From Tachypleus tridentatus (Eukaryota > Arthropoda > Merostomata > Xiphosura > Limulidae): a DNA stretch of 64,000 nucleotides. Of the stretch, positions 1 through 64,000 are shown piece after piece (position 1 is the stretch's first letter; each line of letters starts with the position of its first letter). Below the pieces are notes generated by a model that saw only the letters and a program-made list of their open reading frames with translations, made no database searches and was not told where the DNA came from. A program made the position numbers and the translations under genes. The DNA is taken from positions 167,717,874 through 167,781,873 of the forward strand of contig NC_134830.1 of the NCBI RefSeq assembly GCF_004210375.1. Direction: 5' to 3'.

Positions 1-1237
1 ACTGTCTGCATAAAGCACTGAGAGAAACTGTCTGCATGTGATCCGTGTGTGTTGCTTGACGAACAAATGGTCAAAACAAGTTATACAGACCAGGATAACA
101 ACTCGATCATACAATATCTTCTCCGTTACTACTCGAGTATCCACTCAGTAGTTACTTGTATCCAGACAGTAATAACAGTATAAAACAGTATGGAAACAAG
201 TTAGTCAAGACTATATACACACACATATCACATTTTGTAGGAGGAAAATTTCAATGTTTAAATGCGACCTCTCGTCAAATAACAGTGGACTCAAAAGATC
301 ACCCAATGTGGCTTTGATATAAGAAAACACAAATACTCGTCAAATAAAAATTTCCCCAAAATCTAAAATGTTAATTTCAATACCAAGTTATTAATGACAA
401 CTCTGTAGTGAAAGTACATTTCATGGAATGTATAGCACATAATACATTAATTTTTCATGTGTAGGATATTATGAAATCCATCCAATCATACACATCAAAA
501 TTAGATATATTCGTGTTTTATATCTTCTCTGATAATGTTTGATTTTTGTGTTTTTCTGCAGTGACAAGCACAATAAATGTTATAAACTCGCACAATATAA
601 AAAAGTAAAAGAGGTCTCAGTTAAAAGGGTGTAGGTTGTGTACGTTCAATAACTATTTCATTACGCATGTGTTTACTAATACGTACGGGCTTCAGGGTAA
701 AGCTGATATCCATGTTTCTGGAAGTTAAGCGTGTTGATTTTAATACAATATGGCACAAACAATTCTTAGATGTTCACCGCTTATTTGTTAAGCATCAAGA
801 GTTCGCTAACTGTCTCTGTAGAACTGAAGGTCTTTTACAGCCCGGTGTGTGGGTTATCAAACCACTCGGAAAAGCTCACCTTGAGAAATTAACCTCTCGT
901 GCAACAAGATTACCAAATTTCATGACTGGTACTCCATTCCATCAATAAATGTTATAAAAACTTCTTTTGTAAGTTTGAAGGATATCAAACAGGATTAGTT
1001 CTTTAGTCAATTTATGTTCGTTGAAGGTACACAAAGAAAGACCAGACAACAACAACAACATTTTCAACTGCATTTGTTGTTAGGCTAAACATAACTGCTT
1101 ACTCTTTTTTGGAACAGTGTAGCCTCAATTTTATCAGTACCATATAATAGACTTGTTCCACTGTTCGTAAACTACTGGTCCGAGGCCGAAAACACGTACC
1201 TAATTTCTGTATATTTTATTAATCACGTGAATAAATG
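1..1237. other. no supported gene
   Basis: I see no recognisable gene or repeat here. The longest open stretch is 93 codons on the plus strand at 667-948. It has no similarity I can name and no convincing splice context, so I do not call it. Confidence 0.5.
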
Positions 1238-1515
1238 TTTTGTTTGTTTGTTTTGAATTTCGCGCAAAGCTACACGAGGGCTATCTGCATTAGCCGTCTC
1301 TAATTTAACAGTGTAGGACTAGGGGAAAGGCAGCTAGTCATCACCACCCACCGCCAACTCTTGGGCTACTCTTTTACTAACGAATAGTGGGATTGACCAT
1401 CACATTATAACGCCTTCACGGCTGAAAGGGCGAGCATGTTTGGTGCGACGGGGATTCGAACCCGCGACCATCGGATTACGAGTGGAACTCCTTAACCCAC
1501 CTAACCATATCTAAG
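1238..1515 (-). repeat. SINE-A, tRNA-derived, near full length
   Basis: This is one of about 25 copies of the family here called SINE-A. In sense direction the family has a tRNA-like head of about 75 nt with a B box (GGTTCGAATCC), a body with the landmark GTTGGCGGTGGGTGGT, and a tail ending in AAAC repeats. This copy is reversed: it starts with TTTG repeats and ends with the head. The last head bases have decayed. Confidence 0.93.
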
Positions 1516-2284
1516 CTGCTTCATGTTACGGTTTTCTACTGTGTAGCTAATTTTAGTTGCTGATGTTTTTTAATCTTGTGTCCACTCTAATTTACACACT
1601 TCAGCCCCTAACACAATATGTTTAGCATATTAAATACGTGATTATCATAATATGCAAACGAACAGAAACAAAGTCGTCACACGTAATACTGTTGATCACG
1701 TTAGCATCGTTTATGTTACAAGTTCAGTGTTATATATTTTCTGTGCTGCCACCTACAGGCACCACATCATTACAGTATTTCGATAGGCTATATTTGTTTT
1801 TGTCTTTATTAATAACTCAAAATCAACATATTTATTGCCATGATGACGTCGGCATAAAGTGAGCTTTGCATGCGCGATACTTTGTTTGTCCAATTCTTGT
1901 GGTTGTTGGAAGTGTCCAATTTTTGGTGGTTCGATAACAGAAATGTTAAGATTGGCACACCATTCCAAGTTAGAATGTTTTTCAAAATCTGAGGATGTGC
2001 TTTCACCAACTAAAATTAAAGCATTAGTTAATTCATTCGAGCCGTAATTATCAGTTTTACCAGACTGGCTATCCAGGACAGAATTCGATAGGACTCACGA
2101 CCTATGTCGGCATTTTTTTTGTATTATAAGAAATCTCGGACGAGTCTCCAATTTATTATGTTACGTAACGTATTATTATTTTAAATAACCTGAAATTTTA
2201 ATTTTAATTTAAAAGTTAACTAAATGTCGATATGTATCATATTTATGATATATGCCAAAAATTCATACACACGATTTACTTTAT
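1516..2284. other. no supported gene
   Basis: Small overlapping open frames occur on both strands at 1,638-2,047. They lack splice signals, recognisable motifs or codon evidence, and I read them as chance. Confidence 0.5.
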
Positions 2285-2960
2285 AACACAAATATATATA
2301 TTTTAATATACAAACAACAATACAATTTATAATAATGGTTATTACAAATATGATTTATACATAAGAGTTTCACAAACTGGCAAACAATACTGAGTCTTCT
2401 ATCTGGTATGGAACTAAATATTTTATCGACGTTTCACGAAGAACGAATATTTCAATATTGATATCAGTAGAGTTCAATTAACTGGTAAGGTATCTTTCGC
2501 TGCTCACACGTGAGTTTTTCTACTGTCTTCGTAGAAATAGAGATGTTTGGAGTTAATTCTCCGAGATTGAATGTTTTATAAAGTTCGAAATCTATAAGCA
2601 TTCCTGGTCAAACATCTGTAGTTTTACGATTGATAAGCGTTTATCACAGTTATTGCTTCCAAGGTTTACAGTATACTCACTGTAGTAGACCAACGATATT
2701 ATACTGTTTCTCAGCGCGTCGATTTATAAACTTTAAGGCAACATTCAAGAAAGTTCAATGGGCAACAATACCGGTAATCAGTAGTCTTTTACATACACAC
2801 CTAGTACATTGTTGATTCTTATGCTCGAGAATCTTCTACATATTTAGAGAACAGGCGGGACTTTTGCAATACACGTTTCTAAATATATATTAAAATAATA
2901 TTAAACCCGTTACAAAAACGAGTAACAACATTGAGTAACATAATTAATTATGCAAACATA
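2285..2960 (+). pseudogene. decayed relative of the cadherin first-exon module
   Basis: Collinear blocks match the region just upstream of the three cadherin signal-peptide exons (for example 35,720-36,385). Near 2,312 the shared run is ACAACAATA. At 2,527-2,542 GTCTTCGTAGAAATAG is exact. At 2,660-2,716 the block running from GCTTCCAAGGTTTACAGTA to TCTCAGC aligns with GCTTCCGAGGTTTATAGTA to TCTTAGC. At 2,920-2,939 GTAACAACATTGAGTAAC aligns with the leader and start codon GTAACAACAATGAGTAAC, with the ATG lost. No signal-peptide coding sequence follows. I infer an old degenerate copy of the module. A dispersed repeat shared by all four places is the alternative. Confidence 0.6.
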
Positions 2961-3160
2961 TAAGCGATAATATCCAGGAGTCGTAAACGATGTTTAATGG
3001 TAGCCAGATGGTGAAATCATTGATAGCTAAAATATAAAATACAAAAAAATTGAATAAGTTGTATGTTGTTTCTACTATTTTTTATGCAAGCCCTTTGCTT
3101 TACATTGAAATATACGCCTTGTTTTCATAATGCCATATAATCTACCAATTTATATTGGTA

Positions 3161-3338
3161 GAAGGCAGCTAGTCATCGCCACCCACCGCCAACTCTTGGG
3201 CTACTCTTTTACCAACGAATAGTGGGAATGACCGTCACATTATAACGCCCACACGGCTGAAAGGGGCGAGCATGTTTAGTGCGACCGGGATTCGAATTAC
3301 GAGTCGAACGCCTTAACACACTTGGCCATGCCAGGCCT
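3161..3338 (-). repeat. SINE-A, tail-truncated
   Basis: This copy lacks the AAAC tail. It also carries a short internal deletion inside the tRNA-like head, between the B-box region and the anticodon-like region. Body and head are otherwise clear. Confidence 0.9.
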
Positions 3339-4313
3339 CTTATGATCACGTAACATAGTTCTAAATGTATACGTTATTACTTTTTACAATTCACCAAAGT
3401 TGGTTTTTCGTTTATTGGCTTTCTCACTTTTTACATAAACTCATATTGGCTTTAGCATATTCTTATCTGGGCTTTGTGCAACCCAAACTGTGGCATGAAT
3501 GTTCTCATCTGAACTTTGTGCAGCCCAAATCATGACATGAATTTTCCATCAACCTCAAGACACCATTTCACCATATTTGCTCTATCATTGTCTTGATGGA
3601 ATGTGTCCTATTGGAATAGTATGATGAATTAGAATCTGTCTATGCCAGCTTTTTGTCAACAAGAACAGTACTCGACTGTGGTCATTTATCTCGCAAATAA
3701 CATTACTTCCGGTCTTCTGGGAGTAACATCACCTTCGAACAGTTTCGGGATTCTGCCTCGACCACTATTATTATTAACAGCTTCAATTTTTCGTACACTC
3801 TTCAAATTCTTGTATACACCTCCTATTGAAACATGGAGGCTACGCTGCTGCTGCTACTACTGGGCATAGTTTCTTTGGAACTTTCTGACTGATTAGCTGA
3901 CAACCAATCACAATGTAAGCCATCAAAACAGTTATTGTATTCTGATGCAATTTATTTTTAACAATAAAGAAGTGTTACCCTCATTGTATTTGCTTTGTAT
4001 ACTCTTTTTCCATCTCCTTTCCATAATACCATAACTATTTTTAACACTGTAGCTCAAACGTTATACAATATTTTCATCTTCAATAACCAATAAGGTGAAA
4101 CCGAGTCGTGCAGTATCTTAGAAACCATCTGGTCGGGTACCTGGGTTCGAATACATCTCAGTCTTCGTATTTTTCCACAGTGTCTTGGCATCCTGAGTAG
4201 TGGGATACTAAGAAACGAATTTTATAGCTTATACTTTTAAATACCTACATCATTATTTTCACATTTAAAATATCTGTGTTTATTATAAATTTGAGGCAAA
4301 ACAGTAAAAATCT
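3339..4313. other. no supported gene
   Basis: AT-rich sequence with nothing I recognise. Near 3,470-3,540 a phrase of about 40 bp recurs twice (GCTTTGTGCAACCCAAA and ACTTTGTGCAGCCCAAA), which may be a remnant of a DNA transposon. Confidence 0.4.
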
Positions 4314-4497
4314 AGAAGAAAGGCAGCTAGTCATCACCACCCATTACCAACTGTTAGACTACTTTGTACTAACTAATAGTGGAATTGATCGTTACATTAT
4401 AACGCACCCACAGCTGAAAGGACGAGAATGTTTGGTGGGACGATTATTCGAACCCGCAACCTGCAGATTGCTCTAACCACCTGGTCATGCCAAGTCT
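4314..4497 (-). repeat. SINE-A, tail-truncated, diverged
   Basis: Body and tRNA-like head are present in reverse orientation. The copy lacks its tail and is more diverged than most. Confidence 0.88.
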
Positions 4498-4955
4498 TCT
4501 AAAATTATTATTTTGTTGTTCACGTTCCTTATTATTTACTGTTTTAAAAAACAGTATCTATTAGGTAAACTGTTACAGGACATGCTTTACTATTCTCTTA
4601 TTTAAAACGTTTACCCTAGAGTGTATGTCTCACACTGCTAGAAAATAATTTGTTTAATTTTACTTTTATTCTTTGTATATTTGCTTTCAGTTATTTGTAC
4701 AAAACTGTTCAAGGGCTAACTGTACTGCTTTATCTAATTTTTAACGGAAACACTAGATGGAATGTAGTTCGTCAACAGCGCTCTCTTTACATTATTAGGC
4801 TATACTTGTCTCACAAATTAGTGGAATTAGACATTCATCCTTATAAAAAACCCACCTCCAGTGGTGGACACGATTCTTCTTTTGCTTCAAATGGACGGGA
4901 ATAGCGGACCACAAGTCCATAGTCCGTCACTCATGTCCAACAAGCCGAACTATGG

Positions 4956-5234
4956 GGCTCGATATTGGTCAGGTGGTTAAAGCGCTCGACTCGTAATTAG
5001 ATGGTCACAGGTTTGAATCCCCCTGACACCAAACATGCTCGCGCTTTCAACCGTGAGTGCGTTATAATGCAACGTTTAATTCCACTATTCGTTGGTAAAA
5101 GAGTAGTCCAAGAGTTGGCAGCGGGTGGTAATAACTAGCTGCCTTCCCTCTATTCTTACACTGCTAAATTAGGAACGGCTAGCGCAGATAGCCCTTGTGT
5201 AGCTTTGCGCGAAATTCAAAACGAACCAAACAAA
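4956..5234 (+). repeat. SINE-A, full length with target duplication
   Basis: Head, body and tail are all present. The copy is bounded by an 11-bp direct repeat, CCGAACTATGG, at 4,945-4,955 and 5,235-5,245. This fixes the ends of the element and shows insertion by target-primed reverse transcription. Confidence 0.95.
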
Positions 5235-5245
5235 CCGAACTATGG

Positions 5246-6057
5246 ACCTGATTTTACTGTGATCTGAGCTCGCAAAATTATGAACACCACAACTTGAGTC
5301 ACGTATTGACAACAACCAGCGTTTATGAGTTTGTTTTTATGCTAAGTTTGACTTTCTATCTCACTTTTTCAATACTATTGTGTTAAACAAATACACAGCC
5401 AGCAATGCAGATAAAATCAGTTTTGAATAGGTAATTAACTATACTAAGTTAATAATAACTCCTTTGGTTATAATTAAATCATAAAAGTTTGCATACTGTT
5501 TCTCGGAATTGTATTTTTAAACAGAATAGCTATTAAACTTGTTCTATCGATTATAATTCTATCGAATCATTTCTCTGAATGTCATTGGATTTACTAAACC
5601 AAAAATACGTATATACATAAAAGAAACATAGATAAAATTCCGACGGACATCACTATCTGTATAAATAATTTTGATTACAAGTCATGGTAAGATTAGAACC
5701 CGTGTTGGTTGGTGAATGTTATCGACCGAAGAACGTGGCAGGTATTTTGGTTTAAATATATCTGTCACTAGTGTTTAGGAACAGATATAACTGGAGGTGC
5801 TCAGAAAATTTCTTTCTCTTCACCCCGCAAAACATGTGTATTGTTGCTTTTTTGTAGTTTAAAGCAACATGCAATGAACACACCTACATTTATCACAATA
5901 TTCCACTTCCCAAGTTGTATGTCTACTATACCTATTTTTCATTTCACGTCGTTAAAATATTTATGAGTTCTTTTTAAGATTCTGATTTTTGAAACCTGAG
6001 AACAATGTTTCCAAACTTATATAGACTGTAATATATATACTTGTTTTCACTAAAGGA
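5246..6057. other. no supported gene
   Basis: AT-rich sequence without recognised repeats or coding exons. Confidence 0.4.
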
Positions 6058-6310
6058 TTTGTTTTGTTTGTTTTAATTTCGCGCAAAGCTGCACGAGGGC
6101 TATCTGCGCTAGTCGTTCTTAATTTAGCAGTGCAAGAATAGAGGGAAGGCAGCTAGTTATCACCACCCGCCGCCAATTCTTGGGCTACTCTTTTAACACC
6201 GAGTAGTTGGATTGAACGTTACATTATACCTCCCCCACGGCTGAATGGACGACTATCATGTTTGGTATGATGCGCATTCGAACCGGGGACACTCAGATTC
6301 CGAGTCGAAA
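6058..6310 (-). repeat. SINE-A, head-truncated
   Basis: Tail and body are clear. The last roughly 25 nt of the tRNA-like head are missing and A-rich sequence takes their place. Confidence 0.9.
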
Positions 6311-6608
6311 TTAAAAAAAACAACAAAGAATATTTATTGTTCAAAGTAGATTTATTATCAAAAATTCACAACAATCAAAACGTAACATAACACTGTTGAA
6401 TTGTAAGTATAGTCATCCAGCAACATTATAACAGTAGAGAAAAGAAAAGTTACAACAGCACACACTTGGACATAATACTGATAATTCAGAAATACACAAA
6501 CACGTGTTTAAAATCTTAGTATTTCCACTGACGATAATCCTTCAAGAAAGAGACACAAAAATAATGCAATGTAAAGAATCGAACGCTAATAATGTTAATC
6601 ATACATGA

Positions 6609-6853
6609 GAGCCATCCAACAAACAATGTAAATAATCCTTCACTATAACCACCCAACAAACAATGTAAATAATCCTTCACTATAACCACCCAACAAACAA
6701 TGAAAATAATCCTTCACTATAACCACCCAACAAACAATGTAAATAATCCTTCACTATAACCACCCAACAAACAATGAAAATAATCCTTCACTATAACCAC
6801 CCAACAAACAATGTAAATAATCCTTCACTATAACCACCAAACAAACAGTGTAA
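6609..6853. repeat. 37-bp minisatellite, about 6.5 units
   Basis: The unit contains CAACAAACAATGTAAATAA followed by TCCTTCACTATAACCACC. Units alternate between ATGTAAAT and ATGAAAAT variants, which hints at a 74-bp higher-order unit. An open frame over it on the minus strand is a by-product of the repeat. Confidence 0.93.
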
Positions 6854-7189
6854 AGGATCACAGACAGACATTCAATAAACACTGTAAAAGATCGAAAATA
6901 ATTGAAACCTGACAACACTACAAAAATAATTGTTGTTTTTAGTGCAGAACTACACAATGAACTATCTTCTGTAGTCTGTCTGTCCACGAATTTTACCCCA
7001 CGCACTAACAAACAGTTCGTAAAGTAGTATTTAGCTTCATTTGGTCCTGTAAGATCACAAATAATTCCGATATTAAATCACATTTGTTCTCAGGATACAT
7101 TCAATAACACCCTATTTAAATATATCGATGTTTCATAAATGTTGGTGGGAAATTTTGACGTATGGCGTAGGTGGTATTATTCTTACAGT

Positions 7190-8210
7190 AGCAATTCAGT
7201 GGCTCCTGTGTATACTATTGGTTTGATGTCTTGTTTATAAATTTTAATAATGTTTCCTATGGATGTTCCTGTGTCTATAAAAGAGTTCTTGTACAAGTAG
7301 GGCTTCTGTGATTTTGCCGTTTGTTTCCCTACTTAGTATCTGGGTATTTTCTATGGTTATGTTGTGTTTATTTTATTTGCAGTGTTCAAAACGTTCGAAA
7401 GTGTTTTTTTTTCTGTGAATCTGGTTTCGATTTTTTCGTTTGTTTCTCTAATACAGAAGTCGTGACAGTTGTTGCATTGTATTTTATAAATTATGTTAGC
7501 GTTGTGTTTGTCAGCGTAGTTTTTACACAGTATAGGCTTTAGTTTTGTACCTAGTTTTTGAATAAATTTAGTGTTTACTAAAAAAAAATATTGTTTAGTT
7601 TTTGTAAGTTTTTCCAAATGTTGGTTATTGTTTCGCTAATATCGGAAGTGTATGGTATGCAGTAACGTAAGGTCTCGTAGCTTGTTGTTTCTTTGAATAT
7701 ATTATTATTTATTTGACGTTGACTGTGGTGTTGGTCTTGGTGCGTGCGCGTATGTATAATTTTCTCAACAGTTTTTGAAGGAAAAATTGATATTGATGAA
7801 GTGTTGTTTATTTGGTTGATTTCAAAATTAAATTTACAGAATAAGTGTTGTTTTGTGGCTGTGTTTATTTAGTTTCCTAATATGTTGAGGTTGTGTTTTC
7901 TTTATTATGCTTGATCGCAGAAAACGTATAGTCCAGTACGAGTGATATTTCTGTTAATTTCAGTTTCGATTGTGTATTGGTTCCGGAGATCTTGAAGTTA
8001 AGTAATGCTGTTTGGTTAGTGTTTTCATGTTCACAGATGAATTTAATGTAGGGATGTATTGTGTTAACTTGGTTGAAAAAAACTAAGTGTATGTTCTATA
8101 GACGTGAATTCAACAATTATATCGTCAACATGTCGGTACCAGTATTGTGGTGGGTGTAAAGTTGAATTTATCTGAAAATGACTCCGTACAATCTCATATC
8201 TACTTACATT
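7190..8210 (-). mobile_element. Penelope-like retroelement relic (RT end and GIY-YIG)
   Basis: Read on the minus strand, the 8,170-7,900 part carries the end of a reverse transcriptase with the YxxVDD motif and a following IHPYIKF-like block. The 7,617-7,400 part carries a GIY-YIG-type endonuclease block (IIYKIQC then a CIRET-type block). RT plus GIY-YIG is the hallmark of Penelope-like elements. The copy is truncated at its 5' side and broken in several places. It looks old. Edges are approximate. Confidence 0.75.
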
Positions 8211-8224
8211 CTCGTCTCTAAGAC

Positions 8225-8350
8225 ATATGCCCAGTAATGGTCAGTTGCAAACTCTCCTCGTTAACCTGAAGATGACTTAAGAAGGTCAAAACGTTGTCCT
8301 GTACTTTATTTTGATTAAAGTCTTGATACCTATACCAGCCATCTTTAGTA
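8225..8350 (+). ncRNA. hammerhead-ribozyme-like segment (degenerate)
   Basis: The core is CTGAAGA, then a 4-bp helix II (TGAC paired with GTCA), then AAAC and GTTGTC. It abuts the Penelope-like relic in opposite orientation. Penelope-like elements are known to carry hammerhead ribozymes. The same segment type recurs at 44,344 and 60,221. The expected GAAA has become AAAA, and I cannot draw a convincing helix I, so activity is unlikely. Confidence 0.4.
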
Positions 8351-8379
8351 TACGTTATTACGGTTTCAGGTAGCCCATC

Positions 8380-8495
8380 AGTGGCACAGTGGCGTGTGTG
8401 CAAACTCAGACCGCAACAAACCGGGTTTCGATATTCGTAGTGGGCAAGGCACAGACAGCCCATTGTATAGCTTTTTGCTTAACTCCAAAGAAAAC
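8380..8495 (+). repeat. SINE-C fragment
   Basis: This is a third short SINE family with the phrase GGGTTTCGAT and a tail resembling CAGATAGCCCATTGTGTAG followed by AAAC repeats. It lies between the Penelope-like relic and the LINE relic. Confidence 0.75.
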
Positions 8496-8499
8496 AACA

Positions 8500-9620
8500 T
8501 TCAGTTAGCCTAATTAACTAATCATTAATTGTTCTGATATTTCCTAAAACCATTTTGAACTTCAAATAATTTTAATGGGATATATAGAAAATTTATGATC
8601 CTGTTGCTAATAATTAATTTTCTTTAACGTTGTCCCTAGACAACCAGTTAAAGTTATCGCTCTGTAATTTTCCGGATTATTCGCTGGTTTTCCACCTTTC
8701 AAGAACATAAGTACATTTCCTTGATTCCACAAGTTTGGGATACATTAATTTACGCGGTCAGGTGATCAAATAATCTCTTAGCATTTTTCTTTAATAATAC
8801 AGTTTGTATTTGTTTTTTTCCTAGTGCTTTGCTATTTGTTTGTTTTACAGATAATGTATCTTCAGGTTTAGTTATTGTGTTTATGATTTATTGTGCTGGA
8901 TCGTGATTATTGTATTGTAAGATTGTTGTAGTGGCCGCACGTGTTGGTGTATATAAACCTTGATTTCGCTGTACATATTTACTTACTTTGTTGTATAAAT
9001 GGTTATTTTATCTGGTTTGTGATGTGTTTTAAAAGCGTCTGGTTTTTGTTTCATTTCTATCGATTATTTTGTTATTGATGTGTAATGGTGGATATCTGCG
9101 AGTCTTTAGATTATTTCTGAATCTTTCTCAACGTGTACAAAGAGTCTGTGTAACTATTTTGCTTCAAACAGTAACTCTTCCAGCTATCTTGTTTTAATTC
9201 TTTCATTGCATTTCTTATGAAGTTAATTATTAAAAAATATATACATTTTTCAATATTCGGATCCCCTGTATCATGCAATGTCTTCTTAATTATCTTCTTT
9301 TGATCAAGTCTATTACTTGAACGCGTGGTTTTCATTTTGTGTTAGAGTTATATTTTTATTTTTTCGATATTGTTTTCTCAATGACATTTATAAGGCACTC
9401 AGAAACAGTTTGACAGTATTCGTCCGTATACATGATGGGTTTTTTTTGCAATTTCGACGGTTGAATTTGGTAGTAATTTGCATATTTAGACCACTGATCT
9501 TTCCAATCATCAAAGCTAGGTTTTATTACAGGTTGATTGTGATGAGGTGCGAGATCGAAGATACAGAATACTAGTAAATTATCACCATCTACATTATTAC
9601 CTGCATACAAATTTGGACAG
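8500..9620 (-). mobile_element. LINE relic, Jockey/CR1-like RT amino-terminal part
   Basis: Minus-strand translation shows blocks typical of the region between endonuclease and RT of Jockey/CR1-type LINEs. 9,610-9,356 reads DDWKDQW then CLINVIEKTISKK. 9,335-9,111 ends with the block QDSWKSYC and TLRKIQK. About 8,750-8,620 reads ENYRAITLTGCLGTTLKKI, the first RT motif. The catalytic YADD part is missing, and frames change between blocks, so the copy is truncated and dead. Edges are approximate. Confidence 0.7.
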
Positions 9621-9679
9621 TTTTTTGCTAGTTCTATAGTACTAATACATAGACCTATTATACCAATTGTATTTTATCA

Positions 9680-9758
9680 GTCATTGTACAGGTAAAAGTG
9701 TTGTCTTTTAATAACACACAGCTGGTGTTATTTATAAAAGTCTAATAGTCTCAATCAT
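9680..9758 (+). repeat. 75-bp direct repeat, left copy
   Basis: The segment containing AACACACAGCTGGTGTTATTT and the following TAATAGTCTCAAT recurs at 10,052-10,130 as ACACACCTGGTGTTATTT. A SINE-A sits between the copies. The pair may be the terminal repeats of an older element, or a tandem duplication split by the SINE. Confidence 0.7.
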
Positions 9759-9763
9759 AACTG

Positions 9764-10039
9764 GGACCCGACATGGCCAGGTGGTTAAGGCACTCGACTC
9801 GTAATTCCATGGTCGCGGGTTCGAATCCCCGTCACACCAAACATGCTCGCCCTTTCAGCCGTGGGGGCATTATAAAGTGACGGTCAATCACAGTATTCGT
9901 TGGTAAAATAGTAGTCCAAGAGTTGGCGGTGGGTAGTGATGACTAGCAACCTTCCCTTTAATCTTACACTGCTAAATTAGGAACGGCTAGCGCAGATAGC
10001 CCTCGAGCTGTTTTGCGCGAAATTAAAAACAAACCAAAC
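9764..10039 (+). repeat. SINE-A, full length
   Basis: Complete tRNA-like head with intact B box, body and tail. It is inserted between two copies of a 75-bp direct repeat. Confidence 0.95.
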
Positions 10040-10051
10040 ATGTTGTGCTAT

Positions 10052-10130
10052 ATCAATCACTGTATGAAAAAGGGTTGTTATTTGACAACACACACCTGGT
10101 GTTATTTATAAAGTATAATAGTCTTAATTC
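10052..10130 (+). repeat. 75-bp direct repeat, right copy
   Basis: Partner of 9,680-9,758, with about 80 percent similarity by eye. Confidence 0.7.
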
Positions 10131-10684
10131 TATTATGACTTGCTTTATTGCAGAAAAAAATATATTTACTATTTAGATCACTTACGATTATTAATTGATT
10201 ATTATATTCAATTAACGTATATAGTAATTGAGTATCCGATATATTTGTGGTAAAGCAATAAATTTCAGCTATAGTAAATAATATTTTCTTTTGATAAGTT
10301 AACATCTGTAATAATATTTTCTTTATTATTTTTAATTTCTAGGTGTGTAATAAATGGAGCAAATTTTTATAATACTGCAATGCCTCTACTTGGATCATTT
10401 TTGTTTAGTCTATCTACTCTTAAAGTAATATATCCCCAAAATTTAAGTGAATTATTTTTATAGTACATAGCTTCAGTTATTACTACAATATAAGGATTAG
10501 TTTATATTAAAAAGTTTTCAATCTCGTGCTCTTGGAATCAAGACCACCCTGGATGCTAATGTGTTAGATTGTGAATGTTTATGTTAAGAATGCGTCCATG
10601 AAATTCTGTACTGTGTATGGTATTATTGATGTCATATTAATTTTTGCTGTGTTTATAATTAAAGTGAAACAATTTGATTTAGCA

Positions 10685-10900
10685 CCCCCCACCCGCTAGT
10701 ACAGCGGTATGTCTACGGATTTACAACGCTAAAATTAGGGGTTCGACTCCCCTCGGTGGGCTGAGCAGATAGCCCATTGTGGCATTAATATAAGAAAAAC
10801 AAACACACACACACATATCTACAGATTTAAAACGATTCCCCTCGGTGGGCTCAGCAGATAGCCTGATGTAGCTTTGCTATAAGAAAAACACACACACACA
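10685..10900 (+). repeat. SINE-B copy followed by a partial SINE-B
   Basis: SINE-B is a second tRNA-derived family of about 120 bp. It has a head with CCCGCTAGTACAGCGGTATG, a B box GGTTCGACTCC, then GGTGGGCTGAGCAGATAGCC, and ends in CA repeats. A full copy (to about 10,815) is followed directly by a headless second copy. Confidence 0.85.
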
Positions 10901-10908
10901 GTTTGGTT

Positions 10909-11173
10909 CAGGGGTGGATACAGGATTTTTTGGTGTGGGGAGTATGATCGACTAAGTAACAGTGACTTAAAACCGACCCCAAGTAAACTTTTCCTTGTTA
11001 CTGTAATGTAAACTTCATGGAATGAATTTAGAAACAAATAAAAGAAACATATATGACTATGAACTCTCATTTATTGATTTTATTCTAAAATATCAAGTTA
11101 CAAGTAATCGTACACAATTTTGGTATGGACAGTGGGGGATGCATCCCCCATCCCCCCTCTGTATCCATCCCTG
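10909..11173. mobile_element. non-autonomous hAT MITE with 8-bp target duplication
   Basis: The element starts CAGGGGTGGATACAG and ends CTGTATCCATCCCTG, a near-perfect terminal inverted repeat. It is flanked by an exact 8-bp direct repeat GTTTGGTT at 10,901-10,908 and 11,174-11,181. The 8-bp duplication and CAGGG ends are typical of hAT elements. At 265 bp it cannot encode a transposase. Confidence 0.93.
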
Positions 11174-11289
11174 GTTTGGTTTATATTCTGGATTTTTGTA
11201 CCCTGCCATTAAATCTTTAAAAATGGTGTATTCTGTTGTTTATAAGCCATGAATAGATAATGAATTGACTTAATGCCTGTCGTTGCGTG

Positions 11290-11395
11290 TTGTCTATAGA
11301 ATCACACAGCTAGAAACCGGGTTTCGGTGCGCATGGTAGGCAGAGCGCAGATAGTCCATTGTGGAACCTTATGCTTAATTTCAAACAATCGTTCC
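11290..11395 (+). repeat. SINE-C, diverged
   Basis: It contains GGGTTTCGGTGCGCATGG and the tail block GCAGATAGTCCATTGTG followed by a short A/C tail. Confidence 0.65.
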
Positions 11396-11706
11396 AAAAA
11401 AAACCATGTGTGTTGATTTATGTTACTGAAGTTATTTTCCTTAAAATTAATCAAATAATAAAAACGTATTGAACTTGATCATTTGATTCTTAGTTAAAAT
11501 CAACAATGTACGCTAACCGTCCTAATGTGAACATTACTTCACATTCGTGGTTAAATGTTTTTAATAAATGCTAGATATATTATAATTATTACATGTATAA
11601 AATAAGAGTGAAACAAAATATATAACTTAGCTGATTATTTTAGTGTACCATTTGTTTTCACAAAGCGGCAAAAGCTATGGTTGTCGGGCCTATTGTTTTT
11701 ACGTAT

Positions 11707-11848
11707 GCCTGGCACGACTAGGTGGTTAGGATTTTCAAATCGTAATCTGTGGGTCACGGGTTCGAATCCCCCTCACAGCAAACATGATCGTCCTTTCAGC
11801 CATTGGGGCATTATACCGTTATGGACAATCCCATTATTCGTTGAATAA
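11707..11848 (+). repeat. SINE-A head half
   Basis: tRNA-like head plus first part of the body. It stops where a SINE-A in the opposite orientation begins, giving a head-out inverted pair. Confidence 0.88.
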
Positions 11849-11853
11849 CGTAA

Positions 11854-12114
11854 TTTTTTGTTTGTATTTCGTGCAAAGTTACACGAGGGTTATCTGCGCT
11901 AGTCGTCCATAATTTAATAGCGTAAGACTAGAGGAAAAGCAGCTAATCAACACTACCCACCAACAACTTTTTTACCAAAGAATAGTGGGATTGGCCGTCA
12001 CATAGTAAGGTTCCTACAGTTGAAAGGACGAGCATATTTGGAGTGGCAAGATTCGACTCTGCGACTCTCAGAACACAAGTCGAACGCCCTAACCACCTGG
12101 CCATGCCTGGCCTA
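11854..12114 (-). repeat. SINE-A, near full length
   Basis: Reverse copy from tail to head that abuts a plus-strand SINE-A. The two together form an inverted pair spanning about 410 bp. Confidence 0.92.
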
Positions 12115-13645
12115 GCCATTAGGAGCGCGTGCGTAACGTCATAGTAAATGGCTATATGCTATGTAGTGATTTCTATTGTACTGTAAATTATACGTCCACC
12201 AGAAAATCAAATACATGTTTTAAACTGCGGAATAAATAACATGTAATGTATTTCAAATGTCTGTGTTTCAGATTTGGTGACGTTTACGAGTCATTAGTTC
12301 TTATGTATGCCTGTAAGAAGCTGGCATAATTCCGCGCGAAAATGTTAAGGATATGATAAAACTTTCAAGAAACATTGAGATGTGTATAAGACCGAAGAAA
12401 CACGCATAGAACTTGTTATTTCTGGATGGCATTTAAAAATTTGGGCGGAGTTGAACACAACATGTTAAACGTGCTTAGAAGTTTTATTACGACTTCAAAT
12501 GAGTTGCCCATTTTAAAATTACAGTAGAGTACTTCTAATTATGAACACCGATTGCATATAGAATAATAATAATGGCAAAACTTTCTCCAAATTAAAATAA
12601 TTTTATTAATGAAAACAACTTATCGAACAACTGTCTTGTATCGGGTTCTACTCCGATAATAATAAAGCTCTACAGTCAAAGAGATTGTTTGAAGTAAAAA
12701 AAAGGACAAGTAACATGTGATCCGAACACTCGAGAGCAAACCCTAAGTTACAAACAAAACGACATTTAAACAGCTTATCAACCACGTGGTATTTGTTCTT
12801 TTATCATAATTATTCTGTTAACAGCCTGATTATCACCAGAAATCTGATGATTGGCTATTGTCCAAAACGCTATTTTTCTTTTCATCAATACTGTTATTTT
12901 AATTTGACAAGCTTCACACAACTATTATTATTATTCAATTCTTTCAATTTACCACGCGTATGCATTTCTTCTATTACTGGAAACTCATCGACTGGATGTG
13001 TTCGGAAACTTTTTAAGAATAATGGTTAGTGTAAGCATTGTTTCAAAATACAAATTTTCTGCTAATATTTATACCTCATATTTAACGGGTGTGTCCCTAA
13101 GTGAAAGGGTGTGGCTCCTTTATTTAAATGCAATTCTAAAGTCCACTGAGGATTAAACACAAAGCAGAATATTAATGAAACTTCATAGTAAATATAAACT
13201 AGAATAGCCGTTAATAGTTAAAATTTAACGCTTTTTTTTTCTTACTCCTAAACTCTTAGCATCGTTGACCTCGAACTAATTTTGCTTCGAGTTGTTATAA
13301 AGACATTAAACTATAATCAATTTTGTATATGGTGAAAATATGAAAACGTCAGTTCGTTTAGAGCTAACAAAATTTAATGTAATAATATTTGTAAACACTA
13401 GTTTTTCAGCACGTAGACTCAAACAAAATAAATGGTCTCAAGCGAAATTTCTGTCCCAACTTAAACTAGACAAGTTGGTAAATGTTTCGAAGTTTGAACA
13501 GTTATGTTTTAAACTGAAATAGTTAAACATTATCTTCTGAGCTAATGTACATAAAATAACTAATTATTACTTATGGGAATAATTTATTTACATAAGAAAA
13601 ACTTTAAGTACTTTAGAAAAATAACACGTTAACAATATTTAAGTC
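12115..13645. other. no supported gene
   Basis: AT-rich sequence. Open frames at 12,793-13,029 and 13,340-13,522 have no motif or splice support and are treated as chance. Confidence 0.45.
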
Positions 13646-13920
13646 GTTTGTTTTTGAATTTCGCGCAGATCTACTCGAGGGCTATCTGTGCAAGTCGTCT
13701 CTAATTTAGCAGTGTAAGACTAGAGGGAAGGCAGCTAGTCATTACCACCCACCGCCAACTGTTGGACTACTTTTCTTTTACCAACAAATAGTTGAATTGA
13801 CCATCACATTATAACGTCCCCACTGTTGAAAGGGTGAGCATGGTTGGTGCGACCGGGATTCGAACCCGCAACCGTCAGATTACGAGTCGAACGCCTTAAC
13901 CCACCTGGCCATGCCGAGCC
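13646..13920 (-). repeat. SINE-A, full length
   Basis: Tail, body and head are complete. The flanks AACAATATTT (13,631-13,640) and AATAATATTT (13,921-13,930) look like a target duplication with one mismatch. Confidence 0.93.
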
Positions 13921-14013
13921 AATAATATTTATATTAAACAATATAATGATAATTTCTTTGGATGATTCATAGTTCTTTACTCGCCGTTATTAACTAAAAA
14001 TGCTTCAGATTAC

Positions 14014-14132
14014 TGTGTGTGTGTGTATCTTTATAGCAGAGCCACATGGGGCTATCCGCGGAGTTCAGCGAGGGGAATCGAACCCCAAACATTAACATTG
14101 TAAATCCGTGGACTTACCACTATACCAGTAGA
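14014..14132 (-). repeat. SINE-B
   Basis: Reverse copy: TG repeats, then the GGGGAATCGAACCCC block (B box reversed), then the head ending near TACCAGTAG. Confidence 0.85.
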
Positions 14133-14239
14133 TAACTTTTAGGTTATTACTAGTGAGTGAAGAATAAAACACGATACATCAAAATCAAAACAGTTGTTTA
14201 CGTTCCACTGCAAAATATATGAGGTCTACTTGTTATTTG

Positions 14240-14352
14240 CTTCGGACCCTCGAGTAGCACAACCGAACGTCTGAGGATATTAAAACGCTAGAAAGAAGGT
14301 TTCAATACCTGTAGTCCATTGTGTAGCTTTGTTCTTAACTACAAACAAACAT
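14240..14352 (+). repeat. SINE-C, diverged
   Basis: It contains GGTTTCAATACCTGTAG and the tail TCCATTGTGTAGCTTTG followed by ACAAACAAAC. Confidence 0.65.
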
Positions 14353-14680
14353 TTACCTGTTTTGTTCTTCCTATAAGCAGTAATGAGTTATGAAATAAAA
14401 AAACTAATCTGCTGCAATAAAAGTAACGAATCAAAAAATAGATCTGACGTCTACGTCACTTTGTCGTCACTGAAACACGAATACACATCACTATTATAAT
14501 AGGCCTAAATCTGCTGCTCAGCTTTGGATAGGCAAAACTGCGGTCCATAGCAGAAAGTACGACCAATCAGGAAAAGCATTTTCAATTTAACTTTTGGTGA
14601 AAAGAAAAAAAAAATTCGACACACATATACATGTATATGTGAATAAATATAATGTAAACCTTAAATTCATATATGTATGT

Positions 14681-14933
14681 TTGTTCTTTGTTTTTTTAAA
14701 TTTTGCATAAAGCTACTCGAGGGCTATCTGTGCTAGCCGTCCCTAATTTAGCAGTGTAACACTACCCACCGCCAACTCTTGGGCTACTCTTTTACCAACG
14801 AATAGTGGGATTGACCGTCACAATATAACGCCCCACAGCTAAAAGAGCGAGCATGTTTGGCGTGACGGGGATGCAAACCCGCGACCCTCAGATTACGAGT
14901 CGCACGCCTTAACACGCTAGGCCATGCCGGGCC
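14681..14933 (-). repeat. SINE-A with a small body deletion
   Basis: Reverse copy. The block between the tail and the CACCCACCGCC landmark is shortened by about 25 bp. Confidence 0.9.
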
Positions 14934-14952
14934 CATAAATGTTTGGAGGTAA

Positions 14953-15073
14953 CTGTGTGTGTTTTCTTATAGTAAAGCCACGTCGGGTTATCGGCTTAGT
15001 TTACCGAGGAGAATCGAACCGCTGATTGTAGAGTTGGAAATCCATAGACTTACTGCTGTACTAGCGGGTGACT
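14953..15073 (-). repeat. SINE-B
   Basis: Reverse copy starting with a short TG run and ending at the head sequence TACTAGCGGG, immediately after a SINE-A. Confidence 0.85.
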
Positions 15074-15097
15074 TCGTATATGTATGTGTGTCTGTGT

Positions 15098-15135
<38 letters not shown>

Positions 15136-15136
15136 T
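15098..15136. repeat. CA/TA microsatellite
   Basis: A run of about 14 CA dinucleotides is followed by about 5 TA dinucleotides. Confidence 0.95.
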
Positions 15137-15429
15137 ATTTATATGCACGCATTATAAAGGCCTACAAATAAATATTCATTTGAAATTTATGCTTGTGAGC
15201 ATAAAAATGTCATTATGTATACACAGAAGGAGTTATATATAATATAAATATGAAATATTCGATATTCATTAATACAATGTATATCTTTAGCGAATGTTTA
15301 ATACACTCGAAAAAATGAAATATTTCATTCTTTGTCAGATCTGACGTACATTCCATGTTCATAATAAACATGACACTTCCTATAAACTAATAAAAGTTGA
15401 TAATATATATTCATTTTATTGAGATATAT

Positions 15430-15825
15430 AACAACGAAAGTCAACTATTAAATGAATGTGAAGCCATCAAAGCTAACTTATTAAATAGATATGTAGCAAC
15501 GTAAGTCAATTATTAAATGCTTGTGAAGCCACCAAGAGTAAGTTATGGATATATGGTTAAGTTAACTTATTAACTGCTTATAAAGTCGCCAAAGTTAACG
15601 TACGAAATCTATATATAACCATCCAAGCTAATTTTTAAATGCATATATAACTATTTAAGCTTATTAAACTGATATAAAATTACAAAAGCAAAAATAGCGA
15701 CCTAATTAACTTATCATATGGATATATAGCTATTTAAGTAAACTTATTAAATTGACATACAACGATTAAGTTGACATATAACACTGAAGGCAACTTTAAA
15801 TATTAAGTTAACGTATAACAATCAT
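15430..15825. repeat. degenerate tandem repeat of about 35-45 bp
   Basis: Units resemble AACTTATTAAATGGATATAT followed by an ACCATCAAAG-like part. About ten diverged units are present. Related sequence recurs at about 22,140-22,200 and 30,108-30,170 inside units 1 and 2. Confidence 0.65.
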
Positions 15826-15826
15826 A

Positions 15827-16041
15827 GAATCCCCGTCACACCAAACATGTTCTCGCTTTCAGTCGTGAGGGTGCTATAACGTGACGTTCAATCCCACTAT
15901 TCGTTGGTAAAAGAGTAACCCAATAGTTGGCGGTGGGTGGTAATGACTAGCTGCCTTTCCTCTAGTCTTACACTGCATAATTAGGGACGGCTAGTGCAGA
16001 TAGCCCTCGTGTAGCTTTGCGTGAAATTCAAACGAAACCAA
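15827..16041 (+). repeat. headless SINE-A at the unit 1 boundary
   Basis: It begins within the B-box region of the head and runs to the tail. The same truncated copy opens units 2 (25,258) and 3 (32,501), which makes it the likely duplication boundary. Confidence 0.88.
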
Positions 16042-16077
16042 ATCGTCATTATTTTATTATGTGTTTAAGATTAATGC

Positions 16078-16140
16078 TGCCTCCCGCTTGTACAGCGGTA
16101 TGTCTTCGGATTTACAACGCTAAAATGAAGGGTTCGATTC
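16078..16140 (+). repeat. SINE-B fragment private to unit 1
   Basis: Head part of SINE-B (CCCGCTTGTACAGCGGTATG) interrupts sequence that is continuous at 25,500-25,520 and 32,760-32,780 in the other units. Confidence 0.75.
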
Positions 16141-16284
16141 ACGAAAATCATAACATTCAAAGTAAATAACTACGAGAAAGTACAAAAAGAAAATTTCCAA
16201 TAGCCGTAAAACTTTAAATTATTTCAGTCGTGATTAAAGTAAATTGATGGCTGAGACCTTTTTCACCTTTTTGTTAGCTATATA

Positions 16285-17811
16285 TCAGGTCATCTAAAAT
16301 TTAATACAGAAAGTGCGGCCCGGCATGGCCAAGCGTGTTAAGGCGTGCGACTCGTAATCTGAGGGTCGCGGGTTCGCATCCCCTTCGCGCTAAACATGCT
16401 CGCCCTTTCAGCCGTGGGGGCGTTATAATGTGACGGTCAATCCCACTATTCGTTGGTAAAAGAGTAGCCCAAGAGTTGGCGGTGGGTGGTGATGACTAGC
16501 TGCCTTTCCTCTAGCCTTACATTACTAAATTAAGGACGGCTGGCACAGATAGCCCTCGAGTAGCTTTGTGCGAAATTCAAAAAACAAACAAACAAAACAA
16601 ACAGAAGTGCATCATCATTTTTGTCTTTGTATAAGGTTTTAATGACTAAAATATGTATTAAGACGCGTATAGAAATGTTCAGACAAATAAAAAAACTAAC
16701 CCAACTAAACTTTTTCAGATCATTAATCAAATAAACCCTTATTAATATGGATGTGTCTGAGGAGCACATTAGTCATATAATGCTTTATGAGTTTAAATAG
16801 TGCAGTAGAAACTACACGAAACATTCAAGGTGTTTATAATGCGGAGTCTTTTAATGACAAAAATTGTCGAAGGTGGTTTCAGAAGTTCAGATCAGGTGAC
16901 TACAGCTTAAGCGATGTACCACGTTCAGGTCGTCCTGTTGAGTTTAATAATGGTTTGTTGCTGACTGCACTTGATGAAGGTTGTGTTGTAACAGTTGAAG
17001 AACTAGCACAGAAGCTTAATTCAACCCAGTCAACAGTTCACTGTCATCTGCAACAGCTTGGAAATATGTCAAACCTTGGAAAATAGGTCCACCATGATTT
17101 CTCAGAAGCCAACCTTAGAGCAAGAGTGGACATTTGCATTTCTCTGCACTCTCGTGAACGTAACTCCCTTTTTTTTGGACAGCTTAGTGTCTGGAGATGA
17201 AGAATGAATATTTTATAAAAGTGTTAAGCGTCACAGACAATGGCTCAGTGCAGGTAAACTAGTTAAAGCACAGCCCAAAATGGACCTGCACCCTAAGAAA
17301 GTCTTGTTAAGCATTTGATGGGATATTGTTGGTGTGATCCACTTTGAGTTGCTGCCACTCAATGTAATGATTACATCAGACTTCTGTTGTCAACAGAGTG
17401 CTTGAATGTTGCACTGAAAGAAAAGAGGCCTGCTTCGATCAATCGTAAAGGTGTTGTGTTACACCAGGATAATGCATGGCCCCATATAGCAAGGATCACA
17501 TCTGCAAAGACTGAAGAGCTAGACTGGGAAAGACTTCCACATCCTCCTTATTCTCCAGTCCTTGACCTTTCTAATTATCATCTATTCCGAAGTTTGCAAA
17601 ATTGTCTTGATGAAAAAGAGCTTGGGACACATGAAGATGTCAAAACTACCCTCTCTACATTCTTTTCCTCCAAACCTCAAGAATTTTATGGGAAGTATTA
17701 TTCAGAAGCTTGTGAACCGTTGGTAGGAAGTAATTAATAATAAATAAACATGCATTACTGATTAAATATCATTAAAAGCGTCTGAAATCCTTTCTCTTTA
17801 TATGAACCTAC
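16285..17811 (+). mobile_element. mariner transposon, broken, private to unit 1
   Basis: The open parts at 16,787-17,086 and 17,387-17,737 translate to a mariner transposase. The first has a helix-turn-helix domain (CRRWFQKFRSGDYSLSDVPR). The second has the second catalytic aspartate in LHQDNAWPH and the block HPPYSP then YHLFRSLQ. The first aspartate is in SGDEE near 17,195. The third catalytic position (normally APSDYHLF) reads LSNYHLF, so asparagine replaces aspartate. Several stops and a frameshift lie between the two parts. Imperfect inverted ends of about 30 bp (CAGGTCATCTAAAA against TAGGTTCATATAAAG) suggest these limits. Units 2 and 3 lack it. Confidence 0.85.
16316..16602 (+). repeat. 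SINE-A inserted in the mariner
   Basis: Full-length copy of the subfamily whose head reads AAGCGTGTTAAGGCGTGCG. Flanks AGAAAGTGC and AGAAGTGC look like the target duplication. It lies between the mariner end and its transposase, so it inserted after the mariner. Confidence 0.93.
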
Positions 17812-17871
17812 AATCGGACATCTCTTAACGGATGACTTGCTATTTGGTACCAGATTCGATTTTATTACTCA

Positions 17872-18520
17872 TACCGCCTCATCCTGAAAGTAAAGCTCTT
17901 TTAGACACTATTAGAGTGGATTAATATATGAAGCCTTAAACGTGGTCAAATACATTAATTGAAAGGGATTGTTCTCATTAATCCAAAACTGTAATTAGAT
18001 CCCAAATCGGTCAAGAGATGACGGAGCTATGAGCTGAAAGTTTGCCATTTCATGAGTGGCTAGGCCTCGGCTAAAAATCTAGAACTGTTTTTGACTGTGA
18101 TTTATTCACACTATCACATAATTAAACTATATCTGTGAAATATATAGTTGTTGATATTAAATAAAATACATCACAACTACCTGTCTCAGTGAAAATATTT
18201 AAAGTTATTATTATTCTGTAATAATAATTACTATTATTGTTTTGTAATTGAAAGAAACTTTACACAATAAAATTTCTAAAACAGACTTTTTTGAAACTAC
18301 ATTCTGGTTTTAATATCCATTCAGATACGCAATAAACGATACAATTATTAATTTTTTCTTAATACAGTGGTATCAAGATCAACATGGTGGACAGTAAAGT
18401 ATTTTCATAACATCCTATACCAAAACATACACCCCTATAGTTATCAAAACATCAATCATACAATTATGTTCGCCTGACGTGATAAGTCACGTGCAATGGA
18501 GTTTGATTCATCTATATAAA
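17872..18520 (+). promoter_or_regulatory. promoter region of small gene copy 1
   Basis: About 650 bp is conserved in all three units. A palindromic E-box CACGTG lies at 18,488-18,493, and a TATA box TATATAAA at 18,513-18,520. The non-coding exon begins about 25-30 nt later. The E-box to TATA spacing is the same in each copy. Function is inferred from position and conservation. Confidence 0.7.
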
Positions 18521-18544
18521 TAACAAGTCGAAAGAGGCTGGAGT

Positions 18545-18566
18545 GTGGTGAAAGCAATAGTGGAAG
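18545..18566 (+). other. non-coding first exon of small gene copy 1 (start approximate)
   Basis: The exon ends at the donor GAAG/GTGAGT. The transcript start is inferred about 30 nt after the TATA box. The matching acceptor is TTACGCAG at 18,693-18,700, giving a 5' leader of about 42 nt in the next exon before the ATG. Confidence 0.6.
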
Positions 18567-18742
18567 GTGAGTTATATTATTGTTCTGATTTTTTTTTTTT
18601 TTTATCGTTAATTCAAGTTGAGAGATTTGTATGTTTATTATTAAATATGTTGTAGAGTAGTATGCACGTTTAATTGAAGTAAAATTTGTTTGTTACGCAG
18701 GAGGGTATTTCAAGAATTCAAGGCGTTATTTGATAAGACAAC

Positions 18743-19522
18743 ATGAAAATTATACTACTTGTAGCATACTTGCTGTTTCTTCAAAACGTAAGTTTTTTTT
18801 TTTCCTTATTTTCAGTGTTCCTCAACTATTCTGTTAGGTATTTACTAATCTACTATTTATTACATGGCTTTTATTCCTTTCAGGGTTTCTCTGCACTAGA
18901 TTCTTCAAACACCACTATGTTTAATATTGCTGCATCTTCCAACACGACCCTGCTCGTTATAGAAGGTAACAACATTACTACAATAACTGACCTCGATATT
19001 TCTAACATTGGAAGTTATATCCTTAACAAGATAAAGAGGATATTTCAGCTGAACTACGTTGAACCTTCAGACGTCGGTCGTGAAAACGAATATACGGTTA
19101 CCTCCAACACTACGGAAACCTCGCCAGGAGTTGACGGTACGTCTAGCAGTACCATAAAGCGGTACCCTCGTCACCCAAAATACGTGGATATTAACGAAAC
19201 TGCATCTGGAAACTCTTCCCACTTGGACTTCAGCACTACTACACATCACTTGAATACTTCTGTCTATTCAACAGAAACGGAGAAGTTTAACACTCCCACC
19301 AAACGAAGGAACCGAGAACCCAAGAACCTCTATATTGACGGTGAACTTTTGACGACGTCGAACGACACCATCGGTGACCTTTATTCTAACTCTACTCCGG
19401 TCATAAGTATGACTAAACACTCTGACATTCTTACGACGGTCAGCCCTAGTTCTGCCAACCTTCCCTTGACTCTCAGTGTATTTTTAAATTATGTTGTAAT
19501 TGCATTAATGATTGTTTCATAA
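18743..19522 (+). CDS. small cysteine-free, N-glycosylation-rich surface protein, copy 1
   Basis: Family not recognised. Coding exons are 18,743-18,787 and 18,884-19,522, joined in phase 0 across a 96-bp GT-AG intron to give 227 residues. Residues 1-15 (MKIILLVAYLLFLQN) with the following GFS form a signal peptide. The mature part has no cysteine, is rich in Ser, Thr and Asn, and has nine N-x-S/T sites (24, 35, 45, 90, 119, 125, 139, 175, 184). Basic pairs lie at 107-108 and 155-157. Residues 203-207 are small (PSSAN), followed by a 20-residue hydrophobic stretch to the end with no charged residue after it, as in GPI-anchor signals. I infer a GPI-linked extracellular glycoprotein. The intron has no stop in frame here, so an unspliced reading is also open (259 residues). 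A processed secreted precursor is the alternative. Confidence 0.85.
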   Translation: MKIILLVAYLLFLQNVSFFFSLFSVFLNYSVRYLLIYYLLHGFYSFQGFSALDSSNTTMFNIAASSNTTLLVIEGNNITTITDLDISNIGSYILNKIKRIFQLNYVEPSDVGRENEYTVTSNTTETSPGVDGTSSSTIKRYPRHPKYVDINETASGNSSHLDFSTTTHHLNTSVYSTETEKFNTPTKRRNREPKNLYIDGELLTTSNDTIGDLYSNSTPVISMTKHSDILTTVSPSSANLPLTLSVFLNYVVIALMIVS

Positions 19523-19590
19523 ATGTCTCTCTTTTTGTTGGAAGTTTGAACTTGTTTAATTGTATTAATCTATTTATACTTTTTCTTTTT

Positions 19591-19596
19591 AATAAA
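19591..19596 (+). terminator. poly(A) signal of small gene copy 1
   Basis: AATAAA about 70 nt after the stop codon, at the same place in all three copies. Confidence 0.75.
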
Positions 19597-19853
19597 AACC
19601 TTCTAATTAAGTTTTTCTATATTTCTCTACCATTAAATATAACAAGAACGACCTTAACGCATCTGCTTCCACACAACTTTCAATAACTGCAAACCGCTAA
19701 AGTTAACGGTGACTGCACCTTCCATATGGCTACAGGTATAGTAGTAATCCTACAATGATATATGTAGTTATCTTAAATGATAATATTTTAAACAAATAAT
19801 CATTATTTACTTCCAGAATTAAACTTTTCCTCACTACAAAACTACTACATCGT

Positions 19854-19915
19854 TTTTTTTTTTACTCTTTTTCCTCACTACAAAACTACTACATCGTTTT
19901 TTTTTTTTTTACTCT
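19854..19915. repeat. two-copy repeat with T runs
   Basis: TTCCTCACTACAAAACTACT followed by ACATCG and a T run occurs twice, about 45 bp apart. This is the unit 1 counterpart of the 28-bp array that is greatly expanded in unit 2 (27,665). Confidence 0.75.
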
Positions 19916-20498
19916 ATGCCTCGAATGAAACCTCCATTTGTTCAGGTGAATATTTTCAAATGTAATTATTTTTTATTTTGAGTTGTTTTATACGGAAAAA
20001 TATAAACCTATTCTACTTAACGGTTACGTAATTTCACGTACCGACGTACTTTTCTACACGTCGGACATGCATGCTGGGGAAAGTGAGAGAAACTTCACAT
20101 CGTGGTTTTATATAATTAATAAGATACTATACCGGAAAAGGAGTTGACCCCTTCATGTCTTTTGTAGTGGAACTTTTTTGTTAGCACTTTAATACCAGTT
20201 GCATCCTAGTGTACGAGGTATAACGTTAACTGCAAGTGCTCAAACGAGCCACTATGGAGTGAAATATATTGTGTAAATTGGTGTCTTTTGTTTATTCTGC
20301 CAAACTATAAGGGAGTTTGTTTACTTTCGAAACTATGCATTGCACCAAAAGTAGCAATTCGTTTTATTTATGGCTGTCTACTTCCAAATTTTTGTAACCC
20401 TGACTTCGAACAATTTACACGAATATTTTATTTGTTTTTGGGTGACTTAATGTAACCAGTTAACATCGTTCGTTGTGACGCCAATCTGTTTAAACCTA

Positions 20499-20725
20499 GA
20501 GGGTGGCCCGTCAGCCCCTCCCCATCCATATGTTATGTTACATTCAATAAAGCATGTAGTACAAATTTTTTCTTTTAAGATAAATATGGCTGATTTAAGC
20601 CCACTTGCACTTAAATGTCTCGCAGAACATGGCGTCGCATATTATGCAGCGAGAATGAGGGACAGCACACAGATACACTGCATACATAAGATATATGGAT
20701 GGGTAGGGACTTACGGGTCACCCTG
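20499..20725. mobile_element. 227-bp MITE with TA target, private to unit 1
   Basis: The ends are near-perfect inverted repeats of about 33 bp. The left end starts AGGGTGGCCCGTCAGCCCC, and the right end, reversed, starts AGGGTGACCCGTAAGTCCC. The element is flanked by TA on both sides. Units 2 and 3 have the empty site (AAACCTACAATGCGG near 28,540 and AAACCTAGAATGCGG near 35,592), which proves insertion. TA targeting suggests the Tc1/mariner superfamily. The open frame across it (20,475-20,750) is not a gene. Confidence 0.92.
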
Positions 20726-21367
20726 TAGAATGCGGTATGAAGAGTGCTAGTATCGATGAAAGGACTCGGTGGCATGTTTTAAATAGCTGGAGAAATTAAA
20801 AGATGATTGCAATATTTATTAATTTTTTTAATACAAATATTATAATGTACAAGCACCAATAGTCAATTTCCCCAACAACTGAATTCTGAATTGATATTGT
20901 TACATCTCGTTTAAGCCACCTAACGTGGGTGGCCTCGCGCCGCTTATAAGCTGACTTTCTACCGACGAAGGCATTTAATGTCTTCGTAGAAATATTAATA
21001 TTTACTAAATTGAATAAGTAACTAATGTTCAAAAACTCCTGGTCCAATTCTGTAATTTTCTGATTGGTAAGGATTTACAGCTTCTGAGGCTTACAAGTAC
21101 ACTGACTTTAACTAACAATATTATATTACTGTCTCTTAGCTTTAATACCGATTAGGCGAGGTTTTCTTATGTTCAGCAACCACACATTCTTGACTGCCAC
21201 TTGAACTCTATTTAAATGTGGAGAAAAGGGAGACCCGTACAATCACGTTACATCCATCAAACTGAAACAAACGTATATGTTAAATGTATAACAACAAATC
21301 CATTGCATTATTAATAAATTTATACATATATTTAGGTGTCGAGATTATAATAGAACACGTAACAACA

Positions 21368-21419
21368 ATGAGTAACGTTAAATGGATGTTTCTTCTGCTC
21401 TTCACCGTTTCTACAGCAG
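21368..21419 (+). CDS. cadherin-type signal-peptide exon, copy 1 (alternative or stranded first exon)
   Basis: The exon encodes MSNVKWMFLLLFTVSTA plus the first base of the next codon and ends at donor GCAG/GTAAGA. A possible acceptor (ATTTAG at 21,335) leaves a 32-nt leader, the same in all copies. It is nearly identical to the first exon of the cadherin gene at 36,383. No cadherin second exon is visible in this unit, so it can only work if it splices about 17 kb to 38,603. Start and donor are intact, which argues against simple decay. Asn-3 and Lys-5 here are Asp and Arg in copies 2 and 3. Confidence 0.65.
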
Positions 21420-21900
21420 GTAAGATGATTTGAATTGGTAAAATGTGGTTATATTTCCTGTAGTTCAAATTTCGAAGGTTGAGACGTCTTGTCTCGGTTA
21501 TACTTGCAATTTCTAACAACTACCTGAAAGTTAACAAAAACGTAAAATTCCAGTTAATTTTAACACTTACTATATTTTTAATGAAAGCTTGAATATCTGT
21601 TTCAAACATAGAGTATTATGTTATTGAGTTCATGACCATACTTGAAAATATAATTTTAACGTAATATTAAAGCTATGCATCAACAATTTGTGTTGTACTA
21701 ATACACCAACTAGATTTCTTCGTTGTTCACTATCAAATATTTCACAGAGTCTCTGTTTTGTGATAACCAATAAGATTGAAAATAAAACTTTGTTTTAAAA
21801 AATGCCAAATTAGAAGACAAGTGTTAATGTTTAAAAAAACGACCACAAATAAACTTAATCAAAACCTTTCTTATGAAACGTTGGAATACGACGTTTCAAA

Positions 21901-22134
21901 GGCTTGGCATGGCGAGAGAGTTAGGGCAGTCTACCCGTAATCTGAGGGTCGCGGGTTCGAACCCCCATTGTAACAAACATGCTCGCCCTTTCAGCCGTGG
22001 GGGCGTTATAAAAAGAGTAGCCCAAGAGTAGGAGGTGGGTGATGATGACTAGCTGTCTTACATTACTGAATTAGAGGCCGCTAACGCAGATACTCCTCGT
22101 GTAGCTTTGCGTGAAATTCAAAAACAAACAAACA
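21901..22134 (+). repeat. SINE-A in unit 1, shared with units 2 and 3
   Basis: The same insertion site is occupied in all three units (after ACGACGTTTCAAAG). Units 1 and 2 share an unusual head (GGCATGGCGAGAGAGTTA) and a body deletion, whereas unit 3 has a normal head. Confidence 0.9.
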
Positions 22135-23514
22135 TATTACAATCAAGTCAAATTTAGATATTAAGTTGACATATAAGAGTCAAGCCAAATTTATATATCA
22201 GTTTCATCCTTCGGAGGAAAACGCGATAATTTTGAATGAATGCTATTAAACTGTATAGTTTCAGTAAGCTACAAATGCCCAGTTTGTGTTTTATGATCCA
22301 AAAATATCACAAAAACATATCTCTGTACAGTGAACCATGGATATGATTCATGATAAGGATCGCTCATTTGTTCTTCTTTATTGATTTTAATTGTTTTCTA
22401 TTATAAATATTATAATAAAACCTGCGAAGTCCAATTAAACTTATTATTGTGCATTGTCGCAAATAATAGCGGCTGTATAACCGTTAACACACATTCGTTT
22501 TAATGTAGTCTTTGGTTTATATGGAGCCTCATAATGCACTATATGTTTATGTACATAGTTGCATGCGGGCCGTGCATGGAATTTAATGTTTATATAACAA
22601 GCATGACACATGACCATAACGATTACTAAATTATTGTTACAACTGTACTGATTCTGCATGTCCTTTGTTTATCTGTAGGGTTCATGCACTCTTTTCAGAC
22701 AAGACGACAGAATTACAGTTTTCTTTTCACCACTACAATATCGATTTCTGCAATGTTACATAGACACCTAAAACGTTATACAAACGTCTAAGCCGTCCCT
22801 TGCAACATAAATCTTTGAGCCATAGTTAATAAAATAGCACCAAGCTCAGTTTCCAGCATCAGAACGGCAATCACACTGATAGTAAACGTGGAATTTTATG
22901 GATACTACAGATAGATCAGCCATCCTGGTGGTTAACTATAAGGATTGGCATGAATCGTTTAAGCAGGAGATGGCGAAATTGATGCTGATTCAAAACGAAA
23001 CTGAGGCTTAAATTTTGAAGCGATGTGATTATCACAGTGGAAGAAGATCGTAATTATGAAAGGTGAAAAGTATATTTATATAATCAATCCATAATTGTTC
23101 ATTAACACGTCTTCAAATTTGCAGAACATGTAAAATGTCACTTTAAGAGGAATTCTGCTCAGCTGCAGCAAAACTATGACTGGTCTTACTATGACCAGTG
23201 AAGAGGAAATATAACAACTATAAGCGATAGTATTTATACACATGTGCTATTATATTATGACACATTGTCTTATATTTGCATGAAATATATAGGAATGCAT
23301 CTATACAACTTGTCAAGTTCATATGACTATATATATATAAATATATGTATATTTTAGTGAAAATAATTACATTTTAATGATGTTAAATAGTAAAATCATA
23401 AGGAAGGACTACATTAAAAACAGCAAATCCAGACCTCTGACTAATTATATAATTTGTTAATTTAACTAATAAACAAGCCGAAACAAAAACAAATTAAACA
23501 AAAAAGGCTGCATC
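22135..23514. other. unit 1 tail, part 1, no gene recognised
   Basis: The first 200 bp and last 80 bp match unit 2 (30,102-30,390). In between, 22,336-23,436 is absent from unit 2, where CCATGGA joins directly to CTAATTAT. No inverted ends or transposase were seen in the extra 1.1 kb, so a deletion in unit 2 is as likely as an insertion here. Confidence 0.6.
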
Positions 23515-24104
23515 AACTAAAAAGATCCCAGGGTATAAGCTACAATGTGAGATTATAAAATGTATCCTAGGTCTTGGAAGTGACTGAAGAAGTAGGCCCC
23601 ACCTAGGGGTGGGGATACACTATCTATCAGTCTTAACCTATATTCATCAATCTCACATAAGAAATAAAGAATAGTAATAGATATAGAATTAGAAATTGAA
23701 ATAGAACTATCTGCAGGCAGTGAAGGGTGATATAGATACGGGCATTTTAGGCTTGAGCACCTACATTTTGCTCTCCTAATTTCTATTTCTAATTCCTTAG
23801 CAATTTGTGACATTCTACACAAATAGAACTGTCTGCAGACAGTAAAGGGTGATAAAGATGTGGGACATTGTGAGCGTAAGCACACACATTTCGCTCTCCT
23901 AATTTCTATTTCAATTTATATTTCTAATTCTATATCTATTGCTTTACTTTATTTCTAATAGCGTGAGATTGGCGAATAAAGGTTAAGACTGATAGACGGT
24001 GTATCCCCACCGCTATGTGGGTCCTTCTTTTTCAATTACCTCCAAAACCTAGGGTATATTTTATAATCACACGTTGAAACTTGTACCTGAGGATCTTTTC
24101 AGTT
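23515..24104. mobile_element. foldback-type element with long inverted arms and internal 122-bp repeats
   Basis: The left arm begins AACTAAAAAGATCCCAGG. The right arm, reversed, begins AACTGAAAAGATCCTCAGG. Similarity continues for roughly 180 bp on each side, including matching GGGGATACA and CAGTCTTAACC blocks. Two copies of a 122-bp repeat (starts near 23,701 and 23,823) lie in the middle. No transposase is present. Open frames inside are by-products. The superfamily is not assigned and no target duplication is clear. Confidence 0.8.
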
Positions 24105-25170
24105 TATATGGCTTTACACTCGAGAAAACTATAAAGCACACATGCATTGCATGTCCATAGATGTATAAAACTCATGTGTAACAAGATGGATCCAATCCAT
24201 GCATCATTCCAGTACATTTCATTAGTCCCTCCAATCCAGTGTTTACAGGGTATAAATGTATTACTTACACACATTTTACAAAAATATACATAACACGTGG
24301 TATATTATTCACCATGCGTCACAGTGATCACACGTGCAGTACCACTATCAACGATAACATTGTGGCAGTAATATCAGGAGCAACAGTCATCCAATCTGCA
24401 TGAAGCCAATTCAAAGTTTATCATTGTTTCACGAGAGGGCAACACACACCAACCACATATGTCATTACACTAGACTTTCAAATATGGCAATATTACAATT
24501 ATGCAGGTTTACATGTCTGATGGGCATAAATTAAACAACTTATGAAACGAGATTATTAAACTCGGGTAATAAGGATCTTCCATTAATGGCGGAAACAAGA
24601 TATGTGGCTTGAAGTTATAATTCAGTCACAAAAAATAAACAAACAAGTTTAAGTTTTGAGATTTTGGGCAAACGTCATTTCGTCAAGCTACAAATTCCTG
24701 TCTTGACTCCAAGTGTAAAAGTTTCAATATTCTGGAGTCGAAATAAGAAAATAATGTCAACAATATGTCTCAAAGCCTCATTTTGTTTGTTTTGCATTTT
24801 TAACTTTAAGCTACCTACAATGTTTCTTTCTTTTCTGTAGATCGCTATTTTTAATTAGTAGTTGTTAATAATCTTGAAATGAATTAGATCAGTATGTAAC
24901 AAAATATAGCTCGTGTATAATAACAGTTATATGATTTACGACAAAATGCGTGGAACCATTAAACGTAAACTAATGTATAGATGGCATTAGTAAACCTTCA
25001 AAATTCTGTAACAAACACACATTAACAAAACTTAACCGTTTTATGGCAAAAATATGTTAAACTAGACCTGAAGTTTTCGGTGGTTAAAATCGTCTTAAAA
25101 ATTAAAGGTCCTAAAACTAAAATACAGTCTTCAACAGAAGGCTGTAGTGGCAGTGGATATAACAGACATA
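24105..25170. other. unit 1 tail, part 2, no gene recognised
   Basis: Closely matches unit 2 at 30,950-32,210, apart from a SINE-A present only there. No coding exon recognised. Confidence 0.6.
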
Positions 25171-25257
25171 GTTTGTTTGTTGTTGTTTTTTGGAATTTCG
25201 CACAAAGCTACTCGAGGGCTATCTGTCCCTAATTTAGCAGCGTAAGACTAGAGAAAA
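25171..25257 (-). repeat. SINE-A tail fragment at the unit 1/unit 2 junction
   Basis: Reverse SINE-A tail ending abruptly where the headless plus-strand SINE-A of unit 2 begins. This opposed SINE pair marks the duplication junction. Confidence 0.8.
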
Positions 25258-25472
25258 TCCCCCGTCATACCAAACATGCTTGCCCTTTCAGCCGTGAGGG
25301 CGTAATAATGTGACGGTTAATCCCACTATTTGTTGGCAAAAGAGTAACCCAAGAGTTGGCGGTGGGTGGTGATGACTAGCTGCCTTCCCTCTAGTCTTAC
25401 GTTGCTAAATTAGGGACGGCTAGCGTAGACAACCCTTGTGTAGCTTTGCGCGAAACTCAAAACAAAACAAAC
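25258..25472 (+). repeat. headless SINE-A opening unit 2
   Basis: Counterpart of 15,827-16,041 and 32,501-32,735, truncated at the same head position. Confidence 0.88.
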
Positions 25473-25734
25473 GAAATTGACATTATTTTATCGTGTATTT
25501 AAGATTAATTCTTTTATGCCACGAAAATCATATTATTGAAAGTAGATAACTGTAAAAAGTCCAAGAGAAGATGTCCAATACCTGTGGAACTTTAAATTAT
25601 TTTAGCCATGATTAGTGCAAATTAATGGCTGAGAACTTGTTATTAGCTTTATGTTTTTGTGTGCCAGCAATGACAAGCGCTTAGTGCGCATGTACCTAAT
25701 TCCATTTTATTGCTTATCAAGATGACTACCGCAT

Positions 25735-26375
25735 TACCCTCAAAGTAAAGTTCTTTTAGACAGTATTAGAGTAAATTAGTGTTTAATACCTTAAACGTGG
25801 TCAAATACGTTAATTGAAAGGGATTGTTCTCATTAATCTAAAACTGTGATTAGATCCCAAATCGGTCAAGAGATGACGGAGATGTGAGCTAAAAGTTTTC
25901 CATTCCATGAGTGGCTAGGCCTCGGCTAAAAATCTAGAACTGTTTTTGACTGCGATTTATTCACACTATCACATAATTAAACTATATCTGTGGAATATAT
26001 AGTTGTTGATATTAAATAAAATACATCACAACTACCTGTCTCAGTGAAAATATTTAAAGTTATTATTATTTTGTAATAATAATTACTATTATTGTTTTGT
26101 AATTGAAAGAAACTTTACACAATAAAATTTCTAAAACAGACTTTTTTGAAACTACATTCTGGTTTTAATATCCATTCAGATACGCAATAAACGATACAAT
26201 TATTAATGTTTTCTTAATACAGTGGTATCAAGATCAACATGGTGGACAGTAAAGTATTTTCATAACATCCTATACCAAAACATACACCCCTATAATTATC
26301 AAAACATCAATCATACAATTATGTTCGCCTAACGTGATAAGTCACGTGCAATGGAGTTTGATTCATCTATATAAA
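25735..26375 (+). promoter_or_regulatory. promoter region of small gene copy 2
   Basis: Homologous to the copy 1 promoter. E-box CACGTG lies at 26,343-26,348 and TATATAAA at 26,368-26,375. The non-coding exon ends at 26,429 (GAAG/GTAAGG), and the acceptor TTATTCAG ends at 26,520. Confidence 0.7.
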
Positions 26376-26565
26376 TGATAAGTCAAAAGAGATTTAAGCG
26401 TGGTGAAGTGTAAGATCAGACATTAGAAGGTAAGGGTTGTTAGGTCATTGGTTATTTAGTTTGTTTGTGTGAAGTGATGAGGAAGTTTAGTAATTGAATT
26501 AATATATCTGTGTTATTCAGGAGGAGTGTATTAAACGATTTCAAGCCGTTCTTTAACGAGACAAC

Positions 26566-27352
26566 ATGAAAAATATTCTACCTATCGCATGTTTGCTGTT
26601 TCTTCAAAACGTAAGTTTCTTTCTTGTTAGTGTTCCCTAACCACTTGTTCAGTTGTTCTTATGAGTATGTGTTATTATCTACTTTTGATTACATGCTTTT
26701 TATTCCTTTTCAGGGTTTCTCTGAACTAGATTCTATAAACACCACTATGTTTAATATTGCTGCATCTTCCAACACGACCCTGATCGTCATAGAAGGTAAC
26801 AACATTACTACAGTAACTGACATCGATATTTCTAACATTGGAAGTTATATCCTTAACAAGATAAAGAGGATATTTCAGCTGAACTACGTTGAACCTTCAG
26901 ACGTCGGTCGTGTAAACGAATATACGGTTACCTCCAACACTACGGAAACCTCGCCAGGAGTTGACGGTACGTCTAGCAGTACTATAAAGCGGTACCCTCG
27001 TCACCCAAAATACGTGGATATTAACGAAACTGTATCTGGAAACTCTTCCCACATGGACTTCAGCACTACTGCACATCACTTGAATACTTCTGTCTATTCA
27101 ACAGAAACGGAGAAGTTTAACACTCCCACCAAACGAAGGAACCGAGAACCCAAGAACCTCTATATTGACGGTGAACTTTTGACGACGTCGAACGACACCA
27201 TCGGTGACCTTTATTCTAACTCTACTCCGGTTATAAATATGACTAAACACTCTGACATTCTTACGACGGTCAGCCCTAGTTCTGCCAACATTGCGTTGAC
27301 GCTCAGTGTATTTTTAAATTATGTTGTAATTGCATTAATGATTGTTTTATAA
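26566..27352 (+). CDS. small cysteine-free-ectodomain, N-glycosylation-rich surface protein, copy 2
   Basis: Coding exons 26,566-26,610 and 26,714-27,352 join in phase 0 to give 227 residues, the same length as copies 1 and 3. The start codon used is the one in the separate signal-peptide exon (MKNILPIACLLFLQN). An in-frame stop soon after the donor shows the intron must be removed. The mature part has ten N-x-S/T sites, adding Asn-190 to the nine of copy 1. Basic clusters KRY and KRR are conserved. The tail is hydrophobic and ends in Leu. It differs from copies 1 and 3 by a modest number of substitutions. Role unknown; a GPI-anchored surface glycoprotein is inferred. Confidence 0.85.
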
Positions 27353-27416
27353 CTGTCTTTTTGTTGGAAGTTTGAACTTGTTTAATTGTATTAATCTATT
27401 TATACTTTTTTCTTTT

Positions 27417-27422
27417 AATAAA
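27417..27422 (+). terminator. poly(A) signal of small gene copy 2
   Basis: AATAAA about 65 nt after the stop. Confidence 0.75.
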
Positions 27423-27664
27423 AACCTTCTAAGTTTCCTGTATTTCTCTACCATTTAAACATTACAAGAACGACCTTAACTCATCTGCTTCCACACAACT
27501 TTCAATAACTGCAAACCGCTAAAGTTAACGGTGACTGCACCTTCCATATGGCTACAGGTAGAGTAGTAATCCTACAATGATATATGTAGTTATCTTAATG
27601 GTAAGATTCTAATTCTGTACATACATACATACAAACAAATAGTCATTTACTTTCGGAAATAAGC

Positions 27665-27983
27665 TTTTCTTCACTACAATAATACGAGATCGTTTTCTTC
27701 ACTACACTAATACGAGATCGTTTTCTTCACTACACTAATACGAGATCGTTTTCTTCACTACAATAATACGAGATCGTTTTCGTTCACTCTTCACTACATA
27801 ATACGAGATCGTTTTCTTCACTACAATAATACGAGATCGTTTTCTTCACTACACTAATACGAGATCGTTTTCTTCACTACACTAATACGAGATCGTTTTC
27901 TTCACTACAATAATACGAGATCGTTTTCTTCACTACAATAATACGAGATCGTTTTCTTCACTACAATAATACGAGATCGTTTT
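27665..27983. repeat. 28-bp minisatellite, about 11 units, expanded in unit 2
   Basis: The unit is TTCTTCACTACAATAATACG followed by AGATCGTT, with an ACACTAA variant. Unit 3 has a single diverged unit (about 34,975-35,005) and unit 1 has two of a longer form, so the expansion happened after duplication. Units are direct and have no unique spacers, so it is not a CRISPR array. Confidence 0.95.
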
Positions 27984-29323
27984 GATCTTTTACTCTGTCT
28001 CATGTAATCATTCTTCATTTATTTTGATTTCTTTCATACGGGGAAAAATAGACCTATTATAATTAATGGTCACGTAATTCAACTTACCTTCCTAAATCGA
28101 GTTGGAGGTGAATGCTGGGAAAGGAGAGGGGGGGGAAACTTTATAGTGTTTATAAAATTAATAATGTACTTTACCTGAAAAGGAGTTGGCCCCTTTATTT
28201 TTTTTGTAGTGGAACATTTCTGTTGTCACTTTAATACTAGTTGTATCTTCGTGTACGAGGTATAACGTTAATTACAATTGGTCAGACGAGCCACTATTGA
28301 GTGAAGTATATTGTGTAAATGGATTTTGTTTATTTTCCTCACTACACAAACTTTAAGGGAGTTTGTTTTTGAAAACTATATTATTGCAGGAAAATTGACT
28401 TCTTACTACATATGGCTATCTACTACTAAATGTTTTCAACCTAGACTTCTCAATATTTACACAAATATTTTAATTTTGGATGATTCCTATGTAATTAGCT
28501 AACATCGCTTGTTGTGGCTCCAATCTCTGTATAAACCTACAATGCGGTCTGGAGAGTCCTAGTATCGATGAAAGCATTCGATAGCATACTTTAAATATCC
28601 GGAGAGGTTAGAAGTTAAATGATTGCAATATTTATTAAATTTTATGTGCTAATATGACTGCACAATTTTTAATACAAATACTTTAACGTACAACCAACAA
28701 TAAAACTTAATTGTTTTTACAAATAGTTAATACAAGTATACTGGCTCACTTTTACAATCTATGTGATTTAAAATTAAGTATTTTATTGATAGTCAATTTC
28801 CCTAACAAGTAAATTAATTCTGAATTGATAGTTACACCTCGTTTAAGCCACCTTATGTGGGTGGCCTCGCGAGGCTTGTAAGCTGACTTTTTACCGACGA
28901 AGGCATTTAATGTCTTCGTAGAAATATTAATATTCACTACACTGAACAAGTTTCTAATGTCCAAAAATTCATGGCGCAATTCTGTAATATTCTGATGGGT
29001 AACAGATGGTCTTACAGTACACTCACTTTAACCAACAATATTCTCTTACTGTCTCTTAGCTAGCTTTGGTACCAATTAGGCGAGTTTCTCGTATGTTTAG
29101 CGATGTTCAAAGACGCTCCATCGTTTTCGTAAACCACATATTCTTGACTGTTGCTTGAACTGCCCTCAAATGTAGAGAAAAGGTGGGACCCGCACAATCA
29201 CGTCATATCCATCAAACTGAAATAAACGTAGATGTTAAATGTATACTAGTAAATTCGTTACGTTATGGATAATTTTTGTACATATTTTTAGATGTCGAGA
29301 TTATAATAGAACACGTAACAAGA

Positions 29324-29375
29324 ATGAGTGACGTTAGATGGATGTTTCTTCTGCTCTTCACCGTTTCTACAGCAG
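29324..29375 (+). CDS. cadherin-type signal-peptide exon, copy 2 (alternative or stranded first exon)
   Basis: The exon encodes MSDVRWMFLLLFTVSTA plus one base and has donor GCAG/GTAAGA. The protein sequence is identical to the copy in unit 3 that fits the cadherin gene. The possible acceptor upstream reads TTTTTAG/ATGTCGAG, which places a short upstream ATG reading in the leader of this copy only. No cadherin exon 2 lies in this unit. Use would need splicing about 9 kb to 38,603. Confidence 0.65.
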
Positions 29376-29868
29376 GTAAGATGATTTGAATCAGTAAAAT
29401 GTGGTTATATTTCCTGTAGTTCAAATTTCGGAGATTGACAGATGCATTTTAGTCTCAGTTATACATGTAGTTTCGAATTACTATCTGAAAGTTAACAAAA
29501 ACGTAAAATTCCAGTTAATTTTAACACTTTCTACATTTTTTAATGAAAGCTTGAATATCAGTTTCAAACATAGAGTATTATGTTATTGAGTTCATGACCA
29601 TACTTGAAAATATAATTTTAACGTAATATTAAAGCTATGCATCAACAATTTGTGTTGTACTAATACACCAACTAGATTTCTTCGTTGTTCACTATCAAAT
29701 ATTTCACAGAGTCTCTGTTTTGTGATAACCAATAAGATTGAAAATAAAACTTTGTTTTAAAAAATGCCAGATTAGAAGACAAGTGTTAATGTTAAAAAAA
29801 AAAAAAACGACCACAAAGAAATTTAATCAAAACCTTTCTTATGAAACGTTGGAATACGACGTTTCAAA

Positions 29869-30101
29869 GGCTTGGCATGGCGAGAGAGTTAAGGCAGTCT
29901 ACTCGTAACCTGAGGGTCGCGGGTTCGAACCCCCATTGTAACAAACATGCTCGCCCTTCCCGCCGTGGGGGCGTTATAAAAAGAGTAGCCCAAGAGTAGG
30001 AGGTGGGTGGTGATGACTAGCTGTCTTACATTACTGAATTAGAGGCCGCTAACGCAGATAGTCCTCGTGTAGCTTTGCGTGAAATTCAAAAACAAACAAA
30101 C
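29869..30101 (+). repeat. SINE-A in unit 2, shared insertion
   Basis: Same site and same unusual head and internal deletion as 21,901-22,134. Confidence 0.9.
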
Positions 30102-30390
30102 ATATTACAATTAAGTCAAATTTAGATATTAAGTTGACATATAAGAGTCAAGCCAAACTTAGATATCAATTTCATCCTTCGGAGGAAAACGCGATAATTT
30201 TGAATGAATGCTATTAAACTGTATAGTTTTAGTAAGCTACAAATGCCCAGTTTGTGTTTTATGATCCAAAAATATCACAAAAGCATCTCTCTGTACAGTA
30301 AACCATGGACTAATTATGACTATTTATGTAATTTGTTAATTTAACTAATAAACAAGACGAAACAAAAAAATAAACAAAAAACGCTGAATC

Positions 30391-30949
30391 AACTGAAAAG
30401 AAATTGAAATATAACTGTCAGTGGGCAGTAAAGGGTGATGTAGATTTGGGAAGTTGTAGGCTTGAACACCCACATTTCGCTCTTTTAATTTCTATTTCTA
30501 ATTCTATAGCTATTTGTGACCTTCTACACAAATAGAATTGTCTGTAGGCAGCAAAGGGTGATGTAGATTTGGGACATTGTAGGCTTGAGCACCCACATTT
30601 TGCTCTCCTAATTTCTATTTCTAATTCTATAGCTATTTTTGACATTCTACGCAAATAGAACTGTCTGTAGGCAGCAAGAGGTGTTATAGATCTGGGACAT
30701 TGTAGGCTTGAGTACCCACATGTCGCTCCCATAATTTCTATTTCAGTTTATATTTCTAATTTCTATTTCTAATTCTATATCTATTGCTATACTTTATTTC
30801 TTATAGTGTGAGAGTGGTATATGAAGGTTGAGACTAATAGACGATGTATCCCCACCGCTATGTGGGTCCTACTACTTACGTTACCTCCAAATCCTAGGGT
30901 ATATTTTATAATTACACGTTGAAGCTCGTACCTGAGGATATTTTCAGTT
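30391..30949. mobile_element. foldback element in unit 2, left arm lost, three internal repeats
   Basis: The right arm and the 122-bp repeats match 23,515-24,104, but three repeat units are present instead of two. Nearly all of the left arm is missing: AACTGAAAAG joins directly to AAATTGAAAT. An open frame on the minus strand (30,418-30,732) is just the repeat array. Confidence 0.8.
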
Positions 30950-31887
30950 TATACGGTTTTACACCCGAGAAAACTATAAAGCACACATGCATTTCATGTG
31001 CATAGATGTATAAAACTCATGTGTAACAAGATGGATCCAATCCATGCATCATTCCAGTACATTTCATTAGTTCCTCCAATCCAGTGTTTACAGGGTATAA
31101 ATGTATTACCTACACACAGTTTACAAAAATATACATAACACGTGGTATATTGTTCACCATGCGTCACAGTGATCACACCTGCAGTACCACTATCAACGAT
31201 AACATTGTGGCAGTAATATCAGGAGCAACAGTCATCCAATCTGCATGAAGCCAATTCAAAGTTTATCATTGTTTCACGAGAGGGCACCACACATCAACCA
31301 CATATGTCAATACACTAGACTTTCAAATATGGCAATATTACAATTATGCAGGTTTACATGTGTGATGGGCATAAATTAAACAACTTATGAAACGAGATTA
31401 TTAAACTCGGGTAATAAGGATCTTCCATTAATGGCGGAAACAAGATATGTGGCTTGAAGTTATAATTCAGTCACAAAAAATAAACAAACAAGTTTAAGTT
31501 TTGAGATTTTGTGCAAACGTCATTTCGTCAAGCTACAAATTCCTGTCTTGACTCCAAGTCTAAAAATTGCAATATTCTGGAGTCGAAATACGAAAATAAT
31601 GTCAGCAATGTGTCTCAAAGCCTCATTTTGTTTGTTTACGTTTTACTTGCTATTGCATTTTTAACTTTAAGCTACCTACAATGTTTCTTTCTTTTCTGTA
31701 GATCGCTATTTTTAATTAGTAGTTGTTAATAATCTTGAAATGAATTAGATCAGTATGTAACAAAATATAGCTCGTGTATAATAACAGTTATATGATTTAC
31801 GACAAAATGCGTGGAACCATTAAACGTAAACTAATGTATAGATGGCATTAGTAAACTCTCAAAATTCTGTGACAAACACACATTAAC
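30950..31887. other. unit 2 tail, no gene recognised
   Basis: Homologous to 24,105-25,030 with few differences. No exon recognised. Confidence 0.6.
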
Positions 31888-32151
31888 ACGTGTTATGGCG
31901 TGCGACTTGTAATCTGAGGGTCGCGGGTTCGCATCCCGGTCGCGTCAAACATGCTAGCCTTTTCAACCGTGGGGGCGTTATAACGCGACGGTCAATCCCA
32001 CTATTCGTTGGTAAAAGAGTAGCCCAAGAGTTGGCAGTGTGTGGTGATGACTAGCTCCCTTCCCTCTGGTCTTACACTGCTAAATTAGGGACGGCTAGCA
32101 CAGATAGCCCTCGAGTAGCTTTGTGCGAAATTCAAAAACAAACAAACAAAA
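31888..32151 (+). repeat. SINE-A private to unit 2
   Basis: Belongs to the GTGTTAAGGCGTGCG-head subfamily with the first head bases missing. The site is empty in unit 1 (ACATTAACAAAACTTAACC at 25,020). Confidence 0.9.
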
Positions 32152-32339
32152 CTGAACCGTTTTATGGCAAGAATATGTTAAACTAGACCTGAAGTTTTCG
32201 GTGATTTGTATAACAGACATAGAATGGTCGACTTGATAAAATATTATTCTAATACATTATTCTTTATATTTACTTATAATTTCCCAAAATTTTACACTAT
32301 TATATCTAATATTTCTAGAAATAGCTATTTATTATATAA

Positions 32340-32465
32340 GTGTGGATGTGTTTTTACTTTTAGCAAAGCCACATCGGGCTATCTGCTGAGCCCACCGAGG
32401 GGAATCGAACAACTCGATGATTTTAGAGTTGTAAACTCGTAGACTTACCGAGGTACTAGCGGGGA
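32340..32465 (-). repeat. SINE-B at the unit 2/unit 3 junction
   Basis: Reverse copy containing GAGGGGAATCGAAC and ending in the head block TACTAGCGGGGAG. The plus-strand SINE-A of unit 3 follows. Confidence 0.85.
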
Positions 32466-32500
32466 GCAAGTCTGGGGACTTAGTGGATTCGTCATTATTT

Positions 32501-32735
32501 GCCCGAGGGTCGAGGGCTCGAATCCCCGTCGCACCAAGCATGCTCGCTCTTTTAGCCATGAGGGCGTAATAATGTGACGGTCAATCCCACTCTTATTTGT
32601 AAAAGAGTAACCCAAGAGTTGGCGATGGGTGGTGATGACTAGTTGCCTTCCCTCTAGTCTTACACTGCTAAATTAGGGACTGCTAGCGTAGATAGCCCTC
32701 GAGTAGCTTTGCGCAAAATTCAAACAAACCAAACG
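32501..32735 (+). repeat. headless SINE-A opening unit 3
   Basis: Slightly longer into the head than its counterparts, starting at GAGGGTCGAGGGCTCGAAT. Confidence 0.88.
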
Positions 32736-32989
32736 AAATCATCATTATTTTATCGTGTATTTAAGATTAATTCTTTTATGCCACGAAAATCATATTATTG
32801 AAAGTAAATAACTGTAAAAAGTCCAAGAGAAAATGTTCAATACCTGTGGAACTTTAAATTATTTTAGCCATGATTAGTGTAAATTAGTGGCTGAGACCTT
32901 GTTAGTAGCTTTATGTTTTTGTGCGCCAGCAATGACAAGCGCTTAGTGCGCGTGTACCTAATTCCATTTTATTACTTATTAAGATGACT

Positions 32990-33637
32990 ACCGCATTACC
33001 CTCAAAGTAAAGTTCTTTTATACAGTATTAAAGTAAATTAGTATTTAATACCTTAAACATGGTCAAATATGTTAATTGTAAGGGATTGTTCTCATTAATC
33101 CAAAACTGTAATTAGATCCCAAATCGGTCAAGAGATGACGGAGTTCTGAGCTTAAAGTTTCCCATTCCATGAGTGGCTAGGCCTCGGCTAAAAATCTAGA
33201 ACTGTTTTTGACTGCGATTTATTCACACTATCACATAATTAAACTATATCTGTGGAATATATAATTGTTCATATTAAATAAAATACATCAAAACTACCTG
33301 TCTCAGTGAAAATATTTAAAGTTATTATTATTCTGTAATAATAATTAGTATTATTGTTTTGTAATTGAAAGGAACTTTTTACAATAAAATTTCTAAAACA
33401 TACTTTTTTGAAACTACATTCTGGTTTGAATATCCATTCAGATACGCAATAAACGATACAATTATTAATGTTTTCGTAATACAGTGGTATCAAGATCAAC
33501 ATGGTGGACAGTAAAGTATTTTCATAACATCCTATACCAAAACAAACACCCCTATAATTATCAAAACATCAATCATACAATTATGTTCGCCTAACGTGAT
33601 AAGTCACGTGCAATGGATTTTGATTCATCTATATAAA
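32990..33637 (+). promoter_or_regulatory. promoter region of small gene copy 3
   Basis: E-box CACGTG lies at 33,605-33,610 and TATATAAA at 33,630-33,637. The non-coding exon ends at 33,691 (GAAG/GTAAGA), and the acceptor TTATATAG ends at 33,814. Confidence 0.7.
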
Positions 33638-33705
33638 TGATAAGTCGAAAGAGATTTAAGTGTGGTGAAGCATAAGATCAGACATTAGAAGGTAAGACTC
33701 GTTAG

Positions 33706-33706
33706 G

Positions 33707-33759
<53 letters not shown>

Positions 33760-33760
33760 T
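33706..33760. repeat. GATT microsatellite in the first intron of copy 3
   Basis: About 13 perfect GATT repeats, absent from the same intron of copies 1 and 2. Confidence 0.95.
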
Positions 33761-33859
33761 GTGTGAAGTGATGAAGAAGTTTAGTAATTGAATTAATGTA
33801 TCTGTGTTATATAGGAGGAGTGTATTGGATAATTAGAAGCTGTTCTTTAACGAGACAAC

Positions 33860-34645
33860 ATGAAAAATATTCTCCCTATAGCATGTTTGCTGTTTCTTCA
33901 AAACGTAAGTTTCTTTCTTGTTAGTGTTCCCTAACATGTACTCTGCTATTTTTCTAACTATTTGTTATTATCTACTTTTGATTACATGGTTTTTATTCCT
34001 TTTCAGGGTTTCTCTGAACTAGATTCTATAAATACCACTATGTTTAATATTGCTGAATCTTCCAACACGACCCTGATCGTCATAGAAGGTAACAACATTA
34101 CTACAATAACTGACCTCGATATTTCTAACATTGGAAGTTATATTCTTAACAAGATAAAGAGGATATTTCAGCTCAACTACGTTGATCCTTCAGACGTCGA
34201 TCGTGAAAACCAGTATACGGTTACCTCCAACACTACGGAAACCTCGCCAGGAGTTGACGGTACGTCTAGCAGTACTATAAAGCGGTACCCTCGTCACCCA
34301 AAATACGTGGATATTAACGAAACTGTATCTGGAAACTCTTCCCACATGGACTTCAGCACTACTGCACATCACTTGAATACTTCTGTCTATTCAACAGAAA
34401 CGGAGAAGTTTAACACTCCCACCAAACGAAGGAACCGAGAACCCAAGAACCTCTATATTGACGGTGAACTTTTGACGACGTCGAACGACACCATCGGTGA
34501 CCTTTATTCTAACTCTACTCCGGTCATAAATATAACTAAGCACTCTGACATTCTTACGACGGTCAGCCCTAGTTCTGCCAACCTTGCCTTGACTCTCAGT
34601 GTATTTTTAAATTATGTTGTGATTGCATTAATGATTGTTTCATAA
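33860..34645 (+). CDS. small cysteine-free-ectodomain, N-glycosylation-rich surface protein, copy 3
   Basis: Coding exons 33,860-33,904 and 34,007-34,645 join in phase 0 to give 227 residues. The signal-peptide exon is identical in protein to copy 2. Differences from the other copies include Glu in AESSNTT, Asp in VDPSDVDREN, a Gln before YTV, and NIT at 190 (sequon kept). The C-terminal hydrophobic tail ends in Ser, as in copy 1. All splice sites are intact. Together with copies 1 and 2 this makes three full-length paralogs with no internal stops, which supports real expression. No family recognised. Confidence 0.85.
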
Positions 34646-34722
34646 CTGTCTCTCTTTTTGTTAGAAGTTTAAGCTTGTTTAGTTGTATTAATTTATTCAT
34701 ACTTTGTACATCTATCTATTTT

Positions 34723-34728
34723 AATAAA
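34723..34728 (+). terminator. poly(A) signal of small gene copy 3
   Basis: AATAAA about 78 nt after the stop. Confidence 0.75.
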
Positions 34729-36382
34729 ACAAACTTTTGTAATTTACTCTTTTATATTTCTCTACCATTAAATATAACAAGAACGACCTTAACGCATCTG
34801 CTTCCACACGACTTTCAATAACTGCAAACCACGAAAATGGACGGAAACTACAACTACCATAATGCTACAGTTATGGTAGCAATCCTATACTGAAACGTGT
34901 ATTTATCTTAATGGTAAGATTCTAATTGTATACATGCATACAAATAGTCATTATTTGCTCTCAGCATTAAACTTTTCATCACTACAATAATATGAGATCA
35001 TTTTGATCTTTTACTGTAGTTTCAAATAAAATATATTCTCTATTTATTTTGAGTTCTTTTAGATGGGAAGAGTTTCAACCTATTCCAATTAATGGTTGTA
35101 ATTTAACTTGCTTTTCTAAATCATATTGAATATAAATGCTGCGGAAGGATTGGAAAACTTCACATGGTATTTATAAAATGAATAATGTACTATACCTGAA
35201 AAGGAGTTGGCCCCTTCATTTTTTTATTTATTTATTTTTTCGTTGTAGTGGAACTTTTTCTGTTATCACTTTAATATTAGTTGCATCCTCGTGTACGAGG
35301 TATAACGTTAATTACAATTGGTCAGACGAGCCACTATTGAGTGAAGTGTATTGTGTAAATGGATTTTGTTTATTTTCATCACTACACAGACTTTACGGGA
35401 GTTTGTTTTTCAAAACTATGTATTATTGCAGGAAAATTTGCTATTCTTGCTACTTATGGCTATCGCTACAAAATGTTTTCAACACTGACTTCGCACCATT
35501 TACACGATTTTTTTTTTTATCTGTTTTGTGAATGATTTAATATAACAAGTTATGATCGTTCATTGTGGCGCCAAACTTTGTTTAAACCTAGAATGCGGTC
35601 TGGAGAGTCCTAGTATCGAGGAAAGCATGCGATAGCATATTTTAAATAGCTAGAGAGTTTAGAAGTTAATTGACTGTAATATTTGTTAAATTTTATGTGC
35701 TAATGACTGCACACTTTTTTTTAATGCAAATATGTTAATGTACAACCAACAATAAAACGTAATTGTTCTTACGAATAGTTAATACAAGTATACTGGCTCA
35801 ATTTTACAATCTATGTGATTTAGAAGTAAGTATTTTATTGATAGTCAATTTCCCGTACAAGCAAATTAATTCTGAATTGATATTGTTACACCTCGTGTAA
35901 GCGACCTAGGCTGAATGGCCTCGCGCCGGTTACAGGCTGAACTTTTCCCGACGAACGCATTTAATGTCTTCGTAGAAATAGTAATATTCACTTCACTGAA
36001 CAAGTTTCTGATGTTCAAAACCTCCAAAATACTTCATATAATTTGTAAATTTCGGATTGGTAACGGTTTAGAGCTTCCGAGGTTTATAGTACACTGACTT
36101 TAACCAACAATATTCTATTACTGTCTCTTAGCTAGCTTTGGTACCAATTAGTTGAGTTTCTCGTATGTTTAGCGATGTTCAAAGACACTCCATCGTTTTC
36201 GTAAACCACACTGTTGCTTGAACTCGCCTCAAATGTAGAGAAAAGGACCCGCACGATCACGTCACATCCATAAAACTGAAATAAACGTATATGTTAAATG
36301 TATAACAGTAAATCCGTTACATTATTAATAATTTCTATACATATTTTTAGGTGTCGAGATTATAATAGAACACGTAACAACA

Positions 36383-36434
36383 ATGAGTGACGTTAGATGG
36401 ATGTTTCTTCTGCTCTTCACCGTTTCTACAGCAG
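36383..36434 (+). CDS. cadherin exon 1 (signal peptide), copy 3
   Basis: Encodes MSDVRWMFLLLFTVSTA and ends in phase 1. The donor GCAG/GTAAGA and the G start of an Ala codon fit exon 2 at 38,603. A possible acceptor TTTTTAG at 36,350 implies an upstream leader exon that I cannot place. Confidence 0.88.
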
Positions 36435-39400
36435 GTAAGATGATTTGAATCAGTAAAATGTGGTTATATTTCCTGTAATTGAAATTTCGGAGGTTGACAG
36501 ATGTCTTTTAGTCTCAATTATACTTGCAGTTTCGAACTACTATCTGAAAGTTAACAAAAACGTAAAATTTCAGTTAATTTTAACACTTTCTATATTTTTA
36601 ATGAAAGTTTGAATATCAGTTTAAAACATAGAATATTGTGTTGAGTTCATGGCCATACTTGAAAATGTAATTTTAGCGTAGTATTAAATATATACATCAT
36701 CAATTTTTGCCTTACTAATAGACCAATAAGATTTTTTCGTTGTTCACTATCAAATATTTCACAGCGTCTGTGTTTTGCGTAACCAATAAGATTGAAAATA
36801 ATAAAACTTTGTTTTAAACAATGCCGAATTAGAAGACAAGTGTTAATGTTTAAAATAACGACCACAAAGAAATGTAATCGAAACCTTTCTAATGAAACGT
36901 TGGAATACGACGTTTCAAAGACCCGGCATGGCCAAGTGGTTAAGGCACTCTAGTCGTCACCTGAGAATTACGGGTTCGAATGCCCGTCGCACCAAACATG
37001 CTCGCCCTTTCAGCCGTGGGAGCTATCAATCCCACTATTCGTTGATAAAAGAGTAACCGAAGAGTTGGCGGTGGGTGGTGATGACTAGCTGTTTTCCCTT
37101 TCGTGTAACATTGCTGAATTAGGGACAATATTTGCAGAAAGCCCTCGTGTTGCTTTGCACGAAATTCAAAAACAAACTAATCTCATGAAATACTGTACAA
37201 TGCCTAATGTCATGAGATGACCTTCTTCCAGTGTTAGAGTTGTTTTCTTGGCGTTTTTTGGCAAAAGCAGTTAATCCATCTGTTCCAAATTAAAGAGCCA
37301 GGTCGCACGCGTGATAAGCTCTGTATAGGAATCACATTGACTCAGTGCAGAAGCTGTCACTGAAGTCGACCATGAAGATTAAAAAAAAACAAAAAAACAG
37401 TTCACGTTATTTAATTTGTTATAAAGATCTTAGATTACTTTTATGAATGCTTCCATTTTTCAGAGGTCGTCAAAACTCGTAGTTACGCCAGTGTGTTTTG
37501 TGTTTTTCTTATTGCAAAGCCACAGCGGCTATCTGCTCAGCCCCCGGAGGGGTATCGAACCCCTGATTTTAGCGCTGTAAATCCGGAGACATACCGCTGT
37601 ACTAGCGGGGGGGGCAGTTACGCCAGTGAAGAATTACTTTGTTTTATTTTGAAGGCAGAGCTGCAATTAGGCCGTCTTACTCTGAGTTTGCCATCGGGAT
37701 CAAACCCATAATATTTACTCTTGAGGCCCATCACGGAGTCACCGATGTGCTAAATAAGAGGAGAACGCTATGCTTTATATGTCAGCGATAAAACTCCAGA
37801 ATATATTAAGTCGTCAAACAAATATATTTTATAAAAATATATTAATTATGTAATAAGAAACCGTTTCTTGCCTAAAGAGAGTGAATATGAATAAGGCTTA
37901 CTGAATATAAAAGAAAGATATTTTTCATTGTTTCCAGTTTGTATGGTGATAATTTATATATCTTTGATTGAATGTAAAGTTGAGGCCTAAATGTTGCAAA
38001 TTTCTTGTTCATTCTTGGTTTGTTTTGAATTTCGCGCAAAGCTACACGAGGGCTATCTGCGCTAGCTTTCCGATATTTAGCAGTGTAAGACTAGAGTGAA
38101 AGCAGCTAATCATCACGACCAACTCTTGCGCTATTCTTTTACCAACGAATAGTGCGATTGACCGTCACTTTATAACGCCCACACGGCTGAAAGGGCGATC
38201 ATGTTTGGTGTGACGGGGATTCGAACTCGCGACCCTCGGATTACGAGTCGAGTGCCTTAATCACCTGGTCACGCCGTGCATTGTTCATTCTTATACATGC
38301 CCATAAATTCACTATTATGCCTGTGTTATATGCTAGTGAATATTAAATAGTAATGGTAACCTTAATCTCAAAGTAAGTTTTAATATTAACAATAAACATG
38401 AGGCAGTTCTTGGTAAAGTACTTTATGAGCTAGAAAATGTTCGTTTTATTGTCAAAAGTATGAAACAAAATACTAGGTGTATGTGTATCACATCTGAAGA
38501 GTATATTTTAATGATTAAACTATATTATAACTAATCAAGATGAACGTTTTGTAAGTAAAAGTTCGATAAGTTACGTGTTTTTATCTGTGTTTATTTTTAA
38601 AGCCACTTCTCCAGACATTGAAGTCTCATATAATATGCGACACCTACAGCTTCCAAAAGATACTAAACCTGGTAAGTGGTAGTTTGAGAGCAGTGAAGCG
38701 ATTTTCTTTTATCGTATGAACAAAAATGAAACACGTGCAAGAAATCTTTCATTTCCTTTTGTGTTTTACAAACCAAAAAATTGCGTGAAATAAAATTATT
38801 AGATATATTTTGCTAATTGTTTCACTACATAAACTCTTTACATATTAAATTTCATAATATATAAATAATGTGACGGGATATTTGGAATGCTAAACAATAG
38901 AACAGGGGTGGCCAAAAAAAATGTAGTTTCATATTTACTATACTAATGAATATTTATATCGATATTTAATCTATATACTATGTTGTGTTCATATTTTGTA
39001 TCAAGCTACTTTCCAACACTTCGGGAAACAGTCATTACTTTAAAGACAAATAATACTGTTTGAATGGACTAACTATACAAAAAAAACAAGGGGGTTGAAC
39101 AACAAATGATACCTTAAGATATTTTTATCTTTCACTGTTATTTTCTTGATTGCTTATTACAAGCGTTTAAAAACATTTCTAGCAATAAATTCCCGCTTTA
39201 ACTACGTGGTTACTCAATGTAATCTGTTTATTTTAGAAAGTGTTAATTATATTTAAAAATCATAAATCTTATTTATGTATGATGCGCGTGGTTGTTTTCT
39301 GAATACAACTAGAATAAAATATTTCTGTTTGAGTTAAGTGTAAAAAAATATAAATTGGTTAGACGCTAATACCACGTATGAACTTAAAGAAACGTGATTT

Positions 39401-42400
39401 ACGTGTTTTCCTAAGTGTCATTTTTTTTCCAATATTTTTCGCTCATTCAAACCACTCCAGTGCCATTGTGAACAATTTTGTTTCACACTTCCGATTTTCG
39501 TTTTTTGAAACAACTCGCCTACAATGAATCTGGTTTTAAAAATAATGTACTGACAAAATGGAGGTGAAGCATTTGTAATAATTACAGCACATTTGATTCG
39601 AGGATAATTTTATGGCTATATAATGTCATATAATTTTGAGTTGCTGAACAAGGTTTTCCAATTCATAGTATCAGATTTTACTTTATTTTACAATAATATT
39701 TTAATAAATGTTTTTCGGCCTGGCATGGCCTAGCGCGTTAAGGCGTGCTTCGTAATCTGAGGGTCGCGGGTTCGCGCCCGAGTCGCGCCAAACATGCTCG
39801 CCCTCCCAGCCGTGGGGGCGTTATAATGTGACGGTCAATCCCACTTTTCGTTGGTAAAAGAGTAGCCCAAGAGTTGGCGGTGGGTGGTAATGACTAGCTG
39901 CCTTCCCTCTAGTCTTACACTGCTAAATTAGGGACGGCTAGCACAGATAGCCCTCGAGTAGCTTTGTGCGAAATTCCAAAGAAACAAAACAATAAATGTT
40001 TTTTATTGGCTTTAATATCAACCGTTTGTGCCTATGATAAAATATATGGACCCCATCAAATCTTTAACTGTTTATCCACCATATTTTTTAGTGTTACGTG
40101 AATTTATTTGGTTACAAGCTTATTAATATCGTGTAAATAACAAAAAAATAATAATAGAAATATCACTAATATTGAGATCACTGGATCAGTGATCAACTGG
40201 ACGTTGTGAAAGGCAAGAACACATATTTATTCAATGTTATGCAATATGTATACACCTCGCCAGTAATTTGAGGGTGAAGACAAGCAGCCATTTCGGCCAA
40301 ATAATTTCGTTTGCCGAACGTTTAATCGCAGGCATGAATGTCAGTATTTCGCTCCAGTCTCTTGGAGTGCATTTCTCGTTTCGTAAGCATCAGATTTTAA
40401 TACATTTTATCATGAAGTGTCTCAATACGCCATCACGGATCAATGGGTCTATTTAATCTAGACATCGATGGAACAGTTGCGATTGCATCTCTGTTTCACT
40501 TTTCTACCTTTGTGAGGTTAAAATTCTACCTTCAAAATATCGGGTGCTACAATTCAAAAAAATTTTACCTTTTTAACTTTCAAACTACCGAGTTTTCTAT
40601 CATTACAATCTACATTTTGGATTACACTGAGTAATTTTATGCTTTTACACTCAGTGTAATGAATTAATTAAAGAGAAAAAAAGGCATTCGATGAACTTAT
40701 TGCAAAGAATGAACTCACAAGGAAAAAATTGTTTCTGTTTGTTTTGAATTTCTCACAAAGCTACATGAGGGCTATCTTCGTCAGCTATCCCTAATTTAGC
40801 AGTGTAAGACTAGAGGGAAGGCAGCTAGTCATTACCACCCACCGCCAACTCTTGGGCTACTCTTTTACTAATGAATAGTAGGATTGACCGTCAAATTATA
40901 ACGCCCCCATGGCTGAAAGGGCGAGCATGTTTGGTGCGACGGGGATTCGAACCCGTGACCCACAGATTACGAGTCGAATGCTTTAACCCACCTGGCCATG
41001 CCAGGTCCGAGGAATAAGTAAGAAACGTGTTTAAAGGGCAGTTAGACCTTGTCGATAATTGTATGGTTGGGAATAAAACTAATTCAATGGACACAACATC
41101 TTCATAAAGAACTATTTATAGGACATCTCTGATATGTCCCAATTAAAAATATACATCGCTGCATAAAAAAAGAGCAAATGTTAATTTTAAATTATGAAAC
41201 TTTCCAGGTAGGTAATGTTTTATATTTTTAAAGCAAAGCAGCGATCTTATACAAGACATTAAGTATTAGTCACAATCAATAATCCCTTAAGGGTTTAAAA
41301 AGTAAAGTTTATATTATGAAATGTCAAACCACACTTGTATTTGTGTCATTACTACAGTGTAGAAACAGATTTTATATGGGCGAGTGCTTTCATAAAAGTT
41401 TAAAAACATTCACTGTAATTCCTTTCACACAGCTCGAATTCTCTTCAAGACATATACTAAATTGTTTAGAAAGAATTTCTCAATTATGACAAGTTAATCA
41501 GTTAAGATTAAAGCAAAATGTACTTTAATTCAAGATTTTAACTGTGCGAAGTATTTCAGTCGCTAATGCATCATTGAAATCGGGTTCATGCTAGTGTCAT
41601 CCCACTACACGTTTCGTATTGGACTTGAATTTATACCATTAGAACATTTAGTTTATAAGTATTTGTGTTTCTACAATACAATTAAACTAGGTCATCGCAC
41701 GAGGCGACGTCCGATACTGTTTTGCATGAAACCATGAATCAATTACCCAGGTGCGAATATTAACATAGCATTCAAACACGTCTGTTTTTAATTGTAAGGT
41801 AGAGCTTAATACAACATTTTAGTATGTAAATTATTTTATTTCATATGAAAATAGAAAAGGATTTGATATGATTTGATTTTATCAGAATAACACTGACGGA
41901 TATCAAATAAAAAAGGAATATTATACACTGCCAATAAGCAGAGTTTTCCGTATTTAAATATGTAATTACTGACAGCTTCTGCCCGTGACATTTCAGGAAC
42001 CATTATATACCGTCTCAGAGGGTTTGATGCTGATAATGACGTCTTAACGTTTGCTGTTCGGGGAACTGGCGCCAGTGAGCTGCTACACGTACAATCTGTT
42101 AGTCCTACAGAAGCAAACGTCATTCTTAAAAGTTCACCAACGGTAAGAGAGTGCACGCTTGTAAAAATAACTTAATTATTGAGCGATATGTATTTAACCT
42201 TCACGGTTAAATGACATCTTTAATACACTAATCATTGCCAATACTAACTGCACAAATACATATTCTTTATAGCGTTTCCAATGTCTGTTAACAAAACTAT
42301 TCCTAAATAAATTTTGTTCTCAAAACACTTAACACTTGGGAAATCTCACCTACAGTATAATTGATACAAAACAAGCATGCCTCTGAACTAACTAACGTTT

Positions 42401-45400
42401 TACATAACTATTGTACTAGTCATCAATGCAAACTGCAGCGCCACCTAATGCAGTGAACAAAAACTGAAATATTTTCTATTTTTCATGTGCAAGTTTATCG
42501 AAAAAAACGTTTTACGTTCTCTTTATTTTCCAGAGAAATCGATACGAATATACAATATTCATTTCGGACGGAAGCGAGGTAAGTGTTTTTGACTCCGGAA
42601 AATATAATGTACTAGGTATAGGCCGTCAAAGGTGACGGGGCAAGGCTTACCACTCTATCCGATAGCATACCCTAATCTCATATTTCATAGCTGACTGCAG
42701 TTATTAAATTTTGCAAAATCTGGCTTAGCCAACAAAAAGGTGTAAAAGTGTAGTTGAAGCAGTCAAAATTAAGATCATTCACGAAGTGAATTCACCATGT
42801 ATTCATAGAATAATTGTTGGTAAAAATAAACTAGATAAACTAACGACTTATATTTAGAAAAGTTATGGTAACACTATGTTTCAACAATAACGTTTATCTG
42901 ACGCCATTTAAGAACAGAAAAGTATATGTTGGTCTAAGTAATGAAAGCATAAAATGGAATGTGTAGATAACAAAACTGGAAAATATTTATTGATTTCTTA
43001 ATTTAGGGTCTTTTTTCATTAAAGTTTGTTTTTTATTGAAGCGTCAGTGGTATAATATAAAACAGCTAAATTCACAATCAATTTTAGTTTAAAAATGAAT
43101 AGATATATTTTACATTCATGGGAAATTTATACATTTGGCTCTAGGATAGATGGTCCCATAGTACGTCTTTACTTTAAGCTTATTTTACCAACATTCACTA
43201 CACTTATAAGGTTTTAGGCCATCGTCTTTCACAATCCTTCGCATCGTCGTCACTAAAATCGTAATGGGTAGATAATAATCGAACTATTCTATCTGACTAA
43301 ATGCATTTTGGCTTTTATGACTCCTCCAATTTCAAGAAATCAGACGCGACGTGAGTGACCCACATACACTGGCTTTTATATAACATAACGATTTGGGACA
43401 AAAAGGGATCTACTGGGTCATCTCGGCTGTTCCATTCTCTAAACTAATTAAAATAATTGTAAAGAAGAATCTTAAATCCAGCACCAGTCGTTCATATACT
43501 TACCAAGCTTTTTCTTAAACTCACTTAAATTAATGCTTCTACAACATACGAAAACAACCCATTCCATAGACCAACCTCCCTAGTAGAACAATGAAACTGC
43601 CTTAAGTGAATATGACTCCTACCTTGCCAAAATTTATTTGTTTCCCTAGTTTTTCTATTCTCACTGTTAAATATGAAAACAATGAAACATCAACACTATT
43701 AGTTCCTTGTACACCTTGTACAGATCTTCCCTAACTCATCATTTCTCAAGAGAGAACAGTTTGAAATATTTCAGCTTCTCCTTTCATGACAATCTCTTCA
43801 TTCTAGCCACCATTCTAATAACCCTTCTCTAAATTCTTTCGAACAGTTCATTGTGTTTCTTAAGGTAAAGAGCCCAAGATTGTATAATGAAAGTATAATT
43901 TCTTTAGACTTGTATTCAGTGTTTTTGAAGATTCAACTTAACATTGTATTTTTCTTACCAATAGCAGCAACACACTGCTTGTCTGGTATTAGAGACTGAT
44001 CGACGACTAAATCAAGATCCCTTACTTTCATGACATTTTTAAGATTATAACTCAAATTATGATAACCCATGTGCATTATCTTGCATTTATTATAATTAAA
44101 TCACATCTGCCATTTAGTTACCTAACTCATAAAATAATCTGAATTTTTTGTGTGAATCATAACATACTCTTCACACTTAATAACACCCAAGATATTATTC
44201 GTAATGACGAGATACCCACTTGAAGTAAAAATGTACCTCAGGACGTCTTGTATTGGTATTAATTCTTTTACGAATAAAGTAGTAAAACACTTTTTTACGA
44301 TCTTTTTAGGTAATCTTCAGTTGTTGTTGTTTTTTTTTGTTAACCTGAAGATGATCTACCAAGGTCAAAATGTTGTCCTCTCCTTTATTCGTAAAAGTGT
44401 TAATACCCATACCAGCCGTCCTGAGGTACATTTTTACCAAAGACATTAATATCATCTGCCAATTTAAGTAATGTATTGGCTATTTTTTCATCTATGTCAT
44501 TGATGTAACTTAAAATGAGCAAAGGCCCTAAGACTGAGCCCTGGTGTACACCACTTGCAACATTAACCAGTTTGACTGAAATCCGTTTATATCAGCCCTC
44601 TGCTTTCTTCCATTTAGCCACTCTTCTTTTGAATTAGTTTACTTACACTCTACACCTATAGAGGTAAGTTTCTTTACAAGCCTTTTATGTGGCACTTTGT
44701 CAAATGCTTTCTGGAAATCCAGATTCACCAAATCTTCCCATATGCAGTAACATTTACAAAGCATGTTAAAATTTTTGTAATGCACTGAGTTATCCCACGT
44801 GTGGCATTAATCCAGTTTCACTGAACGTAATTTGTAGCATCTCTCTGCTTTCTCCCATCCAGTTAGTCTCTTTTGGTAAGTCTACAAAGTCTACAACTCT
44901 AAAATCAGAGATTCGATTCTCCTTCGGTGGACACACAGATAGCCTGATGTAGGTTTGCTATAAGAGAACATATACACACACCATCCAATTATTCTTTTAT
45001 CTAATTTTCTAACTTATCTCCTACATCTACAGACATTTTTACAAGGCTTTTATGTTAAATTATTCATAAAAATATTTCAGAGTAATTTATAATTAATTGC
45101 AGTTGATTGTTTAATCTCTCCAGGTTTTAATTAATTATACTCCAGCTCAGTTTAACTAAGTCTTAAAGTTTAAGACTCCTTACGATAGAAGATTATTTCA
45201 GTTTGCATTCCGCTCAAAGGTAGTTGGTTTTCTTGAAATCAAAGAAGGTTTTATTCATAATTCATTTTTGTAACCTTTATTAAAACATTGGCTATGAAAT
45301 AAAAACATATTTTAATCGTATCTGATTTAAAAATGTCAACTTACGCTATTAAAGTATTTATAACTTAATTTTGAAATTTGTTAAACAACATTTTCAATTC

Positions 45401-48400
45401 GTGAAGTGTCAATGTATTTCAGTTTATCGTAATTCACTTTCTTAAATTCATACAAAACTTCATTGTGTGATATTCTCTATCTTAGATCTACCTATACTGG
45501 CGAGAGCTTTTACTTCAAAATTCAAATCCTAGCGAGTTGTAAGGAAATTTGTCCCAATTTGATCATACACACTTGCATTTCACTATTCATTTCACCAAGG
45601 TGAAAAAACATCAGTGTTAAATCTATTTGAAAGCTAAATAACCTTAAATGCATTTTATAAAAGAAAGAGTTTAAATATAGTGTATATTTGAAAACCTTTT
45701 TTTTTTCAGACTTCACTTGCTCCTTCAACCATCGTATTTACTGAAGTCTCAAATGTTCCTTCACCTTTTCTAGAGTACGAACCTGTAATCACTTTAGCAG
45801 AAGTAAGTATCTAAATAACGTGTTTTTAGTGTAGATATTTTAATACTCATTTACAATCGCATATTGCTAAAAAAAGCTCAAAGATTAGTAAAGGAATATA
45901 TTAGTTGCTTAGCAAATACGATTATTTTCTGAGAAGAGGCCTGAATAAGCAAATTGGAAAGTTACACGATGACCATAAGACGGTGTACTGTTGCAGTGGA
46001 ATGGAATATGTCAGAACTATATTTCAACATTTTTTGCACTTCCTAGGTAGTGTGATGTCACTGACAGTTGATCACATCTGGAAAAGGAATTTTACAATTC
46101 TTTATGACTCAAAATATTCGTACAAACAGATGATAAAACTGTTCGTGTCTGTGGTTTAGTATTTTGAAGATTGTGATATCCCTTGGTCTTGATATTGGAA
46201 AACACAATAATATGGTTCAAATTGAAACACCAATGACAATCCAAGAAGAGCTTGCAACAAGTTGTATCCCAGCCATTGTAAGCAAGTGTATATTAATGTA
46301 ACAAATAAGAATCGACAAATATAAAGGTTGCCCAACATTCCCGGGCAATAACAAACAAAATAATCAAACAGTAATTCAGTTTGAAAAACTGATGCAACTC
46401 GTGTGTATAAAAGTTTTTGCCATGAGTTCATGACACATCCTTTGAACTGCTAGAGAATGAAATCTCTATCCATGCTTTTCTTTATGATAAACTCACCGTA
46501 TACAATATTTAAGGATTTCTGTGTGATATGGTTTATGAAATATATAATGAGAACCATTGTCTTTGTACACCAAATTGAGTATGGAAAGCTATAGGGAGGG
46601 TGTAATCTGAATATGGAAAACTTATGGGGAATATGGGGAGCTTTATTCAATGGAAATCGTGCTAAGTATTATAAAGATACATGGCCATCAAATAATGTAT
46701 GACCAGATATAGTAACATGGACTTTAGTGTTGACTTTGCTTAACCTCTGTTATACTGTGCATTAACAGTTTTTGTTGTTGTTTAGATTTTATAATCATGT
46801 GTTTACTGCGTTTCAATATAGTGTTATTTAATTCTGCAGAATATAACTTACTTCTTGCTCCAGCTCAACCAAGTTTCACACAGCTGAATATAAAAACCTG
46901 GGTACAAGTTTTTTTTATACATATTAAAGCTAAGATTCAGACATATTCGAGAAGTTAAAATTATGTTTCGAACAATTAGAGTTGGACTGGAAATACTTGT
47001 TAGTATTTGCACTGACGGAGCTTCTTAAATTATTGGAATATCACTGTATTGTACACAAAAGAATCGTAATGTGTGAAATGTTTAAACCTCCAGGGTCAAC
47101 AGTGTAAAATGTATAAATAAAATTAGAGCAAGAGGATTATCCTGGTAAGAATTCAGAGAATATTGTGATACGCTAAAACAGGAATACCACAGTCTCATTT
47201 TTATTGTGATGTTCGTGAACTCTTCATAGGAAACGTTTTGAAGATGTTTTGGCAATTAAATACAATGTTCAATTCTTAGAAGAGAAAAAATGAGTTGTCT
47301 GAGGAAAGAGTGCTCTATGTAATAGTAACTAGTTGTGTGATACAGCATTTTTAGTTGGCATGACCAATCATCTCAGCAAATTAAACTTGTAACTACAAGG
47401 CAACACATATTGTTTGCTAACTTAGTGAATGATATTAATGTATTTAAATTTAAATTAACTCTATTTTTCTCAGTTTGAAACAAAAAATTTAAACCATTTT
47501 GAGCATTTAAAAATGCAAAGTAAAAATGAGAATTTCGAAACTGAGTTACCAAAATTTATTGCAAAAATACGACTGTTGCAATACCCACATGAATCATTTC
47601 TTAGTGAATTTACCAGAGAGGAAAATAACATAGGACTATTTATCAACCCATTTATTACTACTGAACAAAAATTCAGCGACATGCGTACAGGTGTGCAGAT
47701 GGAAGTTACTGAATTAACAGCAATGTCATGGTATAATCTAAATCTGAGGAACTTCCTCCGATTCTTGAGGCGGTCGATATGATCCAATTCTGGAATATAT
47801 TACTGCGTGATCAATTTCCAAATCTTCGAAAATTTGCTCAAAGTTACATTTGTCTATTTTCAAACACCTAAAGCTGTGAGTAAGTATTTTCACCAATGAA
47901 ACTCATTGAAAATAAACACCGATCTCGACTGACAGACTCAAATTTAAAAAGCCTGTTACAACAATCTACGACAGGTCTAAAACCCAATATAGACAGGTTT
48001 ACAGCAAACTCAAAAGTCTTATTAAAGGTAAGATTAATTTTTCAAATGCACAATTTATATTATATTTGTTGAGATATTCATAGGTTTTTGGCGCATATCA
48101 GAGCTCCGAGAAAATTAAAATGCGCACATTATGTAAACAGTTGACCAGCATTGTATTAAGCCATAACAGAGCAGTAAGTATACAATATATTTATTGTATT
48201 TTTATTTCTGAATGTGGACGAATCTCCTCCTAAATGAGTTGACCAATGTTAGTATTCTAACTTGATAGTCCAAAATCAAAGCAAATTCATATTAAATTTT
48301 TTCATATATTTAAAAATAAAAACAGTTATAAAATAATCCCTGTATCTTTACTGCATTAGCTATTGTAAAAAGACAAGTTTCAACAAAACTTACAACAAAA

Positions 48401-51400
48401 TTCCACAAGTCAAAGATTACAAGTGAAAATATTAATAATTAGCTTATTGCCGATACTAACTAAAGCATATCTTGCTATATTGGAAATGATAAAGATATTG
48501 CTGCTCTTTCCTGACTCACACTATTTAACTTCTGGCTTATACAATGGTTACAATAAGCGCTTAAGCCTAAATTAGAGAAGTATTTCATAATTATACTCAT
48601 TTATAAGATGTTTCTTAGTTCTTCATACAGGATAGTTTTCTGTAGAAGAATAGTTCAAGATCATTAATAATTTTAATGCATTAAATATATAAAACTCGAA
48701 CAGTAGAAATCTTGACCATATCTCTACGGTGAAATGAGCTGCTTTCAGCAAAAAGTTATGCAACTTCTTTGCCATTTTTGCCAAGTTTCTAGACTCGATT
48801 GCTACATCTCCGATTCACTTCCCTTGTCTTACAACAGTTTTATTGGAGAATGAATACTACAGAAAATCCTCTCAGAGACTGTGCTCATTTTTAGCAAATT
48901 TGTGCTTATTTTCCACATATTCAAAAGAGGGTGAGTGCGGTTCCCATAAAATAGCTTGCAAAGCTTTAAAGATAAGACATTTAAAATGGATAACAAGATT
49001 TTCAGAAAGAAAGCCCATTATGGATTGACACTTCTATACATCTTTCTGTCAGGTTTTACAAAGAGCACGTTTGTTCAAAAAATTAATCAATTAATACAAA
49101 ACATTCACAATCAATTTTCTGTCATTTTATAATTTTAAGTAGCGAAGAATATTCATTTTATCAGTGTAAGAAATGGCTCAGTTGTAACTTCTTCATAACT
49201 TTCTAGTTGTAACATTTGAACTGTTTTATGTTTTATTCGACTAAAATTGTAACATTTCAAGTGTTCCAGTTAATAGAGTGGTGTGCATTTCTTTTGTTTT
49301 ATCATATTTTGATTCATCTTTAGGTCTAATTTTTCAATCAGTGTAAAAAATATTGGCTTTCTTTTGTAAATATAATATTATAATTATTTTCATTTTTTAC
49401 GTAACAATACTTAACTTTTCTTTCCTAAGTTTGTAACACACCCTTAAGATGTTTGTCCTGGCGTTGTATCAGTATATCCCATTTTATAACCATACGGAAT
49501 ATTGTATTCTCCACAACAGCTGTATTTAGAAAGATGGGCACTTTACCAATTAAAACCAATTATTTTCGAATAATTTGAAACACTGTTATGCATTAAATTC
49601 CTTAGAGACTGACTAAAGGCTGAACATTTTCTCAATTTCAACTGATGCTAGTTTGACTAGTCATATATTGTTATTCATATATTTATAAAAACACAATAAA
49701 ATCAGTGGATCTTCTATACATTCTATCCACGTTTATTCAGAAGCAAAATCAAAACATTCACAATCAATTTTCTGTCATTTTGAATTTTGCGTGCATTCAT
49801 TTAAGAAGAAATAAGCCACTTCTTCATAACTTTCTTTTGAACTGTTTTATGTTTTATTCGACTAAAATTGTAACATTTCAAGTGTTCCAGTTAATAGAGT
49901 GGTGTGCATTTCTTTTTGTTTTATCATATTTTGATTTCTTTAGGTCTAATTTTTCTAAAAAAATATTGGCATTTTTGGCTATTACAATTGTGCTGTACAC
50001 ACACTTAACTTTTCTTTCCTAAGTTTGTACACATTCTTAAATTTTCCTGGCGTTGTATCAGTATATCCCATTTTATAACCATACGGAATATTGTATTCTC
50101 CACAACAGCTGTATTTAGAAAGATGGGCACTTTACCAATTAAATCCAATTATTTTCGAATAATTTGAAACACTGTTATGCATTAATTCCTTAGAGACTGA
50201 CTAAAGGCTGAACATTTTCTCAATTTCAACTGATGCTACTTTACTAGTCATATATTGTTACAATACGTAACAACTAGTCCCACACCATTTCAGCTATGCT
50301 TGTCAGCATGTACGTTAGAAACATGTCAATCATCGTCACCTTTCACATAATAAATGGTATGTGTAAATTCTCTCTATATTTCCATACATGACCCAAGAAG
50401 CTTCGGCCATTGAAATGATATTGAAGAATTTCTGTGCACACAAGTGACTTTTATTCCTACCTGTCAAAATCCTTGCATGGTTTATGTTTTCACTTTTCTA
50501 TGAGTAGCATTTAAAAGACCTCATCACGAACTAAAATAACAGATCCATCAATACAGAACATTTGAAACTATAATTATTATAACAACTAGCCGCGGCTTCC
50601 TGTATATAAAGTTATAATTACATATACAGTGTCCAAAAAGTCTGGAAATATAGGTATTTCAAAGAAATTTACATAATGCGTTGCACGTGTTACACGAGAC
50701 AAGTTTGGATTAACAGCAGGATTTACTCGACTTTGATAGCATCATAATCAGTTAAATCATAATCAGTTAAGCATGTCAAATTGAGAAAGACTCCAAATCA
50801 CCCATGGTTCCAGATTTTCCGAAAACCCTGTGTACAGATTTTAAAGTTACATTTTAAAGTTTTTAAGTAGTTTCCTTGCAGCGTGCAAAGTTTAGAAATA
50901 AGTTCTACATGTACCATTAATTCCTTTTTAATTTTCTTACGTCAGGATACCACTCTGAATGAAGTGATCGGCTACGTCATAGCTAAAGAAAAGGAAATCA
51001 GTAACCTTCCCGTTTCTTTTGAAATTCAGGTTAGTGCAAATTATTTACTAATATTTTCACTAATATTACTATGAGTTATTTAACTTGACAGTCGGACTCA
51101 ATTTCTTGTATTATTTCGCACAAAGGAAAACCATATGCACAGACATATTCACATATACATCTGTTTATCTTTCTGTTTGTTTGTTTATTTCTATTAACTC
51201 CTATCGTCCCGATATTCTTTACACAAAGTTTTAGTGTATTACATTCAAAATTATATTAAGCTAATATTTCTTTACGTCATACCAATTAGTATAGCATATA
51301 AGCTTAGACAGTAGTCAATATTTTAATAGTATATCAGTTTTAAGTTTTTAATTCTATAAGGCAATGTTAAATACTAATTTGAATTTTCCCTAGTATAGCG

Positions 51401-54400
51401 GACATGACTAATATTTTCTAGATATCTTCATTTCTCTATTTTATCCACCATCCGTACAAAAAGTACGAAATTAAACGCAAATTACTCACTATAAAATTGC
51501 CATTGCTCTTACAAACAATACTTTTTATAACATCCAATTTCGTTTAGGTACAGAGCTATCATGTACCAAATAAGACCCCTCCTATCACACCTCTCTTTTT
51601 TAAGATTTGTTAATAGTTCTTTCTTACGCTTAATTGTATATTAGTTTTCATCTACCAAGTGATGTATAGTATAACGTCATGTTCTGAACAAATAACTGTC
51701 ACTTTTACTCAAAGTACATCTCTCCTTCCCGTAGAAAGTTATTGAATAGCTTGTTTGTTTATTTGTTTTTGAATTTCGCGGAAAGCTACACGAGGGCTAT
51801 CTGCGCTAGCTGTTCCTAATTTAGCAGTGTAAAACTAGAGGGAAGGCAGTTAGTCATCACCACCCACCGCCAGCTCTTGGGCTACTCTTTTACCAACGAA
51901 CAGTGGGATTGACCGTCACGTTATAGCGTCCCCACGGCTGAAAGGGCGAGCATGTTTGGTGTGAAGGGGATTCGAACCTACGACTCTCAGATTACGAGTC
52001 GAGCGCTCTAACCACCTAGCCATGCCAGGCCTGACTTGTTTGGATGAATTAGTAACTGTTCTTGTCGCATAGTTAGAAAGTAAGAAAAATTAGTATAAAC
52101 AAGTAGGTTTAAGAGTCGTCAACAGTCGACATCAAGAAAAAAGAAATTTGGTAAGTACTTTATTTATTGTTTTCCTATTTATTCTTTATTTATTATTATA
52201 AGATAAGTAAAATGTAAAAATAGGATATTTTGAGGTTCGTTAACATTATATTAGTTAAAATAAACAATAATATTGTAATAAAAATGTTCCACGAAGCACG
52301 CAAGCGAGAAGCTCGTAATGGTTCGTGGGAAATGTAATTCGGCAGCGTAACGTGGGCTGCACATTCTCAGAGTGATTTATAATGACACATATAGTACTTA
52401 GACCTAGCTTAAAGCCACTTAGAATGTATCAGCTCAATTTGAAGTCATTCTAAATAAAAAAAGAAAATATAATTTGGATTTATTTCGATTTTTTGGTCAT
52501 TTAAGAGGTCGGTCAAATTGACCGATCCTTTATCGAAATACAGTAGAGGACATAACTCATAAAATATAAACATTTACTAAAAACATTGGGAAGGTATTTA
52601 GAAAGTTTTAGAGATTACACGGAGCAAATGTGAAAATTTTGAGATGAGAAATTTGTTTTGAATAGTCTGTGTGTAAAGTATTTTTCACGTTAAGAATCAA
52701 AATACTTTGCACACAGAATATTCAAAACAAATACTTAATTAACAATTCTTTATTCTAGTATATTAAAATATTTCACTAAAATATAATTTTATGTGAAATA
52801 TAATACTTTCTAAAAATGGAAAAGGATAATTAAAATTACGAACCCCAAGGAATAGTAAGAATAAATTTATTTTTGTTCTCATTGTAACAGCTTTCATTGT
52901 CTTAGAACATTAAGTTGTTGACAGACGCAGGTGTAGTTCATCAGACGTCAATCGACAGAAGTCGTAAGAAAGTCATGTGATGTTGTTTCTATTAAGTGCA
53001 CATTCTTCTGAAATAGTATAATGCCATTAAAATCTTTAAAACAGATTTTAAAGTGCAAATCAGGGTCAAACTGGAATATTCTTGACAAAAATAGCGTTGT
53101 CTTGGAATATTTTTCATTAATACCAAAACAGTATCATGGGAAGTTCACTGCATTTTCAAAGCACGAGACTGAACCCTGAACTCTTGCAAAATTTATAGAA
53201 GAAAATAGTATAAAGGATCTTTTCTTTAAATTGCCACCAAAAAAACAGCAATTTCTGTTTAATTAACTCAAGATTTTAGGGTTAAATATTTGTACATTAT
53301 ATTTTAAATGACACTTTTAGTACTTCCTTTTCTTCCAGGGATCTGAGATATTTGCTATTAAGTATATGTTTGGACCACGTGGAAGTAGTAAAGCAGAAAT
53401 AAGCATTGTAGGAGACCTAGACTATGAAAAAGCAGATTTTGTCAGGTTTAAAGTCTTGGCTCTGGTAAGTAAGTGTATTGGTATAATAATTACTTTATAG
53501 GTTGTAAATACTAAACAAATTGTTATAGTCTTCATACTTTTATACGGTGTAGAAATAATTATAAAAGTGGAGTTATACTATTAAAAAAAAATCTAAATTC
53601 CGGTTCTGGTATATAACCAGATTCTTGTTGACCTTGATTCGTAAGGCGGTGCGAAGTTTTGTAGATGAAAGAAACATGCTATTATTGTGACTTTATTAAA
53701 CAAACAGACTGGACTGCTTACGAATCCGTATACTAATAATCATTGTATATGGGAGAGTTGTATCGTAAAAACTTTGACTTCATGATGTAACCAGATTTTT
53801 TAGGTATTACTAAAAAATGAATAAGTATTGTAAGGGAGTTAAACTAGAAAAGAATGGGGCTTTCTTTCTAACTTTGGTAAGTAGTTTACATTGTCAGTAT
53901 TTTATTACCAGGGTTAAAGTGTTATAGAGGTGTTACATTGACGTGAGTAAATTGATTGTGGTAGTCCAATGGCCATTGTTACACATTATTACCGAACATC
54001 ACATTTTCCACTGTATCAGTTTTGATATTAAGTACTGTTAATCTAAATGACACCTCATGCAATACATTAATTAAATGGCAAGGTTTGAGACCCCTCAGGC
54101 TCAGGCCTTTCTGGGTTAGAAACATCTTATCAAAAGGACAAGAACAATTTAGTATATATCTTCTGATAGGCAGCCAAACATGTGCACATTGGAACAGAAG
54201 TTTAAATGATAAACTGCAAGGTCATCTTAGCCCATTTATTTTGAGGAGCGTTCTACTTACACTTCACTGCAGATGAATGCTAGCTTTCAAGAACATATCC
54301 AAGCAAAATAAATGAAGAAAAGCACATGGGTGCAGATCTAGGTGGTTTTACAGGTATTTCAGAGAAGATAAGTTGAACACGATTCAATAATCATTGATTT

Positions 54401-57400
54401 GTACAAATGCTACTATGTGATATGACTTTTCATCCTGGTTTAGCTATATTGTATTAGTGTTCTGATCATACAGTACAGGAATTTCTTCTCATGTAATTGG
54501 TGAGAGTACGTTATTCTAATTTAAGTAGATTTTACGTTATGTGCACTCTTTGGAGTTTATACGATAAACCTGTGCAATCTGATAGCTTTACACAAAGAAT
54601 TATTTTACATTCTTTGTATCATTTTTCAAAGTCCTTTTCATTCCTGTGGTTGGTAACAAAGTGCTTCTTTCCTGTTACGGTTGCAAAGATATATCCAACC
54701 CTCGTCCAACATTGAAGCAAACTTAAATCACTCACACGTAAGGTAATCTAGTAGATCTGAGTTTTTGCATTTTGTAATTATTTTCTTTTTCCCTTAAGGT
54801 GCTGTAAGAGCAGTTTGTGTTTTCATTATTTACACTTCTCTACAAGGCCAAGATATTTATAAACGATCTTGTGTAAGGTTGATTTAGATATGCGGTGCAA
54901 CTTATTAGCAATCACATTCTGGGGTCCTGGACAATTATTTTTGATAACTTTTACAGTCATGTGGATGTGTTGATCTTCTCTTGACGATCTTTAACCAACA
55001 TTGTTGTTCTTTCCAATTGGTGTGTCTTGAATCTCTTTGCTATTTTGGCATCCAAATGTTTATTTTTTCTCAGAAAGAACTGTACTATAAGCCTCCAGCT
55101 GCATGCCTGCATTGTACTATAATCCTCCAGCTGCGTTCCTGCATTGTACTATAATCATCGAGCTGCATAAGTTGTTACCCCAAATATATATAGCATCCAA
55201 AGGATGCCACCTAAGATGTGTTATAATCATTGTATGTACGTAAAATATAAAACTCTAAATAACACTATTGTAACACGTAGTGAAAGATTTATTAACAGAG
55301 TGAGATAAAATTCCAGACTTAATAAGAATACTAAAACATTTATTAACAAAACCTCAAGATGAGATAATATAATTGTAAACGTCTTTATTAATGAAACAGT
55401 GGATTAGCTTTGATACAATTTTTTTACGTTATGTATTACTTCTTCATTTCACCATGAAATTAATATTTTCGATATAGTTTATAAACTTAGTGTACAGTTA
55501 GTGTACAATTCTAGTATTTTGTTGAGCTACTTTTCAACACACATTTTACACTCAGTACACAACATACAGCAAAGATCAGACAGGATCACTTGGAAAGTAT
55601 AGTTTATTCTACATTAATAATTCACCAACAATTTATTGCATTCTGTTCAAACCAAAATCAAATTTCAGATAACTATATGTGCCTGTCAATCTTATTATTT
55701 TATGATAAATTCGCACCATAAATTTCAGTTTCTAATAAGTATGCTACAATAACTGATACAAGTCTCCAGATATATTTCGTATATCAAACTCATGGTTATT
55801 ATAGTTCAGAATGTTATCTCATTAATATATGTAAGAAAATTCATATACTTAGCAACACGCGTAATGAAACTGTGAATTGCGAGTCAGAATAAATGTTAAA
55901 CAGAGGTGAATTGTCTACACCATTCGGTGATTTTGTGTTGTCCTTTCTATCGTTTCAAATCAATGTAAATGGCATACATAAAAGTAGAGAGAACACGTAT
56001 ATGGCACACATAAAAGTAGAAAGATGTAGTAGTTCATTTAATGATCAAATTGAAAATATCTACAGAAATGCCAGAATATAATTTTTATACAATAGTGAAG
56101 CCTAAACATGGTTATATATGTAGATCCTTTAAAATTAAACTTTAATAGAATATATCAACTTATATAGCTAGACATAAAAAATACTATGTATTATTGATAA
56201 ATTTAAATAAGTAAGAAGGAATAGATGTTGCATATTAAACGAAAATGAAAAACTATAGAAAAAAAGAATTAGTTATAAGTGTTTTACTTATAAAATTTCA
56301 GAAAATGCAAAAGTATGTGATGAAACTTGGATATAGAAGCAAAAACGTAGAAATAATGGATTAATTAAGTGATTTTTACGTAAAGCAATGGGTAATTGTA
56401 AAAATATCTGAGGTGAATTGTGGACTATAGTATTTGTCTTGTTCAAATAATGGATAACATAAAATAGGGTGTGAATTAAAAATTGACGTATAGTGTGTTA
56501 TAAAAACTGTCTCATTAAAAAATGTTCTTCCTTGTATATTTTAGGATACATAATTAAATGTAGGCATTGATGAAGTAATCACCTGTTGAGACACCTTTTG
56601 ATGAGGTCATTACCCTATGGGACTATTTCTTTATAAAAAAACCATTAGCTATAGCAATACTGACTTCCGTAAAACCATTCGCTTGTTCTAACGCAATCAA
56701 CCTAGTGACACCATCTGTTTTTTATATAAAATTTACACAGTTAAATATATAAATGAAAACTAAAAACATTATTAAAGACTTCTTGAAACCTGTAATAAAT
56801 CCCATAGAAGTTTAGTAACACAGTATGCCAGTAGAAACAACATCTATCTATGGGTTTGTTTGTGATGAAGCACAAAGTTACACAATGGGCTATCTATGTT
56901 CTGCCAACCACGGTTATCGAAACCTGGCTTCTTGTGGTGGGAGTCTGCAGAGACATTCTTAAAGTGAAACTGTAGAACCAGCATTATGTAAATTAGATTA
57001 ACTCATTAATCTTAAAACTTTGATACTATAGGTTGATGTCATGTTGGTCTCATCATCCTCTGATTTTTCGTCTATGCTGTCATCATAATACCAATGCTCC
57101 CTCTGGCGCTACTTCATAGCCCTAGCAATACGCTTTTGATGAGTAGCACTCAAACTACAATACTTTTGCGTATTACGTAACAGTAACATAACCCTCATGT
57201 GTATATGCTATGCAATAGTTATGTAACCCTCAGGTAAACCCCCACTGAAGTGGCATCCTTTGGGTGGTATATAATCGTGTTAAGTACTCACAGGGCTATA
57301 TTGTACTTTAATTCTCAACCCGCACAGTGATGCTATATTATAACCCTCAAGTCTCATGTTGATATTGTATTGTAATTTTCTAGCCACATGGCAACGTTCT

Positions 57401-60400
57401 ACTATAATCCTCTAAACTCATGACAACTCTGTACGAATAACCCTCTAGCCTCATGGTGACATTGTTTTATAATCCTTCATCTGCATGGTAACATTGTACT
57501 GACAAATGGTTAGAATTCACCATGAACTGAAACAAGTCTCTTGTTGCGCTACAGCTTGCATCTGCGACATTACCTATTTAAATAAAATATTGCAAATTGT
57601 TTTTACAAAGTTCGATAAACCCGCTGTACAAACACCTGCCATCCATACTTTAGAAAGTAACCGTGTTTTGATTACAACAACTACAGGTAAAGTGTTCTAT
57701 TGAGTGTTGTTTATTTACAAAACTACGAAAATGTGAACTTCCAGATTTTTGTAAATTCTCGGAATATTCAGCCATTATTATAAACAAATGTGAAATACAT
57801 TTTGTTCGTGAGTGAAAGTAAGAACAAACCTATTTCCTGTCTTTGGTAAGTCGCCAAATGTTTTGGTTACTACTACACATATAAAGTCACTAATAAGAGT
57901 TCTTTCTGGCTTACACTTCACAGTCGCTGGCTTCTCGGGCCTTATAAGAAACTACTTTGTTAACTGGTCTGTAGTAATAATATAATATTGTAAAATATGT
58001 AGTCCAAAGAATAGATTATTTCCTTCGTTGTTAAGTACTATTACTGTTTTGTTCATTGTTCGTTATTTCCAGCTGCACTCAATCTTGTTTATACTGTATT
58101 ATACATTTTGAAATAAATGCAGTAATGTAATAATAACTGTTATATAATGTTTATTACAGAATATAAAAATAGGCTAAAAAACTATTATATTAACCATCCT
58201 TCCTGTAAGCTACGTGGTGTGTATTTTGCAGTAGGGTGAAATGAAACGTCAAGTAAGCTGTTATCAAATTCGTAAACCATGATAACAAGAGACTAGGTTT
58301 TAACACTAAATATTGCCTTAATATGTATGTTTAAACTAGGTTTTAACAATGAACATAGTCTTTACATATTAATTTAACAATGAGCATTAGGCTCTAACAC
58401 TGAACGTAGCCTCAATATTTATGTTCACATTAGGTTTTAACAAGGAACCTATCCTCAACGTTTACGTTCAGACGAGGTTTTAACAGACTAGGTTTAACAT
58501 GCAACATAGCTTCAGTGTTTACGTTCAGACTAAGTTTAGCATGTAACATAGCCTCAGTGTTTATATTCACTGGAATATTGTGTATGTATGTTAGCACGTT
58601 TGAAGTTTTGTCTCTTATCTATACAGTTTCATAAATATTAGGTTTATTTGGATGATTCCCTAATTTCAGAACGCATGGACGAACTCCACTGTTGACACGA
58701 GAAACGTTGCCACGGTTGACATCGTCATTATTGTTGAAGATGTTCAAGATGTTCCCCCAATTTTCATAGACCTTCCCCCTGTTATTACTATAGCGGAGAG
58801 TTCAGAACCGGTAAGGAATAGAACTTTAGTCTTAAGTCTTTATGTTACTAATATTTTTGTTACATAAATTGCTGCTGCTTTCTTGTATTTTTTTAAAATT
58901 TGCAATGTTATTAGTTTCACTGTGGAAGCATTTACATGTCCGTTATAACATCTGTTTGCACCGAAGGTTATCGTCAATGTATTAGAAACGTAAGACAGCT
59001 TTCTTTAGTTAAACCTGTTTCTACAGTTGCTAACGTGGTGTATGACTCCAGTGTTCGTCTCACGGAATATGTTCTATCTCTTTAAATTGACCTAAGGGCC
59101 CGGCATGGCCAGGTGGTTAAGGCACTCGACTCGTAATCCGAGGGTCGCGAGTTCGAATTCCCGTCACACCAAACATGCTGATCCTTTCAGCCGTGGGGCC
59201 GTTATAAAGTTACGGTCAATCCCATTATTCGTTGGTCAAAGAGTAGCCAAAAGTTGGCAGTGGATGGTGATGGCTAGCTGCCTTCCCTCTAGTCTTACAC
59301 TGCAAAATTACGGACGGCTATCGCAGATAGCCCTCCTGTAGCTTTGCTCGAAATTCAAAACAAACATACAAACAAATTGACTTAGGACTTTAATGAGCAG
59401 CTTCTCAGATCCACATTTCTGTCTCAACATTTGTTGCACGTTCCTAAAAAATGTTCTGTAGGTTCTCTGTAGTATGTCTTTATCGCCAGCTGCTAAATCC
59501 AGAACTCTACCAATGAAAGCCTCACCAAAACACAAACGCAACGAAGCTTCGACTGCGCTGAATTTTGATAAAAGTTAATAAATGCTCGCATTCTAGCTAT
59601 TTTGTTTTAGTCACATTACAAAAGCCACTTATTCTTTATAATAGTTAGACAACAGAAACATAGCTGGACCGTACTCATTAGTAGGTAGTTATGTAATAAA
59701 TGGTGGGTTTCTTTGTCGTTTGTATTTGTATATGAAGAATACATCGAACTGAAACGATTAAAAATATGTTACAAAAATGTCCATGTATTATATTCTTGTT
59801 CCTCAAATATATACAACTTGAAATGATCGAATAACATTCTCCTTTGGAATAGTGTTAAGTGAGCTATTTGTATGAAACACGAAACGATTAAACTCATTGA
59901 GAGTGAAAATCCCATTGACGTACACTAATGAAATTAAATCTCGTTACATGTATAGACTACATGTAGTCTATACTACATGTATAGCATGTATTTAGGTTTA
60001 ACATGCAACAATGTTAAACATTAAACAATGTTAAACATAAAATAATAACGGTTATTATTTTATAAACCGTTATAAACAGTAATGTGATACTGTTGTAACG
60101 AAAAACTTTGATGAGATTTAAACATCAGAACCTGTTTTGAATGTGGATCCAGCCTATATAATATACACTATTATAAACATTAAGATGTTCCAGTGTAAAA
60201 TGGAACATCTACCTAATCATCACCTGGCGATGATCGAAGAAGGTCGAAACGTTGTTCGCTCCTCTACATAAAAACTTTTCTCAACCCAAACCAGACATTT
60301 TTACACACATATTTTTCTCTACAAGTGGGTTTTCTCGTCATCACTCAATAGTCAGAATCCGTGCGATACCTCAAAATATTCCTGTTCTTTAACAGTATGT

Positions 60401-63400
60401 GTGTTACAAGAGTGACCGCCTATCCCTTAGTGTGGATGAATGATGATAGGTAAGATACAGGATGGCTTTTTTTCTGATTAGTAGTTCAAAATTAGGTACA
60501 GCAGCACGTAAGTTTAGTAGCTTTGCTATAAATACAAATACGATTTATCTTTAGGTATTTACCAAATATTTTACGACTATCTCCAAACCACGGTTTCGAA
60601 GTGTTGAGCTCATTAATATAACCGTAATGAGGGCATGATATAACGATGACAGGGTTAAATGAGTGACTGCTTGGAGAAAGTTTGGAATGTTGTGGCATTT
60701 ATATAAATTATTTCAATTTAACTTGGAGTAATGTGATACTGTTGTAACGAAAAACTTTGATGATATTTAAACATTAGAACCTGTTTTGAATGTGGATCCA
60801 GCCTCATTTACTTTACAAACATTGTAAATGGGGTGGTTTTATGGGTAATTAGTCAGTACATAGATAGTGAAGTTCTCCCTTTAATGGACTGTTTCTGGAG
60901 AGAGACTTCTCTTTAAGTGAACTTGAACAAGGCCTCAGTCGCCCCACTAGCAGACAAAAGAATACCACTGAATCCAACATTATTATAAACAATTTTTAAA
61001 ACTACACCAGCCCATAATTTCTTGGTATTTAAAACCTAAAGACAAAACAATGAACTAAATTAAGTATAATTAATTGAATGTTTTATAGATTGCGTCCACG
61101 CTACATATTAAAAGACTTAGAAGCAAACGTAGGTGTTTAAACTTTTCTGTGCAAATAGACATGACAATCAAAGTACACAAGACTTAAACGGAAACAACAA
61201 TAATTTGAGTACATTGTTATATTTTAGAACTCAATACTTGTTCCTATATATAAATAATAGGGTGAAGGTTTAGCTGCCGTTAAAGCTGTTGACGGAGATA
61301 CGACAAATCAGAACAATATAACGTACAGCCTGGAACCTGGTGAGTAGTTTGTTATAAACCAACTTCAACCTACCTTTTGACTCTGGTGTAGAAAATTTAT
61401 GCTGTTAAATTCGTTTAATGACAGTCATTATTTTTACAGTTTAACATGAGTTTGTCTTAAGCCTTAAAGCATTTTCGTTTTTTAGTTTAAACACAAAGTA
61501 ATATCGCTGTGTTTATAATATTGAACATAATTATCTCTTCATAAATTTGTGGTATCTATAAAATATCACTCAAGTTTTAACATATAACACATTACACCTT
61601 TCTGTGATAACGTCCACAACTAGATTCAGTTATGCCCACAAGGCGACAACGCTGCTATACGTGTCCAACATGTGGACCAAGCAGAAACAAAAACTGCCAG
61701 AGGTAGTCAACCTTGGCCGTTCTTGTTATCTCCACTCAGGTCTTCCAGTTTAATGTTATTTTCATTTTTTAGAGCAGATATATATTTATATGTCCAGAAG
61801 CCGAACCGAATTTTGAACTCGAGATATCGTAGTTCGCGCCACGGTACTGCGAAGAAAGTTTTGAACTTTAAGGTCGTAGTTCCGTTATAAGAGTGATGGT
61901 CAACACCCACTGGTCAGTATCACAAGAGTAGATCAATAGTTGGAGTTGGTGATATTGACTAACAGCCTTTCCTTTAGTCTATCACATCAAAATCAGGGAA
62001 GGATATAAGCGTAGCTTGTTGTAAAACAAACACTGGATTTGTCATTGAAAGTACAAACATTCACTTGATGTTCGGTATGTAGGGTGCAGAACACAAATAG
62101 CCTGTTGGATAGTTTTGTGCTTCAAACAAACAAACAAACATGCAACTGAATAATCAATTTATCACCAGTGCGATACATTATTATGGCTCGGTATAGCATA
62201 TGGTTAGAGCGCTTGACTCCTAATTTTAGGCTCGCGGGTTCGAATCCCCGTCACACCAAACATGCTCGCCCTTTCAGCCGTGGGGGCGTTATAATGTGAT
62301 GGTCAATCCCACTATTCGTTGGTAAAAGAGTAGCCCAAGAGTTGGCGGTGGGTGGTGATGACTAGCTGCCTTCCCTCTAGTCTTACACTACTAAATTAGG
62401 GACGGCTAGCGCAGATAGCCCTCGAATTATTTCGTGCGAAATTCAAACATCAACAGCGATATATGGTTACGGAAAATACAAAAGAAAAGAAAGAAGTTGT
62501 AAAATACACTAATAGTTTAGGTTTACTGTAAACAGAGTAGTTCATGTTTTTTGTTCTACCCAACGTTTTTCAATCTCTAATTTTGAAATGTTGTTTCAAA
62601 TGTTTTTTATGATTCACCACAGTTTGATTGCCGTGTGGTCTTTTCAGTTGCTTACACTGATATCGGGAGTTTATGTCAAGCTATGATTGTGAGTGTTCCA
62701 TCAACTGCTTTTTCCTACCAGTTATTATTTCACAACACTTACTGCAAGATAAATCATTGTTCAATAGCTCTTATTTTTGGTAAATATATGTAATATATTT
62801 TGTAACACTTTATGAATGATTCAAACATATACTTGTATGATTTTTATTGCTGATACCTTCTTATTTTAGACTCGCCTTTAACATCATTTTTCACAATCAA
62901 TTCAACCACTGGTAGAATAGAGTTGCTGAAAACGCTAGATGAACTAAGAAGTCAATATGGCGACTGCAGCACTCTCTTGTTTCTAGGAGTCAAGGTATTG
63001 GAAGATGTATATATATATAAATACCTGTAGTCATTTTAAACTATAACGTAAATCAACACTGTTATGACGTAGAGTGTTTGAGGATATGTAGTAATAATAT
63101 GTGCCTTTCATAAGAGTTAGTACTAGGAATGTCACATTTTAGTGTTAGTAGAAGTTACGTTTTGAAATGTAATATAATCACGTTTACAAGTAGTGATATC
63201 AACAGTGTTTAATACTGTCAGTAAAGATATTTTGAAATATAACACTGTATTAAGAGTCAAAATGGAGAAGCCTAATGTTACTAAAAGTTAAGTATTTTAG
63301 AATGTATTATAATAATGATTCGGTTCACAAGGGGTATAAATGAAAGAAATATATGTAGAACATAAAATGTTTGACAAACATAACAATGTTTCTGTATTTA

Positions 63401-64000
63401 TAGATACATCCAAATCACACTGCTTGTCCATGAATCACCTGTAACTGTATTTATAGATACATCCAGATCACACTGCTTGTCCATGAATCACCTGTAACTG
63501 CTGTTTATAGTTTATTGTTAAAAGCATTGGTTAACGTATTACAAATTATGGTTGTTAAAAGCCTAAATTTACATATGGTTGATTGAGTAAAGAATACGTT
63601 ATATTTCTCCGAGTACGTTCGAAGTCAGTAATGGTGATATGTTATTGAGTATTTTTTTAAAAATATAAACATCAATATTTTGGAAAGAGTTAATAGTTTT
63701 TTCGTTAGCCTATAACCCACAAGTGAAAGTTTTACTGTTTTTGTTTGTATTAGAAGAGATGTTATTTTTCTGTGAACAAAACCTCTCATATTCATAACGT
63801 TAAAACACATATGTTGTTATTAGACTTTTATATTGTTACTTATTGATGTCCATTCAGATGATTCTGTTTCCATGCCTTAAAAATTGATTTTAGGTTATCC
63901 TAACTTCATCACACATTTAGCACAGAGAGTTCTCATATTTAATAAAATATTTTGGGATTTCGTTTACCCATTTGCAGGTTAACAAAAACAAGTAATGCTT
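36383..64000 (+). CDS. cadherin-family protein, 5' part, ten exons visible, gene continues past the window
   Basis: Ten exons join in phase (960 nt, 320 residues): 36,383-36,434; 38,603-38,671; 41,997-42,142; 42,534-42,578; 45,710-45,802; 50,946-51,029; 53,339-53,464; 58,670-58,810; 61,261-61,339; 62,870-62,994. After a 17-residue signal peptide come extracellular cadherin repeats: EC1 at about residues 20-120, EC2 at about 125-230, and the start of EC3. Cadherin landmarks are FDADND, GDLDYEKA, VEDVQDVPPIF, VKAVDGD and TTGRIELLKTLDE. The EC1-EC2 linker (SNVPSPF) has lost the usual calcium-binding DxNDN residues, and EC2-EC3 keeps only part. The layout resembles the insect Cad87A/Cad86C/Cad89D-type cadherins from memory. 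This is a calcium-dependent adhesion type protein at the cell surface, partner unknown. No transmembrane part is in the window. Confidence 0.92.
36921..37177 (+). repeat. SINE-A at the right end of unit 3
   Basis: Occupies the same site as the SINEs at 21,901 and 29,869 but has a typical head (GGCATGGCCAAGTGGTTAAG). Confidence 0.9.
37494..37615 (-). repeat. SINE-B with 13-bp target duplication
   Basis: Exact direct repeats AGTTACGCCAGTG at 37,481-37,493 and 37,616-37,628 fix the ends. This gives the cleanest full-length boundary for the SINE-B family in the window (122 bp). Confidence 0.95.
38017..38280 (-). repeat. SINE-A with target duplication
   Basis: Reverse full-length copy flanked by TTGTTCATTCTT on both sides. 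Confidence 0.95.
38603..38671 (+). CDS. cadherin exon 2
   Basis: Phase 1 to phase 1, encoding ATSPDIEVSYNMRHLQLPKD and TKP. This is the first strand region of EC1 (LxLPKDTKPGT resembles the LPE-type motif). Splice sites: TTTTTAAAG and G/GTAAGT. Confidence 0.85.
39716..39990 (+). repeat. SINE-A, full length, with 13-bp target duplication
   Basis: Flanked by AATAAATGTTTTT at 39,703-39,715 and 39,991-40,003. The head is of the GCGTTAAGGCGTG subfamily. Confidence 0.95.
40004..40730. other. intron sequence, nothing recognised
   Basis: Within cadherin intron 2. It contains only a short hairpin at about 40,621-40,660 (ATTACACTGAGT with its inverse). Confidence 0.5.
40731..41008 (-). repeat. SINE-A, full length
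   Basis: Reverse copy with complete tail, body and head in cadherin intron 2. Confidence 0.93.
41997..42142 (+). CDS. cadherin exon 3
   Basis: Core of EC1: GTIIYRLRGFDADNDVLTF onward to ANVILKSSPT. Acceptor TTTCAG, donor ACG/GTAAGA. Starts in phase 1 and ends in phase 0. Confidence 0.93.
42534..42578 (+). CDS. cadherin exon 4
   Basis: 45-nt exon encoding RNRYEYTIFISDGSE, the last-strand region of EC1. Acceptor TTTCCAG, donor GAG/GTAAGT. The usual LDRE motif before YEY is replaced by TRNR. Confidence 0.9.
44228..44440. repeat. inverted duplication of a Penelope-type terminal segment inside the LINE
   Basis: The left arm (ATGTACCTCAGGACG through CTTTTACGAATAAAG) is the inverse of the right arm (CTTTATTCGTAAAAG through CGTCCTGAGGTACAT). 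The arms meet around two opposed CTGAAGAT cores. The transcript would fold into a long hairpin. Confidence 0.85.
44344..44420 (+). ncRNA. hammerhead-ribozyme-like segment (degenerate)
   Basis: CTGAAGA, then a 5-bp helix II (TGATC with GGTCA), then AAAT and GTTGTC. The same downstream block as at 8,268 follows (ATACC then ATACCAGCC). Core changes make cleavage unlikely. Confidence 0.4.
44876..44985 (+). repeat. SINE-B inserted in the LINE relic
   Basis: It lacks the head start. The B-box-like GATTCGATTCTCC and CAGATAGCCTGATGTAGG then a CA tail are present. Confidence 0.8.
45710..45802 (+). CDS. cadherin exon 5
   Basis: Encodes the end of EC1, the linker and the start of EC2 (PVITLAE). Acceptor is a T tract plus CAG, donor GAA/GTAAGT, phase 0 on both sides. 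The linker reads TEVSNVPSPF where calcium-binding cadherins have a DVNDNxPxF-type motif. Confidence 0.9.
45803..46929. other. intron sequence, nothing firm
   Basis: Open frames at 45,905-46,159 (plus) and 46,156-46,431 (minus) have no motifs I recognise. They may belong to the hAT relic that follows, but I cannot show it. Confidence 0.4.
46930..48040 (+). mobile_element. hAT transposase relic (ZBED5/SCAND3-like)
   Basis: Plus-strand blocks in family order: FEKLKLCFEQLELDWKYL then SICTDGAS (DDE-domain strand) at 46,940-47,030; YCDVRELFIGNVLKMFWQL at 47,200-47,260; the frame 47,513-47,782 (MQSKNENFE onward); and FPNLRKFAQSYICLFSNT then KHRSRLTDSNLKSLLQQ at 47,810-47,960, the carboxy-terminal dimerisation region. 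Frames change between blocks and stops occur, so it is dead. Terminal repeats were not found. Confidence 0.75.
48041..49028. other. intron sequence, nothing recognised
   Basis: AT-rich. An open frame at 48,843-49,028 has no support as an exon. Confidence 0.45.
49029..50270 (+). repeat. 0.68-kb direct tandem duplication in cadherin intron 5
   Basis: Copy 1 spans about 49,029-49,706 and copy 2 about 49,708-50,270. Both contain AACATTCACAATCAATTTTC near the start and CTGGCGTTGTATCAGTATAT in the second half. Long stretches are identical. Copy 2 has several short losses. A recent duplication or an assembly artefact would both fit. Confidence 0.9.
50627..50832. mobile_element. Tc1/mariner-type MITE, 206 bp
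   Basis: Flanked by TA at both ends. The left end CAGTGTCCAAAAAGTCTGGA and the reversed right end CACAGGGTTTTCGGAAAATC then TGGAA are imperfect inverted repeats. No transposase is present. Confidence 0.6.
50946..51029 (+). CDS. cadherin exon 6
   Basis: Encodes DTTLNEVIGYVIAKEKEISN and LPVSFEIQ (EC2, first half). Acceptor ACGTCAG, donor CAG/GTTAGT, phase 0 on both sides. The AxDxD-type calcium site is AKEKE here. Confidence 0.9.
51030..51750. other. intron sequence, nothing recognised
   Basis: AT-rich with no repeat or exon recognised. Confidence 0.45.
51751..52032 (-). repeat. SINE-A, full length
   Basis: Reverse copy in cadherin intron 6 with complete head, body and tail. Confidence 0.94.
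52648..52735. repeat. hairpin with arms of about 36 bp
   Basis: TTTGTTTTGAATAGTCTGTG then TGTAAAGTATTTTT is mirrored by ATCAAAATACTTTGCACACA then GAATATTCAAAACAAA, with a loop of about 12 nt. The cause is unknown. It may be the centre of a foldback element. Confidence 0.85.
53339..53464 (+). CDS. cadherin exon 7
   Basis: Encodes GSEIFAIKYMFGPRGSSKAE and on to GDLDYEKADFVRFKVLAL (EC2, second half). The LDYE motif is the cadherin LDRE-type signature. Acceptor TTCCAG, donor CTG/GTAAGT, phase 0. Confidence 0.93.
53465..54400. other. intron sequence, nothing recognised
   Basis: The open frame at 54,022-54,276 has no motif or splice support. Confidence 0.45.
54800..55080 (-). mobile_element. possible Tc1/IS630-type transposase fragment
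   Basis: Minus-strand translation contains TVKVIKNNCPGPQNVIANKL, then HRISKSTLHKIVYKYLGL. This resembles the second helix-turn-helix of Tc1-type transposases (a TIRRIVHKDLGL-like pattern). No catalytic part is recognised, and 54,400-54,800 may hold more of it. Confidence 0.5.
55080..55170. repeat. 32-bp minisatellite, three units
   Basis: Units resemble TTGTACTATAATCCTCCAGC then TGCATGCCTGCA. Related units recur at 57,170-57,500 in the same intron. Confidence 0.85.
55171..56850. other. intron sequence, nothing recognised
   Basis: AT-rich with no exon or repeat recognised. Confidence 0.45.
56853..56950 (-). repeat. SINE-C
   Basis: Reverse copy: GGTTTGTTTGTGATGAAGC, then ACACAATGGGCTATCTATG, then the CGAAACCTGG block. 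Confidence 0.65.
57170..57500. repeat. degenerate 32-bp minisatellite
   Basis: About eight diverged units of the type ATTGTACTATAATCCTCTAG then CTCATGGTGACA. The last four (57,360-57,495) are clearest. Same family as 55,080-55,170. Confidence 0.75.
58289..58570. repeat. tandem repeat of about 50-55 bp
   Basis: Units resemble GACTAGGTTTTAACATGCAA then CATAGCCTCAGTGTTTACGTT, about six diverged copies. It ends about 100 bp before cadherin exon 8. Confidence 0.8.
58670..58810 (+). CDS. cadherin exon 8
   Basis: Encodes the end of EC2 with EDVQDVPPIF (a DxNDNxPxF-type linker, partly conserved) and the start of EC3 (PPVITIAESSEP). Acceptor TTTCAG, donor CCG/GTAAGG, phase 0. Confidence 0.93.
59098..59376 (+). 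repeat. SINE-A, full length
   Basis: Flanked by AAATTGACCTAAGG-like and AAATTGACTTAGG-like sequence, a probable target duplication. Confidence 0.94.
59385..59575 (-). pseudogene. unidentified coding-like fragment
   Basis: The minus-strand reading has LRLCFGEAFIGRVLDLAAGD, then RTYRTFFRNVQQMLRQKCGS. Its composition looks more like a real protein than its neighbours. The family is not recognised. An exon remnant or retrocopy is possible. Confidence 0.25.
60079..60156 (+). repeat. 80-bp direct repeat, left copy
   Basis: Contains GTGATACTGTTGTAACGAAA and AACCTGTTTTGAATGTGGAT. Recurs at 60,729-60,806 with few differences. Confidence 0.92.
60221..60300 (+). ncRNA. hammerhead-ribozyme-like segment
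   Basis: CTGGCGA, then helix II (GATC with GGTC), then an intact GAAAC and GTTGTTC, followed by the AACCCAAACCAG-type block seen at the other two sites. It lies between the two 80-bp direct repeats. The second core base run departs from CTGANGA. Confidence 0.4.
60729..60806 (+). repeat. 80-bp direct repeat, right copy
   Basis: Partner of 60,079-60,156. The 650-bp interval includes the hammerhead-like segment, so the pair may be terminal repeats of a Penelope-type fragment. Confidence 0.92.
61261..61339 (+). CDS. cadherin exon 9
   Basis: Encodes GEGLAAVKAVDGDTTNQNNI then TYSLEP (EC3 start; VDGD is the calcium-site AxDxD type). Phase 0 to phase 1. The acceptor (TATAAATAATAG) has a weak pyrimidine tract; the donor is G/GTGAGT. 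Confidence 0.88.
61876..62030 (+). repeat. SINE-A, old and diverged
   Basis: Recognisable body (AGTTGGAGTTGGTGATATTG) without head. The most decayed copy in the window. Confidence 0.65.
62040..62143 (+). repeat. SINE-C
   Basis: GTTCGGTATGTAGGGTGCAG, then AATAGCCTGTTGGATAG, then AAAC repeats. Confidence 0.65.
62184..62449 (+). repeat. SINE-A, full length
   Basis: Intact B box and body in cadherin intron 9. Confidence 0.95.
62870..62994 (+). CDS. cadherin exon 10
   Basis: Encodes DSPLTSFFTINSTTGRIELL then KTLDELRSQYGDCSTLLFLG and VK. The FTINSTTGRI and LDE motifs are typical of EC repeats (EC3). Acceptor TATTTTAG, donor AAG/GTATTG. Begins in phase 1 and ends in phase 0. Confidence 0.9.
63393..63500. 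repeat. 53-bp tandem duplication
   Basis: TGTATTTATAGATACATCCA then ATCACACTGCTTGTCCATGA occurs twice with one difference. Confidence 0.9.

Follow-up and report, generated by a model that had tools for sequence, protein, structure and literature searches.

Which protein is encoded by three tandem genes of the horseshoe crab Tachypleus tridentatus, and why certain parts of these genes resemble each other so closely, are the questions raised by this locus. The window, namely the whole stretch of 64,000 nucleotides analyzed, carries three genes on the + strand, which extend from start to stop over 18743-19522 (c1), 26566-27352 (c2), and 33860-34645 (c3), their starts being spaced 7.8 kb (c1-c2) and 7.3 kb (c2-c3). 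In each copy a TATA box precedes a putative 5'-UTR exon, which is followed by an exon holding codons 1-15, the greater part of the signal peptide, and by the main exon, which holds codons 16-227. The first coding exon spans 18743-18787 in c1, 26566-26610 in c2, and 33860-33904 in c3; the main exon, including the stop codon, spans 18884-19522, 26714-27352, and 34007-34645, respectively. Spliced translation of the two coding exons yields 227 residues in all three copies, as the initial annotation had stated, and in each the coding intron begins with GT and ends with AG. The splice sites, promoter, and poly(A) signal, described there as intact, were likewise recovered in every copy as sequence matches. 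The TATATAAA box lies at 18513-18520, 26368-26375, and 33630-33637, a putative 5'-UTR intron with GT/AG ends at 18567-18700, 26430-26520, and 33692-33814, and AATAAA at 19591-19596, 27417-27422, and 34723-34728, all on the + strand. Such open frames greatly exceed chance expectation. No other stop-free stretch of the window is as long as those of the main exons (236, 245, and 261 codons; the next has 131), and none of 2000 random 636-nt sequences stayed open under either of two composition models. The GC content of the main exons is 0.415 (c1), 0.405 (c2), and 0.405 (c3), versus 0.339 for the window.

Upstream of each TATATAAA box there is a block, on the + strand, of low divergence and without indels between copies. 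It occupies 18046-18512 in c1, and its coordinates in c2 (25901-26367) and c3 (33163-33629) were obtained by ungapped match to the c1 block. Among the 40 best-scored genome matches out of 2742 candidates, only the three copies reach this block. The preceding segment of c1, 17900-18046, is part of a dispersed repeat and holds the 37 other scored matches of the same best 40 of 2742. Some 20 bases before the TATA box, all copies carry the same TGATAAGTCACGTG stretch (18476-18499, 26331-26354, and 33593-33616), which we take to be a GATA-like site joined to an E-box.

The distribution of the protein was assessed in a genome of 2.17 Gb in 205 contigs. It was found at three places, all within the window (10 of 10 candidates scored), and the same three places were returned at E values up to 10 (7 of 7 candidates scored). 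In Pfam, searched to E 10, the best match of c1 was Macoilin (E 0.48; 9.4 bits against a cut-off of 32), and c2 had none. NCBIfam gave no match for c1 to E 10. The main exons of c1 and c2, compared with PHROGs to E 1, gave no real match (E 0.59 for c1, none for c2), and c2 as a query against PDB sequences to E 10 retrieved nothing of value. Limited scans with two short peptide patterns each yielded 80 matches in viral contigs and 65 in prokaryote genome contigs, with no confirmed relative in either set, and a viral or bacterial origin was set aside. A repeat- or transposon-encoded protein was also rejected, given that no dispersed copies occur and all three places are in the array. The protein is not named in the titles or abstract openings of the limited literature considered. 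The lack of a known relative covers Pfam, NCBIfam, PHROGs, PDB, the animal's own genome, and the pattern-scanned viral and prokaryotic contigs. The proposal that the genes form a three-copy family outside any known family is supported within the libraries searched, which revealed neither a named nor a repeat-encoded family matching it. As an observation on the same genome, Coagulin (PF02035), which is typical of horseshoe crabs, had 19 matches there and none in 14 control genomes, in support of a horseshoe-crab-type genome. On contigs C7 and C11 (loci L004-L011), the best matches are those of C11; lesser matches, located on C7 and at other places of C11, are perhaps diverged coagulogen-like paralogues.

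The copies have not diverged evenly. In the following, pairwise values are ordered c1-c2, c1-c3, c2-c3, and regions are in c1 coordinates. The upstream block (1.5, 3.9, and 2.8%) and the main exon (3.0, 3.4, and 3.0%), both with zero indels, are 1.5-3.9% apart, compared with 9-39% for most other noncoding parts. The values are, for the UTR plus first intron (36, 39, and 14%), the second intron (31, 28, and 13%), and the segments 19523-19620 (9, 21, and 18%), 19621-19781 (3, 14, and 16%), and 19960-20500 (24, 22, and 18%), as given in parentheses; the dispersed repeat at 17900-18045 differs by 11, 12, and 8%. Coding exon 1 shows 16, 16, and 4%. No difference between c2 and c3 occurs along 311 bases of the main exon. 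Fourfold sites differ at 4 of 101, 5 of 102, and 6 of 103 positions, i.e., 4-6%, compared with 22, 24, and 17% in four noncoding regions (Fisher P 6e-7, 3e-7, and 0.0015), a set that does not comprise 19782-19959, the dispersed repeat, or the conserved upstream block. Against all noncoding alignment columns (18, 19, and 13%) the P values are 5e-5, 5e-5, and 0.02. Silent sites are also held low, clearly for c1 and weakly for c2-c3.

Gene conversion is the likeliest and simplest cause of this low divergence, although not a proven one, and DNA-level constraint on the upstream block could contribute beside it. Runs of shared sites exceed those in shuffles, with P 0.0012 or less for the longest runs of each pair, an excess to which the uneven alignment of the c1 UTR and intron may add. 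Since the main exon contains none of the 14 longer runs listed, of which one falls in the upstream block, these runs show mosaicism of the array and not conversion of the main exon itself. In the noncoding segment 21605-21801, c1 and c2 have no difference in 197 positions, whereas the four preceding bins differ by 9-16%. This edge looks like a conversion border. The later bins stay low (1-5%), and thus the homogenised part is longer than 197 bases. As the main exons and upstream blocks are seemingly homogenised, the shared length and intactness of the three genes amount in part to a single observation, and constraint is not demonstrated three times over.

Other elements accompany the genes. 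The repeated units have in common a block at 20859-22341, present in c3 to about 22132 only, of which about 21898-22143 is a dispersed repeat. A second gene in this block was considered and rejected, as no shared frame among the 13 short ones listed was convincing by eye. Upstream of c1, a mariner-like element at 16781-17734 includes a segment (16781-17083) matching HTH_48 of Mos1 transposase with E 3.9e-9; a second segment, 17348-17734, matched nothing in Pfam at E 0.01 and is presumably mariner-like. A dispersed element of about 280 bases (16311-16600) has 24 BLAST matches in the window, including itself. It is probably a tRNA-derived SINE, because one of its matches, 13646-13920, overlaps a tRNA-Thr that ARAGORN places on this strand at 13845-13920. 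Tandem arrays scoring 150 or more have units of 28 bases (27665-27983) and 123 bases (30407-30744), both inside a repeated gene unit, and of 37 bases (6612-6854) and 53 bases (63392-63510). A tandem duplication of about 0.5-0.6 kb with 84% identity occupies 49097-50260.

The encoded proteins c2 and c3 are each 93% identical to c1. The initial annotation attributed to every copy a signal peptide, a cysteine-free mature part, 9-10 N-x-S/T sites, and a hydrophobic C-terminal tail after small residues, and all of these features were recovered. Judged by rule, each signal peptide has a basic residue, a hydrophobic run, and G-F-S ahead of the presumed cut. Cysteine is absent from c1, and the single Cys9 of c2 and c3 is within the signal peptide. 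N-x-S/T sites number 9 (c1), 10 (c2), and 10 (c3), modestly above the roughly 5 expected in shuffles (P 0.03, 0.01, and 0.01); much of this richness is due to the N/S/T-rich composition, with S/T alone making up 28-30% of the mature chain. The chain is predicted to be unstructured. AlphaFold2 gave a mean pLDDT of 34.0, a pTM of 0.20, and no residue at 70 or above, a low pLDDT being also expected from an alignment of just three sequences. Order is hinted at only by a low-confidence tail helix and, at residues 26-69 of the full protein, by a weak strand-strand-strand-helix pattern. In all copies the tail is hydrophobic to the C-terminus and uncharged over the last 25 positions, with S204-S205-A206 located 23 residues from the C-terminus; c2 and c3 have further omega-site candidates at 207 and 209. 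By a crude rule, the tail fits GPI anchoring in the three copies.

These features suggest, with a probability of about one half, that the three tandem genes of the cluster encode a taxon-restricted, disordered, glycan-rich surface protein of the GPI type. The signal peptide would be cut after G-F-S18, up to 9-10 N-glycans would be added in the ER and Golgi, probably together with O-glycans on the S/T-rich chain, and, at about S204, GPI would take the place of the tail. On the outer membrane, the mature protein would then form a flexible bristle covered with sugars and about 186 residues long, whose role would be that of a coat or a scaffold for ligands and not that of a folded enzyme. Proprotein convertases may shed or split it at three KR sites, and gene conversion would probably keep the upstream block and main exon alike.

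The same tail might instead be a transmembrane segment of a type I membrane protein lacking a cytosolic tail and otherwise similar to the GPI-type protein. The window 208-226, of 19 residues, averages 2.28 (c1), 2.50 (c2), and 2.46 (c3) on the Kyte-Doolittle scale, and the predicted tail helix agrees with such a segment. However, the hydrophobic stretch reaches the C-terminus with no basic residue after it in all copies, and this topology appears improbable. Similarly unlikely is a processed precursor, in which cleavage by convertases at the three KR sites would set glycopeptides free, the membrane tail holding the last piece only. KR dipeptides at 66-67, 107-108, and 155-156, which the initial annotation had not mentioned, occur in all three copies and may allow processing. 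Their number, 3 against 0.30 expected in shuffles (P about 0.0017), comes from a test chosen after inspection of the sequence and from homogenised copies that are not independent. The second and third KR-headed segments also bear a weak likeness (P 0.07 for c1, 0.05 for c2). An internal three-fold repeat was nevertheless not claimed, with P 0.04-0.73 for the segment pairs of c1 and c2. In c2 the unsupervised test was not significant (P 0.39) and no mature peptide is repeated, and no glycine precedes any KR site in the three translations inspected by eye. A GPI-like tail is, moreover, unusual in peptide precursors.

A different account is that the genes are unexpressed or decaying duplicates, alike through gene conversion alone. 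Purifying selection on the protein was not demonstrated: nonsynonymous changes make up 23 of 38 variable sites against an expected share of 0.728 (P 0.07), and 19 of 30 in the main exon alone (P 0.16), which is not significantly below neutral. Noncoding rates predict 11-14 indels per pair for the 684-base coding sequence, where none is seen. Scaled to the coding part's own divergence, the expectation falls to about 2 per pair, and zero arises by chance with P 0.08-0.15 per pair. Zero indels were therefore dropped as strong proof of coding constraint, and with the loss of this argument the account of unexpressed copies gained weight. In addition, 0.548 of simulated frames were still stop-free after 3% divergence alone. 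This account is nonetheless highly unlikely, in view of an open frame so far above chance and of a reading frame, splice sites, TATA box, and poly(A) signal that are intact in the three copies. Quite doubtful, too, is the more elaborate proposal of a horseshoe-crab-only family whose fully disordered, GPI-tethered glycan scaffold would be cut by convertases at three KR sites into released glycopeptides, with conversion holding the upstream block and main exon and drift affecting the signal-peptide exon, UTR, and introns.

If expressed, the GPI-type glycoprotein would add an unnamed surface family to a group whose blood cells serve medicine, and the locus would offer a neat small tandem array in which the introns drift but the upstream block and main exon remain similar. 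As it stands, it represents one more lineage-restricted secreted or surface protein of a common class, such gene families being frequent in arthropods. With the taxon-restricted tandem secreted-protein families generally known from arthropods it has in common the tandem array, the TATA promoter, the separate signal-peptide exon, and the lack of a homologue in the libraries searched. Prohormone and neuropeptide precursors also combine a signal peptide with several KR sites; they differ in that the present protein has a hydrophobic C-terminal tail, no repeated peptide, and no glycine before KR. Vertebrate CD52 and CD24, small GPI-anchored, sialomucin-like glycoproteins compared here by description, are likewise short and glycan-dense, with a GPI-type tail and a mature chain that has no disulphides and is probably unfolded. 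Their chains, however, are a few dozen residues long, whereas the horseshoe crab protein would have about 186, with 9-10 N-sites and three KR dipeptides.
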